From: Fimbriimonadaceae bacterium
Lineage (GTDB): Bacteria; Armatimonadota; Fimbriimonadia; Fimbriimonadales; Fimbriimonadaceae
NCBI GenBank assembly: GCA_026129685.1
Contig: JAHCHO010000002.1
Location: 1-64,000, forward strand
Length of the DNA: 64,000 nucleotides
Direction: 5' to 3'
Shown: one piece after another, positions 1 through 64,000 of the stretch
Layout of the letters: each line of letters opens with the position of its first letter
How positions within the stretch are numbered: the stretch's first letter is position 1
Position numbers and translations under genes: made by a program
Notes under the pieces: generated by a model
What the model was told of the DNA's origin: nothing
Seen by the model: only the letters and a program-made list of their open reading frames with translations
The model's database searches: none

Positions 1-19
1 AGCCGACGATCACCTGGGA

Positions 20-211
20 GTTTCAACCCTCATCCCCCCGGGGGGGGGGGATGCGACACAGGATCGGACTCCGATGAAACTCCACCGCTTGACCCTCAAG
101 TTTCAACCCTCATCCCCCCGGGGGGGGGGGATGCGACGAGGGCGAGGCGGCGCGCCTGCGCCGCGAGATCGCCGTTTCAACCCTCATCCCCCCGGGGGGG
201 GGGGATGCGAC
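20..211 (-). CRISPR. Type I-C CRISPR array (array 1), leader-proximal end
   Basis: Three identical 38-bp repeats lie at 20-57, 100-137 and 174-211, with spacers of 42 bp (58-99) and 36 bp (138-173). The array runs off the left edge of the window. Read on the minus strand, the repeat starts GTCGCATCCCCC and ends GGGTTGAAAC, the usual type I-C form. Its centre is a C-run/G-run palindrome (CATCCCCCC paired with GGGGGGATG) containing an 11-base homopolymer. The cas genes are transcribed in the same direction immediately upstream. Confidence 0.95.
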
Positions 212-365
212 GGCGCGCGAGGGGGCAAACTCAGGTTCAAACGACTCGCGCACTCGACCAATCTTGACAAGAACGATCTGCAGTTTTCAAGGTGCGCGGG
301 GCCTCCGCGAGGCGGAGCCGGTCCAAGAACCCCAGGTTGCGCGCGTCATCACCACCGGTTCGCGG
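212..365 (-). promoter_or_regulatory. Leader of array 1
   Basis: This non-coding stretch between the cas2 stop and the first repeat of array 1 is richer in A+T than its surroundings (about 235-285). That position and composition fit the leader carrying the pre-crRNA promoter and the integration site for new spacers. No individual promoter box is convincing. Confidence 0.6.
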
Positions 366-674
366 CTAGACGATCAAGGGTCCCTGGAAGTCGATTCTCC
401 GATCCAGCCCGAAGACCCGAACGATCCGCTCTCTCGAACCCGGTAGGGTGTACACCCGGAGGCTGTCCTCCGACGGGTCGATCTCCTTGACCACGCGCAT
501 CAGGAATCGCTCCAGGTCGCTCGGGGTCACGGCACACTCGAACACCGACTTCTGGACGCGCTGGCCGAAGCGTTCGCAGGCCTTGGCGACGCGGCGAAGG
601 CGTCGTTCGCCCAGGATGTCCGCCGTGCGAACGTCGTAGCAGATCAAAATCTCGATTCGGGGTGGCACGGGCAT
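366..674 (-). CDS. cas2: CRISPR-associated endonuclease Cas2 (type I-C)
   Basis: Cas2 bridges two Cas1 dimers in the spacer-integration complex. The 102-residue product has the Cas2 ferredoxin-like start with the conserved Asp (ILICYDV) and the family pattern RRLRRVAKACERFGQRVQKSVFEC. Its length is normal. It is the last gene of the leftward cas operon, 10 bp after cas1 and next to the array leader. A second, unrelated Cas2 serves the type III-B locus at 40400-40663. Confidence 0.95.
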   Translation of the reverse strand: MPVPPRIEILICYDVRTADILGERRLRRVAKACERFGQRVQKSVFECAVTPSDLERFLMRVVKEIDPSEDSLRVYTLPGSRERIVRVFGLDRRIDFQGPLIV

Positions 675-684
675 CGTCGTATCC

Positions 685-1716
685 TCATCTTGCCAGGTAC
701 GGGACGTAGTCCTCGACTTCCCCTCGGAAGCAGCGCGCCATGATTCTCGCCTGGACGTGGGGAAGGAGTCCGATGGGAACGCTTTCTTGGAGGAGCGAGT
801 GGTGCTGATCGGTCTGCTTGCGTTTCTGGTACGCCACCAGCAGCTTCTTGCGACCGTCGTCGGTGAGCATCACGCTCTCGCCGGACCGAACGTCGAAGTC
901 GCTCGAGACGAGTTCCCGTCGGTTCACCAGGGTAAGGGCAAGGCGGTCGAGAACGACGGACCGGAACTCCTCGGTCATGTCCAGCGCGAGACTTGGTCTG
1001 CCCGGACGCAACGCGTGCAGGATGCCGAACTGCGGGTCGAGACCGACGCCCTCCAAGGCGGCGACGCAGTCGTTCGTCCAAATACTGTAGAGGAAGGAGA
1101 GGAGCGCGTTCATCCGGTCGCGCGGCGGACGTCGGCTTCGGCCGTCGAATCGGAAGTCCATGCGTTGGGTCGTGATCAGGCGGTCGAAGACGTCGAAGTA
1201 CGACTGAGCGGCGTTCCCTTCGACCCCTCGCACCCAGTCGAGCGATTGCGCGCCAGGAAGCAAGGCGAGGCCTTTCGCCTGGTCTTCGGCGGCCGCGATC
1301 AGCGGCCCCTTGTCCGGCTCTTTCGCGTCGCGCGCGCCCCTGAGCAAGACTTGCCTCGCGTTCTGGAGTTTGCCGGCAACCACCGACTTGGCGAACGACA
1401 GGGACCGGCGCTCGTCGCAATGGAAGTCGTACTGCGCCTTCCGGAGCAGCACGTTGCCGGTCGTCTTGCCGACCACGCGGGCCAAGAACCGGCCGAACTC
1501 GGTCATCAGGACGAGGCTCCGTCCGGTTTCGGCGAATCGCGCGATGAGGGGCGACGTGACGAGAACGCGACCGAAAGCGCACAGGGCGCCAAGGTGATGC
1601 AGGGGGACCTGGATCACCTTCTCGCCTTCCACCTCGACGCGCACCTGCTCGTTTTCCAGGCGGCAGACGGCGCCTTCGGTTCCGACGTAAAGGGTGTTCA
1701 GATAGACGCGGGTCAT
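685..1716 (-). CDS. cas1: CRISPR-associated integrase Cas1 (type I-C)
   Basis: Cas1 is the metal-dependent integrase that inserts protospacers at the leader-repeat junction. The 343-residue product begins with the typical MTRVYLNTLYVGTEGA beta strand. It contains the catalytic-region motif DRMNALLSFLYSIWTNDC and then GLDPQFGILHALRPGRPSLALDMTEEFR, which holds the His and Asp ligands. The start at 1716 is chosen because it overlaps the cas4 stop by 4 bases (ATGA) and begins the conserved fold. An in-frame upstream ATG at 1794 would add residues unlike Cas1. Confidence 0.96.
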   Translation of the reverse strand: MTRVYLNTLYVGTEGAVCRLENEQVRVEVEGEKVIQVPLHHLGALCAFGRVLVTSPLIARFAETGRSLVLMTEFGRFLARVVGKTTGNVLLRKAQYDFHCDERRSLSFAKSVVAGKLQNARQVLLRGARDAKEPDKGPLIAAAEDQAKGLALLPGAQSLDWVRGVEGNAAQSYFDVFDRLITTQRMDFRFDGRSRRPPRDRMNALLSFLYSIWTNDCVAALEGVGLDPQFGILHALRPGRPSLALDMTEEFRSVVLDRLALTLVNRRELVSSDFDVRSGESVMLTDDGRKKLLVAYQKRKQTDQHHSLLQESVPIGLLPHVQARIMARCFRGEVEDYVPYLAR

Positions 1717-2348
1717 TCGCGAGCCTCCGGTTGGGGTTCGAACACGATCCGGCGTTGCGTTCCACGGGCGGCTTTGACGGCGAACGGCATGCACGCGTCC
1801 ACCAGGGAGCAGTTGCGGCAGCGAGCGTCCGCGACGGGCTCCGGGACGTCGCCGGAGAGGATCATGCTCCGGATCGAGGCGACGACCGACTTAGTCTCCA
1901 AGCGAAGGGACTCGTCCATCGGGACGGGCAGCCGATCGCGGGTGGCGACGAAGTAGATCGCTCCGAACGGAACTCGCACTCCGAAGATCTCTTCGAGGCA
2001 CAGGGCCTGGGCGCAGAGTTGGAGGGCGGCGTGTTTGGGCCGGACGGGCTTGCCCGACTTGTACTCGACCGGAACCGGCACCTCGCGATCTCCTTGCAGG
2101 ACGAACTCGACGACGTCGGCGCGCCCGACGAGACCGAGTTCGTCCGACCAGAGCGGGAGGGCGCGCTCGACGCGCACCCCCCGCTCCGTTCGCGTCATGG
2201 GCTCGTCGGCCCGTTCGTGGGCGGCCGAGCCTTTGATCGTGAAGGCGTTCTCGTCCCAGATCTGCTCGACGTGGATGAGTCCGCACTGTCGGGGGCAGTA
2301 CGACCAGTGTTCGAGCGCCGAGATGGAGACGAGAACGGGCTCCGTCAC
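1713..2348 (-). CDS. cas4: CRISPR-associated exonuclease Cas4
   Basis: Cas4 is a RecB-family nuclease with an Fe-S cluster that trims prespacers and helps select the PAM. The 211-residue product shows the N-terminal Cys in YCPRQCGLIH, the nuclease core GRADVVEF followed by VPVEYKSGKP (Asp and E-x-K ligands), a QLCAQALCLEE motif, and the C-terminal Cys set CRNCSLVDAC. It sits 153 bp downstream of cas3 and overlaps cas1 by 4 bases, so it belongs to the adaptation part of the operon. Confidence 0.95.
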   Translation of the reverse strand: MTEPVLVSISALEHWSYCPRQCGLIHVEQIWDENAFTIKGSAAHERADEPMTRTERGVRVERALPLWSDELGLVGRADVVEFVLQGDREVPVPVEYKSGKPVRPKHAALQLCAQALCLEEIFGVRVPFGAIYFVATRDRLPVPMDESLRLETKSVVASIRSMILSGDVPEPVADARCRNCSLVDACMPFAVKAARGTQRRIVFEPQPEARE

Positions 2349-2501
2349 GCTGTCCTCAGGCGAGCAATCGGTTAGTGAGGGGCCACAAAGGTGCGTCGCT
2401 CGGCCTCACCGTTCGGGCCTTTGGGATCGGGTCAGTCTGCGCAGTATCAAGGTGCATTTGTTGTTGTTGGTATATGCGTGTTCCTTAGGTGCGAGATTGG
2501 C

Positions 2502-4682
2502 TCAGGCGCTCGGCCAGACTTCGAGATGCGTATGGGCAGCGTCCTCCATGTAGCCGAGGAAAGTCGGGTCGTAGCGTCCTTCCCATAGCCATATTTCCGG
2601 GAAGTCGCGGCAGGCGCTCACGGGCAGGCGGGCGGTCCGGTCGGCGTAGATCTGGACCGAACCGCGTACGAGAATCCGAAAGGGCGTTCGTCCGCCAGCC
2701 TCCAGCCGCGCCCGCAAGCAGGGGTCCACGACGGCAAAAACCGAGTCCGACTCGATCAGTCGGTACTTCCGCTCGACCTCGGGAAACCGACGGTGCCTTT
2801 CCAGGCGTGCGAGTTCGTCGCGGCGAGACCGGAAGGAGGCGTTCAGAGACCGGGCGAAGGCGCGGCGCATCAGTTCGCTCGGAGTTTCGCGATCGAAGTC
2901 GCCGTTGGCCAGGAGCTCCTCCAGGATGGCGGCGGATTCGCGCATGTCGGGATGGGCGGAGATTCCCTCGCCCGCTAGCCGAATGCTCCACACCTCGCCT
3001 TCCCAAGGTTCTTCGTGCCGGCGGACCCTGCCCGAAAGTTGGAGGAGTCCGGCGACGGTCGCGCTCTCTCGGAGACCGCGACGGAAGGAGAAGTCCATGC
3101 CCGCCTCGATGCAACTCGTGGCGACGAGGGTCCAGGACCGGTCGGGTTCGTGGTCCAGTCGTTGACGGACGGTGCGGACGACGACCTCGCGGTCTTGGGG
3201 AGCAAGGGCGGTCGAGAGGTGGAGGACGTCGAGACCGGCGTCGCGCATGGTTCGGGCAAGAGTGGCGGCGGTCTTGATGGTGTTCGCGACGACGACGCTG
3301 GGACCCTCCCAGGACGCGGCGAGGCTCGCGAGGTCGAGCGCCGTATACGGGTGGGGCGCGAGGCGGGGCACGACGCGGCGGCGCTCACGATGCAGGAGCT
3401 CATTGAGGAGAGGGGCGGGCGTCAGTTCCTCCACGGGCTCCGTTCGACGACCGAGGAAATCGGCGGACTCCCAAAAGCGGTGCAGGCTCCCGCTGCCCAA
3501 GACCCAGGCGACGCCCCAGGACTCGGCCAAATGCTCCATCCAGCACCAGGTCAGCGGCCAGAGGTGGACGGGCATCGCGGCATGTGCCTCGTCCACGAAG
3601 ACGGCGCTTCCCGGCAGTTGATGGAGCTTGCGGAGGCGTGCCGGGTGGCAACCGGCAAGGGTCTCAAAGAACGCGACGGCGGTCGTCACAACGACGGGAG
3701 ATTCCCATCGCGCGGCGAGGTGCCGGCTTTCGGGAGACGAGAACTCGGCCTGGTGATGGAGTTCGGCGACGATGTCGTCCGGATTCTCGTCAGGGAGGAC
3801 TAGCGCGCGGCGGTACTCTTCCGCCGCTTGAGCGACGATGTTGGTGAAAGGCAGAACGACGAAGACGCGCCGGAGCCCGAGGCGAGCGGCCCGCCGGACA
3901 AGGTAGGCCATGACGGCCAAGGTCTTGCCGCTGCCGACGGGGGCGGAGCAGGAGAGGACGGGACCGAGCGTGTCGGAATCGAGGCATCCCGCGAAGAAGG
4001 CGCGTCGGTACCGATCCCGATCCGTGAGGGCGGGTTTGGCGTCGGCGTACGCGCACAGCCGGGAGAGCCGCTCGCCCCAGCGCCGGCGGACGCGAGGCGG
4101 ACTGGGCTCGTCCCAGTAGTGTGCGGCGGTATCGGCGTGGTCGGCGTCCACTAGGCAGGAGAGGGCGATTCGCAGTTCGGTTTGGTGGGGGATGTCGCTC
4201 GGAGCGCTCGGGTCGGCGCAAAAGGACGTCTGGTGGGTCGCGCGCCAGTCGCCCAGGTGGTCGTTCACGAAAGCGCGGTCCTCTTCCTCAGGGCTACGGA
4301 GCCTGAGATTCGGATCCTTGGTGCGCTCCGCATCCCCGTCGAACAGCCCACGGTGGTGAGCCGCGACGAGGGCGGCGGCCCAGTAGTCGCGGCGCCCGAC
4401 CAGGTGGGCTACGCCAGCTTCCTGGTGGGGAACTCCCCCGAGGGGCGATCGGGATGCCGAGGCAAGAGTCCGCTGCTTCGCGGGTTCGAGCTTGCCAAGG
4501 TCGTGCCAGAGAGCGGCCGCTCGGACCGCGCGAAGGAAAGACGCCTTGTCCGCCACGTGGTAGACGCCGACGCGACGGGCATTCGCCACGGCTCTCCGGA
4601 CCACGTTAGCGACGTGGTCGTCGTAGCTCTGGGCCGGGACGCCGCGCTCGGGCCGCGCGCTGTGGGCGAGCGGGGCGGCCAC
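2502..4682 (-). CDS. cas3: CRISPR-associated helicase-nuclease Cas3 (HD + SF2 helicase)
   Basis: Cas3 is recruited by Cascade and degrades target DNA. The 726-residue product has an N-terminal HD nuclease domain (ALWHDLGK, then AAHHRG and the later DADHAD) and an SF2 helicase domain: Walker A APVGSGKT, DEAH box FVDEAH, and motif VI QLSGRVRR. Where many helicases have a SAT-type motif III it has GSGS. The start abuts the cas7 stop. Its place between cas7 and cas4 is unusual for type I-C, where cas3 normally precedes cas5. A decayed HD fragment at 8365-8555 occupies that canonical place. Confidence 0.95.
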   Translation of the reverse strand: MAAPLAHSARPERGVPAQSYDDHVANVVRRAVANARRVGVYHVADKASFLRAVRAAALWHDLGKLEPAKQRTLASASRSPLGGVPHQEAGVAHLVGRRDYWAAALVAAHHRGLFDGDAERTKDPNLRLRSPEEEDRAFVNDHLGDWRATHQTSFCADPSAPSDIPHQTELRIALSCLVDADHADTAAHYWDEPSPPRVRRRWGERLSRLCAYADAKPALTDRDRYRRAFFAGCLDSDTLGPVLSCSAPVGSGKTLAVMAYLVRRAARLGLRRVFVVLPFTNIVAQAAEEYRRALVLPDENPDDIVAELHHQAEFSSPESRHLAARWESPVVVTTAVAFFETLAGCHPARLRKLHQLPGSAVFVDEAHAAMPVHLWPLTWCWMEHLAESWGVAWVLGSGSLHRFWESADFLGRRTEPVEELTPAPLLNELLHRERRRVVPRLAPHPYTALDLASLAASWEGPSVVVANTIKTAATLARTMRDAGLDVLHLSTALAPQDREVVVRTVRQRLDHEPDRSWTLVATSCIEAGMDFSFRRGLRESATVAGLLQLSGRVRRHEEPWEGEVWSIRLAGEGISAHPDMRESAAILEELLANGDFDRETPSELMRRAFARSLNASFRSRRDELARLERHRRFPEVERKYRLIESDSVFAVVDPCLRARLEAGGRTPFRILVRGSVQIYADRTARLPVSACRDFPEIWLWEGRYDPTFLGYMEDAAHTHLEVWPSA

Positions 4683-5627
4683 CTACGTTCGCACAAGGTC
4701 CCGGAAGTTGGCGATCCGATCGGCGAACGGGCCTGGATCCGCGTGCACGTCGTACTGGTCCCAGGAGGTGGAAGGGCGATCTTCGCCGCCATCGTTGCGT
4801 CGCGGAGTGAAGTGCCGGACGATGTCGAAGTCCGAGCAAGAACCGAGAACGGACTTGTGCTCGACCACAAAGGCGTGCCGGACCTCGACGAAGGGGCGGG
4901 CCTTGGACGCCGTGGCGGAGTACGCGCAGGGAAGCAGAGCCAGCATTAGCTCGATGTCCTGGAGCGTGCAGTGGGTACGGTGGGCCACCGCAGGGTTGAC
5001 AAAGAATGGCATCACGTAGACCGCGTGCAACACGCGCCGGTCAGCGAGAGGGGCCATGCCGCGATCCTTGCCTTCCTGGGCGCCCGCCATCTTCGTGTTC
5101 GTGCTACGGACGATTTCGACGGGGCAGACCGAGTGGGCGTTCACGAACTGGGCGACGCCGTTGCGCACGGCGCTTCGCTGGTTCGCTTTCTGCGCTTCGT
5201 CGTCCTTCTTGTCCTCGGCGGCCGCGGACTCGAGGAACGTGTTCCCGAACACGCGGGCGTCCCAGAAGCGCTCGTGGAACGACCTGTAGTTGTCCGCCCG
5301 AAGATTCTCGCTCTTCTCGCCTTTCAACATGGCCGTCACGCCGGAACGTTCCAAAGCGCGGTCCTCGAGGATGTCGAACCGCTTTCGATCAAGGTCCTTG
5401 AAGCGCGTTTCCATTTCCCGCCAGACGACGCCGTCCTTCTCCAGAACGAGGTTTCGGAGCTTTCGCTTGTAGGAGACGGCACTGATCACGCCCCGGCGGT
5501 CGGGCAGGGTCCGGGGATCGCTTTCCCGGTCCGGATCGCCGTTCGGGTTCGATTCGTTGGCCTCGATGATGAGAACTCCCGTCATGCGGGGGATGGTCTT
5601 GTCGGTCGAAACTTGGTCAGTTGGCAT
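4683..5627 (-). CDS. cas7: Cascade backbone protein Cas7 (Csd2 family)
   Basis: Cas7 polymerises along the crRNA to form the backbone of the surveillance complex. The 314-residue product carries the Csd2/Csh2 signature near its start (ESNPNGDPDRE, then SYKRKLRN) and the downstream RPFVEVRHAFVVEH segment. The ATG at 5627 lies inside the end of cas8c (11-base overlap), which implies translational coupling. The in-frame ATG at 5711 lies within cas8c and is rejected. The cas3 ATG follows the stop codon with no gap. Confidence 0.93.
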   Translation of the reverse strand: MPTDQVSTDKTIPRMTGVLIIEANESNPNGDPDRESDPRTLPDRRGVISAVSYKRKLRNLVLEKDGVVWREMETRFKDLDRKRFDILEDRALERSGVTAMLKGEKSENLRADNYRSFHERFWDARVFGNTFLESAAAEDKKDDEAQKANQRSAVRNGVAQFVNAHSVCPVEIVRSTNTKMAGAQEGKDRGMAPLADRRVLHAVYVMPFFVNPAVAHRTHCTLQDIELMLALLPCAYSATASKARPFVEVRHAFVVEHKSVLGSCSDFDIVRHFTPRRNDGGEDRPSTSWDQYDVHADPGPFADRIANFRDLVRT

Positions 5628-7632
5628 CTTCGGTTCCTTGATCGGGGTGGCCGGCGGGCGTGTCGTCGGCGCAGGAATCGTGCGAGAGGTATCCCAGAAG
5701 CAGCTCGGCACGGGCTTGATCGTCCAGCCGGGCGGGCACGCGTCCCGCTAGCTTGGGGGCGAGCCGTCCCAGACGCGACAGGGTCTTTTTCGCGATGAGC
5801 GGGTCCTTTTCGCCTCGAGGTTCGCAGGTGTTGGCCCACGATTGCCAGGGCCGTGAGCGTTCGAGCAGTTCGGCGAGCGCACGAGGCGGGTCGTCGCAGG
5901 CGATGCCGATCAGCTGGTTGCCGCCGAGGGTGGGCGGGACGGATTGGCGTTCGTGGCGGCAGTAAGTCAGGTGGAGGGTGTCAACCAGTCCGAGGAGCAG
6001 TCCGAGGCAGTAGGCGGGCGAGGGAGAGTCTTGGTCCATGGGATGTCCTAGCGCGTCGAGCAACAGGGCGGTCGCGGCGGCGGCCCGGGCGGCTTCAGGC
6101 TGCAGACGCTTCGGCAACTTGCAGGTTCGGGCGCGGACGGCGGCCGAACGCATCAGGCTGCCGCAACGGGCGACGAGTAGGGCGAGCATCGGATCGGCGC
6201 GGAGCGCGCGTTCCGGTCCGCTGGCGAGCATGAGGTCGAGGACTTCGCCCGCCGAAGGGCCAGGCACGGGCGTGTCGCGGGCGGCGTCGCTCGTCCAATC
6301 TCGGCAGAGGCAGGCGACGAGGGAGCCCGGGGAGATGACGAGCCGCTTTGCGGTAGGTCCTTGAAAGCAAAGGCGGGGGACGGTCCGCTGCGCGTTGGAC
6401 CAACGGGTCCCGGCGTCGAGGACTTCGCGGGCTCTCGGCTGGCGGCAATAGACGGCCTGGGCTTGCCCGTCGCTGATCTGCCGGAGCAGGACGAGCAGGA
6501 CGGTGGCGCGTGGCCTCGCCGTCGAAACCCCGCTGAGCGCTTCCAAGACGGAGCCCAGAGCGTCCTCGTACGCCTCGTCCGGTTCGCCGGATCCGAAACC
6601 GTGTGCCAGAGGCGCTTCGACGTCTACCGCGTGGGCGATGAGGAGGTCATTCGCCTCCTTGCCCAGAGATACCTTGCCGCTGGGCATAGAGGTCCATGTC
6701 CGGCCCAGCCGTTCCGGCTCGACGGCGTACAAGAGGGCGTCCAGCGCGGCCTGAACCGTGCCTTCGCCCACGGTGAGGAGGTCGGTCCCCGTACGGCCGT
6801 AGCGCGTGTTGGCCTCGACCTCGCGAAACATGGAGAAGAGGGGAACGCCTTTGCGGGAGACGCAGGGCAGCTCGGGGGTTGGGAAGGGGCCGTGCCAAGA
6901 GTGGTCTTCACGTCCGGCGAGAGAGCAGACCCGACTCGCGCCCGTGCCCCGGCCCACGGCGGCGACGGCGGTTTCCAGGGCCTGCCGGACGACGGGGGAA
7001 TAGACGGTCGCTTCGGGGAGGTCAAAGGCGACCTGAGCCTTGTCGCCCTGCGCGCTTTGTCCGAGGGCAAGGGCGACGAGCGCGGCGGCCAGGTCTTCGT
7101 TCTCGCGGGCGCGCTCCACGGCGAGGCGCAGTGGCGCGGGGTCGGCTCGCAGACGGTCCAGCCGGTCGCAGAGGGTCAGGAGTTCGGGAGGTCCATTCGG
7201 GGTGGCGATCTTCGCCCAGTGTTCGGCCCGCACCCGGGGCTCGAGGTCCAGCAGACCGGGCCAGTCGAACAGGCACTCGGCAAGGACGTCCCGATGCATA
7301 CGCAGGGCAACCTCGGGAGTGTGCTTGTCCGAACCGCCCTTGCGTTCGTGGGCAAAACGAGCGAGGTTTCGTTCCACGGCGTGGCCGTCGTTCCAGCAGG
7401 GATCATTGGGTCGGACGACCGGCCAGAAGAAGAAGTTGCCTTTACGAAGTACCCAGAGGGGGGTAGCTGGATCGGTAACGGGGAGGAGGGACACCTGGCC
7501 GTCGTCATGGATCAGGACGCGGAGGGTTTGGCGTTTTGCGAGTCCGGGCTTCATGACGTCGGTGGCGCGACGCGGGATATCGCCGCCCACTTCCGCAAGC
7601 GATTGGCTGATCTTCCAAGCTTCAGCCAGCAT
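5617..7632 (-). CDS. cas8c: Cascade large subunit Cas8c (Csd1-like, divergent)
   Basis: In type I-C the Csd1/Cas8c protein is the large subunit that recognises the PAM; an internal start can also yield a small subunit. This 671-residue protein fits by place (between cas5 and cas7), length, and Csd1-like features: an opening helix followed by GGDIPRRATDV, a FFFWPVVRPNDP segment, and a helical C-terminal part around YCLGLLLGLVDTLHLTYC. The sequence is divergent, so the family call rests partly on synteny. It overlaps cas5 by 11 bases upstream and cas7 by 11 bases downstream. Confidence 0.8.
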   Translation of the reverse strand: MLAEAWKISQSLAEVGGDIPRRATDVMKPGLAKRQTLRVLIHDDGQVSLLPVTDPATPLWVLRKGNFFFWPVVRPNDPCWNDGHAVERNLARFAHERKGGSDKHTPEVALRMHRDVLAECLFDWPGLLDLEPRVRAEHWAKIATPNGPPELLTLCDRLDRLRADPAPLRLAVERARENEDLAAALVALALGQSAQGDKAQVAFDLPEATVYSPVVRQALETAVAAVGRGTGASRVCSLAGREDHSWHGPFPTPELPCVSRKGVPLFSMFREVEANTRYGRTGTDLLTVGEGTVQAALDALLYAVEPERLGRTWTSMPSGKVSLGKEANDLLIAHAVDVEAPLAHGFGSGEPDEAYEDALGSVLEALSGVSTARPRATVLLVLLRQISDGQAQAVYCRQPRAREVLDAGTRWSNAQRTVPRLCFQGPTAKRLVISPGSLVACLCRDWTSDAARDTPVPGPSAGEVLDLMLASGPERALRADPMLALLVARCGSLMRSAAVRARTCKLPKRLQPEAARAAAATALLLDALGHPMDQDSPSPAYCLGLLLGLVDTLHLTYCRHERQSVPPTLGGNQLIGIACDDPPRALAELLERSRPWQSWANTCEPRGEKDPLIAKKTLSRLGRLAPKLAGRVPARLDDQARAELLLGYLSHDSCADDTPAGHPDQGTEDAN

Positions 7633-8251
7633 TCGTGTACCCCAGCCGACCCAGGTCGCAGATTCCGGCGATCACCTCGACATGCCCATATCGTGGTCCC
7701 CAGGCCCCGCCCACCGGAAGGTCCCATGGAGACACCAGGTAACCGGGGACGCTCTCCGAGGCCGCTTCCGAGGGCTTGGTCTCGGGCCTGAGGAAGCCGA
7801 AATAGGAGGGCGCGAACTCCTTCCAACCGAGGCAGGGAGGGTAGCGCGATTGACCGAGCCCGAGTCTGCGCTCCAGCATTGATGTGAGTTTGACGTGAGG
7901 GTTCGGCACGTCGCACCGGCCGTACGGGACACACTCCCCTAGGATTTGATAGCAAACGTCTGCCAGGACGCGGGCGACGTGCTGGAGGTTCGATCCTTGC
8001 TTCATCTGGTCTGTCTTGCGCAAGGGACCTCCGTAGTTGCAGACGTAGGGCACGTACCGAATTGGGCGACAGACATGAACGAGCCTGGGAACGAACACTG
8101 CACCTTCCACTCGGGCGACCGACTCCACCAGCGCTTTTATGGCGCTTCCGGTAGGAAGGGGGTACGAAACCGGGCACGATCCTGTATCCGGTCGCATGAA
8201 CATGGCCATCGGGCCGGCGATCTCAAAACCGAATCTCAGCGCGCTGCACAT
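7622..8251 (-). CDS. cas5c: Cas5 crRNA-processing endoribonuclease (Cas5c/Cas5d)
   Basis: In type I-C, Cas5 cuts pre-crRNA and holds the 5' handle, replacing Cas6; no cas6 gene is present nearby. The 209-residue product has the Cas5 opening strand (LRFGFEIAGPMAMFMRP), the segment SYPLPTGSAIKALVESV that matches the Cas5 'TPSAARGILEAI' region, and a Gly-rich end (GGAWGPRYGHVEV). The start at 8251 is the ATG just before the conserved strand; the open frame upstream encodes nothing Cas5-like. It is the first intact gene of the operon. Confidence 0.85.
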   Translation of the reverse strand: MCSALRFGFEIAGPMAMFMRPDTGSCPVSYPLPTGSAIKALVESVARVEGAVFVPRLVHVCRPIRYVPYVCNYGGPLRKTDQMKQGSNLQHVARVLADVCYQILGECVPYGRCDVPNPHVKLTSMLERRLGLGQSRYPPCLGWKEFAPSYFGFLRPETKPSEAASESVPGYLVSPWDLPVGGAWGPRYGHVEVIAGICDLGRLGYTNAG

Positions 8252-8364
8252 GGGTGAGTAACGAGTTCCGATCGAGCGGCTGTCTATCCTTCCGAGTGCT
8301 CGCCAACCGTGGGGCGACCGCTTGGGCGGGCCGGCACGAATCCACAGGGCGGAGGGGTGGGCTG

Positions 8365-8555
8365 GCGCAGGTAGCGTTGAAAGCGAGAGTCGGCTTTGGC
8401 GCCATGGTGGCTCAGTCCGAGCGCCCAGCCGGAAGCGCCGACGCCGAACTTGGCCGCGGACCGCTCGGCGGTCGCGGCCACATCGAGCAAGTGGCGACGG
8501 AGGTCGTGCCATTCACCGTTCGGTTTTCCCGCCGTGTGCGCCCAAAGCGTGTTCA
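8365..8555 (-). pseudogene. Remnant of a Cas3 HD-nuclease N-terminus
   Basis: Minus-strand translation gives LWAHTAGKPNGEWHDLRRHL, then LLDVAATAERSAAKFG and SRFQRYLR. This matches in order the opening of Cas3 HD domains (typically xWAHS, EWxPLxxHL, GLLHDLGK, FQxYL). The catalytic stretch reads GLSHHGAKA rather than LHDLGKA, and no helicase follows. It lies directly upstream of cas5, where cas3 normally sits in type I-C operons. I infer that an original cas3 decayed and the one at 2502-4682 is now used. The residues are seen; the history is inferred. Confidence 0.65.
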
Positions 8556-8785
8556 AGATGACCCCTCGCGTCGCGATGCCCGGTCCACATCGCACGATCG
8601 CCTTTCGCCACCGACCGCCGGTTTCCTGCAGACAACGGCGGGGGAGTACGGGCCCGGTTCGCGTGAGGGTGTGCGGCCACGGGTTCGGATCCGAGCGCGG
8701 GAGCTTCGCCCCTACATCTTCGGTCGCTTCGTGCTTTCGGCGGCCTTTGGATTCGCGTTCCGGGGCTCCCACCGGGGTGCGGAGG

Positions 8786-8818
8786 AGCCGGGGTCCTTCG
8801 CTTCGCTCAGGATGACAG
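8786..8818. repeat. Dispersed intergenic repeat (single copy)
   Basis: One copy of the 'GGTCCTTCGCTTCGCTCAGG ... ATGACA' element that recurs in clusters across the window (near 18.2, 23.6, 25.0, 29.6, 30.2 and 61.1 kb). Its core TTCGCT/AGCGAA-type symmetry suggests a REP-like palindromic element. It lies between the cas3 remnant and the prophage-like genes. Confidence 0.8.
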
Positions 8819-8900
8819 GGCTCGCGGAAGGATGGCAGGGGCGGCCCGCACCGGGGTCGTGGAAGGAAGCTTTGGGGGCGGGGAGAGGGGTTTCGAAGCG

Positions 8901-8919
8901 GTTTCCGGCGTGCGCCGGG
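8901..8919. repeat. Isolated partial type III-B CRISPR repeat
   Basis: The 19 bases GTTTCCGGCGTGCGCCGGG match the first 19 bases of the type III-B repeat variant found in repeats 9 and 10 of array 2 (24562 and 24631), 15 kb away. No leader, spacer or second repeat accompanies it. It may be the scar of an old array or recombination event, or a chance palindrome in G+C-rich DNA. Confidence 0.5.
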
Positions 8920-9019
8920 TCCTTCTGGTAAGGGATTCTGGCGGGCGCCGAGCTATGGGTGCACACTCGGCCACCCGGTGATCCCGGGGACGCGCCGGCG
9001 CCCGCGAACCGGCGACGGG

Positions 9020-9214
9020 TCACGATTCGAGGTCGAGGAAGCGCAGCAGTTCGGATCGGGGGATGCGGATCGATCGGCCGATCCGCTTCGCCTTGATCGC
9101 TTTGGCGTCGAGGAGGGCGTAGATCTTGGTCCGTCCGATACGGAGCATGGCGGCGGCTTCCCTCGGCGTGAGGAGCTCGGGGACGTCAGCACGGATGTCG
9201 TTCAGGTCTCTCAT
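9020..9214 (-). CDS. Excisionase-family helix-turn-helix protein
   Basis: A 64-residue protein containing one winged HTH of the MerR/excisionase type: LLTPREAAAMLRIGRTKIYA, then IKAKRIGRSIRIPRSELLRFL. Such proteins bind DNA and, in phages, direct site-specific excision or act as small regulators. It is the last of three leftward genes fed by the repressor-controlled promoter at 10172-10200 and follows its neighbour by 4 bp. No integrase is found, so a current excision role is doubtful. Confidence 0.85.
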   Translation of the reverse strand: MRDLNDIRADVPELLTPREAAAMLRIGRTKIYALLDAKAIKAKRIGRSIRIPRSELLRFLDLES

Positions 9215-9218
9215 GGGG

Positions 9219-9644
9219 TCACTCCGGCAAGGAGGGGGCAGGACGCGCGATGATCGGGTCGTCGTTCGCGTCCACGGTTCGAAGGTTGGGTGGGGGAAGC
9301 CGGTGGGCGGAGGTTTGTCGTTCGACGAGGGCGAGGGACTCGAAGCCGTTCGCCTCTCGCTGGAGGCGGACGATCTCGCGGTCGAGGCGGGTGCGCTGGG
9401 CCATCAGCTCCCGGACGCGGGCGCGGCGGGCGAGCGCCTGCTCGCCATAGGTCACGGCGCCGAACGGCGGGGCAGGGCGCCCGGTCCCCACGGGGTCTTC
9501 GGTTTCGGCGCGAGCGCGGGAGGATGCCCCCCAGGGGCGGGGCGGGGCGTTCCGAAGGTCCTCGTCGGGAAGAGGCGGGGCGTCCGGGCGATCGTCGTCT
9601 CGCACGGAGGGCCAACTTGGGCGGAACGGCCGGAAGGGGTTCAC
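9219..9644 (-). CDS. Hypothetical phage-like protein
   Basis: A 141-residue protein with a Pro/Arg-rich, probably disordered first half and a predicted helical segment (ALARRARVRELMAQRTRLDR and following) in the second. No family is recognised. The GTG at 9644 is chosen because it overlaps the upstream stop in a GTGA junction. It sits between a hypothetical gene and the excisionase-like gene in the leftward operon. Confidence 0.65.
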   Translation of the reverse strand: MNPFRPFRPSWPSVRDDDRPDAPPLPDEDLRNAPPRPWGASSRARAETEDPVGTGRPAPPFGAVTYGEQALARRARVRELMAQRTRLDREIVRLQREANGFESLALVERQTSAHRLPPPNLRTVDANDDPIIARPAPSLPE

Positions 9645-10144
9645 GCGGGCACTCCGTGGCGTTTGCGGTCCCGGGCGATCACCTCGCGGGTCCAGAGTTC
9701 GGCGGGAGCCGGGTCCAGCCCCTCGAAGACCCGCGAGGCGCACTTGCCGTCCCATTCCCGGCGCACGAGGGCGCGGATCTGGGTGCGGGCGTGCCTCAGG
9801 ATTTGCGCGGAGTAGCCCCGTTCCTGGTAGTAGTCCAGCACGGGGGAGACGCGGAGGGGGACCCCGGTGCGGGCGCAGACGATGTGGGCGTTGTCGCGCG
9901 CGTCGGTGACGTCGCCCTCCCACAGGTTGCGGGTCACGATTTCGCGCCCGTTGGCGAGCCTCACGACGAACTCGCGGCCGCCGTGGCCGCGTTCGACGAA
10001 GCGAGCGCCGCAGCCGGTCGGCTCGGGCTCCACGGTGAACCAATGGCCTTGGTAGACGACCTCGACGTCCTGGACCAGGACGGTCGGCGCCGGCACGGGT
10101 CGCGGCGCGTTCGGAGGAGCGGGATCTCGGGTGAGTGCGTTCAT
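9641..10144 (-). CDS. Hypothetical phage-like protein
   Basis: A 167-residue protein, first gene of the leftward prophage operon. After a Pro-rich start it has a beta-rich part (VEVVYQGHWFTVEPEPTGCG and VVRLANGREIVTRNLW), then a helical C-terminus (DYYQERGYSAQILRHARTQI). No family is recognised. It starts 28 bp downstream of the -10 box of a good minus-strand promoter that overlaps a repressor half-site, so it is likely switched by the S24 repressor. Confidence 0.65.
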   Translation of the reverse strand: MNALTRDPAPPNAPRPVPAPTVLVQDVEVVYQGHWFTVEPEPTGCGARFVERGHGGREFVVRLANGREIVTRNLWEGDVTDARDNAHIVCARTGVPLRVSPVLDYYQERGYSAQILRHARTQIRALVRREWDGKCASRVFEGLDPAPAELWTREVIARDRKRHGVPA

Positions 10145-10171
10145 GGTCGGGCCCTCTCGCGGGGCGATCCA

Positions 10172-10211
10172 AGTGTATCACGCCGTGTCCCAATTGTCAA
10201 TAATGTGTCCC
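10172..10211 (-). promoter_or_regulatory. Leftward sigma70-type promoter with repressor half-sites
   Basis: On the minus strand there is TTGACA (10200-10195), a 17-base spacer, then TACACT (10177-10172), upstream of the gene at 9641-10144. The spacer contains GGGACAC, and AATGTGTCCC lies at 10202-10211. The latter is the exact reverse complement of GGGACACATT at 10944-10953 in the other promoter region, suggesting that one repressor controls both. Confidence 0.6.
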
Positions 10212-10236
10212 TAATTTGTCCTGACTCCGACCAGGA

Positions 10237-10908
10237 TCAGGGCCCGATGCCGCCGTCGTCCCACTCGATGGTTCCGCGCCCGCGACCGTAGTTGCGGAGG
10301 ACGGCGACGATGTAGCCCACGACGCAGCTCTCCTTGGGGACCACGCGATGCTCCTTGTTGACGGCCTGGAGGACGTGGTCGCCGTGTTTGTCGCGCAGGA
10401 GGGTTTTGACGGTCACCTCGCCGTCCTCGGTGCGCGCGACGACGATGCGTCCGGTCCGGGGCGAAGGGTCGAGTTCGACGACGACGAGGTCGCCGTCGTG
10501 GAGCCGGGGGGACATCGAGTCGCCCCTGATGGTCGCCACGACCCGTTCGGGGGAGCGCGGGGTGGTGCCGAGGAAGCTGGGAACCTCGATCCAGTCCTCG
10601 GCGCCTTGGGGCTCGTCCCAATCGCCGTTGGCGGGGAGGGCGGGCCAAAGGGGCAGGCGGATTTCGGGGAGATAGGCGGCGTTGCGGGGCGGTCCGAGCG
10701 GCTCGGGTTCCCGTTTGGGGAGCTTCGCGAGCATGGCGTCCCACACGGATTCGTCGCGGGGCGCGGAGGCCCCGCTGATCCAGTTGTGGACGGTCTGGCG
10801 GGAGACGCCGAGCTGGCGCCCGAGCCAGGCGAGCGACTTGTTGTGTTTGGCGAGCAGACGCTCGACGTCTTCGGCGCGCGGGTCGCGGACAGGCACGATC
10901 CTCATCAT
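10237..10908 (-). CDS. Phage-type repressor with HTH and S24 (LexA-like) peptidase domain
   Basis: This 223-residue protein resembles CI/C2-type lysogeny repressors. The N-terminus carries an HTH (AWLGRQLGVSRQTVHNWISG). The C-terminus is an S24 peptidase fold with the nucleophile region RGDSMSPRLHDGDLVVV and the catalytic Lys in VTVKTLLRD. No classical Ala-Gly cleavage site is obvious, so self-cleavage is uncertain. The start is the ATGATG pair at 10908/10905; the listed upstream ATG lies in the operator region. It is divergent from the rightward genes at 11.1 kb, with shared operators between. Confidence 0.88.
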   Translation of the reverse strand: MMRIVPVRDPRAEDVERLLAKHNKSLAWLGRQLGVSRQTVHNWISGASAPRDESVWDAMLAKLPKREPEPLGPPRNAAYLPEIRLPLWPALPANGDWDEPQGAEDWIEVPSFLGTTPRSPERVVATIRGDSMSPRLHDGDLVVVELDPSPRTGRIVVARTEDGEVTVKTLLRDKHGDHVLQAVNKEHRVVPKESCVVGYIVAVLRNYGRGRGTIEWDDGGIGP

Positions 10909-10920
10909 ACAGACTTCAGA

Positions 10921-10968
10921 ATAGCACGAAATTTGACATAAGTGGGACACATTGTGCTATGATGTCCC
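10921..10968 (+). promoter_or_regulatory. Rightward promoter and operator dyads
   Basis: TTGACA at 10933-10938 and TATGAT at 10958-10963 (19-base spacer, slightly long) form a plausible rightward promoter. Two dyads overlap it: ATAGCAC (10921-10927) with GTGCTAT (10954-10960), and GGGACA (10944-10949) with TGTCCC (10963-10968). These are the likely operators of the adjacent S24 repressor. Confidence 0.6.
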
Positions 10969-11109
10969 AACGAGCGACAAAACCGACGACCGGGGCGCAG
11001 GCGTCGACCGAACCGCAGGCTCGGGCGAGAGACGGTCTGGGCGCGGCGTTGGCGTCCGGTCTTTCCGGCGATCGGCCTTTCGCTCAGATTTGGAGGTTGG
11101 TGATCCCCC

Positions 11110-11952
11110 ATGGCGTTGCATCAGGACAAGCGAGGCGTTTTCATTCACGCGGCGAACGGCCAACTGAGCCGGGGACGACGGGAGGCGCGCGAGGCGTTTC
11201 GGGCGGTCGACGGCGTCTTGGTCTCGTTGTCGCTGCACCGGTCGGAGTGGAACGGGCGGGAGCGGACGGAGTTGTGGATCGAGCTGTTGGACGGCGAGGA
11301 TCGGTATCTGGTGACGAGCCGGCATCCGACGACGTTCAGCTATATGTTCGCGCGACACCTCCGGGCGCTCAAGGCGGGCGATCGGGTGCGGTTGGACGTT
11401 TGGCTCGTCGAGGGTCAGGAGAGGGTGACGGGGGCGAAGGTTTCGACGCTGGGGGCGGACGGGGACTGGGTTCCGGTGCCGAACGAGGCGAAGCACCCGG
11501 CGCCGCCGACGCGGGAGGAGCGCCTACGGGCGGCGAACGTCTGGATCCTCGACCACGTCGCGTTCCGACCTACGGAGACCTCGGCGTCGCCGGAGGACGC
11601 GATCGCGGGGGAGATCGCGCTGTACGGGTACGCGTTCCGACGTCCGTTGCCGGAGGCGCTCCGGGATCCTTTGGGGCCGGAGCGGGTGTCGCTGTACCGG
11701 CGGGAGGCGACGCGGTTGGGAGGTTGGGATCCGCTCGTGTTCGGGCGGACGGTCGCGGCGCGCCTCGGGGAGCCGACGCCGACCAGCCTCGAGACGACGC
11801 CGCGCAAGTTGGCGGCGTTGGCGCTTTCGGTCATGGCGGCGAGCGATCGGGAGGGCTTCGATCGCGACGCGCTGGTCGCGGACTACGAGGCGATGGCGCG
11901 CGAGGTTCCGACGGCGGTGCTCGACGAATACGACCCGTTCGAGGGGGAGTGA
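11110..11952 (+). CDS. Hypothetical protein of the phage-like module
   Basis: A 280-residue protein, first of three rightward genes after the repressor operator. The first ~110 residues look like an OB-fold or other beta-barrel (LSLHRSEWNGRERTELWIEL, then FARHLRALKAGDRVRLDVWL), as in single-strand DNA-binding proteins, but this is only an impression. The rest is helical and ends acidic (YDPFEGE), another trait of SSB-like proteins. A GGAGG motif lies 14 bases before the ATG. Its last bases overlap the next start. Confidence 0.65.
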   Translation: MALHQDKRGVFIHAANGQLSRGRREAREAFRAVDGVLVSLSLHRSEWNGRERTELWIELLDGEDRYLVTSRHPTTFSYMFARHLRALKAGDRVRLDVWLVEGQERVTGAKVSTLGADGDWVPVPNEAKHPAPPTREERLRAANVWILDHVAFRPTETSASPEDAIAGEIALYGYAFRRPLPEALRDPLGPERVSLYRREATRLGGWDPLVFGRTVAARLGEPTPTSLETTPRKLAALALSVMAASDREGFDRDALVADYEAMAREVPTAVLDEYDPFEGE

Positions 11953-12158
11953 GGGCGGTGCGGGCGAGCCGGATCGAGGCGGAAGCGCGGACGGCGACGG
12001 TCGTGCGGCACGGGCGGCGCTACGAGTTGCGGCGCGTCGGGGACACGGTCCAAGTGCGGGAGGAGGGGTACCGGTCGTTCGTCACGTTCCGAGATCGGGG
12101 GGTGGCGCGGCGGCTCTGGGAGTCGGCGTCGGAGGAGGCGGGAGGGCCGAGTTGGTGA
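11949..12158 (+). CDS. Small hypothetical protein
   Basis: A 69-residue basic, beta-rich protein (VVRHGRRYELRRVGDTVQVR) with no recognised family. The GTG at 11949 forms a GTGA overlap with the preceding stop; a second in-frame GTG at 11958 is also possible. It belongs to the rightward phage-like operon. Confidence 0.5.
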   Translation: MRAVRASRIEAEARTATVVRHGRRYELRRVGDTVQVREEGYRSFVTFRDRGVARRLWESASEEAGGPSW

Positions 12159-12209
12159 CGCGCCGCACGCGACCCCGGCGGGCAAACCGGACGGAGGTCG
12201 GGTAACCCC

Positions 12210-12689
12210 ATGGACGGGACCGAGTACACGGAGCGGCGTCCGGGTCCGGGGCATCCGGAGCGGTGGAGCTACCACTGGTGGCGGATGGACGCGCGGGAGG
12301 GCTTGTACCAGGCGTGCCGGACGTGGGGGTTCGTGGTGCGGTGGCGGCGCTCCGCTCGCTCGCGGGGGGCGGTGTGGCCGACGTGCCATCGGGAGAACGA
12401 CGAGGTCTGGGTGGAGGTGGACGGGCGTCGGACGCGGGTGATGGCGAAGTATCTGCCGAGCGGGTCGACGAAGGCGCGGGAACCGCTCCCGGCGATCGCC
12501 TACGCGTACCTGGACGTCGAGCGGCTGGTGATCGAGGTGGCGGGGGAGGAGGCGGCGGTCGTGTTGCGGCGGTGTTTGGCGCGGCAGTTCGCGGACGGCT
12601 CGGGGCGGGCGGTGCGGGCGGAAGATCCGGAATGGGTCAAGGCGCTCGTGTGGGAGTTCGTGCGGCGGGGGACGCGGCGGTTCGCGTAG
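12210..12689 (+). CDS. Hypothetical protein
   Basis: A 159-residue protein rich in Trp and Arg (ERWSYHWWRMDAREGLYQAC), followed by a beta-rich middle and a helical end (LVWEFVRRGTRRFA). No family is recognised. It lies 51 bp downstream of the preceding small gene on the same strand and closes the rightward phage-like unit before the fucosidase gene. Codon use is as G+C-rich as its neighbours. Confidence 0.55.
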   Translation: MDGTEYTERRPGPGHPERWSYHWWRMDAREGLYQACRTWGFVVRWRRSARSRGAVWPTCHRENDEVWVEVDGRRTRVMAKYLPSGSTKAREPLPAIAYAYLDVERLVIEVAGEEAAVVLRRCLARQFADGSGRAVRAEDPEWVKALVWEFVRRGTRRFA

Positions 12690-12844
12690 GTCCGGAGGAC
12701 GCGGGCAAGGGAGCGCGTCGGTCGGGGACCACGGGTCGAGGGGTGCGTGGGGGACGGGGCGGTGGCGGGAAATCGGGGACCCGACGCGGGCGGACACGAG
12801 GTCCGTGATCACGCGCCTCCCGAGCTTCGGGGTAGTTTTGCGGC

Positions 12845-14563
12845 ATGATCCCTCTCCTTGCGATCGCGCTTCTTGGCGCCCAATCTCTGCAAGCCGGTCC
12901 CGACCCCTATGCCAACGAAACGCCCGCCCAACGTGATTCGCGTATGGCGTGGTTTCGGGAGGCGCGCTTCGGCATGTTCGTTCACTGGGGCGTGTACTCG
13001 GTGCCGGCCGGGGTGTACGACGGCAAGCCGATCGACGGGATCGGAGAGTGGATCATGCATCAGGGGAGGATTCCGGTCGATCGCTACCGCGCATACGCCA
13101 AGGAGTTCAACCCGGTCCGGTACGACGCGGACCGGTGGGTTCGGATCGCCAAGGACGCCGGCATGAAGTACATCGTGATCACGTCCAAGCACCATGACGG
13201 CTTCGCGATGTTCGACTCCAAGGCCTCGGACTGGAACATCGTGAAGGCGACGCCGTTCGGGCGCGACCCGCTGGCCGAGCTCGCCAGGGCGTGCAAGAAG
13301 CACGGCATGCGGCTGGGTTTCTACTACAGCCAGGCGCAGGACTGGAACAACGGCGGTTCGGCGGCGGGCGGGCACTGGGACCCGAAGCAGGACCGAGACA
13401 TGACCGAGTACATCGAGAGAGTCGCGGTGCCGCAGGTGAGGGAGATTCTCACGAAGTACGGCAAGATCTCGGTGCTTTGGTGGGACACGCCGGTCGAGAT
13501 GACCAAGGAGCGGGCCGACCTGCTGTTGCCGCTGCTCCGGCTCCAGCCCGGCATCGTCCACAACAACCGCCTCGGCGGCGGGTATCGCGGCGACACGGAG
13601 ACTCCGGAGCAGTTCGTCCCGGCGACCGGGTACCCGGGACGCGATTGGGAGACCTGCATGACGATGAACGACACGTGGGGCTACAAGAGCACCGACCACC
13701 ACTGGAAGTCGAGCGAAAGCCTGATCCGTACCCTGGTGGACGTTGCCAGCAAGGGCGGCAACTTCCTGCTGAACGTCGGGCCGACGTCGTTGGGCGAGAT
13801 TCCGGGGCCGTCGGTCGAGCGCCTGGCGGCGGTCGGGGCCTGGATGAGGAAGAACGGCGCGGCGATCTACGGGACTTCGGCGAGCCCGTTCAAGAAGCTC
13901 GCCTGGGGGCGCTGTACGAGGAAGTCGGTGAAGGGCGGCGCGACCCTCTATCTGCACGTGTTCGACTGGCCGAAGGACGGCAAGCTGGTGGTGCCGGGAT
14001 TGAGGAGCCCGGTGGGTTCCGCTTCGCTCTTGGTGGGCGGGAAGAAGCTCGCTTGGAGTCGCACGCCCGGGGTGGTGGAGATCGCGGTGCCGACCAAGGC
14101 TCCGGACGCAGTCTCGACGACGGTGAGACTCGCGCTGAAGGGGGCGGTGCTCGTCGAAGAGTCTCCGCTCGTTCTCAAGCTCGGGTCCTCGCTCGCGCTC
14201 GAGCCCGACGAGGCGACCCTGCACGGCGAGCTTCAGTCCGAGGAGCGCGGCGGGAAGCCCAACCTCGGCTATTGGACGGACCCGAAGGACTACTCCGAAT
14301 GGACGTTTACGGCGGAAGCGTCCGGGATGGTTCGCCTGACGACGGAGATCGCCACCCCCGCCTCCGCCGCCTTCACCGTCACGCTGGGCGGGCAGACCGT
14401 CCGGTTCGCGTCGCCCGAAACCGGCTCGTACGAGTCCTATCGCACGGTGGCTCTGGGAACGTATCCGGTCGTAGCGGGGAAGAACACGCTCGTGGTCCGG
14501 CCGATCGCGGAGGGTTGGCGGCCCATGAACCTGCGGGCGATCCACGTGAACGCCGCATCGTAG
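12845..14563 (+). CDS. Secreted alpha-L-fucosidase (GH29)
   Basis: This retaining glycosidase removes alpha-L-fucose from glycans. The 572-residue product has a signal peptide (MIPLLAIALLGAQSLQA) and the GH29 catalytic domain: RFGMFVHWGVYSVPAG, the ITSKHHDGFAMFDSK motif, GFYYSQAQDW, and the nucleophile region ISVLWWDTP, where Asp should be the nucleophile. The strand-end motif GNFLLNVGPTSLGEIP follows. About 150 C-terminal residues form a beta-rich domain of carbohydrate-binding type. It has no obvious partner here and looks like ordinary chromosomal cargo between phage fragments. Confidence 0.95.
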   Translation: MIPLLAIALLGAQSLQAGPDPYANETPAQRDSRMAWFREARFGMFVHWGVYSVPAGVYDGKPIDGIGEWIMHQGRIPVDRYRAYAKEFNPVRYDADRWVRIAKDAGMKYIVITSKHHDGFAMFDSKASDWNIVKATPFGRDPLAELARACKKHGMRLGFYYSQAQDWNNGGSAAGGHWDPKQDRDMTEYIERVAVPQVREILTKYGKISVLWWDTPVEMTKERADLLLPLLRLQPGIVHNNRLGGGYRGDTETPEQFVPATGYPGRDWETCMTMNDTWGYKSTDHHWKSSESLIRTLVDVASKGGNFLLNVGPTSLGEIPGPSVERLAAVGAWMRKNGAAIYGTSASPFKKLAWGRCTRKSVKGGATLYLHVFDWPKDGKLVVPGLRSPVGSASLLVGGKKLAWSRTPGVVEIAVPTKAPDAVSTTVRLALKGAVLVEESPLVLKLGSSLALEPDEATLHGELQSEERGGKPNLGYWTDPKDYSEWTFTAEASGMVRLTTEIATPASAAFTVTLGGQTVRFASPETGSYESYRTVALGTYPVVAGKNTLVVRPIAEGWRPMNLRAIHVNAAS

Positions 14564-14965
14564 CGGGTGGGGAGCGGGGCCCAGCGGGGTCCTCGGGTTT
14601 TCGGCGGTATTCTGCTCGGGTGCAGCGGCGAAGAGGTTCAAGCTCGATCGCCCGGTTGGCCACGATCCGTTTCAAGGCCGCATTCTCGGCCTCAGGTTCC
14701 TTCAGACGACGGACGTCGTCGGTGTCCATCCCGCCGTCCTTGCGCTTCCACGCGCGTGGCCGTTCTCGCTCGCGCCGTGAGCACGGCGAACCTTGCGAGC
14801 CGACTTGCCCGAACCGACCTCGCTCAGGGTCCGCACGATCCGCCCTTCGCCGAATCTCGATTGCTTAACTCCTTCGAGCAGAGTCCAATGCTATCGCCAG
14901 CCCGGACTTCGGGGGGCAGACCAAGACAACTTGCTCAGCTTGCCAGAGTGCCGTCGTGAGGCAGA
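14564..14965. other. Intergenic stretch holding an IS scar
   Basis: About 400 bp with no intact gene. It contains the IS3-type fragment listed separately (14631-14762). The rest shows no repeat, promoter or reading frame that I can support. Confidence 0.6.
14631..14762 (-). pseudogene. IS3-family OrfA remnant
   Basis: The minus strand encodes GRKRKDGGMDTDDVRRLKEP, then EAENAALKRIVANRAIEL. This is the leucine-zipper segment characteristic of IS3-family OrfA (typically YGGM, RRLKELExEN, LKRLVA). Nothing of the HTH part or of OrfB is recognisable, so it is a decayed insertion sequence. Confidence 0.75.
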
Positions 14966-14967
14966 AA

Positions 14968-14998
14968 GAGAGCCGGCCCGCGTTTGCGGGGCCGGCTG
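14968..14998 (-). terminator. Probable intrinsic terminator of the small-peptide cluster
   Basis: A strong hairpin (arms AGCCGGCC and GGCCGGCT, 14971-14997) lies 21 bp beyond the stop of the peptide gene at 15019. On the minus strand it is followed by CTCTTTCTG, a modest U-rich tract. It would end leftward transcription of the three peptide genes. Confidence 0.6.
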
Positions 14999-15018
14999 TT
15001 TGGTCGTGCGTTCGGCTC

Positions 15019-15132
15019 CTACTTGTCGGAGCTGTCGGCGTTGGAGTCCTCGGAGTAGTCTCCGCTGGTCGGGTAGCCGTCGGAATATCCGGCGGCGGTC
15101 TCAGAGGCGCTGGGCTCGATGTCGGTGCACAT
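15019..15132 (-). CDS. Small acidic peptide 1 (37 aa)
   Basis: The 37-residue product begins MCTDIEPSASETAAGYSDGY and is rich in Ser, Asp, Glu and Tyr, with one Cys at position 2. It resembles no family known to me. A strong Shine-Dalgarno site AAAGGAG precedes the ATG at 7-9 bases, which most genes here lack. It is the last of three tandem mini-genes, each with its own ribosome-binding site, ahead of a terminator hairpin. It could be a peptide natural-product precursor or a small structural or regulatory peptide. Confidence 0.6.
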   Translation of the reverse strand: MCTDIEPSASETAAGYSDGYPTSGDYSEDSNADSSDK

Positions 15133-15264
15133 AAGTGATGTTTCTCCTTTCGAATGGCTTGCCGGCTCGCGCCGACATAGAGTAAATGCGGCTGGGCCGG
15201 GTCCGGTTGGAAGATTTTTCGGGATTTGCTTTTTGGCCCCGTCTTTCGGCGGGGCCGGGATTGC

Positions 15265-15405
15265 TCAGAAGCACCAGGGGATGCAGGGGTCGCAGGGGTC
15301 GGGGTCGGTCGGCGGCTCGGGCCAGTAGACGTCCGGGCCGGGCTCGTCGTAGACGGTGCAGTAGGGGCACCGTGCGGTGGCGGAGTGGCAGTTGCCGTTG
15401 CACAT
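15265..15405 (-). CDS. Small Cys-rich peptide 2 (46 aa)
   Basis: The 46-residue product has seven Cys, in the pattern MCNGNC near the start, CPYC in the middle, and CDPC then PWCF at the end. An acidic Pro-rich linker (YDEPGPDVYWPEPPTDPDP) lies between. The spacing suggests metal binding, disulfides, or modification as a RiPP core. A GAGGTG ribosome-binding site precedes the ATG. No modifying enzyme is seen nearby. Between this gene and peptide 1 there is a hairpin of GGCCCCG arms (about 15235-15256). Confidence 0.6.
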   Translation of the reverse strand: MCNGNCHSATARCPYCTVYDEPGPDVYWPEPPTDPDPCDPCIPWCF

Positions 15406-15466
15406 GTTCTTCACCTCGTGCGATGGGGATGCCGGGGCGGCGGAGCCGCCCACGGCGGTGGAGTGC

Positions 15467-15568
15467 TTAGTCGTCCTGGGAACCGGGGTCGGTGCCGCTC
15501 TCGATCGAGATGATGGTCTCGCGATAGCTCCAGTCCTCGTTTCCGGTCGGGATGTTGTCGGTGCTCAT
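15467..15568 (-). CDS. Small acidic peptide 3 (33 aa)
   Basis: The 33-residue product starts MSTDNIPTGNEDWSYRETI and ends in an Asp/Ser/Gly-rich tail. No family is recognised. AAAGGAGG lies just upstream of the ATG, a strong ribosome-binding site like that of peptide 1. The opening (MSTDNIP, compare MCTDIEP) hints that peptides 1 and 3 are relatives. It is the first gene of the mini-cluster. Confidence 0.6.
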   Translation of the reverse strand: MSTDNIPTGNEDWSYRETIISIESGTDPGSQDD

Positions 15569-15677
15569 GAAGGTGAGCCTCCTTTCGTTTGGTGTACGTC
15601 GCTTTCGCGCCGCCAACAAAGAAAGGCGCCCCGCTCCCCTTTGCTTGGAAACCGAGCGCGATTTTTCCAAAAAACCT

Positions 15678-15914
15678 TCAGCGGCCGCGAACCGCCTTCC
15701 AGAACCCCTCCTCCTTGGCGATACCCTTCTTCTCCAGCTCGTTTCCGAGGCTGTAGAGGTACGCCATCGGAATGTCCGTCTGGCGGATTGACGCTTGGAC
15801 CGTCTGACCCGCGGCGTTGCCGAAGCAGGCGTGGCCGCCCTGTCCCCAACCCAGCCTGCGCAATCCGTATGCCCGCAGGGTCTTCACCACTCGATCTCGT
15901 GAAACGCATTTCAT
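15678..15914 (-). CDS. HicA-like protein (possible mRNA-interferase toxin)
   Basis: A 78-residue protein with the layout of the HicA double-stranded-RNA-binding-like fold: an opening helix (RDRVVKTLRAYGLRRLGW), the key His in GGHACFG, then TVQASIRQTDIPMAYLYSLG, matching the HicA 'TVPxH..dIpxGTLrsI' region. HicA toxins cleave mRNA and are held in check by HicB, but no HicB gene lies on either side, so it may be an orphan, a degraded pair, or a non-toxic relative. The start is the ATG before KCVSRDR. Confidence 0.6.
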   Translation of the reverse strand: MKCVSRDRVVKTLRAYGLRRLGWGQGGHACFGNAAGQTVQASIRQTDIPMAYLYSLGNELEKKGIAKEEGFWKAVRGR

Positions 15915-16186
15915 CAAGACTGAAATGCAGGGATGAGCGTATCGGTTGACACTAGGCAAACAATCGTTTGCCCGCATTGGTCTGGCCCCACTTTCCGGTC
16001 CACGCGCAACCTTTGGCCCTTGCGTGTGATGACATGCCAAAGTCCACGCGGAGGGAGGGCGCGGCTCGACCGGAGCGCGTGAGCCGCTCGGTAGCCCATG
16101 TTAGGCGCCACACCCGTCTCAGGGCCTTCCGCAGAGGCTCATCTCGGCCCGTGGTTCCGACCCAATGAAAGAGGTCGGCTCGAGTT

Positions 16187-16759
16187 CTAGTTCCGGGCGG
16201 GTTTGGGACGGCGGCGACGGAGGAGCCAGGCGGCGAGGGCGAGGCCGGCGAGGGCGCCGGCGAGGTCGATGGCGAGGTCGAGGGGCTGGCCGGTACGGCC
16301 GGGGGTGCGGAGTTGGCGGCCTTCGTCCACGAGGGCGTGCCCCATGGCCCAGGCGAGGGCCCAGGCGCCCGGTTGGGCGAGGCGAGGGACGCGGCGCAGG
16401 CCGAGGAAGGCGGTCCCGGCCATGGCGCCGTAGAAGGCGACGTGGACGGACTTGCGGAAGGCGTGAACAATCTGGCGGACGTCCTCGGGGGACAGGCCCC
16501 GGGCGAGGAGCCAATCGCGCATGGGGGAACTGGAGCCGGCGGACCCGCTGAAGACGGCGATGGAAAGGCCGAGCAGGAGGGGCGGGAGGAGGAGGCGGGT
16601 GCGGGAGCGGACGAGGGTGAGGGCGCAGAGGAGTCCGCCGCCGAGGCCGAAGGCGAGGAGGGCGAGGGTGCCATCGGCGGCTTCGGAGGCGAGGAGGCAA
16701 CCGAGGAAGGCGACCGCGTAGGCCAGGAGGATGGAGAGGAGGTTCGAGGAGCGGGCCAT
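16187..16759 (-). CDS. VanZ-like membrane protein
   Basis: A 190-residue polytopic protein with about five hydrophobic segments. It has the VanZ-family pattern: KSVHVAFYGAMAGTAFLGLR (the 'K..H...Y..L' helix), then WALAWAMGHALVDEGRQLRT and GQPLDLAIDLAGALAGL, matching the conserved E-x-x-Q and D-x-x-x-N/D-x-x-G features. VanZ relatives are associated with resistance to glycopeptides, but most members, likely including this one, have unknown roles. The gene stands alone. Confidence 0.85.
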   Translation of the reverse strand: MARSSNLLSILLAYAVAFLGCLLASEAADGTLALLAFGLGGGLLCALTLVRSRTRLLLPPLLLGLSIAVFSGSAGSSSPMRDWLLARGLSPEDVRQIVHAFRKSVHVAFYGAMAGTAFLGLRRVPRLAQPGAWALAWAMGHALVDEGRQLRTPGRTGQPLDLAIDLAGALAGLALAAWLLRRRRPKPARN

Positions 16760-17067
16760 TCTCGGTCTAGGGTCAGGAACAACCGGGTTCGGGCGGGGGT
16801 TCCCGGGCGGGGTTTCCGGGCGGGGGGCGGAGCCGATGGCCCGCGGCAGGAACGTACGGGGGACGGGGCGAAGTAGACCGTGGCGCCGGGGATCCGAGGG
16901 GCCGAGTCGCCCGATCTCGAAACCCGGCCGCGTCGTCTCCCTCGGGAGGCGAGGATTGAAACACTCGAATTCCTGTGTGTTTGAGGTTTGGCGCCACCCC
17001 GGCCAGTGTGACGCGGATCAGGGCGAGAAGGACGGGTACGAGGCCCGTCGAAGGGTTGGTCCTCACG

Positions 17068-17841
17068 ATGGAGAACGCGAAGGCGCGGTTTCTGACCTAC
17101 TCCTGGCTCGACAACCCGGACGATGTGGACTACCTTGCCCAGGAGTTGCGGGACGCGGGGATCCAGGTGCCGGTCGATCGCTTTGATCTTGTGCCGGGCC
17201 AGCGGCTCTGGGATTCAATCGCCGGTTGGATCGACAAATCGGACGCTTGGGGGATCTTCTTGACTCGCAACAGCCTCTCCAGCGAGCCCTGTATGGAGGA
17301 ACTTTCCTACGCGCTCGATCGTGCGCTCGCAAAGCCGGGTTACTCGCTCATCGGCCAGTGGCACGAGATCGATGCCTCGCAGGTGCCGAAGGCGCTGAAG
17401 GTGAGACTGGGAGTCCGGCTCTCCGATCCCGACCGGGTCCAACGCGTGCTGGGGGCGGTTCTCGGCGAGCCACCGAGGGTGGATCGCCCGCGGCTGGATC
17501 CGGTGGAGGTCACGGTCCACGAAGATGGCGCGGGCGGCGTGATCGTGGAGTTGCGTCCCAGGCTCGACGTGATTGCGCCGTTTCGCGTGGCGGTGCCACT
17601 CTCGTTCTGGGACCCGGGCGTGAGGGTGCGCTCCGGACCCGCCCGCACGCCGCACGCGGTCACTTGGGGGGAGCAGGGCGTCCTGGAAGGGGAGGCCGAA
17701 ATCGGCGGGGAGCCTTGCTGGTTCCACCAATCGAACGGTCCCGCCGCGCCGTACGCGTCCTTCTATCTCTTCGCCCGCACGATTCCGGGCACGGTCTTCT
17801 GCGGCCATCCCGAGAAGATGTGGTCGTTGAAACTGAAGTAA
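17068..17841 (+). CDS. TIR-domain protein
   Basis: Residues 1 to about 125 form a TIR domain of the TIR_2 kind: ARFLTYSWLDNPDDVDYLAQ, then VPVDRFDLVPGQRLWDSIAG, IFLTRNSLSSEPCMEEL and a C-terminal strand. The Glu in CMEEL is at the place of the catalytic NADase Glu of bacterial TIR effectors. The remaining ~130 residues form a beta-rich domain that I do not recognise (VRSGPARTPHAVTWGEQG, FYLFARTIPGTVFCG). Bacterial TIR proteins often deplete NAD during phage defence. No Thoeris or other partner gene is adjacent. The ATG at 17068 directly precedes the domain. Confidence 0.88.
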   Translation: MENAKARFLTYSWLDNPDDVDYLAQELRDAGIQVPVDRFDLVPGQRLWDSIAGWIDKSDAWGIFLTRNSLSSEPCMEELSYALDRALAKPGYSLIGQWHEIDASQVPKALKVRLGVRLSDPDRVQRVLGAVLGEPPRVDRPRLDPVEVTVHEDGAGGVIVELRPRLDVIAPFRVAVPLSFWDPGVRVRSGPARTPHAVTWGEQGVLEGEAEIGGEPCWFHQSNGPAAPYASFYLFARTIPGTVFCGHPEKMWSLKLK

Positions 17842-18620
17842 CCGCGTTCCCGCGGGGCGCTGAGGAGGGAGGGTCTGGGTGCCCGCCTCGGTCGGACTTC
17901 GCGGTCGGGCGTTTCCCCCGGAACTTCCACGCGGGGCCACGTTGGGGGACGCTTCGGCAACCGGGTTCTGGGCCGCGCTCTGGCGCATGGGAATGGGATG
18001 GTGGATGGCGTTTCGGGGGGAAGCCGGACGAACGCAAGGCACGAACCCGGGAACCGCTTTCGGCGGCGACTCCGCGTCCCGCACAAACGCGGCGCGGTGG
18101 GTGATCGGTCGGGCGGGGGCGGATCGGGGCCTTTTCCCGGCGAGGGGGATCTTGGCGCCCCGCTCTGGGGCGGAGCGGACCGGGACCTTCGCTTCTCTCA
18201 GGATGACAGGGCTCGCTCGGGATGACGGGGTGGGGGATGGGCGGTCGGCGGAGGACCGGGATCCTTCGCTTCTCTCAGGATGACAGGGCTCGCTCAGGAT
18301 GACGGGGACGGGGATGGGCGGTCGGCGGAGGGCCGGGATCCTTCGCTTCGCTCAGGATGACAAGAGCGGGGACCGGGGTCCTTCGCGGGCTCCGGATGAC
18401 GGGGCTCGCGTTCATCCTTGGCGACCGGTCCGGGATCCTTCGCTGCGCTCAGGATGACAGGGCTCGCTCAGGATGGCAGGGGGGGGAAGGGCGGTCGGGG
18501 GGGTACCGGGATCCTACGCTTCGCTCAGGATGACAGGGCTCGCTCAGGATGACAGAGAGGGAGCCGGGATCCTTCGCTTCGCTCAGGATGACAGAGATCG
18601 CTCAGGAGGACAGGATTCGC
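17842..18620. repeat. Intergenic cluster of dispersed GGATCCTTCGCT...CAGGATGACA repeats
   Basis: This ~780-bp gap has no supported gene. From about 18185 to 18630 it holds many tandemly scattered copies of the element with core CTTCGCTTCGCTCAGGATGA, often followed by a half-unit 'CAGGGCTCGCTCAGGATGAC'. Copies differ by single bases. The cluster begins after the TIR gene and runs into the end of the portal gene, as though repeats accumulated at the broken edge of the prophage. Confidence 0.85.
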
Positions 18621-19883
18621 TCAGGATGAAGGGGGAGTTCCCGGTCTGGCGTAGACGCCGACGTCGGCCGGGTCGGGGGGGAGGCCGAGGAGGTCCTTGG
18701 CGGTGGCGCGGTCGACGACGCCACGGGCGTAGACGTCGCCGACGCGGCGGTAGAGCTTGTCGCGGTCGTCCTGGAGGACGCGGACGTCGGCGTAGTCGGA
18801 CCAGAGGCGCAGGTCGGGTTCGTCGTAGTCGGCGCGGAGCAGTTGGCGGGTGACCTGGCGGCAGAGTTCGCTGCGGGTGCCGACGACGGCTTCCTCGTAG
18901 AAGGCCTCGCGAGCCTCGCGGTAGTTGGCGTAGGTTTTCTGGTCGCTGGGGAGGTGGACGGCGAGGGGGTCGATGCCGAAGGCGGCGCAGAGTCGGCCGG
19001 CGGGCACGTCGCGGAGGCGGGCGAGGCCCATCTGCTCGGGGGAGAGTCCGGGGGCGGTCACGTCGGCGGGGAAGGGCATCATGAGGGCGCGGCCGACGCC
19101 TTCGCCGCCGAAGGCGTCGCGGACCTGCTCGCGGAAGGCGCGGCGCTGTTCGGGGGTGGGGGCGCCGACGCCGGATTCGCGGGGCGAGAAGACGAGTCCG
19201 GGAACGCCCATGTTGCCGAGGAGGGCGACGGAGTAGGTGGCGGCGCGGTTGTCGCCGACGACCTCGCGGAGGAGGGCGGCGAGCGGGGAGAGGCCGAGGC
19301 GAGGGTTGCGGGGATCGATGCCGTGGCGGAAGTGGACGACCTCGGAGCGCGGGACGGCGAGGGCAGACCCGCCGATCGGTGTGTACTCGAAGTAGGTCAC
19401 GAGTTGGCGTCCGTCGGGGTTCTCGCGATCGGCCATCGGTCGCATCTGGACGTGGGGCACGTAGACGAGGCCGGCGATCTGGTCGGCGCGCCCGCGCACT
19501 TTGAGCCAGTAGGCGTTTCCGGCGACCATCCAGGAGAGGAGGGTTCCGGCCCAGAGGACGGACCCGGAGACCCAGGGGTTGGGGGTTTCGAGGAGGTCGA
19601 GGAGCGGGTGGCCGGCCTCGTCGCGCCAGACGCGTTTGCCGGCGGCGGTTTCGGCGCGCTGGACGACGAACCCCGCCTCGGACCAGGCGCGACACATGGC
19701 GCCGACGCAGATCGAGACGACGCCGTTGTCCCACCGGTCTCCCGCCTCGCGCTCGTAGTCGACCTGGGCGCTCGGCAGCCACCAGCGCCAGGATCCGCCG
19801 GCGGCGGTTTCGGAGGCGTAGACGGGCAGGCCGCGCCCGACGGCGCGTCGGACGGCTTCGAGGAGGCTCAACGCCGGGCCCAC
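18621..19883 (-). CDS. Phage portal protein (HK97 family)
   Basis: The portal forms the dodecameric DNA gate of the capsid. The 420-residue product has family features: NGVVSICVGAMCRAWSEAGF, LLDLLETPNPWVSGSVLW, YWLKVRGRADQIAGLVYVP, EVVHFRHGIDPRNPRLGLSP, and the C-terminal Asp/Tyr-rich clip/crown region. It starts with GTG inside the end of the small membrane gene. A protease and major capsid gene should follow, but repeats do instead, so the structural module is truncated here. Confidence 0.9.
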   Translation of the reverse strand: MGPALSLLEAVRRAVGRGLPVYASETAAGGSWRWWLPSAQVDYEREAGDRWDNGVVSICVGAMCRAWSEAGFVVQRAETAAGKRVWRDEAGHPLLDLLETPNPWVSGSVLWAGTLLSWMVAGNAYWLKVRGRADQIAGLVYVPHVQMRPMADRENPDGRQLVTYFEYTPIGGSALAVPRSEVVHFRHGIDPRNPRLGLSPLAALLREVVGDNRAATYSVALLGNMGVPGLVFSPRESGVGAPTPEQRRAFREQVRDAFGGEGVGRALMMPFPADVTAPGLSPEQMGLARLRDVPAGRLCAAFGIDPLAVHLPSDQKTYANYREAREAFYEEAVVGTRSELCRQVTRQLLRADYDEPDLRLWSDYADVRVLQDDRDKLYRRVGDVYARGVVDRATAKDLLGLPPDPADVGVYARPGTPPSS

Positions 19884-19990
19884 CCGCGGATCGCGGCTCC
19901 GAGGACGACGAGGGCCAGGACGGCCAGGCCGATCGCCAGGACGCCCCCGGCGACGGCGAGAAGATTCCAGAAGAGTTCGATCGGTTTCAT
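19868..19990 (-). CDS. Small single-span membrane protein of the packaging module
   Basis: A 40-residue peptide with one transmembrane helix (LLAVAGGVLAIGLAVLALVVLGAAI, seen in two parts) and a basic tail (RGWARR). Its ATG overlaps the terminase stop and its end overlaps the portal start, so it is translationally embedded between two packaging genes. Function is unknown. Confidence 0.6.
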   Translation of the reverse strand: MKPIELFWNLLAVAGGVLAIGLAVLALVVLGAAIRGWARR

Positions 19991-21432
19991 ACGGTCCACA
20001 CGTCCGCCCAACTTGCGGTCGAGGACAACTCGGCGAAAGCGTCGGCGAGGGCGTCGACCTGGTCGTCGAACGCGCCGAGGGGGAATCCGCGCAACTCGGC
20101 CAGGAGGTCGGCGTTCCATGCGCCGCGAATCATCCGCACGTTTCCGGCGTTCACCTGGGCGGCGAGTCCGAACGCCCGGGTGCGCTTGTCGCCGGTGACG
20201 GGACGGGTCCGGACGGGAAAGCCGGCGAGGACGCGGACGAGTTGCGCGGCCTGGGCCTTGCCGGCTTGGCCGGGGTCTTGGGGCACGCGCACGACGACGG
20301 CGTGGCCGTCGGTCTCGGCGGTCTGGCGGATGACGCGGACGGCGTCGTCGGGGAGCCAGCGTCCGCGGCGGACGTCGAGGATCCAGGTTCGGCCGTCCTC
20401 GTCCCGGGCGAGGAGGGCGCCGACGGAGAAGTCGCTGCCGGGTCCGCCGCCGCCGAGGTCCCAAGCCCGGACCTTCGGCGCGGCGGCGGGGGCGGCGTCG
20501 GCGAGTTCGATGCGTTCGGGCCGGAAGAAGGCGCCTTCTTCGGGGCGGGGGGTGCCTTGGAACTGGCCGAGGAAGACGAAGGGGTCGCGGTCGCGTTCCG
20601 CCTCGAGCCAGGCGAGGGATCGCATGGGGGAGAGGGGTTCGCCGGGTTGGCGACCGGTCGGATCGCCGGGGAGGCGGTCGGCGATGGCGGGGAACCGGAG
20701 GGAGGCGAAGCCGCTCGCGATCAGCCGGCCGGCGAGATCATCCTCGTGGTAGCGGTGGAACATCACGACGACGCTGGCCTCCTCGCCGACGCGGACGCTG
20801 GCGGTGCGGGTCCACCAGCGCCAGACTTTCTCGTTGATCGCCGGGGAGCGGGCCTCTTCGTCCGACTTGTAGGGGTCGTCGATGAGGAGGAGGTCCACGC
20901 CTTTGCCGGTGAAGCCGCTTTGGAGTCCCATGGCGAGGAAGGAGGGCTGGGCATCGCGGAGGCGGGCGCGGCCGACGGTTTTGAAGCGGGCGGCGGGAGC
21001 GTCGGGGGGCAAGCGAGCCTCGGGGTCGGGGAAGGCGGCTTCGAACTCGGGGGAGCGCATCAGGTCGAGGATCGTGGCGCCGAAGCCGGTGGCGTGGGTC
21101 TCGTTGTAGCAGGCGAGTCCGATGCGGACGGTCGGGCGGCGGCCCATGAGCCAGGCGGGAAAGCGTTGGCTGACGACGACGGACTTGCCGAACTGGGGCG
21201 GGGCGTGGACGGCAAGGCGGGTGCCGGGGGTCTCGGCGGCGCGGACGAGGGCGGGGATCAGGTGGTCGCGCTGCCAGGAGTGGAGGGCGAAGCGGGTGGT
21301 GGCCTCGACGAAGTCGGCGAGGGGGGGCGGCGGGGCGGGGGGTCCGAGCCCGTCAAGCAGGCCGGTCGCGATCCGTTGGGCCGCAGAGTCGAACAAACGC
21401 TTTCTGGACGGCGGCGAGCTGGGTTCGATCAC
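19987..21432 (-). CDS. Phage terminase large subunit
   Basis: This motor ATPase and nuclease packages phage DNA. The ~481-residue product has the Walker A variant APPQFGKSV, Walker B LLLIDDP, the coupling segment ASVVVMFHRYHEDDLAGRL, and RNase H-like nuclease residues (VRAWDLGGGG and GAFDDQVDALADAF). The GTG at 21432 gives an 80-base overlap with the upstream gene; no better start precedes the conserved QRDHLIPALV helix, so the true start is uncertain. Confidence 0.93.
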   Translation of the reverse strand: MIEPSSPPSRKRLFDSAAQRIATGLLDGLGPPAPPPPLADFVEATTRFALHSWQRDHLIPALVRAAETPGTRLAVHAPPQFGKSVVVSQRFPAWLMGRRPTVRIGLACYNETHATGFGATILDLMRSPEFEAAFPDPEARLPPDAPAARFKTVGRARLRDAQPSFLAMGLQSGFTGKGVDLLLIDDPYKSDEEARSPAINEKVWRWWTRTASVRVGEEASVVVMFHRYHEDDLAGRLIASGFASLRFPAIADRLPGDPTGRQPGEPLSPMRSLAWLEAERDRDPFVFLGQFQGTPRPEEGAFFRPERIELADAAPAAAPKVRAWDLGGGGPGSDFSVGALLARDEDGRTWILDVRRGRWLPDDAVRVIRQTAETDGHAVVVRVPQDPGQAGKAQAAQLVRVLAGFPVRTRPVTGDKRTRAFGLAAQVNAGNVRMIRGAWNADLLAELRGFPLGAFDDQVDALADAFAELSSTASWADVWTV

Positions 21433-21985
21433 GGATCACCTCGCGGACGGAGGCCAGGAGGGCGGCGACGAGGGCGTTGGCCTCTTTGGCGCTCAGGGAG
21501 TGTTCGGCGGCGGCGAGGCGTTTGGCTTGGCTGAGGGCGAGGCTCTCCTTGCGGGCGATGAGGCGCAGGAGGCGGGCTTCCTTGTCGGCGGCGGACCGGC
21601 CGCGCGCGACGGTGTTTCGGAGGGCGGCGAGGGCGGCGATCGCGGCGTCGGCGTCGTCGTCGGCGATCGCGCGTTCGAGACGGTCGCACCCTTGGCCGAT
21701 CAGGCCCCAGAGGTGGGCGCCGCTTTGTTCGTCGAGTTCGCGGGCGGCTTCGTAGACGAGGGCCTGGACGACGCCAATTTCGCCCTCGAGATCGGCGAGG
21801 TCGGGGTCCTGGAGGGCGGCGGCGTAGTCGGCGGCGAGTCGGACGGGGAGGAACTTGCTGTACCGTCCGTGGGCGAGGGGGCGTCCGCCGCCGGCGCCGT
21901 GCATGTGGCAGACGGAGGCGCCGGGAGCGGCGTGGCGACGACACCGTTCGCCGGAGCGTTTGGACTTGGCGGTGCAGCGGGGCAT
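21353..21985 (-). CDS. Zinc-finger, small-terminase-like phage protein
   Basis: A 210-residue protein that begins with a Cys/His motif (CTAKSKRSGERCRRHAAPGA, then CHMHG), a signature often found on small phage proteins encoded just before the large terminase. A long helical part follows (LERAIADDDADAAIAALAAL, KEARLLRLIARKESLALSQA). From position and form it is the likely small-terminase equivalent that recognises the packaging site. It overlaps the large-subunit gene. Confidence 0.7.
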   Translation of the reverse strand: MPRCTAKSKRSGERCRRHAAPGASVCHMHGAGGGRPLAHGRYSKFLPVRLAADYAAALQDPDLADLEGEIGVVQALVYEAARELDEQSGAHLWGLIGQGCDRLERAIADDDADAAIAALAALRNTVARGRSAADKEARLLRLIARKESLALSQAKRLAAAEHSLSAKEANALVAALLASVREVIRDRTQLAAVQKAFVRLCGPTDRDRPA

Positions 21986-22806
21986 GGCTCTAGCGGTGGC
22001 ATTGCGGTGGCGGGGCGATGGCCCTGCGGTGGCGGGAAAAAGGAATCAGAAACGAGGAAGGGGGGACGGGCGGGACGCCAACGGTGGCTTGGCGACGGCG
22101 CGGCGATTGCGGGGCGATGGCGAGGCGTGGCTTCGCAATGGCACCGGAAGGGGACCGGGATCCTTCCTTCGTCAGGATGACAGAAACGGTGGCTCTTGCG
22201 GTGGCTCAGCGGTGGCGGGCCGAGGGGGACGGATGGGGCGGATCGGACGAATCGGACGGATCGGCGGGCGGGATGGCGCGGCGAGCACGGCTTGTGAATC
22301 AGTGGTTTGCGGGGCCGATGGCTCGGCGCGTACCCGGTGCACCGGAGGGGGTTGGTCGAGTGCCGGAGCCGGCGGGACGCCGGAGAAACCCCTTGCGGAC
22401 AGAGGACCAGGGCCCCGACGACGTGGTCGGAGCCCGGAGGTCCCTACGGAGGATCGGCCCCACGAAACTCGCAATGAAAGGGAGCCAATCGTCCGCACTA
22501 TACGACAAGATTGACCATTCTCCTCTTACCGTTTCGCGCGGTCCGCTATCGCGCTTTCGCCAACACGATGGCCACGCTCGCTTTCGGCGGTGGCCCGGCG
22601 TTGCTCGGCGATGGGGGGAATAAGGAACTAGGAACGAGGAAAGGGCACCGGACGTCAACGGTTGCTTTGCCGTGGCTAGGGCGGGAGGACAATGGCTTTG
22701 CGATTGCTCGGCGTGGCTGGCGATGGAGGGAAGAAGGAACTAGGAACGAGGACGGGGACGGATCGGGCGGGTCGGACGGATTGTGCGGATCGGGCGGATC
22801 GGCGCG
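21986..22806. repeat. Repeat-rich intergenic region
   Basis: An 820-bp gap with no supported gene. It contains three copies of a module with GGAA-AAGGAACTAGGAACGAGG (about 22036, 22617 and 22732, the first divergent), stretches of degenerate GGATCGGACGGATCGG-type short repeats (about 22236-22275 and 22765-22805), GATGGC/GTGGCG-rich DNA, and one copy of the CAGGATGACA element near 22160-22190. Confidence 0.7.
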
Positions 22807-23319
22807 CTATCCGTGGCGCCGGAATGGGGGATCGAGGTCCTTCGCAGGCTCAGGTTGACCGTCGCCGTCCTTGCCGCGCCGACCCTCCAGCGCCCGTTCC
22901 AGCCCGAGGGGGAGGCGGACGCCGAGCCGACGGACGTTCTCGAGGACGCTGATCGCTTCGGTCACGATGATCAGGGTCACGACGGCGGAGACGGAGACGG
23001 GTTGCCAGGGGGCGGCGCCGGGGACGTGGCGGGTCACGACGGCGCAGACGGCGATGGTCGCGCCGTAGCCGAAGATTTTGGCGACCACCCTTCCGAAACG
23101 GGCGCTGCGGACGGGTTGGCCGGTGGCGACGGCGGCGGCGAGGCCGGTGAGGGTGTCGAGGAGGACCATTCCGAAGGCGGCCAGGCCCGCCTCGCGGCCC
23201 GCCTGGTCGGGGAACAGGTACCCGAGGACGGCACCGAGGACGGCGGCCAGGGACTTCCCGAGGGGGGCGTCACCCACGGCTTTGGCTAAGGCGGTTCCCA
23301 CGGCGGTCGTTCGGAGCAT
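22807..23319 (-). CDS. Phage holin
   Basis: A 170-residue membrane protein with the layout of the phi29/Cp-1-type holin family: hydrophobic helices at KSLAAVLGAVLGYLF, LAAFGMVLLDTLTGLAAAVA, IFGYGATIAVCAVVTRH and VSAVVTLIIVTEAISVLENV. The LDTLTGL and TEAISVLEN motifs are typical. Holins form membrane lesions that release endolysin. No endolysin gene is found next to it. The C-terminal tail is charged. Confidence 0.85.
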   Translation of the reverse strand: MLRTTAVGTALAKAVGDAPLGKSLAAVLGAVLGYLFPDQAGREAGLAAFGMVLLDTLTGLAAAVATGQPVRSARFGRVVAKIFGYGATIAVCAVVTRHVPGAAPWQPVSVSAVVTLIIVTEAISVLENVRRLGVRLPLGLERALEGRRGKDGDGQPEPAKDLDPPFRRHG

Positions 23320-23800
23320 GGGCTTCTCGGTTTGGGGGGCGGTGGCTCCCGGAGGCGTCCTTCGCCTTTCGTCCTTGGCGCAAGGTGCGAACCTACTTGG
23401 CGCAGGTTACGCCTTAGGCTCGCGGGACGCAAATAGCGGCTCGGGTATTCGCGCATCGACGCTAAGGGCGAGTTCGGGGGTCGGGGCCCGGGGTTCTCCG
23501 GTCCGGTATCGAAACTCATAGCGAACGCGGTCGGCGGCGCTAGGGTTCTTCGCCTTGCTAAGGATGACGGATGGGGGAGCCGGGTCCTTCGCTTCGCTCA
23601 GGGCTCGATGGCCAGGTGGACCAAAGAGCGCTCGTTTACGGGGGCCTTACGGGACCGGGATCCTTCGCTGCGCTCAGGCTGACGGGATCGCTCAGGAGGA
23701 TGACAGAGCTGGCCTTACGATTACCGGGATCCTTCGCTGCGCTCAGGATGACAGGCGGGCGGAACCGGGGTCCTTCGTTGCGCTCGAGGCGGTGGTTCTT
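23320..23800. repeat. Intergenic region with dispersed repeats before array 2
   Basis: About 480 bp without a supported gene. From about 23545 to 23790 it holds at least four copies of the CCTTCGCTNCGCTCAGG-type element. The first 200 bp carry no feature I can support. Confidence 0.7.
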
Positions 23801-24003
23801 CCGGTCCGGTCCGGTGTGTCCGCTCGACGACCGTCCACGTGGTTTCGGTAGACATTCGGGGCGCACCTTTTCGGCGTTTTGGCGGATCGGCGAACCAAGG
23901 GGGCGGGTCGAAATCGGGCCGGGTGCGCGCGAGGCCTGTATCGCCGGGGGGCGGTCGAAATCCAGGTTCCCCAAGAGGCTGTTCGCGTGGTAGACTGCCG
24001 TCA
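23801..24003 (+). promoter_or_regulatory. Leader of type III-B array 2
   Basis: About 200 bp that recur, nearly base for base, before arrays 3 and 4 (29746-29945 and 61156-61353). Shared blocks include GTCCACGTGGTTTCGGTAGA, GGGCCGGGTGCGCGC, GGCCTGTATCGCCGGG and, next to the repeat, TGGTAGACTGCCGTCA. The TAGACT there may be a -10 box. Conservation in three places marks this as the leader used for transcription and spacer uptake. Confidence 0.85.
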
Positions 24004-24739
24004 GTTTCCGGCGTGTGCCGGGGGCTATGGATTGAAACTCACAATATGTGCGGCAAAAGTTTTTTTATCTAGGTTTCCGGCGTGTGCCGGGGGCTATGGA
24101 TTGAAACGGTATCGTCACCGTGCCGTCGCTAGTGAACTGTTTCCGGCGTGTGCCGGGGGCTATGGATTGAAACCGGCGGGTGGCGAGGGAGATTTTGATC
24201 TTCATAAGTTTCCGGCGTGTGCCGGGGGCTATGGATTGAAACCCATGAGCCAGTTGGGCCCACGGCCAGACAAAAGTTTCCGGCGTGTGCCGGGGGCTAT
24301 GGATTGAAACGTGGAAACCGTGGGAGACCCCAGGTTTCCTATATAGTTTCCGGCGTGTGCCGGGGGCTATGGATTGAAACATGACGTCCCCCAGCGGGAC
24401 GTCTTGGACATGGTTTCCGGCGTGTGCCGGGGGCTATGGATTGAAACCAGGAAAGTTCGTCCTACGACACCTTTTGGCTCACACGTTTCCGGCGTGTGCC
24501 GGGGGCTATGGATTGAAACCGAGACCGGGGCGATGAGGTCGATCGTGCCGAGCGGGGCCGAGTTTCCGGCGTGCGCCGGGGGCTATGGATTGAAACCCCC
24601 ACGCTATAGCCGCCACTATGGCGAGAAGAAGTTTCCGGCGTGCGCCGGGGGCTATGGATTGAAACTAGGAACGTGTATTCTCCGTTCTCTACCCTTCTTC
24701 TCTTTTCCGGCGTGCGCCGTGGGGCGTTGTGCTGAAATC
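24004..24739 (+). CRISPR. Type III-B CRISPR array 2
   Basis: Ten 35-bp repeats (24004, 24073, 24139, 24208, 24276, 24346, 24413, 24485, 24562, 24631) and a degenerate eleventh (about 24704-24739). The repeat begins GTTTCCGGCGTGTGCC and ends CTATGGATTGAAAC; spacers are 31-42 bp. Repeats 9 and 10 share a T-to-C change (GTGCGCC). The degenerate copy and the variant repeats lie at the leader-distal end, as expected for an array that grows from the left and runs on the plus strand. Confidence 0.97.
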
Positions 24740-25192
24740 CCTTACGACCTGGCGATCTCATGTTCGCGGTTTTTGGCGAGGTCGTCGGGGGGCGTCGGGG
24801 AAAGGAGATCGGGGGTCCCTCGCCTCGCTCGAGAGGACGGGATCGCGTTCCTCCTTGGCAGGCCGGTCCGGGATCCTTCGCTGCGCTCAGGATGACACGG
24901 GTCGCTCAGGAAGACAGGGGCGGCGCGAACCGGGATCCTTCGCTGCGCTCAGGATGACAATGGGGTGCTTTGCTTCGCTCAGGATGCCGGGATCGCGTTC
25001 CTCCTTGGCAGGCCGGTCCGGGATCCTTCGCTGCGCTCAGGATGACAGAGCACGCTCAGGATTGGCAGGGCTCGCTCAGGATGATGGGATCGCGTTCCTC
25101 CTTGGCGGCCGGTCCGGGATCCTTCGCTGCGCTCAGGATGACAATCGGAGGGGGTCCTTCGCTACGCTCAGGATGACAGAGGGGGCGGCGGT
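24740..25192. repeat. Cluster of dispersed repeats downstream of array 2
   Basis: A 450-bp gap with no supported gene. From about 24810 it contains seven or more copies of the element with core CCTTCGCTGCGCTCAGGATG, separated by a conserved 'ATCGCGTTCCTCCTTGGC' segment that itself occurs three times. Confidence 0.8.
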
Positions 25193-28100
25193 TCAGGTCG
25201 GTTTTGGCCCGCGACCCGATGGGCCGCCGTGCGTGCCTCGCACCGCCGGAGCGACGTCGAAGGCGACCTCGGTTTTGTTACAGGCGACAAGAATCCGGCC
25301 CTTCGCGACATCGGCCGCGTTGAGGACCATCCCCCAGTCTCGGTAGTGGACGCAGCGATCTCGGTCCAGCGGGATTCGGCGCCCCTCCACGCGCAGGTGA
25401 TCGTCCGACACCCGGAAGGAGGCCTGTTCGAGAGTGGCGGCGTGCTCCAGGTTGACGCGGGTGCCGTCCGGGCTGATCCGGACCGACACGTTGCCGACCC
25501 GAACATCGGTCGCGTAGCCCCGTTTCGGTTCGATCTTCTCCGTCTCCAATCGTTTCCACCAAGCTTCCGGACCGTCGCTGGGGAACGCAACGCGCCATTC
25601 GATCGACTTTTGCAGCGCCTCGCCATCGCACGCGTAGGCACGCTGCTGCTGGCCTCGCTCTCGTTCCCACTCGCCTTGCTGGCGCTTCGTGTAGAGCCAC
25701 CGGCCGGCGGCGGCGTCACGGACCTTGTCGGACGTGGCCCTTGCGCGAAGCCTCTCGTAATATTGCAGCGCGTCCACGAAGACGCCCGCCAGTTCGATGG
25801 CGGCTCCGACCTGGAGCGGGTTGAGGCCGGCGACGTCGTCATGTTCCGAGGAGCCGGAAAGCAGGAGGGACGACAGCTCCTTCTTGTCCCGGGGGGTTGC
25901 TTTGACCAGACGCCGCTCGGCGAGGAGACGCGCGACGATTCCCCGTCGCTCGTCGGCGTTCTGGGACAACCATTCGGCATAGGTCTCGCCTTCGCCCGTC
26001 GGGACTTCGCCTCTCACCAAGAGCGCGACGATCGCCCCCCAATCCGTCGCGGCGGCGAGCACTTCGGCCAGGCGGCGGGTGGCGGCGAGGGCGATTCCGG
26101 CATCGCGGTTGCGGGCCGCTTCCCCGGCGATCCGTTGGATGAGGGTCCGGTCCTGCAGGCCGTTCAGGGACTGGGCCGCCGCCGCCCACCGGCCCAGGGC
26201 AAGGTTCGCCCTGACGACGATCTCTTGGTGCGACGGGGCAAGGGTCCCGGTGCGTTCCTGTTCGACCCGTTGAAGCAGCCGCTCGGCATCGATTGCGATG
26301 CCCTCCGGGTGTTTGGCGTGGAGTTCGGCGAACCAAGGGAGACAATCGGGCAGCGGAAGGGCGGAGACCTTCGCGCGCAGGTACATCGGTTCGACGCCTC
26401 GTCGAGCCTCGGGGTCGATTCGCTCCCAGAGCTCGACCGCCTCGGACATCCGTCCCCCTCGGTAGGCGACTTCCCCGCGCGTGCGCGCCTCGACGCGGAC
26501 TCCCGACCTGACCAAGTCTTCGATCCGTTCGCTGACGAGCCCCAAGAGGGCACCGTCGCAGGTCGCACCGAGAAGCTTGCGGATACAGCCATCGATCGCG
26601 TCCGCCCAACTCGCCTCGGTCAGAATCCGGCGGCGTAGATCCCGGTCCGCCGAGCCGAGGGCAAGGGACAGGTCGTAAAGAAGGGCCTCCCCCTCCCGAA
26701 CCTCGGTCCCGTTCGCCAAGTACGCGGCCACCTTGTACTCGACGGCGTTCCGCACCCTTTCGTGGGAGGTTCCCAGGTTCAGAAGGAAGGTGCGTCCCCG
26801 TTCGCCGGCTCCCCAGGCGGCGATCACGGAACGATCGAGGTCGTTCAACTCGGCCCAGAGTTCGGCGGCCTGCACGAGCTTCTCGGGCTCGTCGGCCCCT
26901 TCGATCTCGAGGGCTTCGGCCCGACAGCGCTTCGCCGACCCGGGGCTTGCGGCTCGACCGAAGGACTGCGCGGCCTGACGGAGGAGGAAGGCGTCGCGGT
27001 GGTGCCTCCCCGCTTCGGCGAGCGTGCGGCCCGTGGCCTCCGGGCTCTCCTGGTCGTCCTGCCAGCTGTTGAGCGTGCCCTGAAGGATCGTGCCACAGCG
27101 CGGGAGCCAAGCGTCCGGGACGGGGGTGCGGTTCGCTCGGGCCGCCTGGTTCCCCTCCGAGAAGATCGGCTGCCAGAAGGACGCGATGTGCGCCCTATAG
27201 TCCACGATGAACAAGCGCTTGCGGGGACGACTCGCCGCCACGTACAGGTTGTTGAGGAAGTACTGCGGCTCGATCGCGCCATCGCCGACCACGGTTCTCG
27301 TGGTGTCGGCGATGGCGCGGGCGAGTTCGGCGGGGCAGGCGCCGCCAAACCCGTACATCACGACGCGCGGAAACTCGAGGCCCTTGACGCGACTCGGACT
27401 GACGACGTTCTTGGGCACACCCGCGTCGTCGAAGTCGACGCAGTCGGCAAGACCGTTGTCACGAGCCCATTCTCCTTCCGCCCCTTCTTCGCACGGGACG
27501 ACGATTCGAATCTCCGATTGGGTTTGGAGGGCCTCGAGGACCCCCGGGTCTTCGCGGGCGAAGTAGACCACGCTGGGCGCGGCGTCGTCGTCGTCCCAGG
27601 GAACCTGAGGTTGGACCTCGGGAATATCGAAGGCCACCCTTCGCACCAGTTGCAGGGAGTTGCAGAACTGGACGATGTTGCGACTGGACCGATAGTTATA
27701 GGTCAGCTCGCGGTAGTTGACGCGGTCGCCGCCCCCCAGTTCCGGCCGGAGGAACTTCTCGGTGAAGAAGGCCTTGGTCGTCTCCCATTTGAAGCCGGTC
27801 GGATTGATCGTTTGAAAGGGATCGCCGGCGAAGGCGATGGGAACCCGGCCCAGTTGGTGCGTCTGAAGCCGCCTCGCGCCAAAGAGGCAGAGTCGGCTCA
27901 GAATCTCCAGTTCGATGCGCGTGAAGTCCTGCGCCTCGTCGCAGAAAAGCGCCGGGTGTTCGGCCCTGAGAAGGTCGTTTTCGAGCAGGTAGCGACCGAG
28001 GTCCTGATGGTCCCAGAACCCCTCTGCGCCCTCTTGTTCTTGGCGATACCGGGTCCAGACGTGCTCGAAGACGGTTTGGAACGTCGCCTGGGTCACCGTC

Positions 28101-29470
28101 TTTTGTCCTTCGGGAAGCTCGGCGTAGTCGTCGGGTTCCAGCCAGCCCTCCGGGTCGGTCCCCTTGATGTAGGTTCGGATCACGTGCCAGGCGAGGCCGG
28201 CGCCTAGTCGGGCGACGGCGTCGCCGCGTCGCCCGACTCCAATTCGCCACCATCGTTTGAACCGACGATAGTCCATCCGGCGCGCCGTGGGGAACAGCTC
28301 GGAGGGAGCGAGTTCGAGGAGCGACTCGTAGAAATTGCGGAAAGGTCCTTGCACGCGATCCTGCAGCGCCGCCCGGAGTTCGTCGGCGGGCAGTTCTCGC
28401 TCTTCGGCCCGGGCGCGGGCGCAAACCAGATTGCGGACGCAAGCCTTTGCTCGCGCCAGAAGTTCGTCGTTGCAGGCGAAGAACAAGGGGGGTGGCGAGA
28501 CGGGCACCGTGGTCAAGTGGTGGTACAGGTACTCGGAGAACAGATACTGCAGGATGGTGGATTTGCCGCTTCCGGCGCGGCCGTTAATGAACAGCGGGAA
28601 GCCCTCTTCCCGCTCGAGGACTTCGACTTCTTCCAGGGAAAGGGCCATATTGGCCTCACGATCCCGCTCGACCTCGAACCAGGCGTCGGGGTTCAGTAAG
28701 AGCTCGAAGGGATAGGCCCGTCGGGTACGGCGCAACACGGCTTCGTCGTCGACGGGCCCGGGTCCAAGAATGTCGGCGTAGTGCGCGCGGGCTTCGTCGA
28801 GGGGAGCGGGACCTCGGAACGGGGTCAGCAAGACGACGCGCTTCGATTCGGGGTCGGCCCGGTAGAGGAAGCCGAAGGCTTGGTCGGCGGCGAGGCGTTT
28901 TTCGGCGATTTCGCCGGTCGGCGCGTCCAGCGTGTCGAGCAGATCCGCGGGAAACAGGGCCAGCCGGCCGGCAAACTCGTCACGCTGCATCGCCTCGACC
29001 CAGCCCTGCGTTTCGCACGCGTGCCAGTCGGCGTAGACCACGCCGTGCTGACCGCGCACCTCCAAGTAGGCTTGCTCTTCGATCGACGCGACAGGCGGGG
29101 GGTCCGGCAACGGTTCGGTTCGCGCGTCGACGAAGGCTTGCAGCGCTTCGTCGGTCAGTTCCTGCTCGAAACGGTTTGCGCCGGGTACGTGGTTGTAGTC
29201 CGATGCGATGAACTGGGCGTACTCGCCGTGCCCCCGAACCAGAAGCCTAAGAAAGCAGACCACGGTATGGTCGCCAACCCGGCGCTCGAGAGCGATCAGG
29301 CGGATTTGCCGCTCGAACCGCTTCTTGAGGTAGAGCGCGGAGTACCGCAGGAAGATCTTGGTGTGCTGATCCCGCTCGACCCGCGCTTTCAGGTTCTCGA
29401 TCTGGGGGAGGTAGTCCCGATGCCGGGCATCCTCCTTGCACATCGTCGTGACCAGTACGTGGACCGCCAT
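25193..29470 (-). CDS. Giant UvrD/TRANK1-like SF1 helicase with helical-repeat C-terminus
   Basis: This 1425-residue protein has a ~280-residue N-terminal part of unknown function, then an SF1A helicase core: Walker A NGRAGSGKST (residues 297-304), Walker B FCDEAQD, motif III FAGDPFQTINPTGF, the YNYRSS motif, and the end motif YVAASRPRKRLFIVD. About 600 residues of helical TPR-like repeats follow and then a small beta-rich end. Such helicases occur in bacterial defence islands and as distant relatives of eukaryotic TRANK1. It lies alone between arrays 2 and 3 of the type III-B family. Its target is unknown. Confidence 0.8.
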   Translation of the reverse strand: MAVHVLVTTMCKEDARHRDYLPQIENLKARVERDQHTKIFLRYSALYLKKRFERQIRLIALERRVGDHTVVCFLRLLVRGHGEYAQFIASDYNHVPGANRFEQELTDEALQAFVDARTEPLPDPPPVASIEEQAYLEVRGQHGVVYADWHACETQGWVEAMQRDEFAGRLALFPADLLDTLDAPTGEIAEKRLAADQAFGFLYRADPESKRVVLLTPFRGPAPLDEARAHYADILGPGPVDDEAVLRRTRRAYPFELLLNPDAWFEVERDREANMALSLEEVEVLEREEGFPLFINGRAGSGKSTILQYLFSEYLYHHLTTVPVSPPPLFFACNDELLARAKACVRNLVCARARAEERELPADELRAALQDRVQGPFRNFYESLLELAPSELFPTARRMDYRRFKRWWRIGVGRRGDAVARLGAGLAWHVIRTYIKGTDPEGWLEPDDYAELPEGQKTVTQATFQTVFEHVWTRYRQEQEGAEGFWDHQDLGRYLLENDLLRAEHPALFCDEAQDFTRIELEILSRLCLFGARRLQTHQLGRVPIAFAGDPFQTINPTGFKWETTKAFFTEKFLRPELGGGDRVNYRELTYNYRSSRNIVQFCNSLQLVRRVAFDIPEVQPQVPWDDDDAAPSVVYFAREDPGVLEALQTQSEIRIVVPCEEGAEGEWARDNGLADCVDFDDAGVPKNVVSPSRVKGLEFPRVVMYGFGGACPAELARAIADTTRTVVGDGAIEPQYFLNNLYVAASRPRKRLFIVDYRAHIASFWQPIFSEGNQAARANRTPVPDAWLPRCGTILQGTLNSWQDDQESPEATGRTLAEAGRHHRDAFLLRQAAQSFGRAASPGSAKRCRAEALEIEGADEPEKLVQAAELWAELNDLDRSVIAAWGAGERGRTFLLNLGTSHERVRNAVEYKVAAYLANGTEVREGEALLYDLSLALGSADRDLRRRILTEASWADAIDGCIRKLLGATCDGALLGLVSERIEDLVRSGVRVEARTRGEVAYRGGRMSEAVELWERIDPEARRGVEPMYLRAKVSALPLPDCLPWFAELHAKHPEGIAIDAERLLQRVEQERTGTLAPSHQEIVVRANLALGRWAAAAQSLNGLQDRTLIQRIAGEAARNRDAGIALAATRRLAEVLAAATDWGAIVALLVRGEVPTGEGETYAEWLSQNADERRGIVARLLAERRLVKATPRDKKELSSLLLSGSSEHDDVAGLNPLQVGAAIELAGVFVDALQYYERLRARATSDKVRDAAAGRWLYTKRQQGEWERERGQQQRAYACDGEALQKSIEWRVAFPSDGPEAWWKRLETEKIEPKRGYATDVRVGNVSVRISPDGTRVNLEHAATLEQASFRVSDDHLRVEGRRIPLDRDRCVHYRDWGMVLNAADVAKGRILVACNKTEVAFDVAPAVRGTHGGPSGRGPKPT

Positions 29471-29745
29471 ACGAGTTCGTTCGCGACCTGGTTCCTCGCT
29501 TCCTGCCCGAACCGTTCGCCAACCGACTTTGCCGGGGGTCTTTCGTTGGCGGCCCGATCGGATCGGGTCTCCTCCGGGTTCGGGGATCGAGGTCCTTCGC
29601 TTCGCCCGGGATGACAGGGCTGGTGCGAAACCGGGATCCTTCGCTTCGCTCAGGATGACACGGGTCGCTCAGGAAGACAGGACTCGCTCAGGATGACAGG
29701 GCGGGAGGCGGGGTTCTACGCTTCGCGCGGGGCGCGGCGGTTCCC
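29471..29745. repeat. Intergenic region with dispersed repeats
   Basis: About 275 bp upstream of the giant helicase gene. From 29585 to 29705 it contains several copies of the CTTCGCTCAGGATGACA element. The helicase promoter must lie in or near this stretch, but no boxes stand out. Confidence 0.7.
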
Positions 29746-29945
29746 CCGGTCCGGTCCGTCCGCTCGACGACCGTCCACGTGGTTTCGGTAGACATTCGTG
29801 GCGCACCTTTTGGGCGTTTCGGCGGGTCGGCGAACTTAGGGGGCGGGTCAAAATCGGGCCGGGTGCGCGCGGGGCCTGTATCGCCGGGAGGCGTCCGAAA
29901 TCCAGGTTCCTAAGGCGACTGTTCGCGTGGTAGACTGCCGTCACA
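29746..29945 (+). promoter_or_regulatory. Leader of type III-B array 3
   Basis: A ~200-bp sequence nearly identical to the leaders of arrays 2 and 4, with a few substitutions (for example CATTCGTGGCGC for CATTCGGGGCGC). It ends ATGGTAGACT-like as GTGGTAGACTGCCGTCACA directly before the first repeat. Its preservation ahead of a one-spacer array suggests a functional leader. Confidence 0.85.
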
Positions 29946-30048
29946 GTTTCCGGCGTGTGCCGGGGGCTATGGATTGAAACTAGCACTGCAAAGCAGCGCC
30001 ACGAACGAAAAGTGTTTCCGGCGTGTGCCGGGGGCAATGGATCGGAGG
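29946..30048 (+). CRISPR. Type III-B CRISPR array 3 (minimal)
   Basis: One perfect 35-bp repeat (29946-29980), one 33-bp spacer, and a terminal repeat (30014-30048) whose last third is degenerate (GGGCAATGGATCGGAGGC). This is the shortest possible array but retains the full leader. It is either a collapsed array or a recently founded one. Confidence 0.93.
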
Positions 30049-30340
30049 CGATCGGGAGGGAAGGGGGACCGAGGAGCGAAGTTGCGTGCGCGGTCGGCAG
30101 CGCGTTCGGGACTGGAGATTCGGGGTCCTTCGCGGCGCTCAGGATGGCGGGCCGGTCCGGGATCCTTCGCTTCGCTCAGGATGACAGGGGGGACCAAGGA
30201 GGGACCTTATCGGACCGGGATCCTTCGCTTCGCTCAGGATGACAGGGCTCGCTCAGGATGACAGGGGCGGGCCGGTCCGGGATCCTTCGCTTTGCTCAGG
30301 ATGATAGAGGGGGGGAGCCGGGTCTGGGTATGGTGGGGCC
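30049..30340. repeat. Dispersed repeats after array 3
   Basis: About 290 bp with at least four copies of the CCTTCGCTTCGCTCAGG element between 30125 and 30305. No gene is supported. The start of the frameshifted CARF-like gene follows at 30341. Confidence 0.75.
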
Positions 30341-31517
30341 ATGGACGCCGTTTTGATCGTCTGTCCCGGCCTCCAGGACCCGGTTCACTTCCAACGGGGC
30401 GCCCGGCTCGAGGGGATGCCCGAGCCGAGGACCGACGCGTGGACGGCGTTCGTTCGGGAGCGGCTATCGGGCGAGCCGGGCGACGTCGCGGCACGGATGG
30501 CGGCGGCGCAGTTGGTTCCCGGACCGCACGTCACGGCTTTGCGCTCGTTTCGCTTCTTGGCGGACCCGACGCCGGAGGTTTACGCCGCGGTGTTCCCGGG
30601 ACGGCCGGTACCCGATCGCGAGGACTTCGAGGACGACGGAAGGACGCGCGCCGCCTCCACGCGGGTTCGATCGTCGAGGTATGGATGTTGCACGACGGCT
30701 CGGACCCGATGGCGGCGCGTTGCGCGCTCCTGCGCGAGTTCCTTCCAGCCTTGACGCCGTGGTTGACGGCAGGCGCCGTGCGGTCGATCGTCCTCGACAA
30801 CGCCTTCGAGGGGGGTGGAAGCCTACGAAAACGAGCCGGACGCGCCCTGCCCTTGGATCGCTCGGGGCGATCGTCCGATCCACACCTTCTATCCGCGCCA
30901 CGCCGAGGCTTGCCTACGGGTGATTCCGGGCGCCTTCCGGGCGCCCGCGCCCGAGTTGCGCGGACGTCGGCCAGTGTTTTTGCTCGGGCCGGGGACGCCC
31001 CAGATGAACCTGGGGTTTCTCGACGCGGGGCGGGAAGCAGAGGTTCGCGCGGCGGAGGACGAGACGCCGGGCGCACCGCCGGCGGTGTTCCAGGTGATCG
31101 GGCCGGAAGACAATCCAAAGGTGATCCACCACTTGGCGCGGGTTCGGCCCTGGGTGATCGAGCGGTTGCGCCCGGAGACGCCGAAGGTCGAGGTCCAGCG
31201 GACCAAGGACTTGAGCCAGCAACTCGAGAAGGCGATCGAACGCCGCTTGAGCGAGGCGAGGCGCCTCCAACTCGAGTTCGCGAACCGTCCTCGGGAGGGC
31301 GCGGGCGACTTGCACGACGGTCGAACAGTGGGGGGCGCGGCGGGCCGCCGCACCGGCGACCCGACCCGTCGAGCTCTGGCGGCAACTCCCCGACTCCGAG
31401 CAACAGGCGATCCTAGGGCAGGCGATCGGCTTATGCGACAACAACGTGGCGATCGGCCGGCTGCTCGGAGTCGGGGAGTCCACGGTTCGGACCTGGCGCA
31501 GGGCGCTCCGGCGTTAG
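30341..31517 (+). pseudogene. Frameshifted CARF-like/HTH gene (paralogue of 59567-60748)
   Basis: Translation in successive frames rebuilds a homologue of the intact protein at 59567-60748: MDAVLIVCPGLQDPVHF to about 30640, then WMLHDGSDPMAARCALLREF, then from a six-G run near 30808-30815 YENEPDAPCPW to LLGPGTPQMNLGFLDAGR, and finally from about 31300 the C-terminal HTH (NNVAIGRLLGVGESTVRTWR) to the TAG at 31515. Three frame changes are needed, one in a homopolymer. It is a recent pseudogene or contains sequencing errors. It lies between array 3 and a CARF gene. Confidence 0.85.
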
Positions 31518-31630
31518 GGGATCCCTCGGGCGCTTCGCCAGGCGTTCCCCAACCTTCGGCGGCCTTCCGAAGAGGAGTCTCGGGTTCGCGCCGAGCAGGA
31601 CGGCTTGGGGCCGGACGCGAACGGTCCACT

Positions 31631-32773
31631 ATGGGAACGGTGATCAGCCTCGTCGGCAACCAGGACCCCTACAATCGGGAGGGGAGGTTCGGCCCGATCT
31701 TGGCGGCGCTTCACGAGGAGTCCGCGTTTGCGGACCAGGCGGTGTTGCTGGTCGCGGTGGACAATCCGGGCGAGACGACGTTGTCCGAGCTTGCCGAGAA
31801 GACCGGCCGAATTCTGGCGATCCGCGAAGGACCGCCTAGGTGGGACGTGGTGAGGCTCGTGGGTCGGCCCGACCGTCGCGAGGACGCGTTCGCGCTGTTG
31901 CTCGGGCAGTTGCTACCCCGGTTGCTCGCTGCGGAGGAGCCGTTGCACTTCATCACGTCGTCGGGAACGCCAGCGTTGCGCGAGGCGATGCACGAGTGCT
32001 GGCTCACGCTCCGGGCGCGCAAGCGGAGTCGCGTGTGGCGGCGGCCGGGTGGCGGGCCGGTACAGGAGGAGGACAGTCTCCATCTGGCCCGGCACGCCGA
32101 CCTGCAGGCGGCGATCGCGCTGATCCGGCGATGCCAATGGGAGCCGGCGCGACAGATCCTGCTCGAACTGGGTTACGGTGCCAACCTCGGGCACCGGTTC
32201 GAAGCGGTTCACGCGGTGTTGTGGTCGCTCTCGTCGCTCGAAAGCGGACGATGGCGGGAGGCCGGACTTCCGAACGGCCTCCCGGACTTCGGCCAAAGCG
32301 GATGGGTGGCCATGGCCAGAGGGGTCAGGGGTCCGTTCCCGGCAGCCTATCGGTTGCGGATGGGGGTCCAGTTGGCTTTCGCCCGGCACCACGCGGTTTC
32401 GGGGCGGAACTACGGTTTTTTGTTGCGCCAGGCGATGGAAAACGCGGTGCGCTCCGTGACGCTGGCCCATGCCCGCACTTTCGACTTCGGGATCCTCCTC
32501 GATGGGGTTCCCGGTCTCTTGCCCGATCTCAGGGATTCCATCGTCGGGTTGAAGACCACCCTGAACCGCTGGGTGCACGACCAGTATGCGCCTCAGGGCG
32601 CGGCGCTCGACGAGTCGGCGATCGTGGTGATCGCCCAACTCCTAGACACGCCGGAGGCCGAGTTGCGCGCTCACCCCTTGATGCCGGAAAACATGACGGA
32701 GTTGTCGGCTCGTCTCCAGCTCGCGGTTTTGGAGGCGATGTACGGAGGGGCGCGCGCGGGACGGGGTCGCTGA
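31631..32773 (+). CDS. CARF-domain protein (type III CRISPR accessory)
   Basis: A 380-residue protein. The N-terminal ~170 residues form a Rossmann-like CARF domain: VISLVGNQDPYNREGRFGPI, VLLVAVDNPGET, and the ligand-loop motif HFITSSGTPALREAMHECW. CARF domains bind cyclic oligoadenylates made by Cas10. The C-terminal part is helical and could be HEPN-like; RSVTLAH fits the R-x4-6-H RNase pattern. It is a close paralogue of 51090-52217 (shared FPAAY and GVQLAFA stretches). The ATG at 31631 is set by the conserved start; the frame is open further upstream through the preceding pseudogene. Confidence 0.83.
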   Translation: MGTVISLVGNQDPYNREGRFGPILAALHEESAFADQAVLLVAVDNPGETTLSELAEKTGRILAIREGPPRWDVVRLVGRPDRREDAFALLLGQLLPRLLAAEEPLHFITSSGTPALREAMHECWLTLRARKRSRVWRRPGGGPVQEEDSLHLARHADLQAAIALIRRCQWEPARQILLELGYGANLGHRFEAVHAVLWSLSSLESGRWREAGLPNGLPDFGQSGWVAMARGVRGPFPAAYRLRMGVQLAFARHHAVSGRNYGFLLRQAMENAVRSVTLAHARTFDFGILLDGVPGLLPDLRDSIVGLKTTLNRWVHDQYAPQGAALDESAIVVIAQLLDTPEAELRAHPLMPENMTELSARLQLAVLEAMYGGARAGRGR

Positions 32774-32840
32774 TACCGACGGGTCGGCACGGACACACGG
32801 CTCGAAGGCGTCCTTCGAAGGGCCGGGCGGGGCGGGGCGG

Positions 32841-33206
32841 TCAGTGCCGCGTGGGACCGTGGGAACGGCCGGCGAGGAAGGCTTGGACGACACCGGAGAC
32901 GCGGACTTCGAGGAAGCGAGGGTTTTCGAGGCACAGGCGATCCGGTTCGAGGTCGTAGACGCGGCGCATGACGATGGCGAGCGCGGCGCGGTCGGGTCCG
33001 GTCAGCCGGGCGAAGGGGGGGTAATCCTTTCGGCACGCCTTGAGGCGACCGCGAACGACGCCGGGGAAGAGGTTCTTGAGCATGAGGTCGGTGGCGAGGG
33101 CGACGTGTTGCCGGAAGATCCGGGCCACCCTCGTGTCATCGAGCCCGTTGGCCCGAAGGTCGGCGAAGGCGAGTTCGAAGCGGCTCACGATTTCGGCGTA
33201 ACGCAT
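32841..33206 (-). CDS. Small hypothetical protein, last gene of the vWA/AAA+ operon
   Basis: A 121-residue, mostly helical basic protein (MRYAEIVSRFELAFADLRAN, FRQHVALATDLMLKNLFPGV, LAIVMRRVYDLEPDRLCLEN). No family is recognised. It follows the DegT-like gene by 95 bp on the same strand and converges with the CARF gene ending at 32773. It may be a dedicated helper of the operon or an independent gene. Confidence 0.6.
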   Translation of the reverse strand: MRYAEIVSRFELAFADLRANGLDDTRVARIFRQHVALATDLMLKNLFPGVVRGRLKACRKDYPPFARLTGPDRAALAIVMRRVYDLEPDRLCLENPRFLEVRVSGVVQAFLAGRSHGPTRH

Positions 33207-33301
33207 GCGGGGGCACCCGCCGCCAGTAGACCGGGACGCGGGGACGGGCGGGCTCCTCGCAGGTTTCTGCGACCCCTCCTCCTTCTTGGGCGGGCGATCG
33301 G

Positions 33302-34414
33302 TCAGGGGCGGGATCCGATACAGGCGACGGCGTCGGGGAACCAGCGTTCGAGACGGCACGCGTTCTCGGCGACAGGGCAGGGAGGGGAGGTTCCCCAGCG
33401 GGCGAGGACGCCGGGGCGACGATGGAGGGGAACGCGGACGGGTCCGGGTCGCAGGTCGGGCAGAAGGACGGACGGGGATTCGCGCGGGTCCTCGGTTTGG
33501 ACGAGGAGGGCGCCCCAGGCGTGACCGGGATCGTTCCAGCCGGCGAGGGGGGCGACGGCGCCTTCCTCGAGGAGGGTCTGGCAGAGCCGGCGCAGCCGGT
33601 GGCTTCGCGCGGCGTGCCAAGCGGCCAGGCTCGGGACGGTGGCGAGGCCGATGACGGCGGCGAGGGGATGGATGCGGTAGGGCCAGAACGTTTCGTGGTT
33701 CGGGGCGGCGGCGGGGGTGCGCGCGTGGCGGGCGAAGCGGTGCGGGTGGCTTCCCGCGGCCATCGCGGCTTCCCAGACGGCACGGTCGTGGGTCACCAAC
33801 ATGCCGCCTTCGCCGCAGGGAAGGTGTTTGCGGGGGCCGAAGGAGAACGCGGCGGCGTCGCCGAAGGACCCGACCGGTCGGCCGGCGATCGTCGCGCCGA
33901 GGGCGGAGCAGGCGTCTTCGATGAGGAAGGCGGGGGCGGCGTCGGCGATCTCGCGGAGGGCGGGCATCGAAGCGGGGCGGCCGGCGACATGGATGGCGAC
34001 GATGGCGCGGGTGCGCGGGGTGACCCGTTCGGCGACGGAAGCGGGGTCGAGGCACCAGGACGCGTCCACGTCGGCGAAGACGGGAACGGCGTCGAGGGCG
34101 TCGAGGAACACGAGGATTTGCCCCCATCCATAGGCGGGGAGGATGACCTCGTCGCCGGGTCCGACGCCTCCGGCGAGGAGGGCCAGGTGGAGGGCGGCGG
34201 CGCCGCTGTTCGTGGCGAGGGCGAACCGCGCGTCGACGAGGTCGGCGAACCGGCTTTCGAACGCGTTGATGGGATCGTCGTCGGAGACGCCATCGAGGAC
34301 GCTCGTTCCGGTTAGGGGCGCGGACAAGGCGGCGAACACGGCCTCGGCGACCTCGGGCAGGTAGGGGGGCCAGGCTTGCCGCTCGGCGAACGGCGCGAGG
34401 GGGGAGGCGATCAT
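33302..34414 (-). CDS. DegT/DnrJ/EryC1-family PLP-dependent aminotransferase-like enzyme
   Basis: These fold-type I PLP enzymes usually transaminate nucleotide sugars. The 370-residue product has the family motifs: TNSGAAALHLAL (phosphate binding), ILPAYGWGQIL, IEDACSALGATIAG (Asp contacting the PLP ring) and FSFGPRKHLPCGEGG, in which Lys should bind PLP. It is complete, but no nucleotide-sugar pathway gene is nearby. Its ATG overlaps the AAA+ stop by four bases, so it is co-translated with the ATPase, a very odd partner. Substrate unknown. Confidence 0.85.
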   Translation of the reverse strand: MIASPLAPFAERQAWPPYLPEVAEAVFAALSAPLTGTSVLDGVSDDDPINAFESRFADLVDARFALATNSGAAALHLALLAGGVGPGDEVILPAYGWGQILVFLDALDAVPVFADVDASWCLDPASVAERVTPRTRAIVAIHVAGRPASMPALREIADAAPAFLIEDACSALGATIAGRPVGSFGDAAAFSFGPRKHLPCGEGGMLVTHDRAVWEAAMAAGSHPHRFARHARTPAAAPNHETFWPYRIHPLAAVIGLATVPSLAAWHAARSHRLRRLCQTLLEEGAVAPLAGWNDPGHAWGALLVQTEDPRESPSVLLPDLRPGPVRVPLHRRPGVLARWGTSPPCPVAENACRLERWFPDAVACIGSRP

Positions 34415-36249
34415 CGGGACACGCCCCGGAGGGAGGAGAGTTCGGCGATGCGTCGGTTGAGTTCGGCGACGTCGAGGCGTCCGTGGTCGTCGAGGAGGCG
34501 GCGGACGTGCGGCGGGCAGTCGGGGGTGTCGAGTCCTCGTTCGGGGTCGTACCAGGGGATCCCGGGCAGGAAAGGGACGGCGCGCAGGCCGACGAGGTCG
34601 AAGAACTCGTGGAGTTGCTCGTCGCGGTTCGGCTTGTACTGGGCGATGGCCTCGGCCAAGTCCGATTCGTCGAGAGGGGCGTTCTCGGCGGCAGCGGCGC
34701 GATCGGCGATCTCGCCGGCGCGGGCGAGAATCTTCTCGAGGTCGGCTCCCGAAGCGCCTTCGGTGGCGGCGGCGGCGGCGGCCAGGTTGGTCCCTTCGGC
34801 GAAACTTCGGCCATCGCGTTGGGCGAGGGTGTCGAGGATGCGGGCACGGTCGGCGGTTCCGGGCGTGGAGACGAGGTAGACCTTTTGGCACCGGCGAAGG
34901 AGGGCGGCATCGATGAGGTCGCCTCGGTTGCTGGCCATCACGAAGAGGGCTTTGCCGCGCAGGCGTTCGTCGCCAAGGGCGGCGAGGATTTTGCCAAGGA
35001 CGCGTTTGGAGGTTCCGGAGTCGCCGGTGGGCTCCCCGCGCGCGACGAAGGTGGTGTCGACCTCGTCCATGAACACGATGACGGGGGCCATTCCCTCGAC
35101 GACGCGGAGGACGCTGTCCATGCGTCGTTCGGACTCGCCGACGTAGCTGCCCATGACCTCGCCGAAGGCGACGACGTTGACGCCGCCGGCTTCGGCGGCG
35201 AGGGCGCGGGCGAGGCTCGACTTCCCGGTTCCCGGGGGGCCGACGAGGAGGAGGGCGCGGGGGAGGTTGCCGCTGGCGGGGTTTTCGCGGAACAGGCGGG
35301 CGATTTCGCGCAGGTCGGGGGCGACGTGATCGATCCCGGCGAGGCTTTCGAATCCTCCTTTGAGGGGGTCCATGAGGGTGAGGCCGCCGTCGGCGAGTTC
35401 GGCGATGACGGACGCCTTGGCTTGGCGAACCTGATCGAGGTTCACGGCGCGCCCGTTCACGCCGGCGTTCCGGAAGATGGCCTCGATATCGGTCAGGCGC
35501 AATCCGGCGGCGACGTTGGCGAACGAGGACGGCTCGACGCCATGGGCCAACGACCCGAACGCGGGGTTCGAGGCGGCGACGGCTTCGAGGCGGGCGAGGA
35601 AGTCGGCGATGGCGGCGCGGTCGGGGAGGGGGTGGTCGAGGGGGGCGTAGGCCTTGCGAACCACTTCGCTGACCTTCCCGGCGCTTCGGGTGAGTCCGAC
35701 GGCGAGGTTTTCGGTGGCGCGCATGGCGGCGGAGCTGCCCCAGCCTTCGACGATTTCCTCGAGTTGGACGATCTCGAGGGGTTGCACGCCCGCCACGCCG
35801 GGTTGGGGGGTGATGCGGTCGAGATTGTGGAGCACGACGGCGACCTTGGTACCGGACTGGCGGAGGAGGCGATCAAGGCCGCGAAGGGACTCCTCGACGG
35901 TCGGGAGCGATCGGGGGTCGCGGTTCGCGTCGTCGGCGTCGTCCACTCCCAGGCGGAGTCCGGACAGTTGGCGGACCCGGGCGTGCCGACGTTCGAGCTC
36001 GCGGCGATCGGTCACGTCGGTATGAAGCTCGGCCCCCCGAGAGAGGGAGTAGGTGAGCACGAGTTCGAACCCGCGTTTGAGGAGCAGGTCGGGCACGTAG
36101 GCTTCGATGGGGCTGACGCCGTCGACGTCGAGGCACAGGTCGTTGGCGTGCTCGAGGAGGAACGCGCTGCGGCGGGCGTGGTAGAGGCCGAAGAGGACGG
36201 GGACGAACCCCGGTTCGGTGGTGATCGCGGTGGTCAGGTTCGTGTTCAT
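34411..36249 (-). CDS. Ycf46-like AAA+ ATPase
   Basis: A 612-residue protein. The C-terminal half is a classical AAA+ module: Walker A VGPPGTGKSS (337-344), the pore-like segment GSYVGESERRMDSVL, Walker B VIVFMDEVDTTF (D395/E396), sensor 1 VMASNRG and a second region with ALLRRCQKVYLV. The N-terminal half has a degenerate ATPase look (VAVVLHNLDRITP in the Walker B place), as in Ycf46 proteins. It probably remodels a partner from the same operon. It lies between a helical protein gene and the DegT-like gene. Confidence 0.87.
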   Translation of the reverse strand: MNTNLTTAITTEPGFVPVLFGLYHARRSAFLLEHANDLCLDVDGVSPIEAYVPDLLLKRGFELVLTYSLSRGAELHTDVTDRRELERRHARVRQLSGLRLGVDDADDANRDPRSLPTVEESLRGLDRLLRQSGTKVAVVLHNLDRITPQPGVAGVQPLEIVQLEEIVEGWGSSAAMRATENLAVGLTRSAGKVSEVVRKAYAPLDHPLPDRAAIADFLARLEAVAASNPAFGSLAHGVEPSSFANVAAGLRLTDIEAIFRNAGVNGRAVNLDQVRQAKASVIAELADGGLTLMDPLKGGFESLAGIDHVAPDLREIARLFRENPASGNLPRALLLVGPPGTGKSSLARALAAEAGGVNVVAFGEVMGSYVGESERRMDSVLRVVEGMAPVIVFMDEVDTTFVARGEPTGDSGTSKRVLGKILAALGDERLRGKALFVMASNRGDLIDAALLRRCQKVYLVSTPGTADRARILDTLAQRDGRSFAEGTNLAAAAAATEGASGADLEKILARAGEIADRAAAAENAPLDESDLAEAIAQYKPNRDEQLHEFFDLVGLRAVPFLPGIPWYDPERGLDTPDCPPHVRRLLDDHGRLDVAELNRRIAELSSLRGVSR

Positions 36250-36258
36250 GGGGGTTCT

Positions 36259-37497
36259 CTAGCGGAAGAGGCGGGACCAGGCGGCGGCGACGGAGGCGGG
36301 GGGGGCGGTGGACGACCCGGAAGCGGACTTGGCGGCATGGTCGAGGGCTTTGGCGGCGCTGAGGCGTCGGCGTCCGGTACCGGCGAGGGCGGCGCCGGCT
36401 TGGGGGCCGTTTCCGCCGCCGACGTACCGTCGTTCTTCGAGTTCGAAGCGGGCGCGGGTGCGCTCGGCGAACGTCCGGAGGAACCGGTTGACCTCCACCG
36501 AGCACGCGGCCCCGGCGAAGGCGCCGTGCGCGGAGTCGAGGTCGAAGCGAGCCTGCTCGTCGAAGCCCACGACGATGGCGCGCCGACCGGAGCGGGAAGC
36601 CTCGACGACGCGGCGGTTCGCGACGAGTCGCTCTTGGCAGGCGTAGCCCATCGCGCGGAGGGTGGCGGCGGCTTCGCGGGCGAGGGCGTCGCGCTGTTCA
36701 CAGGCGACGGCGCGGCGGGCGTCGTCGAGGAGGTCGGTCAGGGAGCGGGCGACGCGGGAGCCGTCCTCGGCCACGGTGACGAAGTCGCCCTCGAGGTAAG
36801 CCGCGCGGAGGCGGCGCAGTTCGTCGGCGACGGGATCGCGGCGATGCGCGGCGTGGCGGTCGACCCACGCCCCGGCGCCGTCCGCGTGGACGGCCTCCCA
36901 GAGGGCGGCGGCGCGGGCGAGGGCGTCGGCGGCGGCGCGCGCTTGAACCGCCTCGCGAGCGAGGGCCTCGGCGTTGGCGCGTTCGAGTTCGACGGCGGCT
37001 TGTCCCGCGCGGTGGGCGGCTTGCTCCAACTCGGCCAGGTCGGCCCGGTCGATGAGTCGGTCAGCGGCGACCAAGGCCTCCCGGGCGGCGGCGAGGGTCG
37101 GGTTGGCGACGCGGAGGGACTCGGCGCGGGCGACGGCCATGGTGGCGCGGGCGAGCGCCTCGTGGGACCGGCGGACATCGGCGGGGGCGGCGCGGAGGAC
37201 GAGGGTGGCGTCGATCCGGCGCGCGAGGGCGGGGGGGTTGGGGAGGTTGAGGGCGCGCCCAAGGGAGCGCGCGCGGTCGTCCACCCGAATCCGGGCCAGG
37301 CGCAGGGTCGGGTTGGTGGCAGGCGCCAGGGTAAGGGAGGGGGCGACGAGGCTCGTCAAGTCGCGCACGGCGAAACGGTAGGCGTCGCGAAGCACGGCGT
37401 CGAGGCGCTGGTCGGCGATACGGGGCAGGGGGCCGGCGAACGCGAGGTCGCACAGTCCTTCGACGGCGTTGACGATTCCGTAGGCGATTTCGCTCAC
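36259..37497 (-). CDS. Helical protein of unknown function (vWA/AAA+ operon)
   Basis: A 412-residue Ala/Arg-rich protein with long helices likely to form coiled coils (ADLAELEQAAHRAGQAAVEL, REAVQARAAADALARAAALW). The C-terminal ~150 residues hold a compact alpha/beta domain (TLRAMGYACQERLVANRRVV, GRRAIVVGFDEQARFDLDSA) of the kind seen in uncharacterised substrates or adaptors of AAA+ systems. No signal or membrane segment. The GTG at 37497 overlaps the preceding stop (GTGA); the much longer upstream open frame is antisense-type shadow. Confidence 0.65.
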   Translation of the reverse strand: MSEIAYGIVNAVEGLCDLAFAGPLPRIADQRLDAVLRDAYRFAVRDLTSLVAPSLTLAPATNPTLRLARIRVDDRARSLGRALNLPNPPALARRIDATLVLRAAPADVRRSHEALARATMAVARAESLRVANPTLAAAREALVAADRLIDRADLAELEQAAHRAGQAAVELERANAEALAREAVQARAAADALARAAALWEAVHADGAGAWVDRHAAHRRDPVADELRRLRAAYLEGDFVTVAEDGSRVARSLTDLLDDARRAVACEQRDALAREAAATLRAMGYACQERLVANRRVVEASRSGRRAIVVGFDEQARFDLDSAHGAFAGAACSVEVNRFLRTFAERTRARFELEERRYVGGGNGPQAGAALAGTGRRRLSAAKALDHAAKSASGSSTAPPASVAAAWSRLFR

Positions 37498-38588
37498 TGG
37501 GGGCCTCCGAAGTCCACGCCGCCGGGATCGCGGCGATTGGGTTGGTCCAAGGGGTTGAGGGCGGAGTTGCGGCGCAGGCCGCGAATCTCGTCTTCGGCGG
37601 CTTCGCGGGCCGCCCGTTGGCGCTCGACTTCGTCCAGGAGTTCTTGGACGTGGGACGGGTCGGGATCGGCGATCGACGCGGCGGCTGCCCGGGGGGACTC
37701 GGCGAGGACTTCGTCCACGCGGGGGTGCGCCGAGGTCTCTTGGAGGTTGGCGGGGACGCGTCCGTTCGTGGCGGCGAGGTTGGGGTTCGGGGCCGGTTCG
37801 GGATCGAGTTCTCGGCTCGGGTTCGGAGCGGGGATGCGGGGAGTCGGCCGGTTCGGCCGTTCGGTCGACGCGGGGGTGGGGGCCGGGTCGCTCGTCGCCC
37901 CGGGTTCGTCGTCCGCGAGAAGGTTGTGGTAGACAAGGTTGGCCCGGGTGGCTCCCCAGGCGACGAACGCGATGAGAAGCGGCCAGAGCAGGTAGAGGGT
38001 CCCGAGGAGCCAGGAGCCGCCCACGATGGCACCGACGTCGGCCACGCCGACGATGTCGTGGAGGAGTCGGTCGGTTCGCGGGCTGCCGACCAGTTCGGCG
38101 GTGCGCAGAGCGAGGACGACCGCCTCCCAGCGGTACATGAAGGCGCCATAGAGGCCACCGATGGCAAGGAGGCCGAGCGCGTGGGGGACGAACACGCGAG
38201 CGAGGCGGAACCCGCCGTCGGCCAGGCTTTGGGCCACGAAGATCCCCGCGTAGGCGAGGGCGTGGGAGAGGGCGCAGGTCACGAGGACGTAAGCGGCGGC
38301 CATCAGGTCCGAGATGGCGAGGTCGCTCTGCGCGAAGAGGGGGCCGAGCATGGTCGAGTCGGCGACGGGCTCGGGGGGGAACCAGTTCAGGTACATGCTC
38401 GAGGAGAGCAGGTAGGCGACGACCATGACGGTCGCGTCGATGACGAACCACCAGGAAAGCGAGAGCCAGGCGGAGACGACGTCCAGCCCTTGCCGCCCGG
38501 CCCACCGCTTGGCGACGCCGAGCACGAGGGTGTGCAACAGGAACGCGATGCCGACGATGAGGATGACGCGCACAAATCCGGTGTCCAT
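37494..38588 (-). CDS. Polytopic membrane protein of the vWA/AAA+ operon
   Basis: A 364-residue protein with about six transmembrane helices in the first 240 residues (FVRVILIVGIAFLLHTLVLG, WWFVIDATVMVVAYLLSS, LMAAAYVLVTCALSHALAYA, and the pair around LGLLAIGGLYGAF and LLGTLYLLWPLLIAFVAW). A Pro-rich cytoplasmic linker and a short coiled coil (HVQELLDEVERQRAAREAAE) follow. No family is recognised. It starts one base after the vWA stop and overlaps the helical-protein gene, so it is probably the membrane anchor of the complex. Confidence 0.7.
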   Translation of the reverse strand: MDTGFVRVILIVGIAFLLHTLVLGVAKRWAGRQGLDVVSAWLSLSWWFVIDATVMVVAYLLSSSMYLNWFPPEPVADSTMLGPLFAQSDLAISDLMAAAYVLVTCALSHALAYAGIFVAQSLADGGFRLARVFVPHALGLLAIGGLYGAFMYRWEAVVLALRTAELVGSPRTDRLLHDIVGVADVGAIVGGSWLLGTLYLLWPLLIAFVAWGATRANLVYHNLLADDEPGATSDPAPTPASTERPNRPTPRIPAPNPSRELDPEPAPNPNLAATNGRVPANLQETSAHPRVDEVLAESPRAAAASIADPDPSHVQELLDEVERQRAAREAAEDEIRGLRRNSALNPLDQPNRRDPGGVDFGGPQ

Positions 38589-39404
38589 TTAGGCTTTCCC
38601 TCCGGGCCGCCCCGACCTCGGCCGCAGCACGAACAAGGTCGCGACGAGAAGGACGAGGGCGAGGGCCCCCCCGCCGAGGAGGAAGGGGTCGGTGCCGCCG
38701 CCTTCCGACGGGCGGCGGACGCGCTTGGGGGGATCGAGGCGACGGCCGGTGGCGCCGGACTCGATGCCGGTGACGACCTGGTCGAGGGCCATGAAGGCGG
38801 GGAGGGCGCGCAGTTTCGGGCGCACGGCTTCGGCGACCCAGACGGCGCGGACGGTCGCGCCTTGAAGGGTCGACCAGTCGAACGCGGAGAGGGGCCGGAA
38901 GCGCTCGATGAGACGGCCGTCGGGGGTCTTGGCGTCGTCGACCTGCATATCGGAGAAGAGGAGGAGGTGGTCGGCGTCGGCCCGGGGCGGGTTGGAGAGG
39001 TAGAAGGCGGCGAGTTCAAGGCTGCCGACGACATCGGTGCCGATCGAGCCGGCGGCGGCGCGGAAAGCCTGGGCGAACTCGGCTTGGGCCTCGCGTTTGG
39101 AGCGGACGCCCTGGATGTAGGCGATGGCGCGGGGTTTCGCGTCGCAGGCGAGGACGTAGACCTCGTCATAGGGGGACGTGGTGGCGACACGCCGCACGTA
39201 GTCCCAGGCGGCGTCGCGGGCGGCGCCGAGTCTGGCGACGAAGCTGCCGCTGCGATCGACGATCACGACGATGCGGTTGTGGGGACGGCCGGCGGCATTG
39301 GATTGAGCCAGGGCGGCCGCGCCAAGGACGAGCCACGCGGCGAGCCCGAGGAGGAGGCGGGCGGCGCGAGCGGTTCGATCGGAGGAGGGCGACACGGGGG
39401 CCAT
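38589..39404 (-). CDS. Exported von Willebrand factor A domain protein
   Basis: A 271-residue protein with an N-terminal signal/anchor (AARLLLGLAAWLVLGAAALA), a vWA domain with the metal-ion site D-x-S-x-S (VDRSGS, residues 50-54), the later GTDVVGSLELAAF and LLLFSDMQVDD, and a C-terminal transmembrane helix (LLGGGALALVLLVATLFVL). vWA proteins often act as adaptors for AAA+ ATPases, binding partners through the metal site. It heads the operon, 123 bp after the RT gene on the same strand. The ATG at 39404 gives a good signal sequence; 39434 is possible. Confidence 0.85.
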   Translation of the reverse strand: MAPVSPSSDRTARAARLLLGLAAWLVLGAAALAQSNAAGRPHNRIVVIVDRSGSFVARLGAARDAAWDYVRRVATTSPYDEVYVLACDAKPRAIAYIQGVRSKREAQAEFAQAFRAAAGSIGTDVVGSLELAAFYLSNPPRADADHLLLFSDMQVDDAKTPDGRLIERFRPLSAFDWSTLQGATVRAVWVAEAVRPKLRALPAFMALDQVVTGIESGATGRRLDPPKRVRRPSEGGGTDPFLLGGGALALVLLVATLFVLRPRSGRPGGKA

Positions 39405-39527
39405 GTCGCCATTGAAGCACCCCTTTGCCGGCACCGCCTTGATCGCAAGGGATTGCGAGCGGGCTCCGGGTCGATCTCGAAACCGAGCGTCGGCTCAGGC
39501 GCGCGACGACCGGGCCGATCCCTTCGA

Positions 39528-40412
39528 TCATACCACGAATCCGCGCCCAAGGGGGGCTTTTGCCCGCTTGGCCGGGGCAATGGAGGGGACGGGGCGGAGG
39601 GAGTCGAGTCGGGCCCCGAGCCAGACGAGGCCGGGTTCGAGGGCGGCGACGCGGGTCTTCTCCGGCGAGCGTTGCAGACCGCCGCGCCGCAGCGCGGCGT
39701 CGAGGGCGGCCTCGGCCTCGAGGGCCTCTCCGCACGAGGCGAGGCCGATCAGAAGGTCGTCGGCGTAGCGGACATAGCCGGCGAACCGGTTCCCGAGTTG
39801 GCGGTCCAGGTCGTCCAGGGCGACGTTGGCGAGGAGAGGGCTGAGGGGCGCCCCGACCGGAAGCCCGGGGATGCGCTCGACCACGCCGTTGCGGACGCCG
39901 CACCGGAGGATCAGGGCCTGCACCAGATCGCGAAGGTCGGGCGGGACGCCGAAGCGATCCAGGTTTCGGCGGACGGTGCGCCAAGGGAGGGAGGGGAAGC
40001 AGTTCCGCACGTCGGCGCGCAGGACGAACCGGGCGCGGCGAAAGCCCCGTAGCCGTTCGATGGCGGCAGTTACGCCGCGGCCGGGACGGTAGGCGCAGGA
40101 GGCGGGGTGCAACCGGGGGTCGACGAGGGGCTGGAGTCGCTCGAGGGCCATGCGTTGGACGAGACGGTCGCGGACGGTGGCGATGGCGATCGTGCGCCGC
40201 TTGCGGCCCCCGATTTCGAGGAGGCGGTAGGGGCGGGGACGGTAGGCGCGGTCGGCGAAGGCGCAGTGCAGGTTCGCCAACTGGGCTTCCAGCCGTTCCT
40301 CGAACCAGGCAAGGGAGCAGCGGTCCAGACCGGGCGTCCGGCCGGCCCGACGCACTCTGCGCCAGGCCCGGCGCCACTCGAGGTCGGTGGGGGGCGGGTT
40401 CAGAGGACCCAT
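39528..40412 (-). CDS. CRISPR-associated reverse transcriptase (stand-alone, group II intron type)
   Basis: A 294-residue RT with the group II intron-like motifs in order: TIAIATVRDRLVQRMALERL, CAYRPGRGVTAAIERL, FVLRADVRNCFPSL, the PVGAPLSPLLANVALDDLD segment and the YADD active site (216-219). It has neither a maturase/X nor an endonuclease domain, and no Cas1 or Cas6 fusion. RTs of this kind help some type III systems take up spacers from RNA. It overlaps cas2 by 13 bases and forms an adaptation pair with it; cas1 is in the divergent operon. Confidence 0.93.
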   Translation of the reverse strand: MGPLNPPPTDLEWRRAWRRVRRAGRTPGLDRCSLAWFEERLEAQLANLHCAFADRAYRPRPYRLLEIGGRKRRTIAIATVRDRLVQRMALERLQPLVDPRLHPASCAYRPGRGVTAAIERLRGFRRARFVLRADVRNCFPSLPWRTVRRNLDRFGVPPDLRDLVQALILRCGVRNGVVERIPGLPVGAPLSPLLANVALDDLDRQLGNRFAGYVRYADDLLIGLASCGEALEAEAALDAALRRGGLQRSPEKTRVAALEPGLVWLGARLDSLRPVPSIAPAKRAKAPLGRGFVV

Positions 40413-40663
40413 TCGCGGCACGGTTCGTCGGCGGTTCGCCCCATCGCGAGGATGGGATCTTGCGGGAGGCGCTCGATACGGAGGCGGTCCACGGCGGGGT
40501 CGACGAAGCCGACGGCGCGATGGAGCAGGGCGCGCAGACGCCGGGCGTCCACATGGCAGAGGAACACGCTGAACTGGACGCGGTCGCCGAAGGCGGCGAG
40601 GGCGCGGGCCAGGCGCTCGCGCTTGCGGTCGTCGGCGATGTCGTAGGCGACGAGGACGCGCAT
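40400..40663 (-). CDS. cas2: CRISPR-associated endonuclease Cas2 (type III-B locus)
   Basis: An 87-residue Cas2 beginning MRVLVAYDIADDRKRERLAR with the conserved Asp, then RVQFSVFLCHVDARRLRALL. Normal length. It is the first gene of the leftward operon cas2-RT-vWA and onward, divergent from cmr1 across a ~100-bp gap. It is not closely related to the type I-C Cas2 at 366-674. Confidence 0.94.
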   Translation of the reverse strand: MRVLVAYDIADDRKRERLARALAAFGDRVQFSVFLCHVDARRLRALLHRAVGFVDPAVDRLRIERLPQDPILAMGRTADEPCREWVL

Positions 40664-40705
40664 GATCTTTCGCCAGGTTGGCCGGGGGCGGGGGATCGGG
40701 CTCGA

Positions 40706-40723
40706 CTCGCAGCGCGTTGCGAG
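40706..40723. promoter_or_regulatory. Palindrome in the cas2/cmr1 divergent promoter region
   Basis: A perfect inverted repeat, CTCGCA then GCGCGT then TGCGAG, centred in the 98-bp gap between the two divergent operons. Its position suggests an operator that could bind a regulator of both, for example the HTH protein at 59567-60748. This is inference only. No clear -35/-10 boxes are seen. Confidence 0.4.
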
Positions 40724-40761
40724 GGGGTCGGGGCGGGCGGGCAGGCGGACAGAATGGGTTC

Positions 40762-42063
40762 ATGGTCCAAGAACCGCGAAGGCCAGGGTCCTCGTCGAAG
40801 GTGGAAAACCGGCGAGAAGGAACCGCGCTGGGCGCGGCGAATCGGGGTGCCGTGGCGCGACAACCTCCCGCTTCGGGGTTTGGGTTTACGGTTCGAACGC
40901 CGTCGCCGGACGTCGTCGTGCAGATCGAGTTGATCACGCCGATGCTCGGGGGCGGGGCGGAGGCGGGGACACCCGACCCACACGATCCGTTCCGAGGCCC
41001 GGCGATCCGGGGCGCGTTGCGGTGGTGGTGGCGGCGGGTGGTCGTGGGGGCGTGCCCATCGGTGAACGACCTTGTTGACAAGGAAGCCAAGCTCTGGGGC
41101 AGCGCGGAGGCGCCCGGGGCGGTCGAGGTTCGGGTCGTCCACGTCACGGCGGGCGTGGACAAGACGGTCGATCGGGTCGGCGCCCCCCAGTACGCCTACG
41201 GGCTTTACGGCAACGCCAACACCATCGCGGCCGATGGCCCTCGCTACTTGGTTTCGGGGAGCGCGACCCTGGAGGTCTCCGGGGCGGACGCCGACGTGAA
41301 GGCGGCGCTCGCGCTTTGGCTTTGGCTCGGGGGGGTGGGGGCGCGGACGCGGCGCGGGTTCGGTTCGCTCGGTTGGTCGGTCGCGAAGGGTGCGCTTCCG
41401 GACCCGAAGACGATTGTTCGGGACCGCCGCGAGGGACCGGTGCGGTTCACGGGGCTCGAGGGCGCGCGGGTGTTCGTTGCGACCGGGCAATACGCGCAAG
41501 CGAGGGCGGCTTGGGCGGCGGCGGTGGCGCTGTACGCGGCGTTCCGCCGGGGGGAGTTGCCCGACGCGGCAGGGCGCCCGCGACACGGTGCGGACAGCCA
41601 CTCCCGTTGGCCGGAGGCGAACGTGATTCGGCGTAGACAGGGCGCGGACCAGACCCCGGAGGCCCCGCTCCCGGTCGGCGCCAACCCGGTGCCGCGGGCG
41701 CGGCTCGGCTTGCCGATCGGCTTTGTCAGCGCGGGGGGGACCCATCGGTTCGGCAATCGCGTGCTCACGCTCGGGGTGGCGGGCGAGGAAGCCCGGTGGC
41801 CGTCCCCGGCGATCACGAAGGCGGTTCCCGACGGCCAGGGCGGTTTCGAGGCCCTGCTCGCGGTGCTGGGGGCGGGGGACCCGAATGCGAACGGGATTCG
41901 GACGGAGATGGGGAAGGTTCCGCAGGTCACGTTCGAAGCGGCCGGCACCCCCGCCGAGTGGTTCAATGCGCACGGTTTCGTGACGAAACCAGCGTACTCG
42001 GACGATGTGCTCGAGAAGCTGGCCGACTACGCGAAGGACGCCGGGTGGAGGGAGATTCCGTGA
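40762..42063 (+). CDS. cmr1: Type III-B RAMP protein Cmr1 (Cas7 family)
   Basis: Cmr1 is the Cas7-type subunit at the 3' end of the crRNA in the Cmr complex. The 433-residue product has the Cmr1 opening (VVVQIELITPMLGGG, then RGPAIRGALRWWWR) and a Gly-rich RAMP loop (GGVGARTRRGFGSLGW). About 45 residues before the conserved strand are Arg-rich and may not be translated; the ATG at 40762 is the first plausible in-frame start. It leads an operon of seven genes joined by stop/start overlaps. Confidence 0.92.
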   Translation: MVQEPRRPGSSSKVENRREGTALGAANRGAVARQPPASGFGFTVRTPSPDVVVQIELITPMLGGGAEAGTPDPHDPFRGPAIRGALRWWWRRVVVGACPSVNDLVDKEAKLWGSAEAPGAVEVRVVHVTAGVDKTVDRVGAPQYAYGLYGNANTIAADGPRYLVSGSATLEVSGADADVKAALALWLWLGGVGARTRRGFGSLGWSVAKGALPDPKTIVRDRREGPVRFTGLEGARVFVATGQYAQARAAWAAAVALYAAFRRGELPDAAGRPRHGADSHSRWPEANVIRRRQGADQTPEAPLPVGANPVPRARLGLPIGFVSAGGTHRFGNRVLTLGVAGEEARWPSPAITKAVPDGQGGFEALLAVLGAGDPNANGIRTEMGKVPQVTFEAAGTPAEWFNAHGFVTKPAYSDDVLEKLADYAKDAGWREIP

Positions 42064-43721
42064 AGCGCGTGCTGATTCGCCTTGCGTTCGGACCGGTGCA
42101 GGGCTTCATCGCGGCGGCGCGGAAGACCCGCGACCTAAAGGCGGGTTCCGACCTGCTCGTCGAGGTCGGGAGGGCGATCACCGCCGAACTCGCGCGCGAG
42201 CCCGGGGCGGCCGACCTCGCGATGATCTTCCCCCACGCCACGGGCGTGAAAGGCCCGAACATCGTCCAGTTCCTGATCGAGACGGAGGATCCGGGGGCCT
42301 TGGTCGAGAGGTGCCGGCAGGCGGCACTCGATCATCTCGACACCACTTACACCGAGACGCTGGGGTCCGAGAAGGTGGTGGATCACGTTTTGGCGCGCGC
42401 GCAGATCGCGGCCTACCTCGAGTTCTACGCGGCGTGGGCGGACTGCCCGACGGACGCCGACTACCCGGAGGCGCTCCGAACGGTCAACGCGCGCTTTCGG
42501 GCCCGCAAGGCGTTGCGCGACTTCCCGGTTTCGCCCTCGCGGGTTCCGACGAAGGGCCAACCACGAGTCTCCCTTCCTCCCAAGAGCCCGCTTCTCCCCG
42601 AATTCGACACGGTTGTGGCGGTCGGGGGTCCGGGGTACACGATCGAGGAGGCGGTTCAGAAGCGGTTCTCGCTGGGGGCACGGGAGGCGCTCGACGGCCT
42701 GAGCCTGCTCAAGCGGCGGCTCGGGAAGGGAGTTTCGTTCCCCTCCACGCGGACGATCGCGGTGGCGGACACGGCCGACGTGGAAGGGGCCGCCGACCGG
42801 ATGGCGACGATTCGCCGCCTCCTCAGGGATACCGACTTCGACTTGGGCGACGCGGTGTTCGGCGAACTCGAGCCGGAGAAAGGCGACGACCGACGGACTC
42901 TCGATCCGTCGGTCAAGAAGACGGTCGAGAAGGAGGTCGGGGCGCTGCGGGACGTATTGGCGCAGGACGGCTACGCGTTGCGACCGTACTTTGCGGTGAT
43001 CCACGCGGACGGCGACTCGATGGGCGCCGCGCTGGGCGCGCTCACCGAGCCAGCGGCCCACCAGCGGTTCAGCGAGACGCTGGCGAAGGGTTTCGCGGGG
43101 CAGGCGTCGGAGCGGCTCAAGCTCCACGGCGGGACGGTGGTTTACGCGGGGGGGGACGACCTGCTGGCGCTGGCGCCCTTGGGGTCGGCGCTTTCGGCGG
43201 CCAAGGCGGCGCGGGACCTCTTCGTGGACGCGATGAAGGAATACGGCATGACGCTGTCGGTGGGGATCGCGGTGGGGCACGTATCGGAGAGCCTGCAGGA
43301 CGTCGTGGAGCGCGCCCGGCGGATGGAGGGGCAGGCGAAAGCGCTTCCGGACAAGGACGCGCTGGCGATCAGCGTGCTCCCGCGCAGCGGGGGCGAGATC
43401 GTGGCGCGGGGCCGCTGGACGGGAGCGGCACGGGACTCCACGCGGCTCGAGGCGGGGGATCTGGAGGAGTTGGCGCTCAGCGCGGTGGCCGGGGCGCCCC
43501 GGGGGCTTCCTTACGACGTGCGGCGGGAGGCGCGGGAACTCGCCGCGCTCGACGCGCCGGAATGGGCGGTGCGGGGGGCGTACGGGCGGCAACTCGAGCG
43601 GAAGCGGCTGGATCCGAAGGCGTTCCCGCTCCCGGCTTGGGTCACGACGGCGGGCGATTTGGCGCGGTTCGCGGACCTGCTCGTGATCGCCCATTTTCTC
43701 ACGCGAGGCGACTCGGCATGA
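42060..43721 (+). CDS. cmr2: Cas10/Cmr2 palm-cyclase subunit lacking an HD domain
   Basis: Cmr2 is the large subunit; its palm domain makes cyclic oligoadenylate on target RNA binding. The 553-residue product is short for the family. The first palm carries VIHADGDSMGAAL and the second VVYAGGDDLLALAP (GGDD at 364-367), so the cyclase should be active. The N-terminus begins directly with the palm-like LIRLAFGPVQGFIAAARKTRD; no HD nuclease domain precedes it, so target DNA cleavage is not expected. The GTG at 42060 overlaps the cmr1 stop. Confidence 0.94.
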   Translation: MKRVLIRLAFGPVQGFIAAARKTRDLKAGSDLLVEVGRAITAELAREPGAADLAMIFPHATGVKGPNIVQFLIETEDPGALVERCRQAALDHLDTTYTETLGSEKVVDHVLARAQIAAYLEFYAAWADCPTDADYPEALRTVNARFRARKALRDFPVSPSRVPTKGQPRVSLPPKSPLLPEFDTVVAVGGPGYTIEEAVQKRFSLGAREALDGLSLLKRRLGKGVSFPSTRTIAVADTADVEGAADRMATIRRLLRDTDFDLGDAVFGELEPEKGDDRRTLDPSVKKTVEKEVGALRDVLAQDGYALRPYFAVIHADGDSMGAALGALTEPAAHQRFSETLAKGFAGQASERLKLHGGTVVYAGGDDLLALAPLGSALSAAKAARDLFVDAMKEYGMTLSVGIAVGHVSESLQDVVERARRMEGQAKALPDKDALAISVLPRSGGEIVARGRWTGAARDSTRLEAGDLEELALSAVAGAPRGLPYDVRREARELAALDAPEWAVRGAYGRQLERKRLDPKAFPLPAWVTTAGDLARFADLLVIAHFLTRGDSA

Positions 43722-44947
43722 AGACGACACCGGTGGTCTACCGGATCGAGGGGCTCGATCCGTTGGTCTTCGGAGACGGGCGGCCGTTTTCGAACGACGC
43801 GGGCAGCCTGACCCGCCGGACGTTCGACGCGCCCTACCCGAGCACCTTGGCGGGGGCGCTGGCGACCCACCTCCTTCAAGGGGGGTGGACGGAGAAGGCG
43901 AGCCATGACCTGGTCCACGAGCTACAGGTGCGGGGGCCGCTGGCGGTTCGAGACGGCGAGGTGCGGTTCGCGGTCCCGGCGGACGCGATCCCGACCAAGG
44001 TTGCGGGAAAGGACGAGTCCGAGTTCTTGGTTCGCGTCCGTCCGGCGGAGCCGCCCGAGGGGGCGAACTGGCCGAAGGGCGTCGACCGCGCCTGCGAGGG
44101 GGCGATTCCGGAGGGACACGGTCCGGTCAAGGACTCCACGCTGCGGTCGATCTCGGCGGCGGCGATGACGGCCTGGCTGGTCGATCCGGGGGCGGGAGCC
44201 GATCCTTTGGAGGTCGCCCGGTGTTCGGGGTCGCCTCGGGAGGACCGGTTCGGGGTCGGGATCGACCCGGCGAGCCAGTCGGCGGAGAAGGGGCTGCTCT
44301 ACCGGACGACGGGCATTCGGCTCGGCCCCGGGCTCACGCCGGCGGGGGGGGCCGGCTCGCTCGCGCGAACGCGGACGGACCATGCCCTGCTGGTCCGGGC
44401 GGACGTTCCGGAGGGCGTACCGATTCCCGAGGCGGGCGCGCTGTCTCTGGGCGGCGAGCGTCGGCAGGCGCACTTGCGGAAGGACGAGCGCTTGGGATCG
44501 GTTTTCGCTTGCCCCCAAGAGGTACGGGAGGCGCTCGCCAGGACGGCGCGGATTCGGTTGGTGCTGGCCACCCCGGCGCACTTCGGCGGGGGCTGGCTTC
44601 CGGACTGGCTGGCGTCGGGCAAACGGTGCCCGTTCGCGGGGGTGCGGTTCCGGTTGGTGGCGGCGTGCGTGCGGCGGCGCGAGCACGTCAGCGGCTGGGG
44701 CTACGCGGGGACGTCGGCGGGCCCGAAGCCGGCGTTGTGGCTCGTGCCGGCCGGTTCGGTTTATTTCCTCGAGGCGCTTGGCGACGACGGCGGGCCACTC
44801 GCCGGGGAGGGGCGCGCCGAGATGGCGCGCAAGTTGGCGGAGAGCTGGTTGCAGCCGGTTTCCGACTTTTCGGTCTCGCGCCGCAAGGGGTTCGGCCTCG
44901 CCCTGTGGGGCACGTGGACGGATCCCCAGGAGAACGCATCACCATGA
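43718..44947 (+). CDS. cmr3: Type III-B RAMP protein Cmr3 (Cas5 family)
   Basis: Cmr3 is the Cas5-type subunit that binds the crRNA 5' tag. The 409-residue product starts with YRIEGLDPLVFGDGRPFSND, the Cmr3 signature, then YPSTLAGALATHLL, and ends with the Gly-rich loop VSRRKGFGLALWGTW. The ATG at 43718 overlaps the cmr2 stop by four bases. Length is normal. Confidence 0.93.
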   Translation: MKTTPVVYRIEGLDPLVFGDGRPFSNDAGSLTRRTFDAPYPSTLAGALATHLLQGGWTEKASHDLVHELQVRGPLAVRDGEVRFAVPADAIPTKVAGKDESEFLVRVRPAEPPEGANWPKGVDRACEGAIPEGHGPVKDSTLRSISAAAMTAWLVDPGAGADPLEVARCSGSPREDRFGVGIDPASQSAEKGLLYRTTGIRLGPGLTPAGGAGSLARTRTDHALLVRADVPEGVPIPEAGALSLGGERRQAHLRKDERLGSVFACPQEVREALARTARIRLVLATPAHFGGGWLPDWLASGKRCPFAGVRFRLVAACVRRREHVSGWGYAGTSAGPKPALWLVPAGSVYFLEALGDDGGPLAGEGRAEMARKLAESWLQPVSDFSVSRRKGFGLALWGTWTDPQENASP

Positions 44948-45990
44948 ACGAACCCGACGCTTGTTTGGCCATCGTCCGCACCCTGACCGCCACGCGGGTG
45001 GGTTCGGGTCAGGCCGCCGACATCATCGACCTTCCGGTGTACCGGGACGCGGCCACGAGCTGGCCGGTTTTGCCCGGTTCCGGGATGAAGGGCGTGCTCA
45101 AGGACTCGCCGCTCCGCGCGGCGATGGAGGCGCACCGGGGCGAGACGGATCCCGAGACGAAGGCGAAATACACGGAAAAGGCGCTCAAGTCGCGGGCCGA
45201 GCAAGAGCTGAAGGACGTCTTCGGCCTGGCCGGCGACGACGGATCGGGCGGAATCGGCAGCCTGGTGGTGGCGGACCTGTGGCCGGTGTTGTTCCCGATC
45301 CGGAGCTTCTGCGGGGTGTTCGCGTGGGTCACCTGCCCGTTGGCGCTCGCCAAGCTTCGGTTGTTCGCGCGGCTGGCGGCGCCTCCCGTCCCCCCGCCCG
45401 ACGGGGCCTCCGGATCGGTCGAGGCCACGACCGAGGCAGCGCTCGACCACCCCACGGAAGTCGGCGAGGAGGCCGGCCGCAAGGTTGCGGCCGAGGAGGC
45501 GGCGCCCCGCCCGCTCGCCGTCCCGGAACTCGCCCTCGAGGCCAAGGAACCACCCGAGGTGATCGTGGGGACCAAGTCCGTGCTCCGGTGCAAGAACAAG
45601 GTGGTCCTCGAGGAGTTCGACCTGGTCCCGCAGCCCGCCGCAACGGCCAACACCGACGCCCTCGCGACGGCGCTCGCGCCGGTTCTTGGGATTGGACTCA
45701 GTGCCCTGAAGGAGCGGTTGGCGGTGGTGGACGACGACGTGTTCACGTTCCTCACGGAGGTCGGGACGGAGAAGCGAACGCGGACGGCGCTGGAAATCGG
45801 GACGAAGGCGGTGCGGGCCGGCAGCCTTCGGACGGAGGAGTACGTTCCGCCGGAGACGGTGTTCGTCGGCTACGCGGTGATCCCGGACGCTTACAGCCTG
45901 CGCACGGCGCGGTTCTTGCAGATCGGGGCCGAGGCGAGCCTGGGGGCCGGGATGGTCGAGTTCCGGGTGGGCGGAGGGGGCCGGCCGTGA
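44944..45990 (+). CDS. cmr4: Type III-B RAMP ribonuclease Cmr4 (Cas7 family)
   Basis: Cmr4 forms the backbone of the complex and cuts target RNA at 6-nt intervals. The 348-residue product has the site motif IIDLPVYRDAATSWPVLPGS, in which the Asp of IDLP is the family's catalytic residue, followed by GMKGVLKDS, and the end motif LGAGMVEFRV. An acidic Ala/Pro/Glu-rich stretch (about residues 155-205) is longer than I would expect for the family and is likely a surface loop. The start overlaps the cmr3 stop. Confidence 0.93.
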   Translation: MNEPDACLAIVRTLTATRVGSGQAADIIDLPVYRDAATSWPVLPGSGMKGVLKDSPLRAAMEAHRGETDPETKAKYTEKALKSRAEQELKDVFGLAGDDGSGGIGSLVVADLWPVLFPIRSFCGVFAWVTCPLALAKLRLFARLAAPPVPPPDGASGSVEATTEAALDHPTEVGEEAGRKVAAEEAAPRPLAVPELALEAKEPPEVIVGTKSVLRCKNKVVLEEFDLVPQPAATANTDALATALAPVLGIGLSALKERLAVVDDDVFTFLTEVGTEKRTRTALEIGTKAVRAGSLRTEEYVPPETVFVGYAVIPDAYSLRTARFLQIGAEASLGAGMVEFRVGGGGRP

Positions 45991-46394
45991 GGCGCGAGCT
46001 TTCGGATCTTGGCCTCGCGCTCGGCATCGCGAACAGGGTTTCAACCTGCGAGGAGGCGGCGAAGTTCTCGACGGCGGTCAACCAGGTGCGCGGCCTGTAC
46101 CTGAGCTCTGGGCTGGCCTTGACGCTGGTGTTCGTGGACAAGAAGGCGGCCAAGGAGCCGGCCTACAAGCGGGTGCGTCAGGCGCTAAGGCAGTTCGTCG
46201 GCCACACCGGTAACGGGGGTTTCGCGGCCGACGTCGCGGCGCTGGACACGGCCGCGTACATTCGTTGGACCCGGCGGACACGCCAGGGGCTGATCCTGCT
46301 GGCACGGGCGGCGGAGACGCGCGAGATCGCGCTCGGGTGCGCCGAGAAGGAGAAGAAGGCGGCCGACGCGGCCCCGGAGGAGGGGGCGCCGTGA
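45987..46394 (+). CDS. cmr5: Type III-B small subunit Cmr5 (Cas11)
   Basis: Cmr5 is the small helical subunit lining the target strand. The 135-residue product is helical with Cmr5-like stretches (FSTAVNQVRGLYLSSGLALT, then AAYIRWTRRTRQGLILLARA) and an acidic/basic tail. The GTG at 45987 overlaps the cmr4 stop (GTGA). Its place between cmr4 and cmr6 supports the call. Confidence 0.9.
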   Translation: MRRELSDLGLALGIANRVSTCEEAAKFSTAVNQVRGLYLSSGLALTLVFVDKKAAKEPAYKRVRQALRQFVGHTGNGGFAADVAALDTAAYIRWTRRTRQGLILLARAAETREIALGCAEKEKKAADAAPEEGAP

Positions 46395-47515
46395 GGACAG
46401 CGCTCAACGGACTCGACTGCAAGCACCCGGGCCTGCTCTTTCAGACGGTTCCGCAGGCGCTCCCAGCGAGGGGAGACAAGAGGGCATGGGAAGCGGCGAA
46501 GGCAGCGTGGCGCGAGCGATGTCGGGCGGCTTCGACGGCGTCAGGCGTTTACCGCGACCACCGCGACCGGATGGAGGGGGCGCTTGGGACGGGTCGGGTC
46601 TTTGAGTGCGCGGGTCGGCTCGTGGTGGGTCTGGGCAACGGGCACCTGTTCGAGCGGGGGTTCGCGCTGCACGGGCTCTTCGGGACGCCGGTGATCCATG
46701 GCGCGGCGCTCAAGGGGCCGATGCTGCGGGAGGCCCTGCTCCAGACGGGGCTCTTGGCGGAGGCGGACCGGATCGCGCGCGATCCGACGCATCCGATCTA
46801 CCCGATCGCGTGGGAACGGCTGGCGGATGCGGTCCCGAGTGTGGCGGGCACGATCGGGGGGTTGGCTTGGTTGTTCGGGGACGCGGAGGGGGCGGGCGCC
46901 CTGACGGTGTTCGACGCGCTGTGGGAGCCGAACGGCCAGTTCTTCGCGGCGGACGTGACGACGCCGCACAATGGGCCGTACTACCAGGCGAACGGCGGTC
47001 GCCCTTGGCCGGACGACACGGCCGCGCCGGACCCGCTTTCCAGTTTCAGCCTGCCGAGGGGGGCGCGCTTCCGATTTTGGCTGCGCACGGGCGACGCGGG
47101 CGCCGACGACCAGGCGTGGGCGCTGCTCGAATCGGCGCTGGCGAACCTCGGGGTCGGGGCGCGGACGAGCAGCGGTTACGGGCGCATGCTTCCGGTCGTT
47201 CCGGGGACGGGCGGGCGCCCGGCCCCTTTGGGGGCGGCGAACCTCCCCGCGTCGAGCGGCCCGGCCCCGCGCGGCGGGCACGCCGCGCCGGAGCACCGAC
47301 CCGATCCCATTTCCTCGGCGTCGCCCGAGCCGACGGCGACGGCGGGTCGGGTCTTTCGCCGGAACATGGCGTGGGCTTTCGAGGCGGACGGGGGGGACGC
47401 CGCCACCCCGATCGACATTCCGGACAAGGAGGCGCTCGGTTTCCCGGCGGGGGGAAGGCGGGCCCGGGTGCGTCAGAGGGGCAACCGGTTCGTATTCATC
47501 GAGTTCTTGGAGTGA
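46391..47515 (+). CDS. cmr6: Type III-B RAMP protein Cmr6 (Cas7 family)
   Basis: Cmr6 is a Cas7-type subunit near the crRNA 3' end. The 374-residue product has GTPVIHGAALKGPMLREALL (the P-x-x-G-S/A-x-K-G RAMP motif), TVFDALWEPNGQFFAADVTT, PHNGPYYQANG (the typical Cmr6 'D..tpHy..Yy' segment) and the loop LGVGARTSSGYGRM. The Pro/Ala-rich C-terminal ~100 residues are an unusual extension. The GTG at 46391 overlaps the cmr5 stop. Confidence 0.93.
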   Translation: MRTALNGLDCKHPGLLFQTVPQALPARGDKRAWEAAKAAWRERCRAASTASGVYRDHRDRMEGALGTGRVFECAGRLVVGLGNGHLFERGFALHGLFGTPVIHGAALKGPMLREALLQTGLLAEADRIARDPTHPIYPIAWERLADAVPSVAGTIGGLAWLFGDAEGAGALTVFDALWEPNGQFFAADVTTPHNGPYYQANGGRPWPDDTAAPDPLSSFSLPRGARFRFWLRTGDAGADDQAWALLESALANLGVGARTSSGYGRMLPVVPGTGGRPAPLGAANLPASSGPAPRGGHAAPEHRPDPISSASPEPTATAGRVFRRNMAWAFEADGGDAATPIDIPDKEALGFPAGGRRARVRQRGNRFVFIEFLE

Positions 47516-47519
47516 GGCG

Positions 47520-48491
47520 GTGTCGGATCTGTACGTCGTGGAGCCGGGGGCGCTCGTGCGGTCGGAGGGGGGGCGCGTGTTCGTCGGCGTCCGCACGCGG
47601 ACGCTGGCGGAGTATCCGATCGAGACGATCGAGGCGCTCTTCCTGCTGACGGGGGTCGGCCTGACGCGCGGGGCGGTGGAGGCGTTCGCGGAGCGCCGCA
47701 TCCCGGTGCTGTTCGTCACACGTCCGGGCCGGCTCGTGGCGCACCTGGCGTACCCGCTGGACCGTCACCTCGAGGGGCGACTCGGCCAATTGAGGGCGTT
47801 CCACGATCCGGAGCTTCGGCTCGCGTTCGCGCACGCCTTGGCGGGGCAGAAGCGGTCCTCGCAGCGGCTCGCGCTCGGCAGCTACCGGAAGCGGGGCGAG
47901 CTCGAGGCACCGCCCTCGTGGCGGGACCGGGTCGGCGCGGGCGACTTCGATCGGTTGCGCGGTTACGAGGGGGCGGCGACGGTACGCTACCTCCGGGCAT
48001 GGCGGACGCTGGTTCCGCCCGAGTGGGCGAGCGACCGTCGCACCCGCCATCCGCCCGCCGACCCGCTCAACGCGCTGCTGAGTTTTGGGTACACGCTGGC
48101 GTCGGGGGCGGTGGCGGCGTGCGTGGCGCGGGAGGGTCTCGATCCCTGGCTCGGGATGTTGCACGCGCCGCACCACTCGATGGAGGCGCTCGTGCAGGAC
48201 TTGGTGGAGCCTTTTCGGGCGGCGTTGGTGGATCCGTGGGTGCTTCGCCTCGTTCGGGCGGGAGTCGTGCGCCCGGAGGACTTCGAGGGGTCGGAAGCGG
48301 GGCCCTACCTGGCGGACACGAAGGCGCTGCGGGCGGTGGTGCGAAGCTACGTGGACGCGCTCGCACGGCCGACGGTGGGTTGGACCTGGCGCGACGCGCC
48401 GACGGCGCGGGACGCACTGCGGCTCTGGACGCGCTCGGTTCGGGAGGCGTTCGCGGCGGACGATCCCAACCGTTTGTCGGCGGGCGTCTAG
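47520..48491 (+). CDS. cas1: CRISPR-associated integrase Cas1 (type III-B locus)
   Basis: A 323-residue Cas1 with LYVVEPGALVRSEGGRVFVG at the start, RRIPVLFVTRPGRLVAHL, the helical core PLNALLSFGYTLASGAVAAC and the metal-site region GLDPWLGMLHAPHHSMEALV followed by LVEPFR. It closes the cmr operon, 4 bp after cmr6, with a GTG start. Together with cas2 and RT of the divergent operon it makes an adaptation module split across two strands. Not closely similar to the type I-C Cas1. Confidence 0.95.
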   Translation: MSDLYVVEPGALVRSEGGRVFVGVRTRTLAEYPIETIEALFLLTGVGLTRGAVEAFAERRIPVLFVTRPGRLVAHLAYPLDRHLEGRLGQLRAFHDPELRLAFAHALAGQKRSSQRLALGSYRKRGELEAPPSWRDRVGAGDFDRLRGYEGAATVRYLRAWRTLVPPEWASDRRTRHPPADPLNALLSFGYTLASGAVAACVAREGLDPWLGMLHAPHHSMEALVQDLVEPFRAALVDPWVLRLVRAGVVRPEDFEGSEAGPYLADTKALRAVVRSYVDALARPTVGWTWRDAPTARDALRLWTRSVREAFAADDPNRLSAGV

Positions 48492-48556
48492 CCGTCGTCC
48501 GGGAGGCGGGGGGGGGGGCCTTTGCTTGCGAGTCGGACTTCCCGGACGAGACACTC

Positions 48557-49873
48557 CTAAGCCACGTAGCTCGGCAACGACTCGGCGAACTCGATTACAG
48601 CGTCGGCGCCCAAGGCGAGTTCGTGCGGCGGCGGGAGATCGTGCCCCGCCACCACGGACAGCGCGTTTCGTACCTTTTCGATCGCAAGGTTGGCTAAGGA
48701 TTCGTCCGAACCCCTCGTTCCGTGCAGTTCGATCGTTCGCTGATGGGATTCGTTGAGGTATGCCAGCACGGGTAAGCAGAGGTCGCGCGTGCGCGGAGCG
48801 TTCCAGGTCGAGGCGGGAAACGCGAGGTTGTGGCAGGTGCGCTTCTTAACCAAAATGCCCGGGGTTTGTCGCCATACGGCGGCGAGCCTTTCGCCGCTCG
48901 CCTGCGTTCTCCGATCGTTGAGCGTCGTCTTGGGCCCAACCGGTTGCTTCAAGCATAGGGACAAGACGTAGCGCATCGTTTTTTGGAGGGCGCTACGGGC
49001 CCGGGTCGAGACGTTCGGGTAGTTCTTCGTCGCGAGTCGCCTCGAAAGGCTGGCGTACAGATCGAGCGCGACGGCGAGCAAGTCGGGCCGAACCAGTTCG
49101 GCGAGCCATTTGGCCCACGATGTGGCGAGTTCATGGACGGGCCGGCACGACGCGGGCGGGGGTGTGCGCACGATGGCATCGATCTTCTCTTTGGCGAGTC
49201 GGTAGTCCCCGATATCCCAATGCCCGAGCGCTTCGGCGGTACCGGCGAGCCAGTCCAGCCGCTCGCTTCGCGCGGCATCGCCCGAGAGCGCTTTGGCGGT
49301 ACGCAGCACCCGGGCGGCCCCGTGGAAGTCCATCGATCGGAGGCACTGCTGGGCCTCTCGGACGCGGACGGCGAGGGTTTCGGCGGTGAGGGTGCACTCG
49401 ACGACATGGCCGGCCCTAAAGCGCGGGTCGAGCACTTGCCAGAGCCGAACGTTGGCGAACCGGCCGGAAAGAGCGATCGCGGTGATCGCGGCCGCCGAAC
49501 CGGGGGTCCCGGAGGACACGTTGAAGTGGACGATGGCTTCGTTGGGCGCGTCCGAGAGGGTGGCCCGCAGGACGCGGTAGACGTCTTCGGCGAGGGCCGG
49601 ATTGAAGTCGACGATCTCGACGCGTCGGTCGGCTTCGGGGAGGAAGGCCTCCAGAAGGTCCGCGGTTTCGCGGGCGTTGTGCTCGTGCGTCCGCGGGACC
49701 CCGGGCGCGACCTCGGCTCCCCGGATCGGCTCTCGGTTGGCGACCAGTACGACGCGCGTGACGGGATGCGCCAAGGTCTGGAGGTGCGCCGCGACGGTCA
49801 CACAGGGTCCGAACTCGCCGGGCACGGAGCCCAAGGGGTCTCGGCTGCCCACGACGGAGACGTACATCGTCAT
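48557..49873 (-). CDS. CARF-domain protein, possibly HEPN ribonuclease (Csx1/Csm6-like)
   Basis: A 438-residue protein. The first ~170 residues are CARF-like: YVSVVGSRDPLGSVPGEFGP, VTRVVLVANREP, and the ligand-loop motif VHFNVSSGTPGSAAAITAIA. The middle is helical. The C-terminal ~120 residues may be HEPN: ESHQRTIELHGTRG contains R-x4-H, and VRNALSVVAGH lies downstream. If so, it is a cyclic-oligoadenylate-activated RNase. It converges with cas1 (65 bp apart) and diverges from the DHH-like gene. Confidence 0.8.
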   Translation of the reverse strand: MTMYVSVVGSRDPLGSVPGEFGPCVTVAAHLQTLAHPVTRVVLVANREPIRGAEVAPGVPRTHEHNARETADLLEAFLPEADRRVEIVDFNPALAEDVYRVLRATLSDAPNEAIVHFNVSSGTPGSAAAITAIALSGRFANVRLWQVLDPRFRAGHVVECTLTAETLAVRVREAQQCLRSMDFHGAARVLRTAKALSGDAARSERLDWLAGTAEALGHWDIGDYRLAKEKIDAIVRTPPPASCRPVHELATSWAKWLAELVRPDLLAVALDLYASLSRRLATKNYPNVSTRARSALQKTMRYVLSLCLKQPVGPKTTLNDRRTQASGERLAAVWRQTPGILVKKRTCHNLAFPASTWNAPRTRDLCLPVLAYLNESHQRTIELHGTRGSDESLANLAIEKVRNALSVVAGHDLPPPHELALGADAVIEFAESLPSYVA

Positions 49874-50033
49874 GGTCTCTTGTCTTCGCGGCTCCGCCGG
49901 GCCATTCCTGCGGCGGGGCTATTCCGGGACGAGGGAAAGAGGACGGGAAGATTGGGCGGGCCACGTCGTCGAGACCGCCTCGCATCACAATGCGGCGTCG
50001 CGCCAGGGGTGCGGAAGGGGGTAGACCGGCGCC

Positions 50034-51029
50034 ATGCGTACTTTGACAAGGACACGGCAACGTTGCCACCGGTGCGGGGGCGAGCGGGTCACGCTGGCGT
50101 CGCCGCACACGCTGGACGACGGCGACGCGACGACGTGGCCGCACGGGCGGCGGGGCGTCTCGGGAGGGTGCGGTGACGGACACGCGTTCGGGTTCGACCC
50201 GACCGGCGGAAGTCCGCGGGCGGTCGCGCCTTGGCTTCCGGCGCTGGACTGGGGCCGCGAGGTCACGGTGGTCCTGGGCGGCGCGGACCCGGAGATGGGG
50301 ACGATCGAGCGATTGGCGCGGCACTTCGGGATGCCGGTGGTGCAGGCGACGTGCCAGGGCAAGCCGGTGCACGCGGGGAACGCTTACCGAGCGGACCCGC
50401 TCGTTGGCAATCTTCTGTGGGTCGAGTGCGCGCCTCCGGGCGGTTGGGCCCACGCGGACCATCACCGGGCGGGCGATCACGGGTTCGGCGCGGCTCCCGA
50501 ATGGTTTTGGGACGCGGGTTCGTTGGGGCAGTTTTTGCAGATGGCCGTCGACTCGTGGACCCCGCTGGACCTTGTGGACCTGCCCTCCGGTCTGACGGCG
50601 GAGGATCTCCGAGGGATGGCGGCGGCGGACCACTGCCTGCGGGCGGCCTACGCGGGGGCGTGTCCGGGGGTGACGCCGGAGTCGCTTCGGCGAATGCGGG
50701 TCGGGCAGAAGGCGGCGCAGCAAGGGACGAGCCGGGAGGCGATCGAGGCGTCGATCGAGCGCGCGATCCAGGCCTTGCGAGAGGCGACCGCGATCGAAGG
50801 GCTGGCGGACCTGCGGGGCGTTCACGTGCCGGAGCTTCCGGAGGCGCAAGCCATCTCGGGGATCGGGTTCGTGGCGACGATCGACGACCCGGACGGCCGG
50901 ACGAAGGTGGTGGTGCAGTCGGGGGATTCGGGGACGTTGCGGCGTTTCTTGGCGGGGGAGATCCTGCCGGAGTTGGTCGGACGGTACGGCGATCCGGTAC
51001 GTGGTTTCGCGGGCGCGTACCTTCCATAG
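50034..51029 (+). CDS. DHH-like protein of unknown function in the CARF cluster
   Basis: A 331-residue protein beginning with a CxxC motif (RCHRCGG). A Rossmann-like stretch (REVTVVLGGADPEMGTIERL) is followed by GWAHADHHRAGDHGFGAAPE, which resembles the DHH motif of DHH-family phosphoesterases. A Cys-containing helix (AADHCLRAAYAGACPGVTPE) and an alpha/beta C-terminus (TKVVVQSGDSGTLRRFLAGE) follow. I recognise no named family. Position between two CARF genes suggests a role in type III signalling, such as nucleotide turnover, but that is inference. Confidence 0.7.
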   Translation: MRTLTRTRQRCHRCGGERVTLASPHTLDDGDATTWPHGRRGVSGGCGDGHAFGFDPTGGSPRAVAPWLPALDWGREVTVVLGGADPEMGTIERLARHFGMPVVQATCQGKPVHAGNAYRADPLVGNLLWVECAPPGGWAHADHHRAGDHGFGAAPEWFWDAGSLGQFLQMAVDSWTPLDLVDLPSGLTAEDLRGMAAADHCLRAAYAGACPGVTPESLRRMRVGQKAAQQGTSREAIEASIERAIQALREATAIEGLADLRGVHVPELPEAQAISGIGFVATIDDPDGRTKVVVQSGDSGTLRRFLAGEILPELVGRYGDPVRGFAGAYLP

Positions 51030-51089
51030 GCTCCCGCCGGCGGCTCTTTCCACGGCAGGAAAGGGCCCGGGCGTCACGAACATTGCGAC

Positions 51090-52217
51090 ATGGGATGCGT
51101 CGTCAGTCTGGTGGGCGGTCAAGACCCGCTCAACCGCCATGAGGCGGACGGCCCGATTTTGTCCGCGCTCGCCGAAGAGAGGGCTTTCGACGGTTGCGAC
51201 CTGTTGCTCGTCTCGGTGGACAACCCGGGGGCGACGGATTTCAAGGAACGGGCGGTCGCGGTGGGTAAGACTCTGGTCGCTCGGGGCTGGCACACGGATC
51301 GGATTTGGGTCGCGCCGCTCGAGGGTCGCCCGGACCGACGCGAGGACGCGTTCGGGTTGATGTTGGGGGGTCTCATGCCCGTCCTTCGGGAGGCGTCCGC
51401 GCCCTTGCACTTCCTCACGTCGTCGGGGACGCCCGCCTTGCGGGAAGCGATGCACGAGTGTTGGCGCACGCTCCGGGATCGGATGGACTGCCGCGTCTGG
51501 CGGCGTCCCGAGGGCGGGCCGGTCCAAGAGGACGACATCGGCCACCTGGAGACCCACGCCGACGTCCAAGCGGGCATCGAGATGATTCGGCGGTCCCAAT
51601 GGGGGGTGGCCAGCCAGATTCTGAGGGGGTTGAGGAAGAGGACGGGCCAGACGGTGGGGGCGAGCCTCGTCCCGGTCGTCCAGGTGCTGGACGCTCTCGG
51701 CGCGCTGGAGAGTGGACGCTGGAACGAGGTGGTCGCTCTGCCGGCGATACCGGATTTCGGGCAGAGCCGTTGGGGTTCCATCGCCGAAGGCGCGAGGGGG
51801 ACTTTTCCGGCAGCCTACGGGTGCCGGCTCGGGGTTCAACTCGCGTTCGCGATTCACTTTTGGCAGGGGGGCCGCAACCCGGCCCCTCTGCTCCGCCAGG
51901 CGTTGGAGAATGCGGCGAGGTTTCGGACGACCGCCGTTCGAAAGCGCGCCCCCTTCAACGAACTGCTGGACGGAATCCCGGGGTTCGATCAGCCGAGCAA
52001 AAACAGGCTGTTCGCGACCAAGAGCACCTTGGATTCGTGGTTGCACGACGAGCCCGAGGGGGGTCGTCCTCTCGAGGTCCTATGGGTTGTGGAGACCATC
52101 GCGCGTTTCGCCCGGTTGGGCGATGTTTGGGGCCATCCGTTGATGCCCAGGAATCTGGCCGACCTCTCGGTCAACCTGCAGCACGCGGTGCTGAGCGCCC
52201 TCTATCCACCGCGGTAG
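51090..52217 (+). CDS. CARF-domain protein (type III CRISPR accessory), paralogue of 31631-32773
   Basis: A 375-residue protein with the same plan as 31631-32773: CARF domain (VVSLVGGQDPLNRHEADGPI, DLLLVSVDNPGAT, LHFLTSSGTPALREAMHECW), then a helical C-terminus (GTFPAAYGCRLGVQLAFAIH, LLRQALENAARF). Where the paralogue has RSVTLAH, this one has no His at a fitting distance, so RNase activity by a HEPN site is doubtful. It lies 60 bp after the DHH-like gene, probably co-transcribed. Confidence 0.83.
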   Translation: MGCVVSLVGGQDPLNRHEADGPILSALAEERAFDGCDLLLVSVDNPGATDFKERAVAVGKTLVARGWHTDRIWVAPLEGRPDRREDAFGLMLGGLMPVLREASAPLHFLTSSGTPALREAMHECWRTLRDRMDCRVWRRPEGGPVQEDDIGHLETHADVQAGIEMIRRSQWGVASQILRGLRKRTGQTVGASLVPVVQVLDALGALESGRWNEVVALPAIPDFGQSRWGSIAEGARGTFPAAYGCRLGVQLAFAIHFWQGGRNPAPLLRQALENAARFRTTAVRKRAPFNELLDGIPGFDQPSKNRLFATKSTLDSWLHDEPEGGRPLEVLWVVETIARFARLGDVWGHPLMPRNLADLSVNLQHAVLSALYPPR

Positions 52218-52250
52218 GTCCTTCGGTTTGAACGAGCGCCGGTCCAGGCC

Positions 52251-52358
52251 GCGGGGGCGGCGCGGTCGGAAGGAAACGGGGCGGTCCGCAGCGAACTCGC
52301 GGGGGAAGGCCTTCGTTTGCCATGAGCGGCTCTACCCTGAATCCCACCGAGATTGCGG
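52251..52358. repeat. 108-bp duplication, copy 1 (contains start of helicase gene)
   Basis: Bases 52251-52358 are identical to 53835-53942. The segment includes the untranslated region and first codons (MSGSTLNPTEIA) of the NERD-helicase gene. Here the frame breaks off after the copied piece. The following ~130 bp (52359-52490) are noticeably poorer in G+C than the surroundings. Confidence 0.92.
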
Positions 52359-52496
52359 ATGCGACACCGCAAACCCGCAATACCAGCCCTGGTTACCTCG
52401 CAGCCGCACTTCTCTAACCCACCAGTCCCGGCTCCAATGTGCTCTGACGCCCCTGACTTGTGACTCGACGCCCCCGGTCGGCGCCCGGCGCTTCTT

Positions 52497-52686
52497 CTTC
52501 GGCAGGCGCTGGAAAACGCGGTTCGTTTCGTTAACGGCGCGCCGCCCCGGGCGAAGCTCCACACAATGGTCGGCCAGATTCCGGGTTTGCGGGATCCGTG
52601 GAGGGCGGTGAAACTCAAGGAGAGGGTCGACTTGCCCGTTCACGACTTGGCGGAGGTCTACTCGCCCCGGGCGGTTAGAGCGTACC
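52497..52686 (+). pseudogene. C-terminal fragment of a third CARF paralogue
   Basis: Translation gives LRQALENAVRFVNGAPPRAK, then LHTMVGQIPGLRDP and VDLPVHDLAEVY. This matches LLRQALENAARF and ELLDGIPGF of the intact CARF protein at 51090-52217, and LLRQAMENAVRS of 31631-32773. The N-terminal two thirds are missing. The frame stays open into the PP2C gene downstream. It appears to be debris of a duplication that also copied the helicase start. Confidence 0.75.
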
Positions 52687-52958
52687 GGTCGCAGGGCGAT
52701 GACGGGCCGTTTGATTTGCGATGGCGGAACAGCGGCTTTGCGATGGCGCGGGCAGAGGGGCGGGTTCGAGCGGGACTTGCGCCAGGGGTAGCTCGTACTT
52801 TGAGCCAGTGTCCGGTCGGTGCCCGCCCGGCCGCCGAATTGCTGTTCGCCTTCGTCCGAAAGACCCAAGCGACGGCGTGCCGGCACGGACCATGGGTCCC
52901 GCGTCTCTCCTTGGGCCTGGCAGGAGGGAGGGCGGGGGTCGGCGAATCGCTCCGCAAG

Positions 52959-53828
52959 ATGGTCGGGATTCGCATCGCCGCCGCCGGTTGTTCGCGCAAG
53001 GGACCGGTGCGCGGCAAGAACCAGGACCGCTTTCTGCTGACGGGTCTTCCGATTCAGGACGGGCCGGTCGGGGCCACTTGGTTTTTGGAAGGGTCCGACT
53101 TGACGGGGCGGGGGTTCATGGCCGCCGTCGCGGACGGGATCGGGAGCATCGAAGGGGGCGAGGTGGCGAGCGACGAGTTGGTGCACGCGCTGGCGGACGC
53201 GTTCGAGGGCAGCGAGGCGATTCGTCGGACGGCGAGCGCGGGTACGGACGCCGAGCACGTACAAGCCCTCGACGAGCTCGTGGGCGAGGCAAGCGAGGCA
53301 TTCGAACGGCGACTGCGCGAGCGGAAGCTGAGTCCCGCCGGCACCACGCTCATCGCGCTTTGGGTCGCCCCCGACGGACGGATCGCCACGGTTCAGGCGG
53401 GGGACAGCCGTTTGCTCGTATCCCGCGACGGCGTATGCCGAGCGCTCACAGTGGACCACACCTGGGCGGGCATCCTGATATCCCAGGGCAAGGTCGCGCC
53501 CGGGGGCGGTTGCTTGGACGGGGAGGACTTCGCCATGTCTCGGTACTTCTGCGGGCACGGGTCGCGTTGGGAGACGGTCGGGCGCGAAGCCGCCCGTCCG
53601 GGCAATCGGTTCCTCCTTTGTTCGGACGGGCTGCACGGGATTCTGGGGGGTCTGCCGGAGCGGGAGGTCGCTCGCCGGCTCGTGGGCCAGGGCGATCTAC
53701 GGGACCTCGTTTCCGATCTCGTGGAAGCGGCGCACGACCACGATCCGCGCGACAACGCCACGGCGGTCGTCGTCGAGATCCTGGCGTTCGACGACAACTT
53801 GGTCGGCCATCAGCAGGTCCCGGTCTGA
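52959..53828 (+). CDS. PP2C-family protein Ser/Thr phosphatase
   Basis: A 289-residue PP2C with all core motifs: GKNQDRFLLTG, AAVADGIGSIEGGE (metal Asp), PAGTTLIALW, TVQAGDSRLLVSRDG, LLCSDGLHGILGG and HDPRDNATAVVVEI. It should remove phosphate from Ser/Thr of a partner, but no protein kinase is present. The ATG at 52959 directly precedes the domain; the same frame is open back to about 52497 through CARF debris, so a longer product cannot be excluded. It is followed at 77 bp by the NERD-helicase gene. Confidence 0.9.
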   Translation: MVGIRIAAAGCSRKGPVRGKNQDRFLLTGLPIQDGPVGATWFLEGSDLTGRGFMAAVADGIGSIEGGEVASDELVHALADAFEGSEAIRRTASAGTDAEHVQALDELVGEASEAFERRLRERKLSPAGTTLIALWVAPDGRIATVQAGDSRLLVSRDGVCRALTVDHTWAGILISQGKVAPGGGCLDGEDFAMSRYFCGHGSRWETVGREAARPGNRFLLCSDGLHGILGGLPEREVARRLVGQGDLRDLVSDLVEAAHDHDPRDNATAVVVEILAFDDNLVGHQQVPV

Positions 53829-53834
53829 TCTCTT

Positions 53835-53942
53835 GCGGGGGCGGCGCGGTCGGAAGGAAACGGGGCGGTCCGCAGCGAACTCGCGGGGGAAGGCCTTCGT
53901 TTGCCATGAGCGGCTCTACCCTGAATCCCACCGAGATTGCGG
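53835..53942. repeat. 108-bp duplication, copy 2 (authentic helicase start)
   Basis: Identical to 52251-52358. Here the reading frame of the NERD-helicase continues, so this copy is the functional one. The two copies flank the CARF fragment and the PP2C gene as direct repeats 1584 bp apart. Confidence 0.92.
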
Positions 53943-56311
53943 TCGCCGCCTTGGCGGACGCGTGGGACTATGCGACGGAGCAACCGCGGGTGGCCCTGCA
54001 ACTGCTAACGGAGGCGTTGCTCGAGGCGGTTCGGCGGTTCGTGGGTCGGGAGGACGACCCTCCGGGCGGTCTTTCCGGATGGTTGGAGGACCCCGCGATC
54101 GTCCGGGCGCTGGGTCCCCAGCTCGAGGTGGCGGGGATGCTCGCGCAGGCGGGACGGGCGGCGCAGAACGGTTCGGCAAGGTTCACGCCGGGGGAAGCGC
54201 GCGACGCGGTGCTCGCGGCGGCCGAACTGTGCGCGTTGCTCGGATGCCCCGTTCCGAGCGGGACGTTCGCGGACGTCGAGTCGCCGAGTCCGCGGGCGAC
54301 GGACGACGGGTGCGAGCCGGGCGGACGCGTCATTCCCGATTGGGCGGTGCTCAACGGCCGACCCGCGAACCAGCGACTCACGGAGGGGGAGCGGTACCTG
54401 GTCGAGCACCTTGATCGGGTGCTGGCCCCCTCCTGGAACCTGTACGTCCAGCCTTACCTGCTGGGATTGCGGCCGGACGTCGTGTTGCTCGACCCGCTTC
54501 AAGGGGTGGTGCACATCGAGGTCAAGGACTGGAACCTGGACCGTTTGCGGCGCGGAGCGGACGGGGTGTTGACGGTGGACGGCTCCCGTCGTCCGGCGAA
54601 CCGGGCCGACCCGTTGCTTCAGACGAAGCTCGTGCGCGACCGGTTCCTCGATGGGCCGCTGGCCGTTCTCCACGCACGCGGGCAGGCACGAAAGCGGGTC
54701 CTGTCCCTTCTGTACCTTCATCGGGCGAGCCCCCGCGATGCGGCGCGCCTCTTTCCCAAGGACCTCGCCCGCGATATCGGCGTTCTTGGCCGAGCTCAGG
54801 TGGAGGCGGGCGAGCTTAACGGGCTCATCGAAAGGCTCCGTTTCCAGCGGACGGAGGACGAGGAAACCCGAGTTCTTCTGGGCAACCTTCACGCGCACCT
54901 GGTGCCGCCGAGTTTCGTCGATGCGCCCTTGCAGGCGCAAGCGGGACAGAAGCGGCTCGTGTTGAGCAAGTGGCAGGCACCGGGTCGCGCCGGGAGCGAC
55001 GGCCAGGGCCGGACGTTCGTGCGGATTCGGGGCGGGGCGGGAACGGGCAAGTCGCACGTGCTCGCGTTGCGCGCGGCCAATGCGGCGCTGGCGGGGAAGC
55101 GGGTGCTCGTCACCTCGTTTCAGATCACGATGGCCAACTTCCTCAACGGTCTGGTGCGCAAGGCGGCCACGGGTCGGGCGCGGGAGCGCATCACGACGCG
55201 CCATTTCCACGGGTTGATCTACGACCGGATGGTGGAGGCGGGGTTGGTGGGGAGTCGTCCTTCGAGGGGTCGTCGAGGGGACGACGGGGGCGATCCCGAA
55301 CCGCATCTGCTCGACCGGTTCGGCCGGGGGTTGGACGACCCCGACTTGGGCGCGGCCTTGCTGGGCGCGCGGTACGACGCCATTTACGTGGACGAGGGAC
55401 AGGACATGGACGCGGCGATTCTGGCCACCCTCGGACGTTTCCTGGCGGACGGCGGCGAGTTGGTGCTGTTCGCGGACGCCCGGCAGGACGTGCACGGCCA
55501 GACCCGGCTCTGGTCGCGGCTGCCGGTCCCGTTCGAGCGGTGGATTCCGCTGCGCGGCAGCAGCAAGCGTCTTCCGGACGACTTGGCCCGCTGGCTCAAC
55601 GGGCTGGCCCACGAGGCATCGGTCGGCGACGCGTTCGACACGGACCTTCTTCCCGCGGGGTCGCAAGGCGAGTTCGACTTCGGGGAGGGCGCGGTTCTGC
55701 GGTGGCTGGACTGCGACTCGGATTTGGCGGCGGTGGAGGCGGTGCCGTTCGCGATCGAGTCGTTCGGTCGGTGCCATCCGAGCGACATCGTCGTTCTGGC
55801 CAATCGGCGCGACCTCGGGCTGCGGGCGGTGGGTCGGATGGTGGGTCGCTTCGGGCAGAACACGGTCCTGCACACCTTCGGCGACGATTTGGAGCGGAGG
55901 CGATGCGGTTCGGATCGACACGTGGTCCGACGGCAGAAGTGCGCGTTCTTCGAGGGAGTCGGCCAGTACAAGGCGACCACGATCCACAGCTTCAAGGGAT
56001 GGGAAAGCCGGTTCGTGGTGTTGTTGTGGTCCGGCCATCGGACGCACGCGAACGAGACGGAGGCGATGCGCCACGCGCTTCTGTACACGGGCGCCTCACG
56101 GTCGCGGGAGGGTCTGATCGTTCTCAACGGAGACGACGCGTGCCGTCGGTTCCGAACCCCGGTCTGGAAGGAGTTCTGGAGCGGTCAGGCGCCGGACCGA
56201 GCCGCGCGATGGCGCTCAAACATCGAGCGGGCTCGTCCGCATTGGGTCGAGATCCGGGCGGACGAGGCCGCGCCGGACCCGGCGGGACGGCCCTTTGAGG
56301 CCGAGATCTAG
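53906..56311 (+). CDS. NERD nuclease-domain / UvrD-like SF1 helicase fusion
   Basis: An 801-residue protein. After a ~155-residue helical N-terminus comes a NERD-type nuclease domain with LLGLRPDVVLLDPLQGVVHI and EVKDWN (D191, E205, K207 as the D..E-x-K site). An SF1 helicase follows: Walker A IRGGAGTGKSH (376-383), Walker B IYVDEGQDMD, ADARQDVHGQTRLW, TIHSFKGWESRFVVLLW and the end motif LYTGASRSREGLIVL. NERD-helicases recur in defence islands, for example as parts of nuclease-helicase immunity. Likely in one transcript with PP2C. Confidence 0.88.
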   Translation: MSGSTLNPTEIAVAALADAWDYATEQPRVALQLLTEALLEAVRRFVGREDDPPGGLSGWLEDPAIVRALGPQLEVAGMLAQAGRAAQNGSARFTPGEARDAVLAAAELCALLGCPVPSGTFADVESPSPRATDDGCEPGGRVIPDWAVLNGRPANQRLTEGERYLVEHLDRVLAPSWNLYVQPYLLGLRPDVVLLDPLQGVVHIEVKDWNLDRLRRGADGVLTVDGSRRPANRADPLLQTKLVRDRFLDGPLAVLHARGQARKRVLSLLYLHRASPRDAARLFPKDLARDIGVLGRAQVEAGELNGLIERLRFQRTEDEETRVLLGNLHAHLVPPSFVDAPLQAQAGQKRLVLSKWQAPGRAGSDGQGRTFVRIRGGAGTGKSHVLALRAANAALAGKRVLVTSFQITMANFLNGLVRKAATGRARERITTRHFHGLIYDRMVEAGLVGSRPSRGRRGDDGGDPEPHLLDRFGRGLDDPDLGAALLGARYDAIYVDEGQDMDAAILATLGRFLADGGELVLFADARQDVHGQTRLWSRLPVPFERWIPLRGSSKRLPDDLARWLNGLAHEASVGDAFDTDLLPAGSQGEFDFGEGAVLRWLDCDSDLAAVEAVPFAIESFGRCHPSDIVVLANRRDLGLRAVGRMVGRFGQNTVLHTFGDDLERRRCGSDRHVVRRQKCAFFEGVGQYKATTIHSFKGWESRFVVLLWSGHRTHANETEAMRHALLYTGASRSREGLIVLNGDDACRRFRTPVWKEFWSGQAPDRAARWRSNIERARPHWVEIRADEAAPDPAGRPFEAEI

Positions 56312-56342
56312 CTCCCCTTGAGGCTCCCCGGCTCGCCTTTGG

Positions 56343-56879
56343 CTAGCGTTTGTAGAAGGCGGCCTTGTAGATCCACCGTTTCGGGTCGCCGTAGCGGTCG
56401 GCGAAGAAGGTCTTGTCGCCGTAGAGGGGGTCCATGATGCGGTAGCGGACGCCTTCGCGCTTGTAGACGAGGACCCAGTGAGGGTCGCGCCGACCGGCTC
56501 CGATCATGGTCTGGACGACGACGAGGCAGCCCTCGTCGAGGCGGGCGTTGAGGTAGGGTGTGTCGGCGGCCACGGCGCTCCAGTCCTTGAGGGTTCGGAA
56601 GTACCGCGACTTGGCCCAGACCACGTTGGGTCCGCTGAAGCCGCCGACGCGCTTGAGTTCGTTGTTGACCGTTTTGGGGTCCCAACCGTTTTCCCAGACG
56701 CGCCAGACGGAGGCGAGGGAGGTGACGACGCAACCGGCCTGTCCGATGGTGAGGTTGGAGTTGCCGAGTCGTTCGTTGCGCCATCGGGCATCGGCCTGGG
56801 AGAAGGCGACGACGTCGTTGACGGCGGCGGCGAGGGCGGCGAGACCGGCGATCAGGGCGATGGAGGCAAGTTTTCGCAT
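56343..56879 (-). CDS. Exported C39-like (papain-fold) peptidase
   Basis: A 178-residue protein with a signal peptide (RKLASIALIAGLAALAAAV) and a C39_2-type cysteine peptidase domain: FSQADARWRNERLGNSNLTI, then QAGCVVTSLASVWRV with the catalytic Cys, DPHWVLVYKREG with the His, and YRIMDPLYGDKTFF with the Asp. Such enzymes cleave peptides in the envelope. The ATG at 56879 is chosen for the signal peptide. It converges with the helicase gene and has no evident link to defence. Confidence 0.8.
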   Translation of the reverse strand: MRKLASIALIAGLAALAAAVNDVVAFSQADARWRNERLGNSNLTIGQAGCVVTSLASVWRVWENGWDPKTVNNELKRVGGFSGPNVVWAKSRYFRTLKDWSAVAADTPYLNARLDEGCLVVVQTMIGAGRRDPHWVLVYKREGVRYRIMDPLYGDKTFFADRYGDPKRWIYKAAFYKR

Positions 56880-57079
56880 GGCCGGGAAGTTACCGGCCGC
56901 TTCGGGTACAGGTCGGTGTCGCAGGGATCTGCGAGGGGGTTCGGGTGCCGCGCTTCGGTCGATGCGCTCGGCACGGAACCGGGGGCGAAGCGGTTCAGGT
57001 CCGAAGTCCGGCGACGACTCCTCGACCGGAGCGATCTCGGTGCGCCCCCCGGACGCAGCGAACTGCGACATTGACTTGA

Positions 57080-59506
57080 GTGCGTGGGATTCCAAGCGTA
57101 TATTGTTACGTGCATGGCGATCTGGGAACCCTTCGGCTTCGGGTCGGGAACGGCGCGGCGGTTCTGGCGGGCTTGGAACTGACGGGCATGCTCGGCGTCG
57201 ATCTCTACCGGCGGATCCACCGACTCGACTACCTGACCCCGATCGCCACGGTCCTCAACGAAGCGTGGTGCGCCCTCCCACAAGCGCTCGCCACCATGCT
57301 TGGCGAATGGGAGTTGCTGTTGGCGCTGACGGGCGGCGGAGGCGAGCCGGCGCGGTACGCCCTCTTCGCGGTGATGAGGGAAGGCGACACCCTCGACGCG
57401 GAGGGTGCGGGTCGGCACGCGCGGACGCGTCGCGACGAGCTTTCGCGTCTCCTGAGGCACACCTGGGATTTCTGCGAGTTCGCGCCGGCAGGCGACGACG
57501 GCGCGGCGGCGGTGGCGCGGGCCCTTGACCTCCCGGGCGGTTACGCGGTGGAGCGACGGGTCGTCACCATCGACGTCCGCGAGACCGTCGTTCCCGCGAT
57601 CTCGAGCGCTTTGCGCCGCACCATGGAGCGTCTGCGGGCGATTCGGCCGTGGACTCCCGACCGGGCTCACTCGTGGTGGCCCGTCCTTGATTTGATGGCG
57701 TCCTCGGCGGCTTTCTGCGCCGTGCTGGTTTCGGCGCGCCATTCCCCTCCGCAGCCCGAGGCCGCCACGGCGGAGGCGCAACAGGCACTGGCGGACGCCG
57801 AGGACGTGTTCGTCAAGACCGGGGAAGACTTCGGCTGGCTGCGAGCGCAGGCGGCTCGGGTTCGTGACGCCGCGACGCGCACCTACGATCAGTTGCACGG
57901 TCCGCTGTTGGCGGTGCGGGTCCGGGTCGTCGGCGAGGGGGATCCCCCCCACGCCCTGCACGGGATGCTCGCCGGCGCCATCGACGCCTCGATCGAGCCG
58001 GGCCAGGCACGGGGCGGCATCGCTTTGCGAGCCGAGACGGGGTCCATTCTCGAACAGGAGGACCCCCCTCCGCTCCACCACCTGTTTGCTCCGGAGGAGG
58101 CGGTCGCGGTGCTGCGCTCGCCCCATCCGATCCTCGAGGACCGCGAGGGGATTCGCTCGGTGCGGTCGCGAACTTACCCCGCCTTCGGGGCCTCGGGCGA
58201 CGACGCCGCGATCGGGGTCAGCTCGCACCGTGGGCGGTCGCGCGTCGTTCGTGTCGGCAAGGACATGCGGTTTCGGCACGCGTACGTCGTCGGGCAGACG
58301 GGAACGGGCAAGAGCACGCTGCTTCTCAACATGATCGCCCACGACGTCCGGGAGGGTCGCGGGGTCACGGTGATCGATCCGCACGGGCCCCTCTTCTACG
58401 GAACCCTGGAGCGGATTCCGGAATGCCGGATGCACGAGGTCGTGGTGCTGGACCTGTCCGACTCGCGGCGCCCGGTCGGTTTCAACCCGCTCCTGATCGA
58501 TGAGGACGATCCTCGTCGCTACCGTTACCGTCGCGACGCGCGGGTGGACGAGTTCATGGAGTCCTTCGACCAGATGTACGACTTGCGTTTGACGGGGGGA
58601 CCGATCTTCGAGCGCCACATGCGGGCGATGTTGGCCCTGCTCATGGGTTCGTGTCGACCGGGGCCGGACTGGCCCTGCCCCAAGCTCTCGGACTTTCCGC
58701 GACTCTATTCCGAGCCCGACATCCTACGTTCGTTCATGAACCGCCTCGACGAGGACGCCGATGCGGTGCTCCTCGACTTCGTCAAGGAAGCGGAGCGCTC
58801 GCGTGGCGAAGGGTCGATCCACAACGTCGCCCCCTACGTCACGAGCAAGTTGGGACGGTTCTTCACCGACACGATGGCCCGCATGGTCCTGTGTCAGCCG
58901 CGCACCTTGGACTTCGCCGACATCCTCCGGAGCAAGCGGATTCTGCTGGTCCACCTTGGGAAGGGCCATGTCGGGAACATCGTCGCGGCGCTCGTGGCGA
59001 GCCAGGTGGTCAACCGCCTTCGGGAGGCGGCGTTGCGGCGCGGGGCCGACGACGGGGCTGTCCCCCATCACCTGTACGTGGACGAGTTCCAGATGATCGC
59101 GAGTCCCCGCTTTTCGGAACTCCTGGCGGAGGCGCGAAAGTACCGGCTCGCGCTGACGGTGGCCCACCAGTACTTGGATCAGATCCCGCCCACCGTCTTG
59201 AGCGGGCTCGCCGGGAACGTCGGGACCATGATTTCGCTCCGGGTGGGCACGAGGGACGCGGAGTGGCTCGCCAACCTGTTCGCCCCCGTCTTCAGCGCGC
59301 CGGACCTGGTTTCCCTGGCCAACTTCCAGGCGATCGTCGCCTCGCCGGGCGCGTTCGGCGCCCCCTTCAGCGTGGCGGGCCTGGGGATGCCGACGACGTT
59401 CGGCGAGGAGCACGGGGCGGAGGTCCACGCCTTGGCTCGGGAGACCTGGGGAACGCCGGTGCAACAAGTGGAGGGCGAGCTGGCCGACCGGTCGATCCCG
59501 ACGTGA
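57080..59506 (+). CDS. TraD/VirD4/HerA-like DNA-translocase ATPase
   Basis: An 808-residue protein. The N-terminal ~390 residues are mixed alpha/beta without a recognised domain. The ATPase core has Walker A VVGQTGTGKSTLLLN (405-412), GVTVIDPHGPLFYGTLERIP, Walker B HHLYVDEFQMIASPRF and LTVAHQYLDQIPP, as in type IV coupling proteins used in conjugation. No transmembrane anchor, relaxase or T4SS genes are nearby. The start is uncertain: GTG at 57080 or ATG at 57188. TTGACT (57071) and TATATT (57099) lie too far apart for a good promoter. Confidence 0.83.
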   Translation: MRGIPSVYCYVHGDLGTLRLRVGNGAAVLAGLELTGMLGVDLYRRIHRLDYLTPIATVLNEAWCALPQALATMLGEWELLLALTGGGGEPARYALFAVMREGDTLDAEGAGRHARTRRDELSRLLRHTWDFCEFAPAGDDGAAAVARALDLPGGYAVERRVVTIDVRETVVPAISSALRRTMERLRAIRPWTPDRAHSWWPVLDLMASSAAFCAVLVSARHSPPQPEAATAEAQQALADAEDVFVKTGEDFGWLRAQAARVRDAATRTYDQLHGPLLAVRVRVVGEGDPPHALHGMLAGAIDASIEPGQARGGIALRAETGSILEQEDPPPLHHLFAPEEAVAVLRSPHPILEDREGIRSVRSRTYPAFGASGDDAAIGVSSHRGRSRVVRVGKDMRFRHAYVVGQTGTGKSTLLLNMIAHDVREGRGVTVIDPHGPLFYGTLERIPECRMHEVVVLDLSDSRRPVGFNPLLIDEDDPRRYRYRRDARVDEFMESFDQMYDLRLTGGPIFERHMRAMLALLMGSCRPGPDWPCPKLSDFPRLYSEPDILRSFMNRLDEDADAVLLDFVKEAERSRGEGSIHNVAPYVTSKLGRFFTDTMARMVLCQPRTLDFADILRSKRILLVHLGKGHVGNIVAALVASQVVNRLREAALRRGADDGAVPHHLYVDEFQMIASPRFSELLAEARKYRLALTVAHQYLDQIPPTVLSGLAGNVGTMISLRVGTRDAEWLANLFAPVFSAPDLVSLANFQAIVASPGAFGAPFSVAGLGMPTTFGEEHGAEVHALARETWGTPVQQVEGELADRSIPT

Positions 59507-59566
59507 CGATCGCGGTCCCGGGCGAGGCGCGCGGAAACCGTCTGGGCACTCGTCGGGCGGTCGCCT

Positions 59567-60748
59567 CTAGACCTTCAGCGCGCCTCGCCAGTTCCGGATG
59601 GTCGGTTCAGGAAAGCCGAGCAACCTGCCGGCCGCGACGTTGCTGGGCGTTGTTTGCAGAGCCTGCGCCAGAACCGCCCGCCGTTCCTCTTCCGACAGGG
59701 CCTGCCAGAGGCTCACGCGTTCTCTTCTGGTGGACTCACCGGCGCGAAGAAGCCACGCCTCGACGGTCGTGCAGTTGGCCGCGCCTTGGTCGACCAGGGT
59801 TTGTTGCAGCCGCTGAAGCCGACGGGTCTCCACTTGGAGTCGCTCGATCTGAAGGCGCAGTTCGACTTCGAGCGATTTCGCGGCGTCGAGTTCCTCGTAG
59901 AGGGTTTCGGGACGCAAGTTACGGATCACCCTCGGCTCGACCCGGGTCAGGTAGTGGACGGCTCCCGGGTTGTCGCCCGGCTCGATCACCTGGGCGAGGA
60001 GCGGATAGCCGTTCGTATCCGGCACGCCGCTCAGCGCATCGTGCTCGGCCTGGCGCGCGGCGTCGAGCAGGCCCATGTTCATTTGGGGGGTGCCGGGGCC
60101 GAGGAGCAAGAAGGGTCGGCGATAATCCAGGGCAGGCTTCAGGACGTCGCGGAAGGCGCCCGGGATCACCCGAAGGCAGTCGTGCGCCCGATGCGGGAGG
60201 AGGGGGCGATGTCCGGTCGATCCGGGCGGAACGACCCACGCGGGGTCGTCGTCGGGGCCACGCCGATCGATCGGATTCGCGAGGGCCATGTCCACCACGG
60301 AGTCCGGGTCGAGCCAGGGGGCGAGGGCGGGGAGGAGGCGTCGGACGAAGTCGCACCGGGCGACCATTCCTTCCGAGCCGTCGTGCAGCAGCCAGACCGC
60401 TTCGACGCGCCCTGGCTCGGTCGCGAAGAAGTCGGCCGCATCGTCGGCGAGGTCGTCCGAGGTCACCGTTCCGGCCCGAGGATGATGGGGGAACATGGCC
60501 GCGAAAGTCGCCAGGGTGGGGTCCTCGAGGAGGCGGAGGGAGCGGAGGGCGGTGAAGAGGGGGCCCGGCTCGAGTCGCTCGGCGGCCATGCCTTCCCATG
60601 GTTCGGGGTGGCGGTCGAGACTCCGTTGGACGAACGCGGTCCAATCGGCGGTGGCGGGCGCGGGCAGATTGTCGGGCCGGTAGTTCTTGGGGTACCGGAC
60701 GGGGTCTTGATGGCCCGGGCACGCGATCAGGACGGCGGGGACAGGCAT
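59567..60748 (-). CDS. CARF-like protein with C-terminal HTH
   Basis: A 393-residue protein. The N-terminal ~270 residues look Rossmann/CARF-like (PAVLIACPGHQDPVRYPKNY, AVWLLHDGSEGMVARCDFV, and the loop LLLGPGTPQMNMGLLDAARQ, compare SSGTPAL in CARF proteins). A coiled coil (ELRLQIERLQVETRRLQRLQ) leads to a C-terminal HTH (PSNVAAGRLLGFPEPTIRNW). This is a plausible ligand-sensing transcription factor, analogous in layout to Csa3 but not clearly the same family. A frameshifted paralogue lies at 30341-31517. It lies just left of array 4. Confidence 0.72.
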   Translation of the reverse strand: MPVPAVLIACPGHQDPVRYPKNYRPDNLPAPATADWTAFVQRSLDRHPEPWEGMAAERLEPGPLFTALRSLRLLEDPTLATFAAMFPHHPRAGTVTSDDLADDAADFFATEPGRVEAVWLLHDGSEGMVARCDFVRRLLPALAPWLDPDSVVDMALANPIDRRGPDDDPAWVVPPGSTGHRPLLPHRAHDCLRVIPGAFRDVLKPALDYRRPFLLLGPGTPQMNMGLLDAARQAEHDALSGVPDTNGYPLLAQVIEPGDNPGAVHYLTRVEPRVIRNLRPETLYEELDAAKSLEVELRLQIERLQVETRRLQRLQQTLVDQGAANCTTVEAWLLRAGESTRRERVSLWQALSEEERRAVLAQALQTTPSNVAAGRLLGFPEPTIRNWRGALKV

Positions 60749-60812
60749 CTTTCGGCTCGACCAGCCTACTGTACCTCTCGGCTGGGGTTCGAGGTCGTCG
60801 CGGGCGGGCGGC

Positions 60813-60965
60813 TCAGTCGCGAAAGTCCGTCCAAGGATAGAGGTCGCCGTAGACCTTCTTCTCCCACCAGATCCCAAGGCGGAACCACCAGCGGGACAGA
60901 CGCGACGCGCGGGGCGGCGGCGTGGCGAGGGCCGTCGGTTCGTCCGTCGCGGGGGGAAGCGTCAT
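60813..60965 (-). CDS. Small Trp-rich hypothetical protein
   Basis: A 50-residue peptide with a Pro/Thr-rich start and an aromatic/basic end (RLSRWWFRLGIWWEKKVYG, then DLYPWTDFRD), suggesting membrane-surface association. No family is recognised and no good ribosome-binding site is seen. It could be a chance frame. Confidence 0.35.
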   Translation of the reverse strand: MTLPPATDEPTALATPPPRASRLSRWWFRLGIWWEKKVYGDLYPWTDFRD

Positions 60966-61155
60966 TGAAGACGCTTCTTCGACCGGGGTCGCGGGCCTTG
61001 GCGGGGCTTCCTGAATCACGCCGGACAGCGTACCCGACCCGTTTGGCGGGCCATCCGGGTTTGGACGAAGGCGGTCGGGGCGGGTTCCTTCGCTTCGGGA
61101 TGACGGGGCGGGGACCGGGGTTCTACGCGGCAGTCGAGGAGGGGGCGGTTCTCCC
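60966..61155. repeat. Gap with one dispersed repeat before array 4 leader
   Basis: About 190 bp with no supported gene. A shortened copy of the CTTCGCTTC...GATGAC element lies near 61085-61110, directly upstream of the leader, as at arrays 2 and 3. Confidence 0.55.
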
Positions 61156-61353
61156 GATCCGGTCTGTCCGCTCGACGACCGTCCACGTGGTTTCGGTAGA
61201 CATTCGGGGCGCACCTTTTCGGCGTTTTGGCGGATCGGCGAACCAAGGGGGCGGGTCGAAATCGGGCCGGGTGCGCGCGAGGCCTGTATCGCCGGGGGGC
61301 GGCCGAAAACCAGGTTCCCAAACCGACTGTTCGCATGGTAGACTGCCGTCACA
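61156..61353 (+). promoter_or_regulatory. Leader of type III-B array 4
   Basis: About 198 bp nearly identical to the leaders of arrays 2 and 3, most like that of array 2. It ends with ATGGTAGACTGCCGTCACA next to the first repeat. It serves the largest array of the family. Confidence 0.85.
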
Positions 61354-62943
61354 GTTTCCGGCGTGTGCCGGGGGCTATGGATTGAAACAGAAGTTGGCCG
61401 GGTCCTGAGCCAGCTCAACTCTGTTTCCGGCGTGTGCCGGGGGCTATGGATTGAAACGTAAGCTTCTATCCATGAAGCTTTTTGAGGGACAAGTTTCCGG
61501 CGTGTGCCGGGGGCTATGGATTGAAACATGTGTGTTTCCACCGCCTCTGCACTTTCCGTAGCAAGTTTCCGGCGTGTGCCGGGGGCTATGGATTGAAACA
61601 TGTGTGTTTCCACCGCCTCTGCACTTTCCGTAGCAAGTTTCCGGCGTGTGCCGGGGGCTATGGATTGAAACGTTGGGGCCGAAGCCTACTACCAGTCGGG
61701 AGCGTCGAGGACATGCTCGACGTTCGTTTCCGGCGTGTGCCGGGGGCTATGGATTGAAACGCCAGGTCAACTCTCCCTTCCGGACCTTCGTCCCGTTTCC
61801 GGCGTGTGCCGGGGGCTATGGATTGAAACAGGGGCCGAACGAAACACCCGTTTCATAGAGGAAAGTTTCCGGCGTGTGCCGGGGGCTATGGATTGAAACC
61901 CAGTAGCAATCTGGGACGCTACCCACGGATTAGGTTTCCGGCGTGTGCCGGGGGCTATGGATTGAAACAATTGCCTCCGTGGGCAGATCCTCATCGTGTT
62001 CCAGTTTCCGGCGTGTGCCGGGGGCTATGGATTGAAACGCGAGGATGATGTTGGTCTCGACGTTTGGATCCCAAGTTTCCGGCGTGTGCCGGGGGCTATG
62101 GATTGAAACTGAGTGGTCGGCGCCACCGCTTGCGCGGTTTGGTTGCAGCGTTTCCGGCGTGTGCCGGGGGCTATGGATTGAAACGTGGGCTGTCCCCCCG
62201 CCATTTCGATGAGAAACGTTTCCGGCGTGTGCCGGGGGCTATGGATTGAAACAGAGGGTAATCGTCCCCTGGTCGGGGTTGATCAGTTTCCGGCGTGTGC
62301 CGGGGGCTATGGATTGAAACGGGAGTCTTGTCAGACTCAGTCGCCGCCCTCAAGTTTCCGGCGTGTGCCGGGGGCTATGGATTGAAACCTTTGGTGGCAC
62401 CATTTGTGGAGCCCACCCTGGAAAGTTTCCGGCGTGTGCCGGGGGCTATGGATTGAAACCCTCCGAACCCAATTCCGCCATACGAGGCGACACAGTTTCC
62501 GGCGTGTGCCGGGGGCTATGGATTGAAACTCACTCTCCACTCTGCAAAGCCATCAGCAGGCGGCGAGGTTTCCGGCGTGTGCCGGGGGCTATGGATTGAA
62601 ACAGTCGTGGTACTAGCGGTTGCCGAGTGGGTTTCGTTTCCGGCGTGTGCCGGGGGCTATGGATTGAAACTTGAGTCTATTTATCGGATGATAATTAACG
62701 CCAAGTTTCCGGCGTGTGCCGGGGGCTATGGATTGAAACGCGAAGAGAATCCCGCACCAGAGCCGAGAAGGGTTTCCGGCGTGTGCCGGGGGCTATGGAT
62801 TGAAACCCGCTTTGCGACGACCACCGCCGCGCCGAAAAAGTTTCCGGCGTGTGCCGGGGGCTATGGATTGAAACATTTGCTTGCCGCCCAGTTCTCGAAA
62901 GTGTGGCAGTTTCCGGCGTGTGCCGGGGGCTATGGATTGAAAC
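61354..62943 (+). CRISPR. Type III-B CRISPR array 4 (23 repeats)
   Basis: Twenty-three 35-bp repeats, first at 61354-61388 and last at 62909-62943, separated by 22 spacers of about 33-41 bp. The repeats match those of arrays 2 and 3. Spacers 3 and 4 (61528-61564 and 61600-61636) are identical 37-mers. Unlike arrays 2 and 3, the last visible repeat is perfect and is followed by ~35 spacer-like bases and then an IS256-type element, so the array probably continues beyond the insertion. Confidence 0.97.
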
Positions 62944-62977
62944 CGCGATCGTAGGCGTACAGCTCCGCCTCGGTTGT

Positions 62978-64000
62978 GTCCCAAGACGTGGTGTAGGAGC
63001 GCCTTCCGTCGAGTCGCATGATATCACCATCCGGCGGCTCGGGCCAAGAGGGCGTCGTGTTGGGTGCTGGGCAGTCCCAGACTGTGCCGAGCCGTCTGTC
63101 TGCGGGTCACCTGCCACTCGTCGTGCTGTTCCATCAGGATCGCCCCCACCAGACGCACGACGCTGTTCTCGTTGGGGAAGATCTGGACGACGTCCGCGCG
63201 TCGCTTCACCTCCCGATTGAGCCTCTCCAGACCGTTGGTCGAGGCGAGGACGGGCCAGAGCTCCCGAGGGTGGCTCCGATGGGCCAGAACGTCGTCCTTG
63301 GCCTCGCGGACCAGGCGCGCGACCTCGGGAAACGGGTTCTCGAGCATCGTGGCGACCTCGTCCCAACTCGCGCTCGTGTCCTCGGGCGTGGTCTGGGCCA
63401 TCGCGGTGCGCACGAAGCTCGCCACCAACTCCTTTCGACCCTGGGGCACCCGCGCCAGGACGTTTCGCATGAAGTGGACCCGGCACCGTTGCCACTGACA
63501 GCCCGCGCACCGCTGGATGGCCTTGACCAGGCCGGCGTGCGAGTCGCTCGTCGCCAGACGGACGCCCCGAAGACCCCGGTCCAGAAGCGAGCGAAGGAAC
63601 TCCGTCCAGAAGCTCTCGGTCTCCGCGTGGCCCAGCCGCATCCCCAGGACCTCGCGACGACCCTCCTCGTTCAGCCCGACGGCCATCACCGCCGCCTTGG
63701 AGACGATCCGAGAGCCCTCGCGAACCTTCACGTAGGTGGCGTCGAGCCACACGTAGGGGAAGACCCCCTCCAAGGGTCGGTCGAGGAACTCGCGAACGCG
63801 AACCTCCACCTCCGCGCACAGGCGCGACACCTCGCTCTTGGAGACTCCCGAGCCGCCAAGGGCCTTCACCAGGTCGTCCACCGCGCGGGTCGAGACCCCT
63901 TGGAGGTACGCCTCCTGGATCACGCTCACGAGCGCCTTCTCAACCGTGCGCCTGGGCTCCAGGAAGCTCGGAAAGTAGCTGCCCCGACGCAACTTGGGGA
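62978..64000 (-). mobile_element. IS256-family insertion sequence (right part outside window)
   Basis: The element contains the transposase gene at 63024 and onward. Its left end is placed near 62978 because the preceding ~35 bases are spacer-length DNA after the last repeat, and TCCCAAGACGTGGTGTAG looks like an IS256-type terminal sequence. The exact inverted repeat cannot be confirmed since the other end lies outside the window. Confidence 0.75.
63024..64000 (-). CDS. IS256-family (mutator-type) transposase, N-terminus outside window
   Basis: The 322+ residue fragment shows IS256 motifs: [50 protein letters not shown] (first Asp of the DDE triad), [17 protein letters not shown] (second Asp), [17 protein letters not shown] (C-x2-H), and [15 protein letters not shown] with the catalytic Glu. 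The frame is open to the right edge (64000), so the first ~70-90 residues lie beyond the window. No frameshift is seen, so the transposase may be active. Confidence 0.93.

What the first reader, a model, noticed from the sequence alone, without database searches (positions are those of the whole stretch)
32841..40663. Undescribed vWA / membrane / AAA+ / PLP-enzyme operon continuous with CRISPR cas2-RT
Directly after cas2-RT and on the same strand come an exported vWA protein, a six-helix membrane protein, a helical protein, a Ycf46-like AAA+ ATPase, a DegT-family PLP enzyme and a small protein. From vWA to DegT the genes abut, overlap or lie within about 10 bp of each other, so they are made as a unit. 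vWA plus AAA+ modules are known from conflict systems and from MoxR-type maturation, but an aminotransferase-like member and linkage to RT-CRISPR adaptation genes are, to my knowledge, not described. It could be a membrane-tethered effector that acts when CRISPR signalling fails, or an unrelated envelope-modifying machine that landed here.
Basis: partly seen in the sequence, partly recalled or inferred. Interest (0 to 1): 0.82.

Follow-up and report, generated by a model that had tools for sequence, protein, structure and literature searches.

The report
Membrane AAA+ operon parked beside CRISPR
Five co-inherited genes (a surface-facing sensor-like protein, a membrane protein, a helical adaptor, an ATP-driven protein-remodelling motor and a vitamin-B6 enzyme) form a rare, undescribed bacterial system that probably serves in conflicts with viruses or plasmids and merely neighbours a CRISPR locus here.

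Summary
The operon is real. On the minus strand vWA, membrane protein, helical protein, AAA+ and DegT abut or overlap (gaps 0, -4, 9, -4 bp); cas2-RT lies 123 bp upstream with no recognisable terminator or sigma-70 promoter between. Profile searches of 291 genomes of the phylum found the same five genes, same order, in two other families (AAA 57% and 39% identical). A variant in a fourth family keeps vWA, membrane protein and DegT, but replaces the AAA+ and helical protein by a split Clp-type AAA pair plus a ubiquitin-like/E2 fusion, JAB-E1 and an ART-like protein. The DegT is an operon-bound subfamily (645-674 bits; next best 298). CRISPR linkage is not conserved: none of the other three contigs carries cas1. 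More consistent partners are a HerA/TrwB-type ATPase and a Replic_Relax or nuclease-like protein downstream (two of four loci) and defence-island surroundings. Most likely: a membrane-anchored AAA+ remodelling complex with an external vWA module, working in biological conflict, thematically akin to vWA-AAA+ 'ternary' systems but lacking their MoxR component. The CRISPR-effector reading is not supported. Function rests on inference; nothing biochemical was tested.

The parts
38589..39404 (-). vWA protein: signal-peptide-like N-terminus, vWA domain with MIDAS-type residues, C-terminal transmembrane helix; predicted outside the cytoplasmic membrane
   Evidence: PF13519 E=0.003; hydrophobic segments 14-32 and 242-260; alignment with G062/G067 homologues keeps DRSGS/DRSRS/DRTGS, GTD and D. 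An upstream GTG at 39434 is possible but not conserved.
37494..38588 (-). membrane protein, about 5 TM segments, disordered charged tail ending in a cytosolic-looking helix
   Evidence: homologues only in G062, G249 and G067 among 291 genomes, apart from two weak partial hits
36259..37497 (-). helical protein with C-terminal DUF2997-like (possibly DUF1257-DUF2997-like) alpha/beta domain
   Evidence: AlphaFold model, mean pLDDT 71.5; hhalign to DUF2997 score 27.9 vs 14.8 for the best of the column-shuffled controls; homologues only in G062 and G249 (its 5 further hits are weak, E>=0.001)
34411..36249 (-). AAA+ ATPase of the Cdc48/Vps4/Ycf46-like class with about 300-residue N-terminal region; Walker A GPPGTGKS and Walker B-type FMDEVD present
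   Evidence: PF00004 E=2e-25; full-length orthologues in G062 and G249; own well-supported clade
33302..34414 (-). DegT-family PLP enzyme, operon-specific subfamily, catalytic lysine motif GPRKHLPCGEGG intact
   Evidence: PF01041 E=9e-64; 645-674 bits for the three operon copies vs 298 for the next DegT in the phylum
32841..33206 (-). 121-aa protein of unknown family, 95 bp after DegT; not found in the other operons
   Evidence: coding signal by codon score; no Pfam or NCBIfam match; no homologue in loci compared
39528..40412 (-). stand-alone reverse transcriptase of the CRISPR adaptation type (neighbour, not part of the conserved unit)
   Evidence: PF00078 E=1e-27; PADLOC RT and Cas1_IIIb(RT) models
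40400..40663 (-). cas2 (neighbour, not part of the conserved unit)
   Evidence: PF09827 E=1e-16

Best explanation
The five genes vWA-mem-hel-AAA-DegT encode one membrane-anchored AAA+ remodelling machine. Shown: the genes are co-inherited as a unit with congruent divergence; the vWA protein has export and anchoring signals; the membrane protein is polytopic; the AAA+ has intact nucleotide-binding motifs; the DegT keeps its PLP lysine and is bound to this operon type. Inferred: the vWA module outside senses or binds a ligand or protein; the membrane protein carries this to its cytosolic tail; the helical/DUF2997-like adaptor couples the tail to the AAA+ hexamer, which assembles, disassembles or unfolds target complexes at the membrane; the PLP enzyme makes or modifies a small-molecule or protein group needed for signalling or effect. 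The system works in biological conflict (against phage or plasmids, or for the element carrying it): it is rare and scattered, lies in defence-type islands, is followed in two loci by a HerA/TrwB-type ATPase with a Replic_Relax or nuclease-like domain, and has a variant carrying a bacterial ubiquitin-like conjugation set. In this window it is a neighbour, not a component, of type III CRISPR-Cas.
For: Same gene order in G062 and G249; AAA, hel and DegT identities all rank G062 closer than G249 (57/39, 37/21, 48/42%; mem 31/28-29). Rarity: 3 of 291 genomes with the full set. Variant locus G067: vWA, mem, ART-like protein, Clp-type AAA pair, UBL+Prok-E2_E, JAB-like+ThiF-E1, DegT. HerA/TrwB 6 bp after DegT and Replic_Relax in G062; 84-aa and 164-aa genes then a HerA/FtsK-like ATPase in G249. 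HerA-Replic_Relax pairs elsewhere lie beside recombinase-like and ArdC-like genes, recognised by eye. G062 island: Mrr_cat, nSTAND3 (sub-threshold), DUF7380/DUF4209. AAA resembles defence AAA models IetA and TRIP13 in PADLOC, though only generically. Literature: vWA plus AAA+ conflict systems, one class with a Ubl-E2/E1/JAB set and private alpha-helical proteins (PMC7159879).
Against: No effector domain (nuclease, protease, toxin) in the window's five genes. No experiment. Only three full operons, all in one phylum. In the window the HerA-Replic_Relax pair is absent from the operon; a distantly related HerA lies about 18 kb away on the other strand. G067's context beyond its own operon shows no clear defence genes, its DegT is interrupted by frame changes and the genome is 7% contaminated.
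Confidence: 0.5

Rival explanations
1. The unit is part of the transfer or maintenance apparatus of an integrative element: vWA and membrane protein form an envelope channel, the AAA+ and HerA/TrwB ATPases handle DNA and Replic_Relax processes it.
For: In G062 the operon runs straight into HerA/TrwB and Replic_Relax (gaps 6 and -11 bp); HerA-Replic_Relax pairs in three other genomes (G002, G019, G161) are followed by another vWA lipoprotein and a membrane protein.
Against: HerA-type genes occur in 47 genomes but the mem gene in only four; most HerA loci examined have no vWA/mem unit; the window's operon has no adjacent HerA or Replic_Relax (no Replic_Relax in G000); DegT and DUF2997-like proteins have no known transfer role.
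Confidence: 0.2
2. An envelope-modifying machine: DegT makes an amino-sugar or related group and the vWA/AAA+/membrane complex installs it, as MoxR-vWA pairs mature other complexes.
For: DegT belongs to the sugar-aminotransferase family with an intact PLP lysine; vWA and membrane protein are at the envelope.
Against: No nucleotide-sugar dehydratase, glycosyltransferase or flippase in the operons; sporadic presence in 4 of 291 genomes; defence-island or mobile surroundings in G000 and G062; the DegT is far from the phylum's other DegT enzymes.
Confidence: 0.15
3. A CRISPR type III accessory or fallback effector coupled to cas2-RT.
For: Same strand, 123 bp after RT, no terminator or sigma-70 promoter match between them; inside a locus with RAMP/Cmr genes, cas1 and several arrays. 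vWA genes near CRISPR loci are reported (PMC10910872).
Against: None of the other three loci is linked to cas1; no nucleotide-sensing CARF/SAVED match in the five genes; G249's contig is only 9 kb, so it is a weak negative.
Confidence: 0.06
4. A membrane-stress repair system like the PspA/IM30-linked AAA+ ATPases of the same phylum.
For: The next-closest AAA+ group (about 30% identical) includes seven loci directly beside PspA/IM30-type genes.
Against: No PspA-like gene in the operons; the operon AAA+ form a separate clade; rarity and island context.
Confidence: 0.09

Closest known systems
MoxR-vWA 'FtsH ternary' conflict systems (Kaur et al. 2020, PMC7159879)
   Same: vWA plus AAA+ ATPase, private alpha-helical proteins, and in a subset a UBL-E2 fusion, E1 and JAB as in the G067 variant
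   Different: no MoxR gene, no two-domain FtsH protein, no EAD or caspase effector in the operons; instead a Cdc48/Ycf46-like AAA+, a polytopic membrane protein and a DegT PLP enzyme
Ycf46-like AAA+ with DUF1257/DUF2997 genes (seen in this phylum; ycf35-DUF2997 cluster in cyanobacteria, PMC4284462)
   Same: AAA+ of the same broad class beside a DUF2997-type domain
   Different: there the DUF1257 and DUF2997 proteins are small and separate, with no vWA, membrane protein or DegT; here a DUF2997-like domain is fused to a long helical protein
HerA/TrwB plus Replic_Relax modules of integrative elements
   Same: directly downstream of DegT in G062; HerA-like gene downstream in G249
   Different: widespread without the five-gene unit; absent next to the operon in the window
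DegT/DnrJ/EryC1/StrS aminotransferases (ArnB, perosamine synthetase and others)
   Same: fold and PLP-lysine motif; about 130 bits to the best solved structures
   Different: divergent C-terminal part and substrate motifs; operon-bound subfamily with no sugar pathway genes nearby
vWA-containing CRISPR-linked gene sets (Altae-Tran et al. 2023, PMC10910872)
   Same: vWA genes near CRISPR loci
   Different: described with MoxR-VMAP, kinase, phosphatase, transmembrane or tubulin partners; the main text has no DegT, and linkage of this unit to CRISPR is not conserved

Membership tests
MoxR-vWA ternary conflict systems | vWA domain protein | tested here: met
   weak PF13519 match (E=0.003 window, 6e-6 G067) plus MIDAS-type residues
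MoxR-vWA ternary conflict systems | MoxR-type AAA+ ATPase | tested here: not met
   AAA is best matched by PF00004 (90 bits) and CDC48/FtsH-type models; bpMoxR 19.5 bits, below its cut-off of 27
MoxR-vWA ternary conflict systems | third component (VMAP, iSTAND or two-domain FtsH) | tested here: not met
   no Pfam match for hel or mem and no such gene in the full operons
MoxR-vWA ternary conflict systems | Ubl-E2, E1, JAB set (subset of FtsH systems) | tested here: inconclusive
   present only in the G067 variant; absent from the window operon, and no Prok-E2_E found in G000
Type III CRISPR accessory module | conserved linkage to cas genes | tested here: not met
   cas1 on the operon's contig in 1 of 4 genomes
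Type III CRISPR accessory module | sensor for cyclic oligoadenylate (CARF/SAVED) | tested here: inconclusive
   no Pfam match in the five genes, but Pfam also missed the CARF-like neighbours
Ycf46-like AAA+ | single C-terminal AAA domain with homologous N-terminal region | tested here: inconclusive
   about 30% identical homologues align over residues 59-555; canonical-looking Ycf46 proteins form a distant branch of the same tree. No Ycf46 profile was available, so the name rests partly on recall
DegT/DnrJ/EryC1/StrS family | PF01041 and PLP-binding lysine | tested here: met
   E=9e-64; GPRKHLPCGEGG conserved
DegT/DnrJ/EryC1/StrS family | aminotransferase activity on a nucleotide sugar | not testable with these tools
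   needs enzymology
HerA-Replic_Relax mobile module | adjacent HerA/TrwB ATPase and Replic_Relax | tested here: not met
   met in G062, HerA-like plus nuclease-like in G249, not in the window; no Replic_Relax in G000

The most novel reading that the evidence does not exclude
A previously unrecognised class of membrane-spanning AAA+ immune machine in which an external vWA module controls a cytosolic Cdc48/Ycf46-like unfoldase and a dedicated PLP enzyme supplies a signal or modification; the AAA+ part can be exchanged for a Clp-type pair with a ubiquitin-like conjugation cascade.
Probability: 0.25. Interest if true: 0.85.

Novelty: new variant of a known kind. Interest (0 to 1): 0.58.

Why it matters
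A conserved core (vWA, membrane protein, DegT) that swaps a Cdc48-like motor for a Clp pair with E1/E2/ubiquitin-like genes would link membrane sensing, protein remodelling and PLP chemistry in one bacterial conflict system. PLP enzymes of the DegT type are not described in such systems in the papers read here. It also separates a real unit from a coincidental CRISPR neighbour, which matters for guilt-by-association searches.

Tried and rejected
CRISPR coupling: rejected as the main reading because cas1 is not linked in the other three loci. Relatives beyond the phylum: one genome-contig scan with the window AAA gave only generic archaeal AAA+ hits; plasmid tblastn with AAA, mem, hel and the G067 vWA gave nothing; viral contigs gave generic AAA+ hits but no vWA or membrane homologue; phage hits were partial AAA+ domains. 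Foldseek on the hel and mem models gave no match at E<=0.001, and VIA-align rows for hel were within the range of chance helical matches; this does not show new folds. Nine E2 loci elsewhere in the phylum were inspected: no vWA/DegT unit beside them. The next-best DegT genes lie in other, metabolic-looking contexts. DUF1257 alone did not match hel convincingly (3% probability). Papers with both DegT and vWA in such systems were not found (DegT count 0 in PMC7159879 and PMC10910872).

Full report
OBSERVATION. The finding is correct in its facts. On the minus strand, reading downstream, lie cas2 (40400-40663), a stand-alone RT (39528-40412), vWA (38589-39404), a membrane protein (37494-38588), a helical protein (36259-37497), an AAA+ ATPase (34411-36249), a DegT-family enzyme (33302-34414) and a 121-aa protein (32841-33206). 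From vWA to DegT the gaps are 0, -4, 9 and -4 bp; RT to vWA is 123 bp and DegT to the small gene 95 bp. No sigma-70 promoter match or intrinsic terminator was found between RT and vWA, so co-transcription is neither shown nor excluded.

DOMAINS. Pfam gives DegT_DnrJ_EryC1 (E=9e-64), AAA (E=2e-25), a sub-threshold VWA_2 (E=0.003), RVT_1 and CRISPR_Cas2; nothing for hel, mem or the small protein. PADLOC gives only generic AAA hits (IetA, TRIP13) for the ATPase. The vWA has a hydrophobic N-terminus, a C-terminal TM helix and MIDAS-type residues conserved in the G062 and G067 homologues. The membrane protein has about five hydrophobic segments and a disordered charged tail that ends in a helix. 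The helical protein is a helical array with a beta-beta-beta-beta-alpha-beta C-terminus. Profile comparison matches that C-terminus to DUF2997 (score 27.9; best of the column-shuffled controls 14.8; HHalign probability 52%, single-pair E=1.5e-4) with the end of DUF1257 in register before it; this is probable, not certain.

RELATIVES. The genome's phylum (unnamed here) has 291 genomes held. AAA orthologues over the full length occur in G062 (57% identity) and G249 (39%); the rest are about 30% or less over long alignments. Both loci carry the whole unit vWA-mem-hel-AAA-DegT in the same order. In G249 the first gene is cut by the contig end and is vWA-like by eye only, with no Pfam match and altered MIDAS residues. 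The hel profile finds only these three genomes clearly; the mem profile finds them plus G067; the DegT profile separates the three operon copies (645-674 bits) from all other DegT genes (298 bits and below). Identities for AAA, hel and DegT all place G062 nearer than G249, and the AAA tree makes the three a supported clade. This is what co-inheritance of one unit predicts.

A VARIANT. G067:C18 (L172) has vWA, mem, a 180-aa TM protein with an ART-like stretch (E=0.006, below Pfam's cut-off), two Clp-type AAA proteins, a UBL plus Prok-E2_E fusion and a protein with JAB-like motif, ThiF/E1 and part of a DegT. The DegT part is 65% identical to G062's over one stretch but changes frame in this 7%-contaminated genome, so it may be a fusion, a decayed gene or an assembly error. 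Taken at face value the conserved core is vWA+mem+DegT with an exchangeable AAA+ part.

NEIGHBOURS. In G062 the operon continues into a TrwB/HerA-type ATPase (6 bp) and a Replic_Relax protein; in G249 it is followed by 84-aa and 164-aa genes and a HerA/FtsK-like ATPase whose C-terminal half looks like a wHTH plus nuclease domain by eye. HerA-type genes of this sort occur in 47 of 291 genomes. In the 19 HerA loci examined most sit with Replic_Relax and, by eye, recombinases and ArdC-like genes, and two of these plus G002 carry a different vWA lipoprotein and membrane protein after Replic_Relax. G062's operon is flanked by Mrr_cat, nSTAND3-like and DUF7380/DUF4209 genes. The window itself holds RAMP and cas1 genes, arrays with a shared leader-like repeat, UvrD-like helicases, a PP2C and a HerA-like gene.

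CRISPR LINK. Cas1 searches in the four carriers put cas1 on the operon's contig only in G000; G062 (185-kb contig), G067 (36 kb) and G249 (9 kb, weak) have cas1 elsewhere. The CRISPR association is therefore most likely local clustering of defence genes.

MECHANISM. Shown: unit structure, export/membrane signals, intact AAA+ and PLP motifs, operon-bound DegT, rarity, island context. Inferred: external vWA module, signal through the membrane protein to a cytosolic helical/DUF2997-like adaptor, AAA+ remodelling of a target, PLP enzyme supplying a product or modification, conflict role. The nearest described theme is the vWA-AAA+ ternary systems, whose FtsH class includes a Ubl-E2/E1/JAB set and private alpha-helical proteins (PMC7159879). 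Membership is not claimed: the defining MoxR component was tested and not met.

LIMITS. Gene calls in loci were made with a simple script of my own; several neighbour identities (recombinases, ArdC, wHTH-nuclease, JAMM motif) are by eye. All relatives are from one phylum; the one scan of a wider genome set used a single sequence and short peptide patterns, so presence elsewhere is not excluded.

Noticed in passing
L046, L052, L055, L056, L057, L059, L061 (AAA neighbours): Seven of the about 30% identical AAA+ genes of the phylum lie directly beside a gene of one PspA/IM30-related cluster (Pfam confirmed in five), i.e. a Vps4/Ycf46-like ATPase next to a bacterial ESCRT-III homologue.
   Followed up: partly
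L212, L221, L224-L226, L217, L219: DUF2997 (often with DUF1257) genes sit near either a Ycf46-like AAA+ or a ClpB-like AAA+ with an FHA-like gene, a parallel to the AAA+ exchange seen in the operon.
   Followed up: partly
L162 (G062:C25) 2435-10810: cas1, cas2 and a stand-alone RT lie about 4 kb upstream of a HerA-Replic_Relax pair in the genome that carries the closest operon.
   Followed up: partly
L161 8540-10981, L180, L181: HerA-Replic_Relax followed by a vWA lipoprotein and a roughly 430-aa membrane protein in three genomes (with a small TM or zinc-ribbon protein between in two): a separate vWA-membrane set on putative mobile elements.
   Followed up: partly
window 31631-32773 and 51090-52217; 30347-31511 and 59567-60748: Two families of CARF-like genes are present twice (52% and 39% identical); the copy at 30347-31511 is interrupted and looks broken.
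   Followed up: partly
window 23796, 29736, 61144: A 245-nt sequence is repeated (78-93%) just upstream of three arrays with the same CRISPR repeat: shared leaders.
   Followed up: no
window 823-1692 and 47529-48341: Two different cas1 genes within the window, with a further repeat type at 19-211.
   Followed up: no
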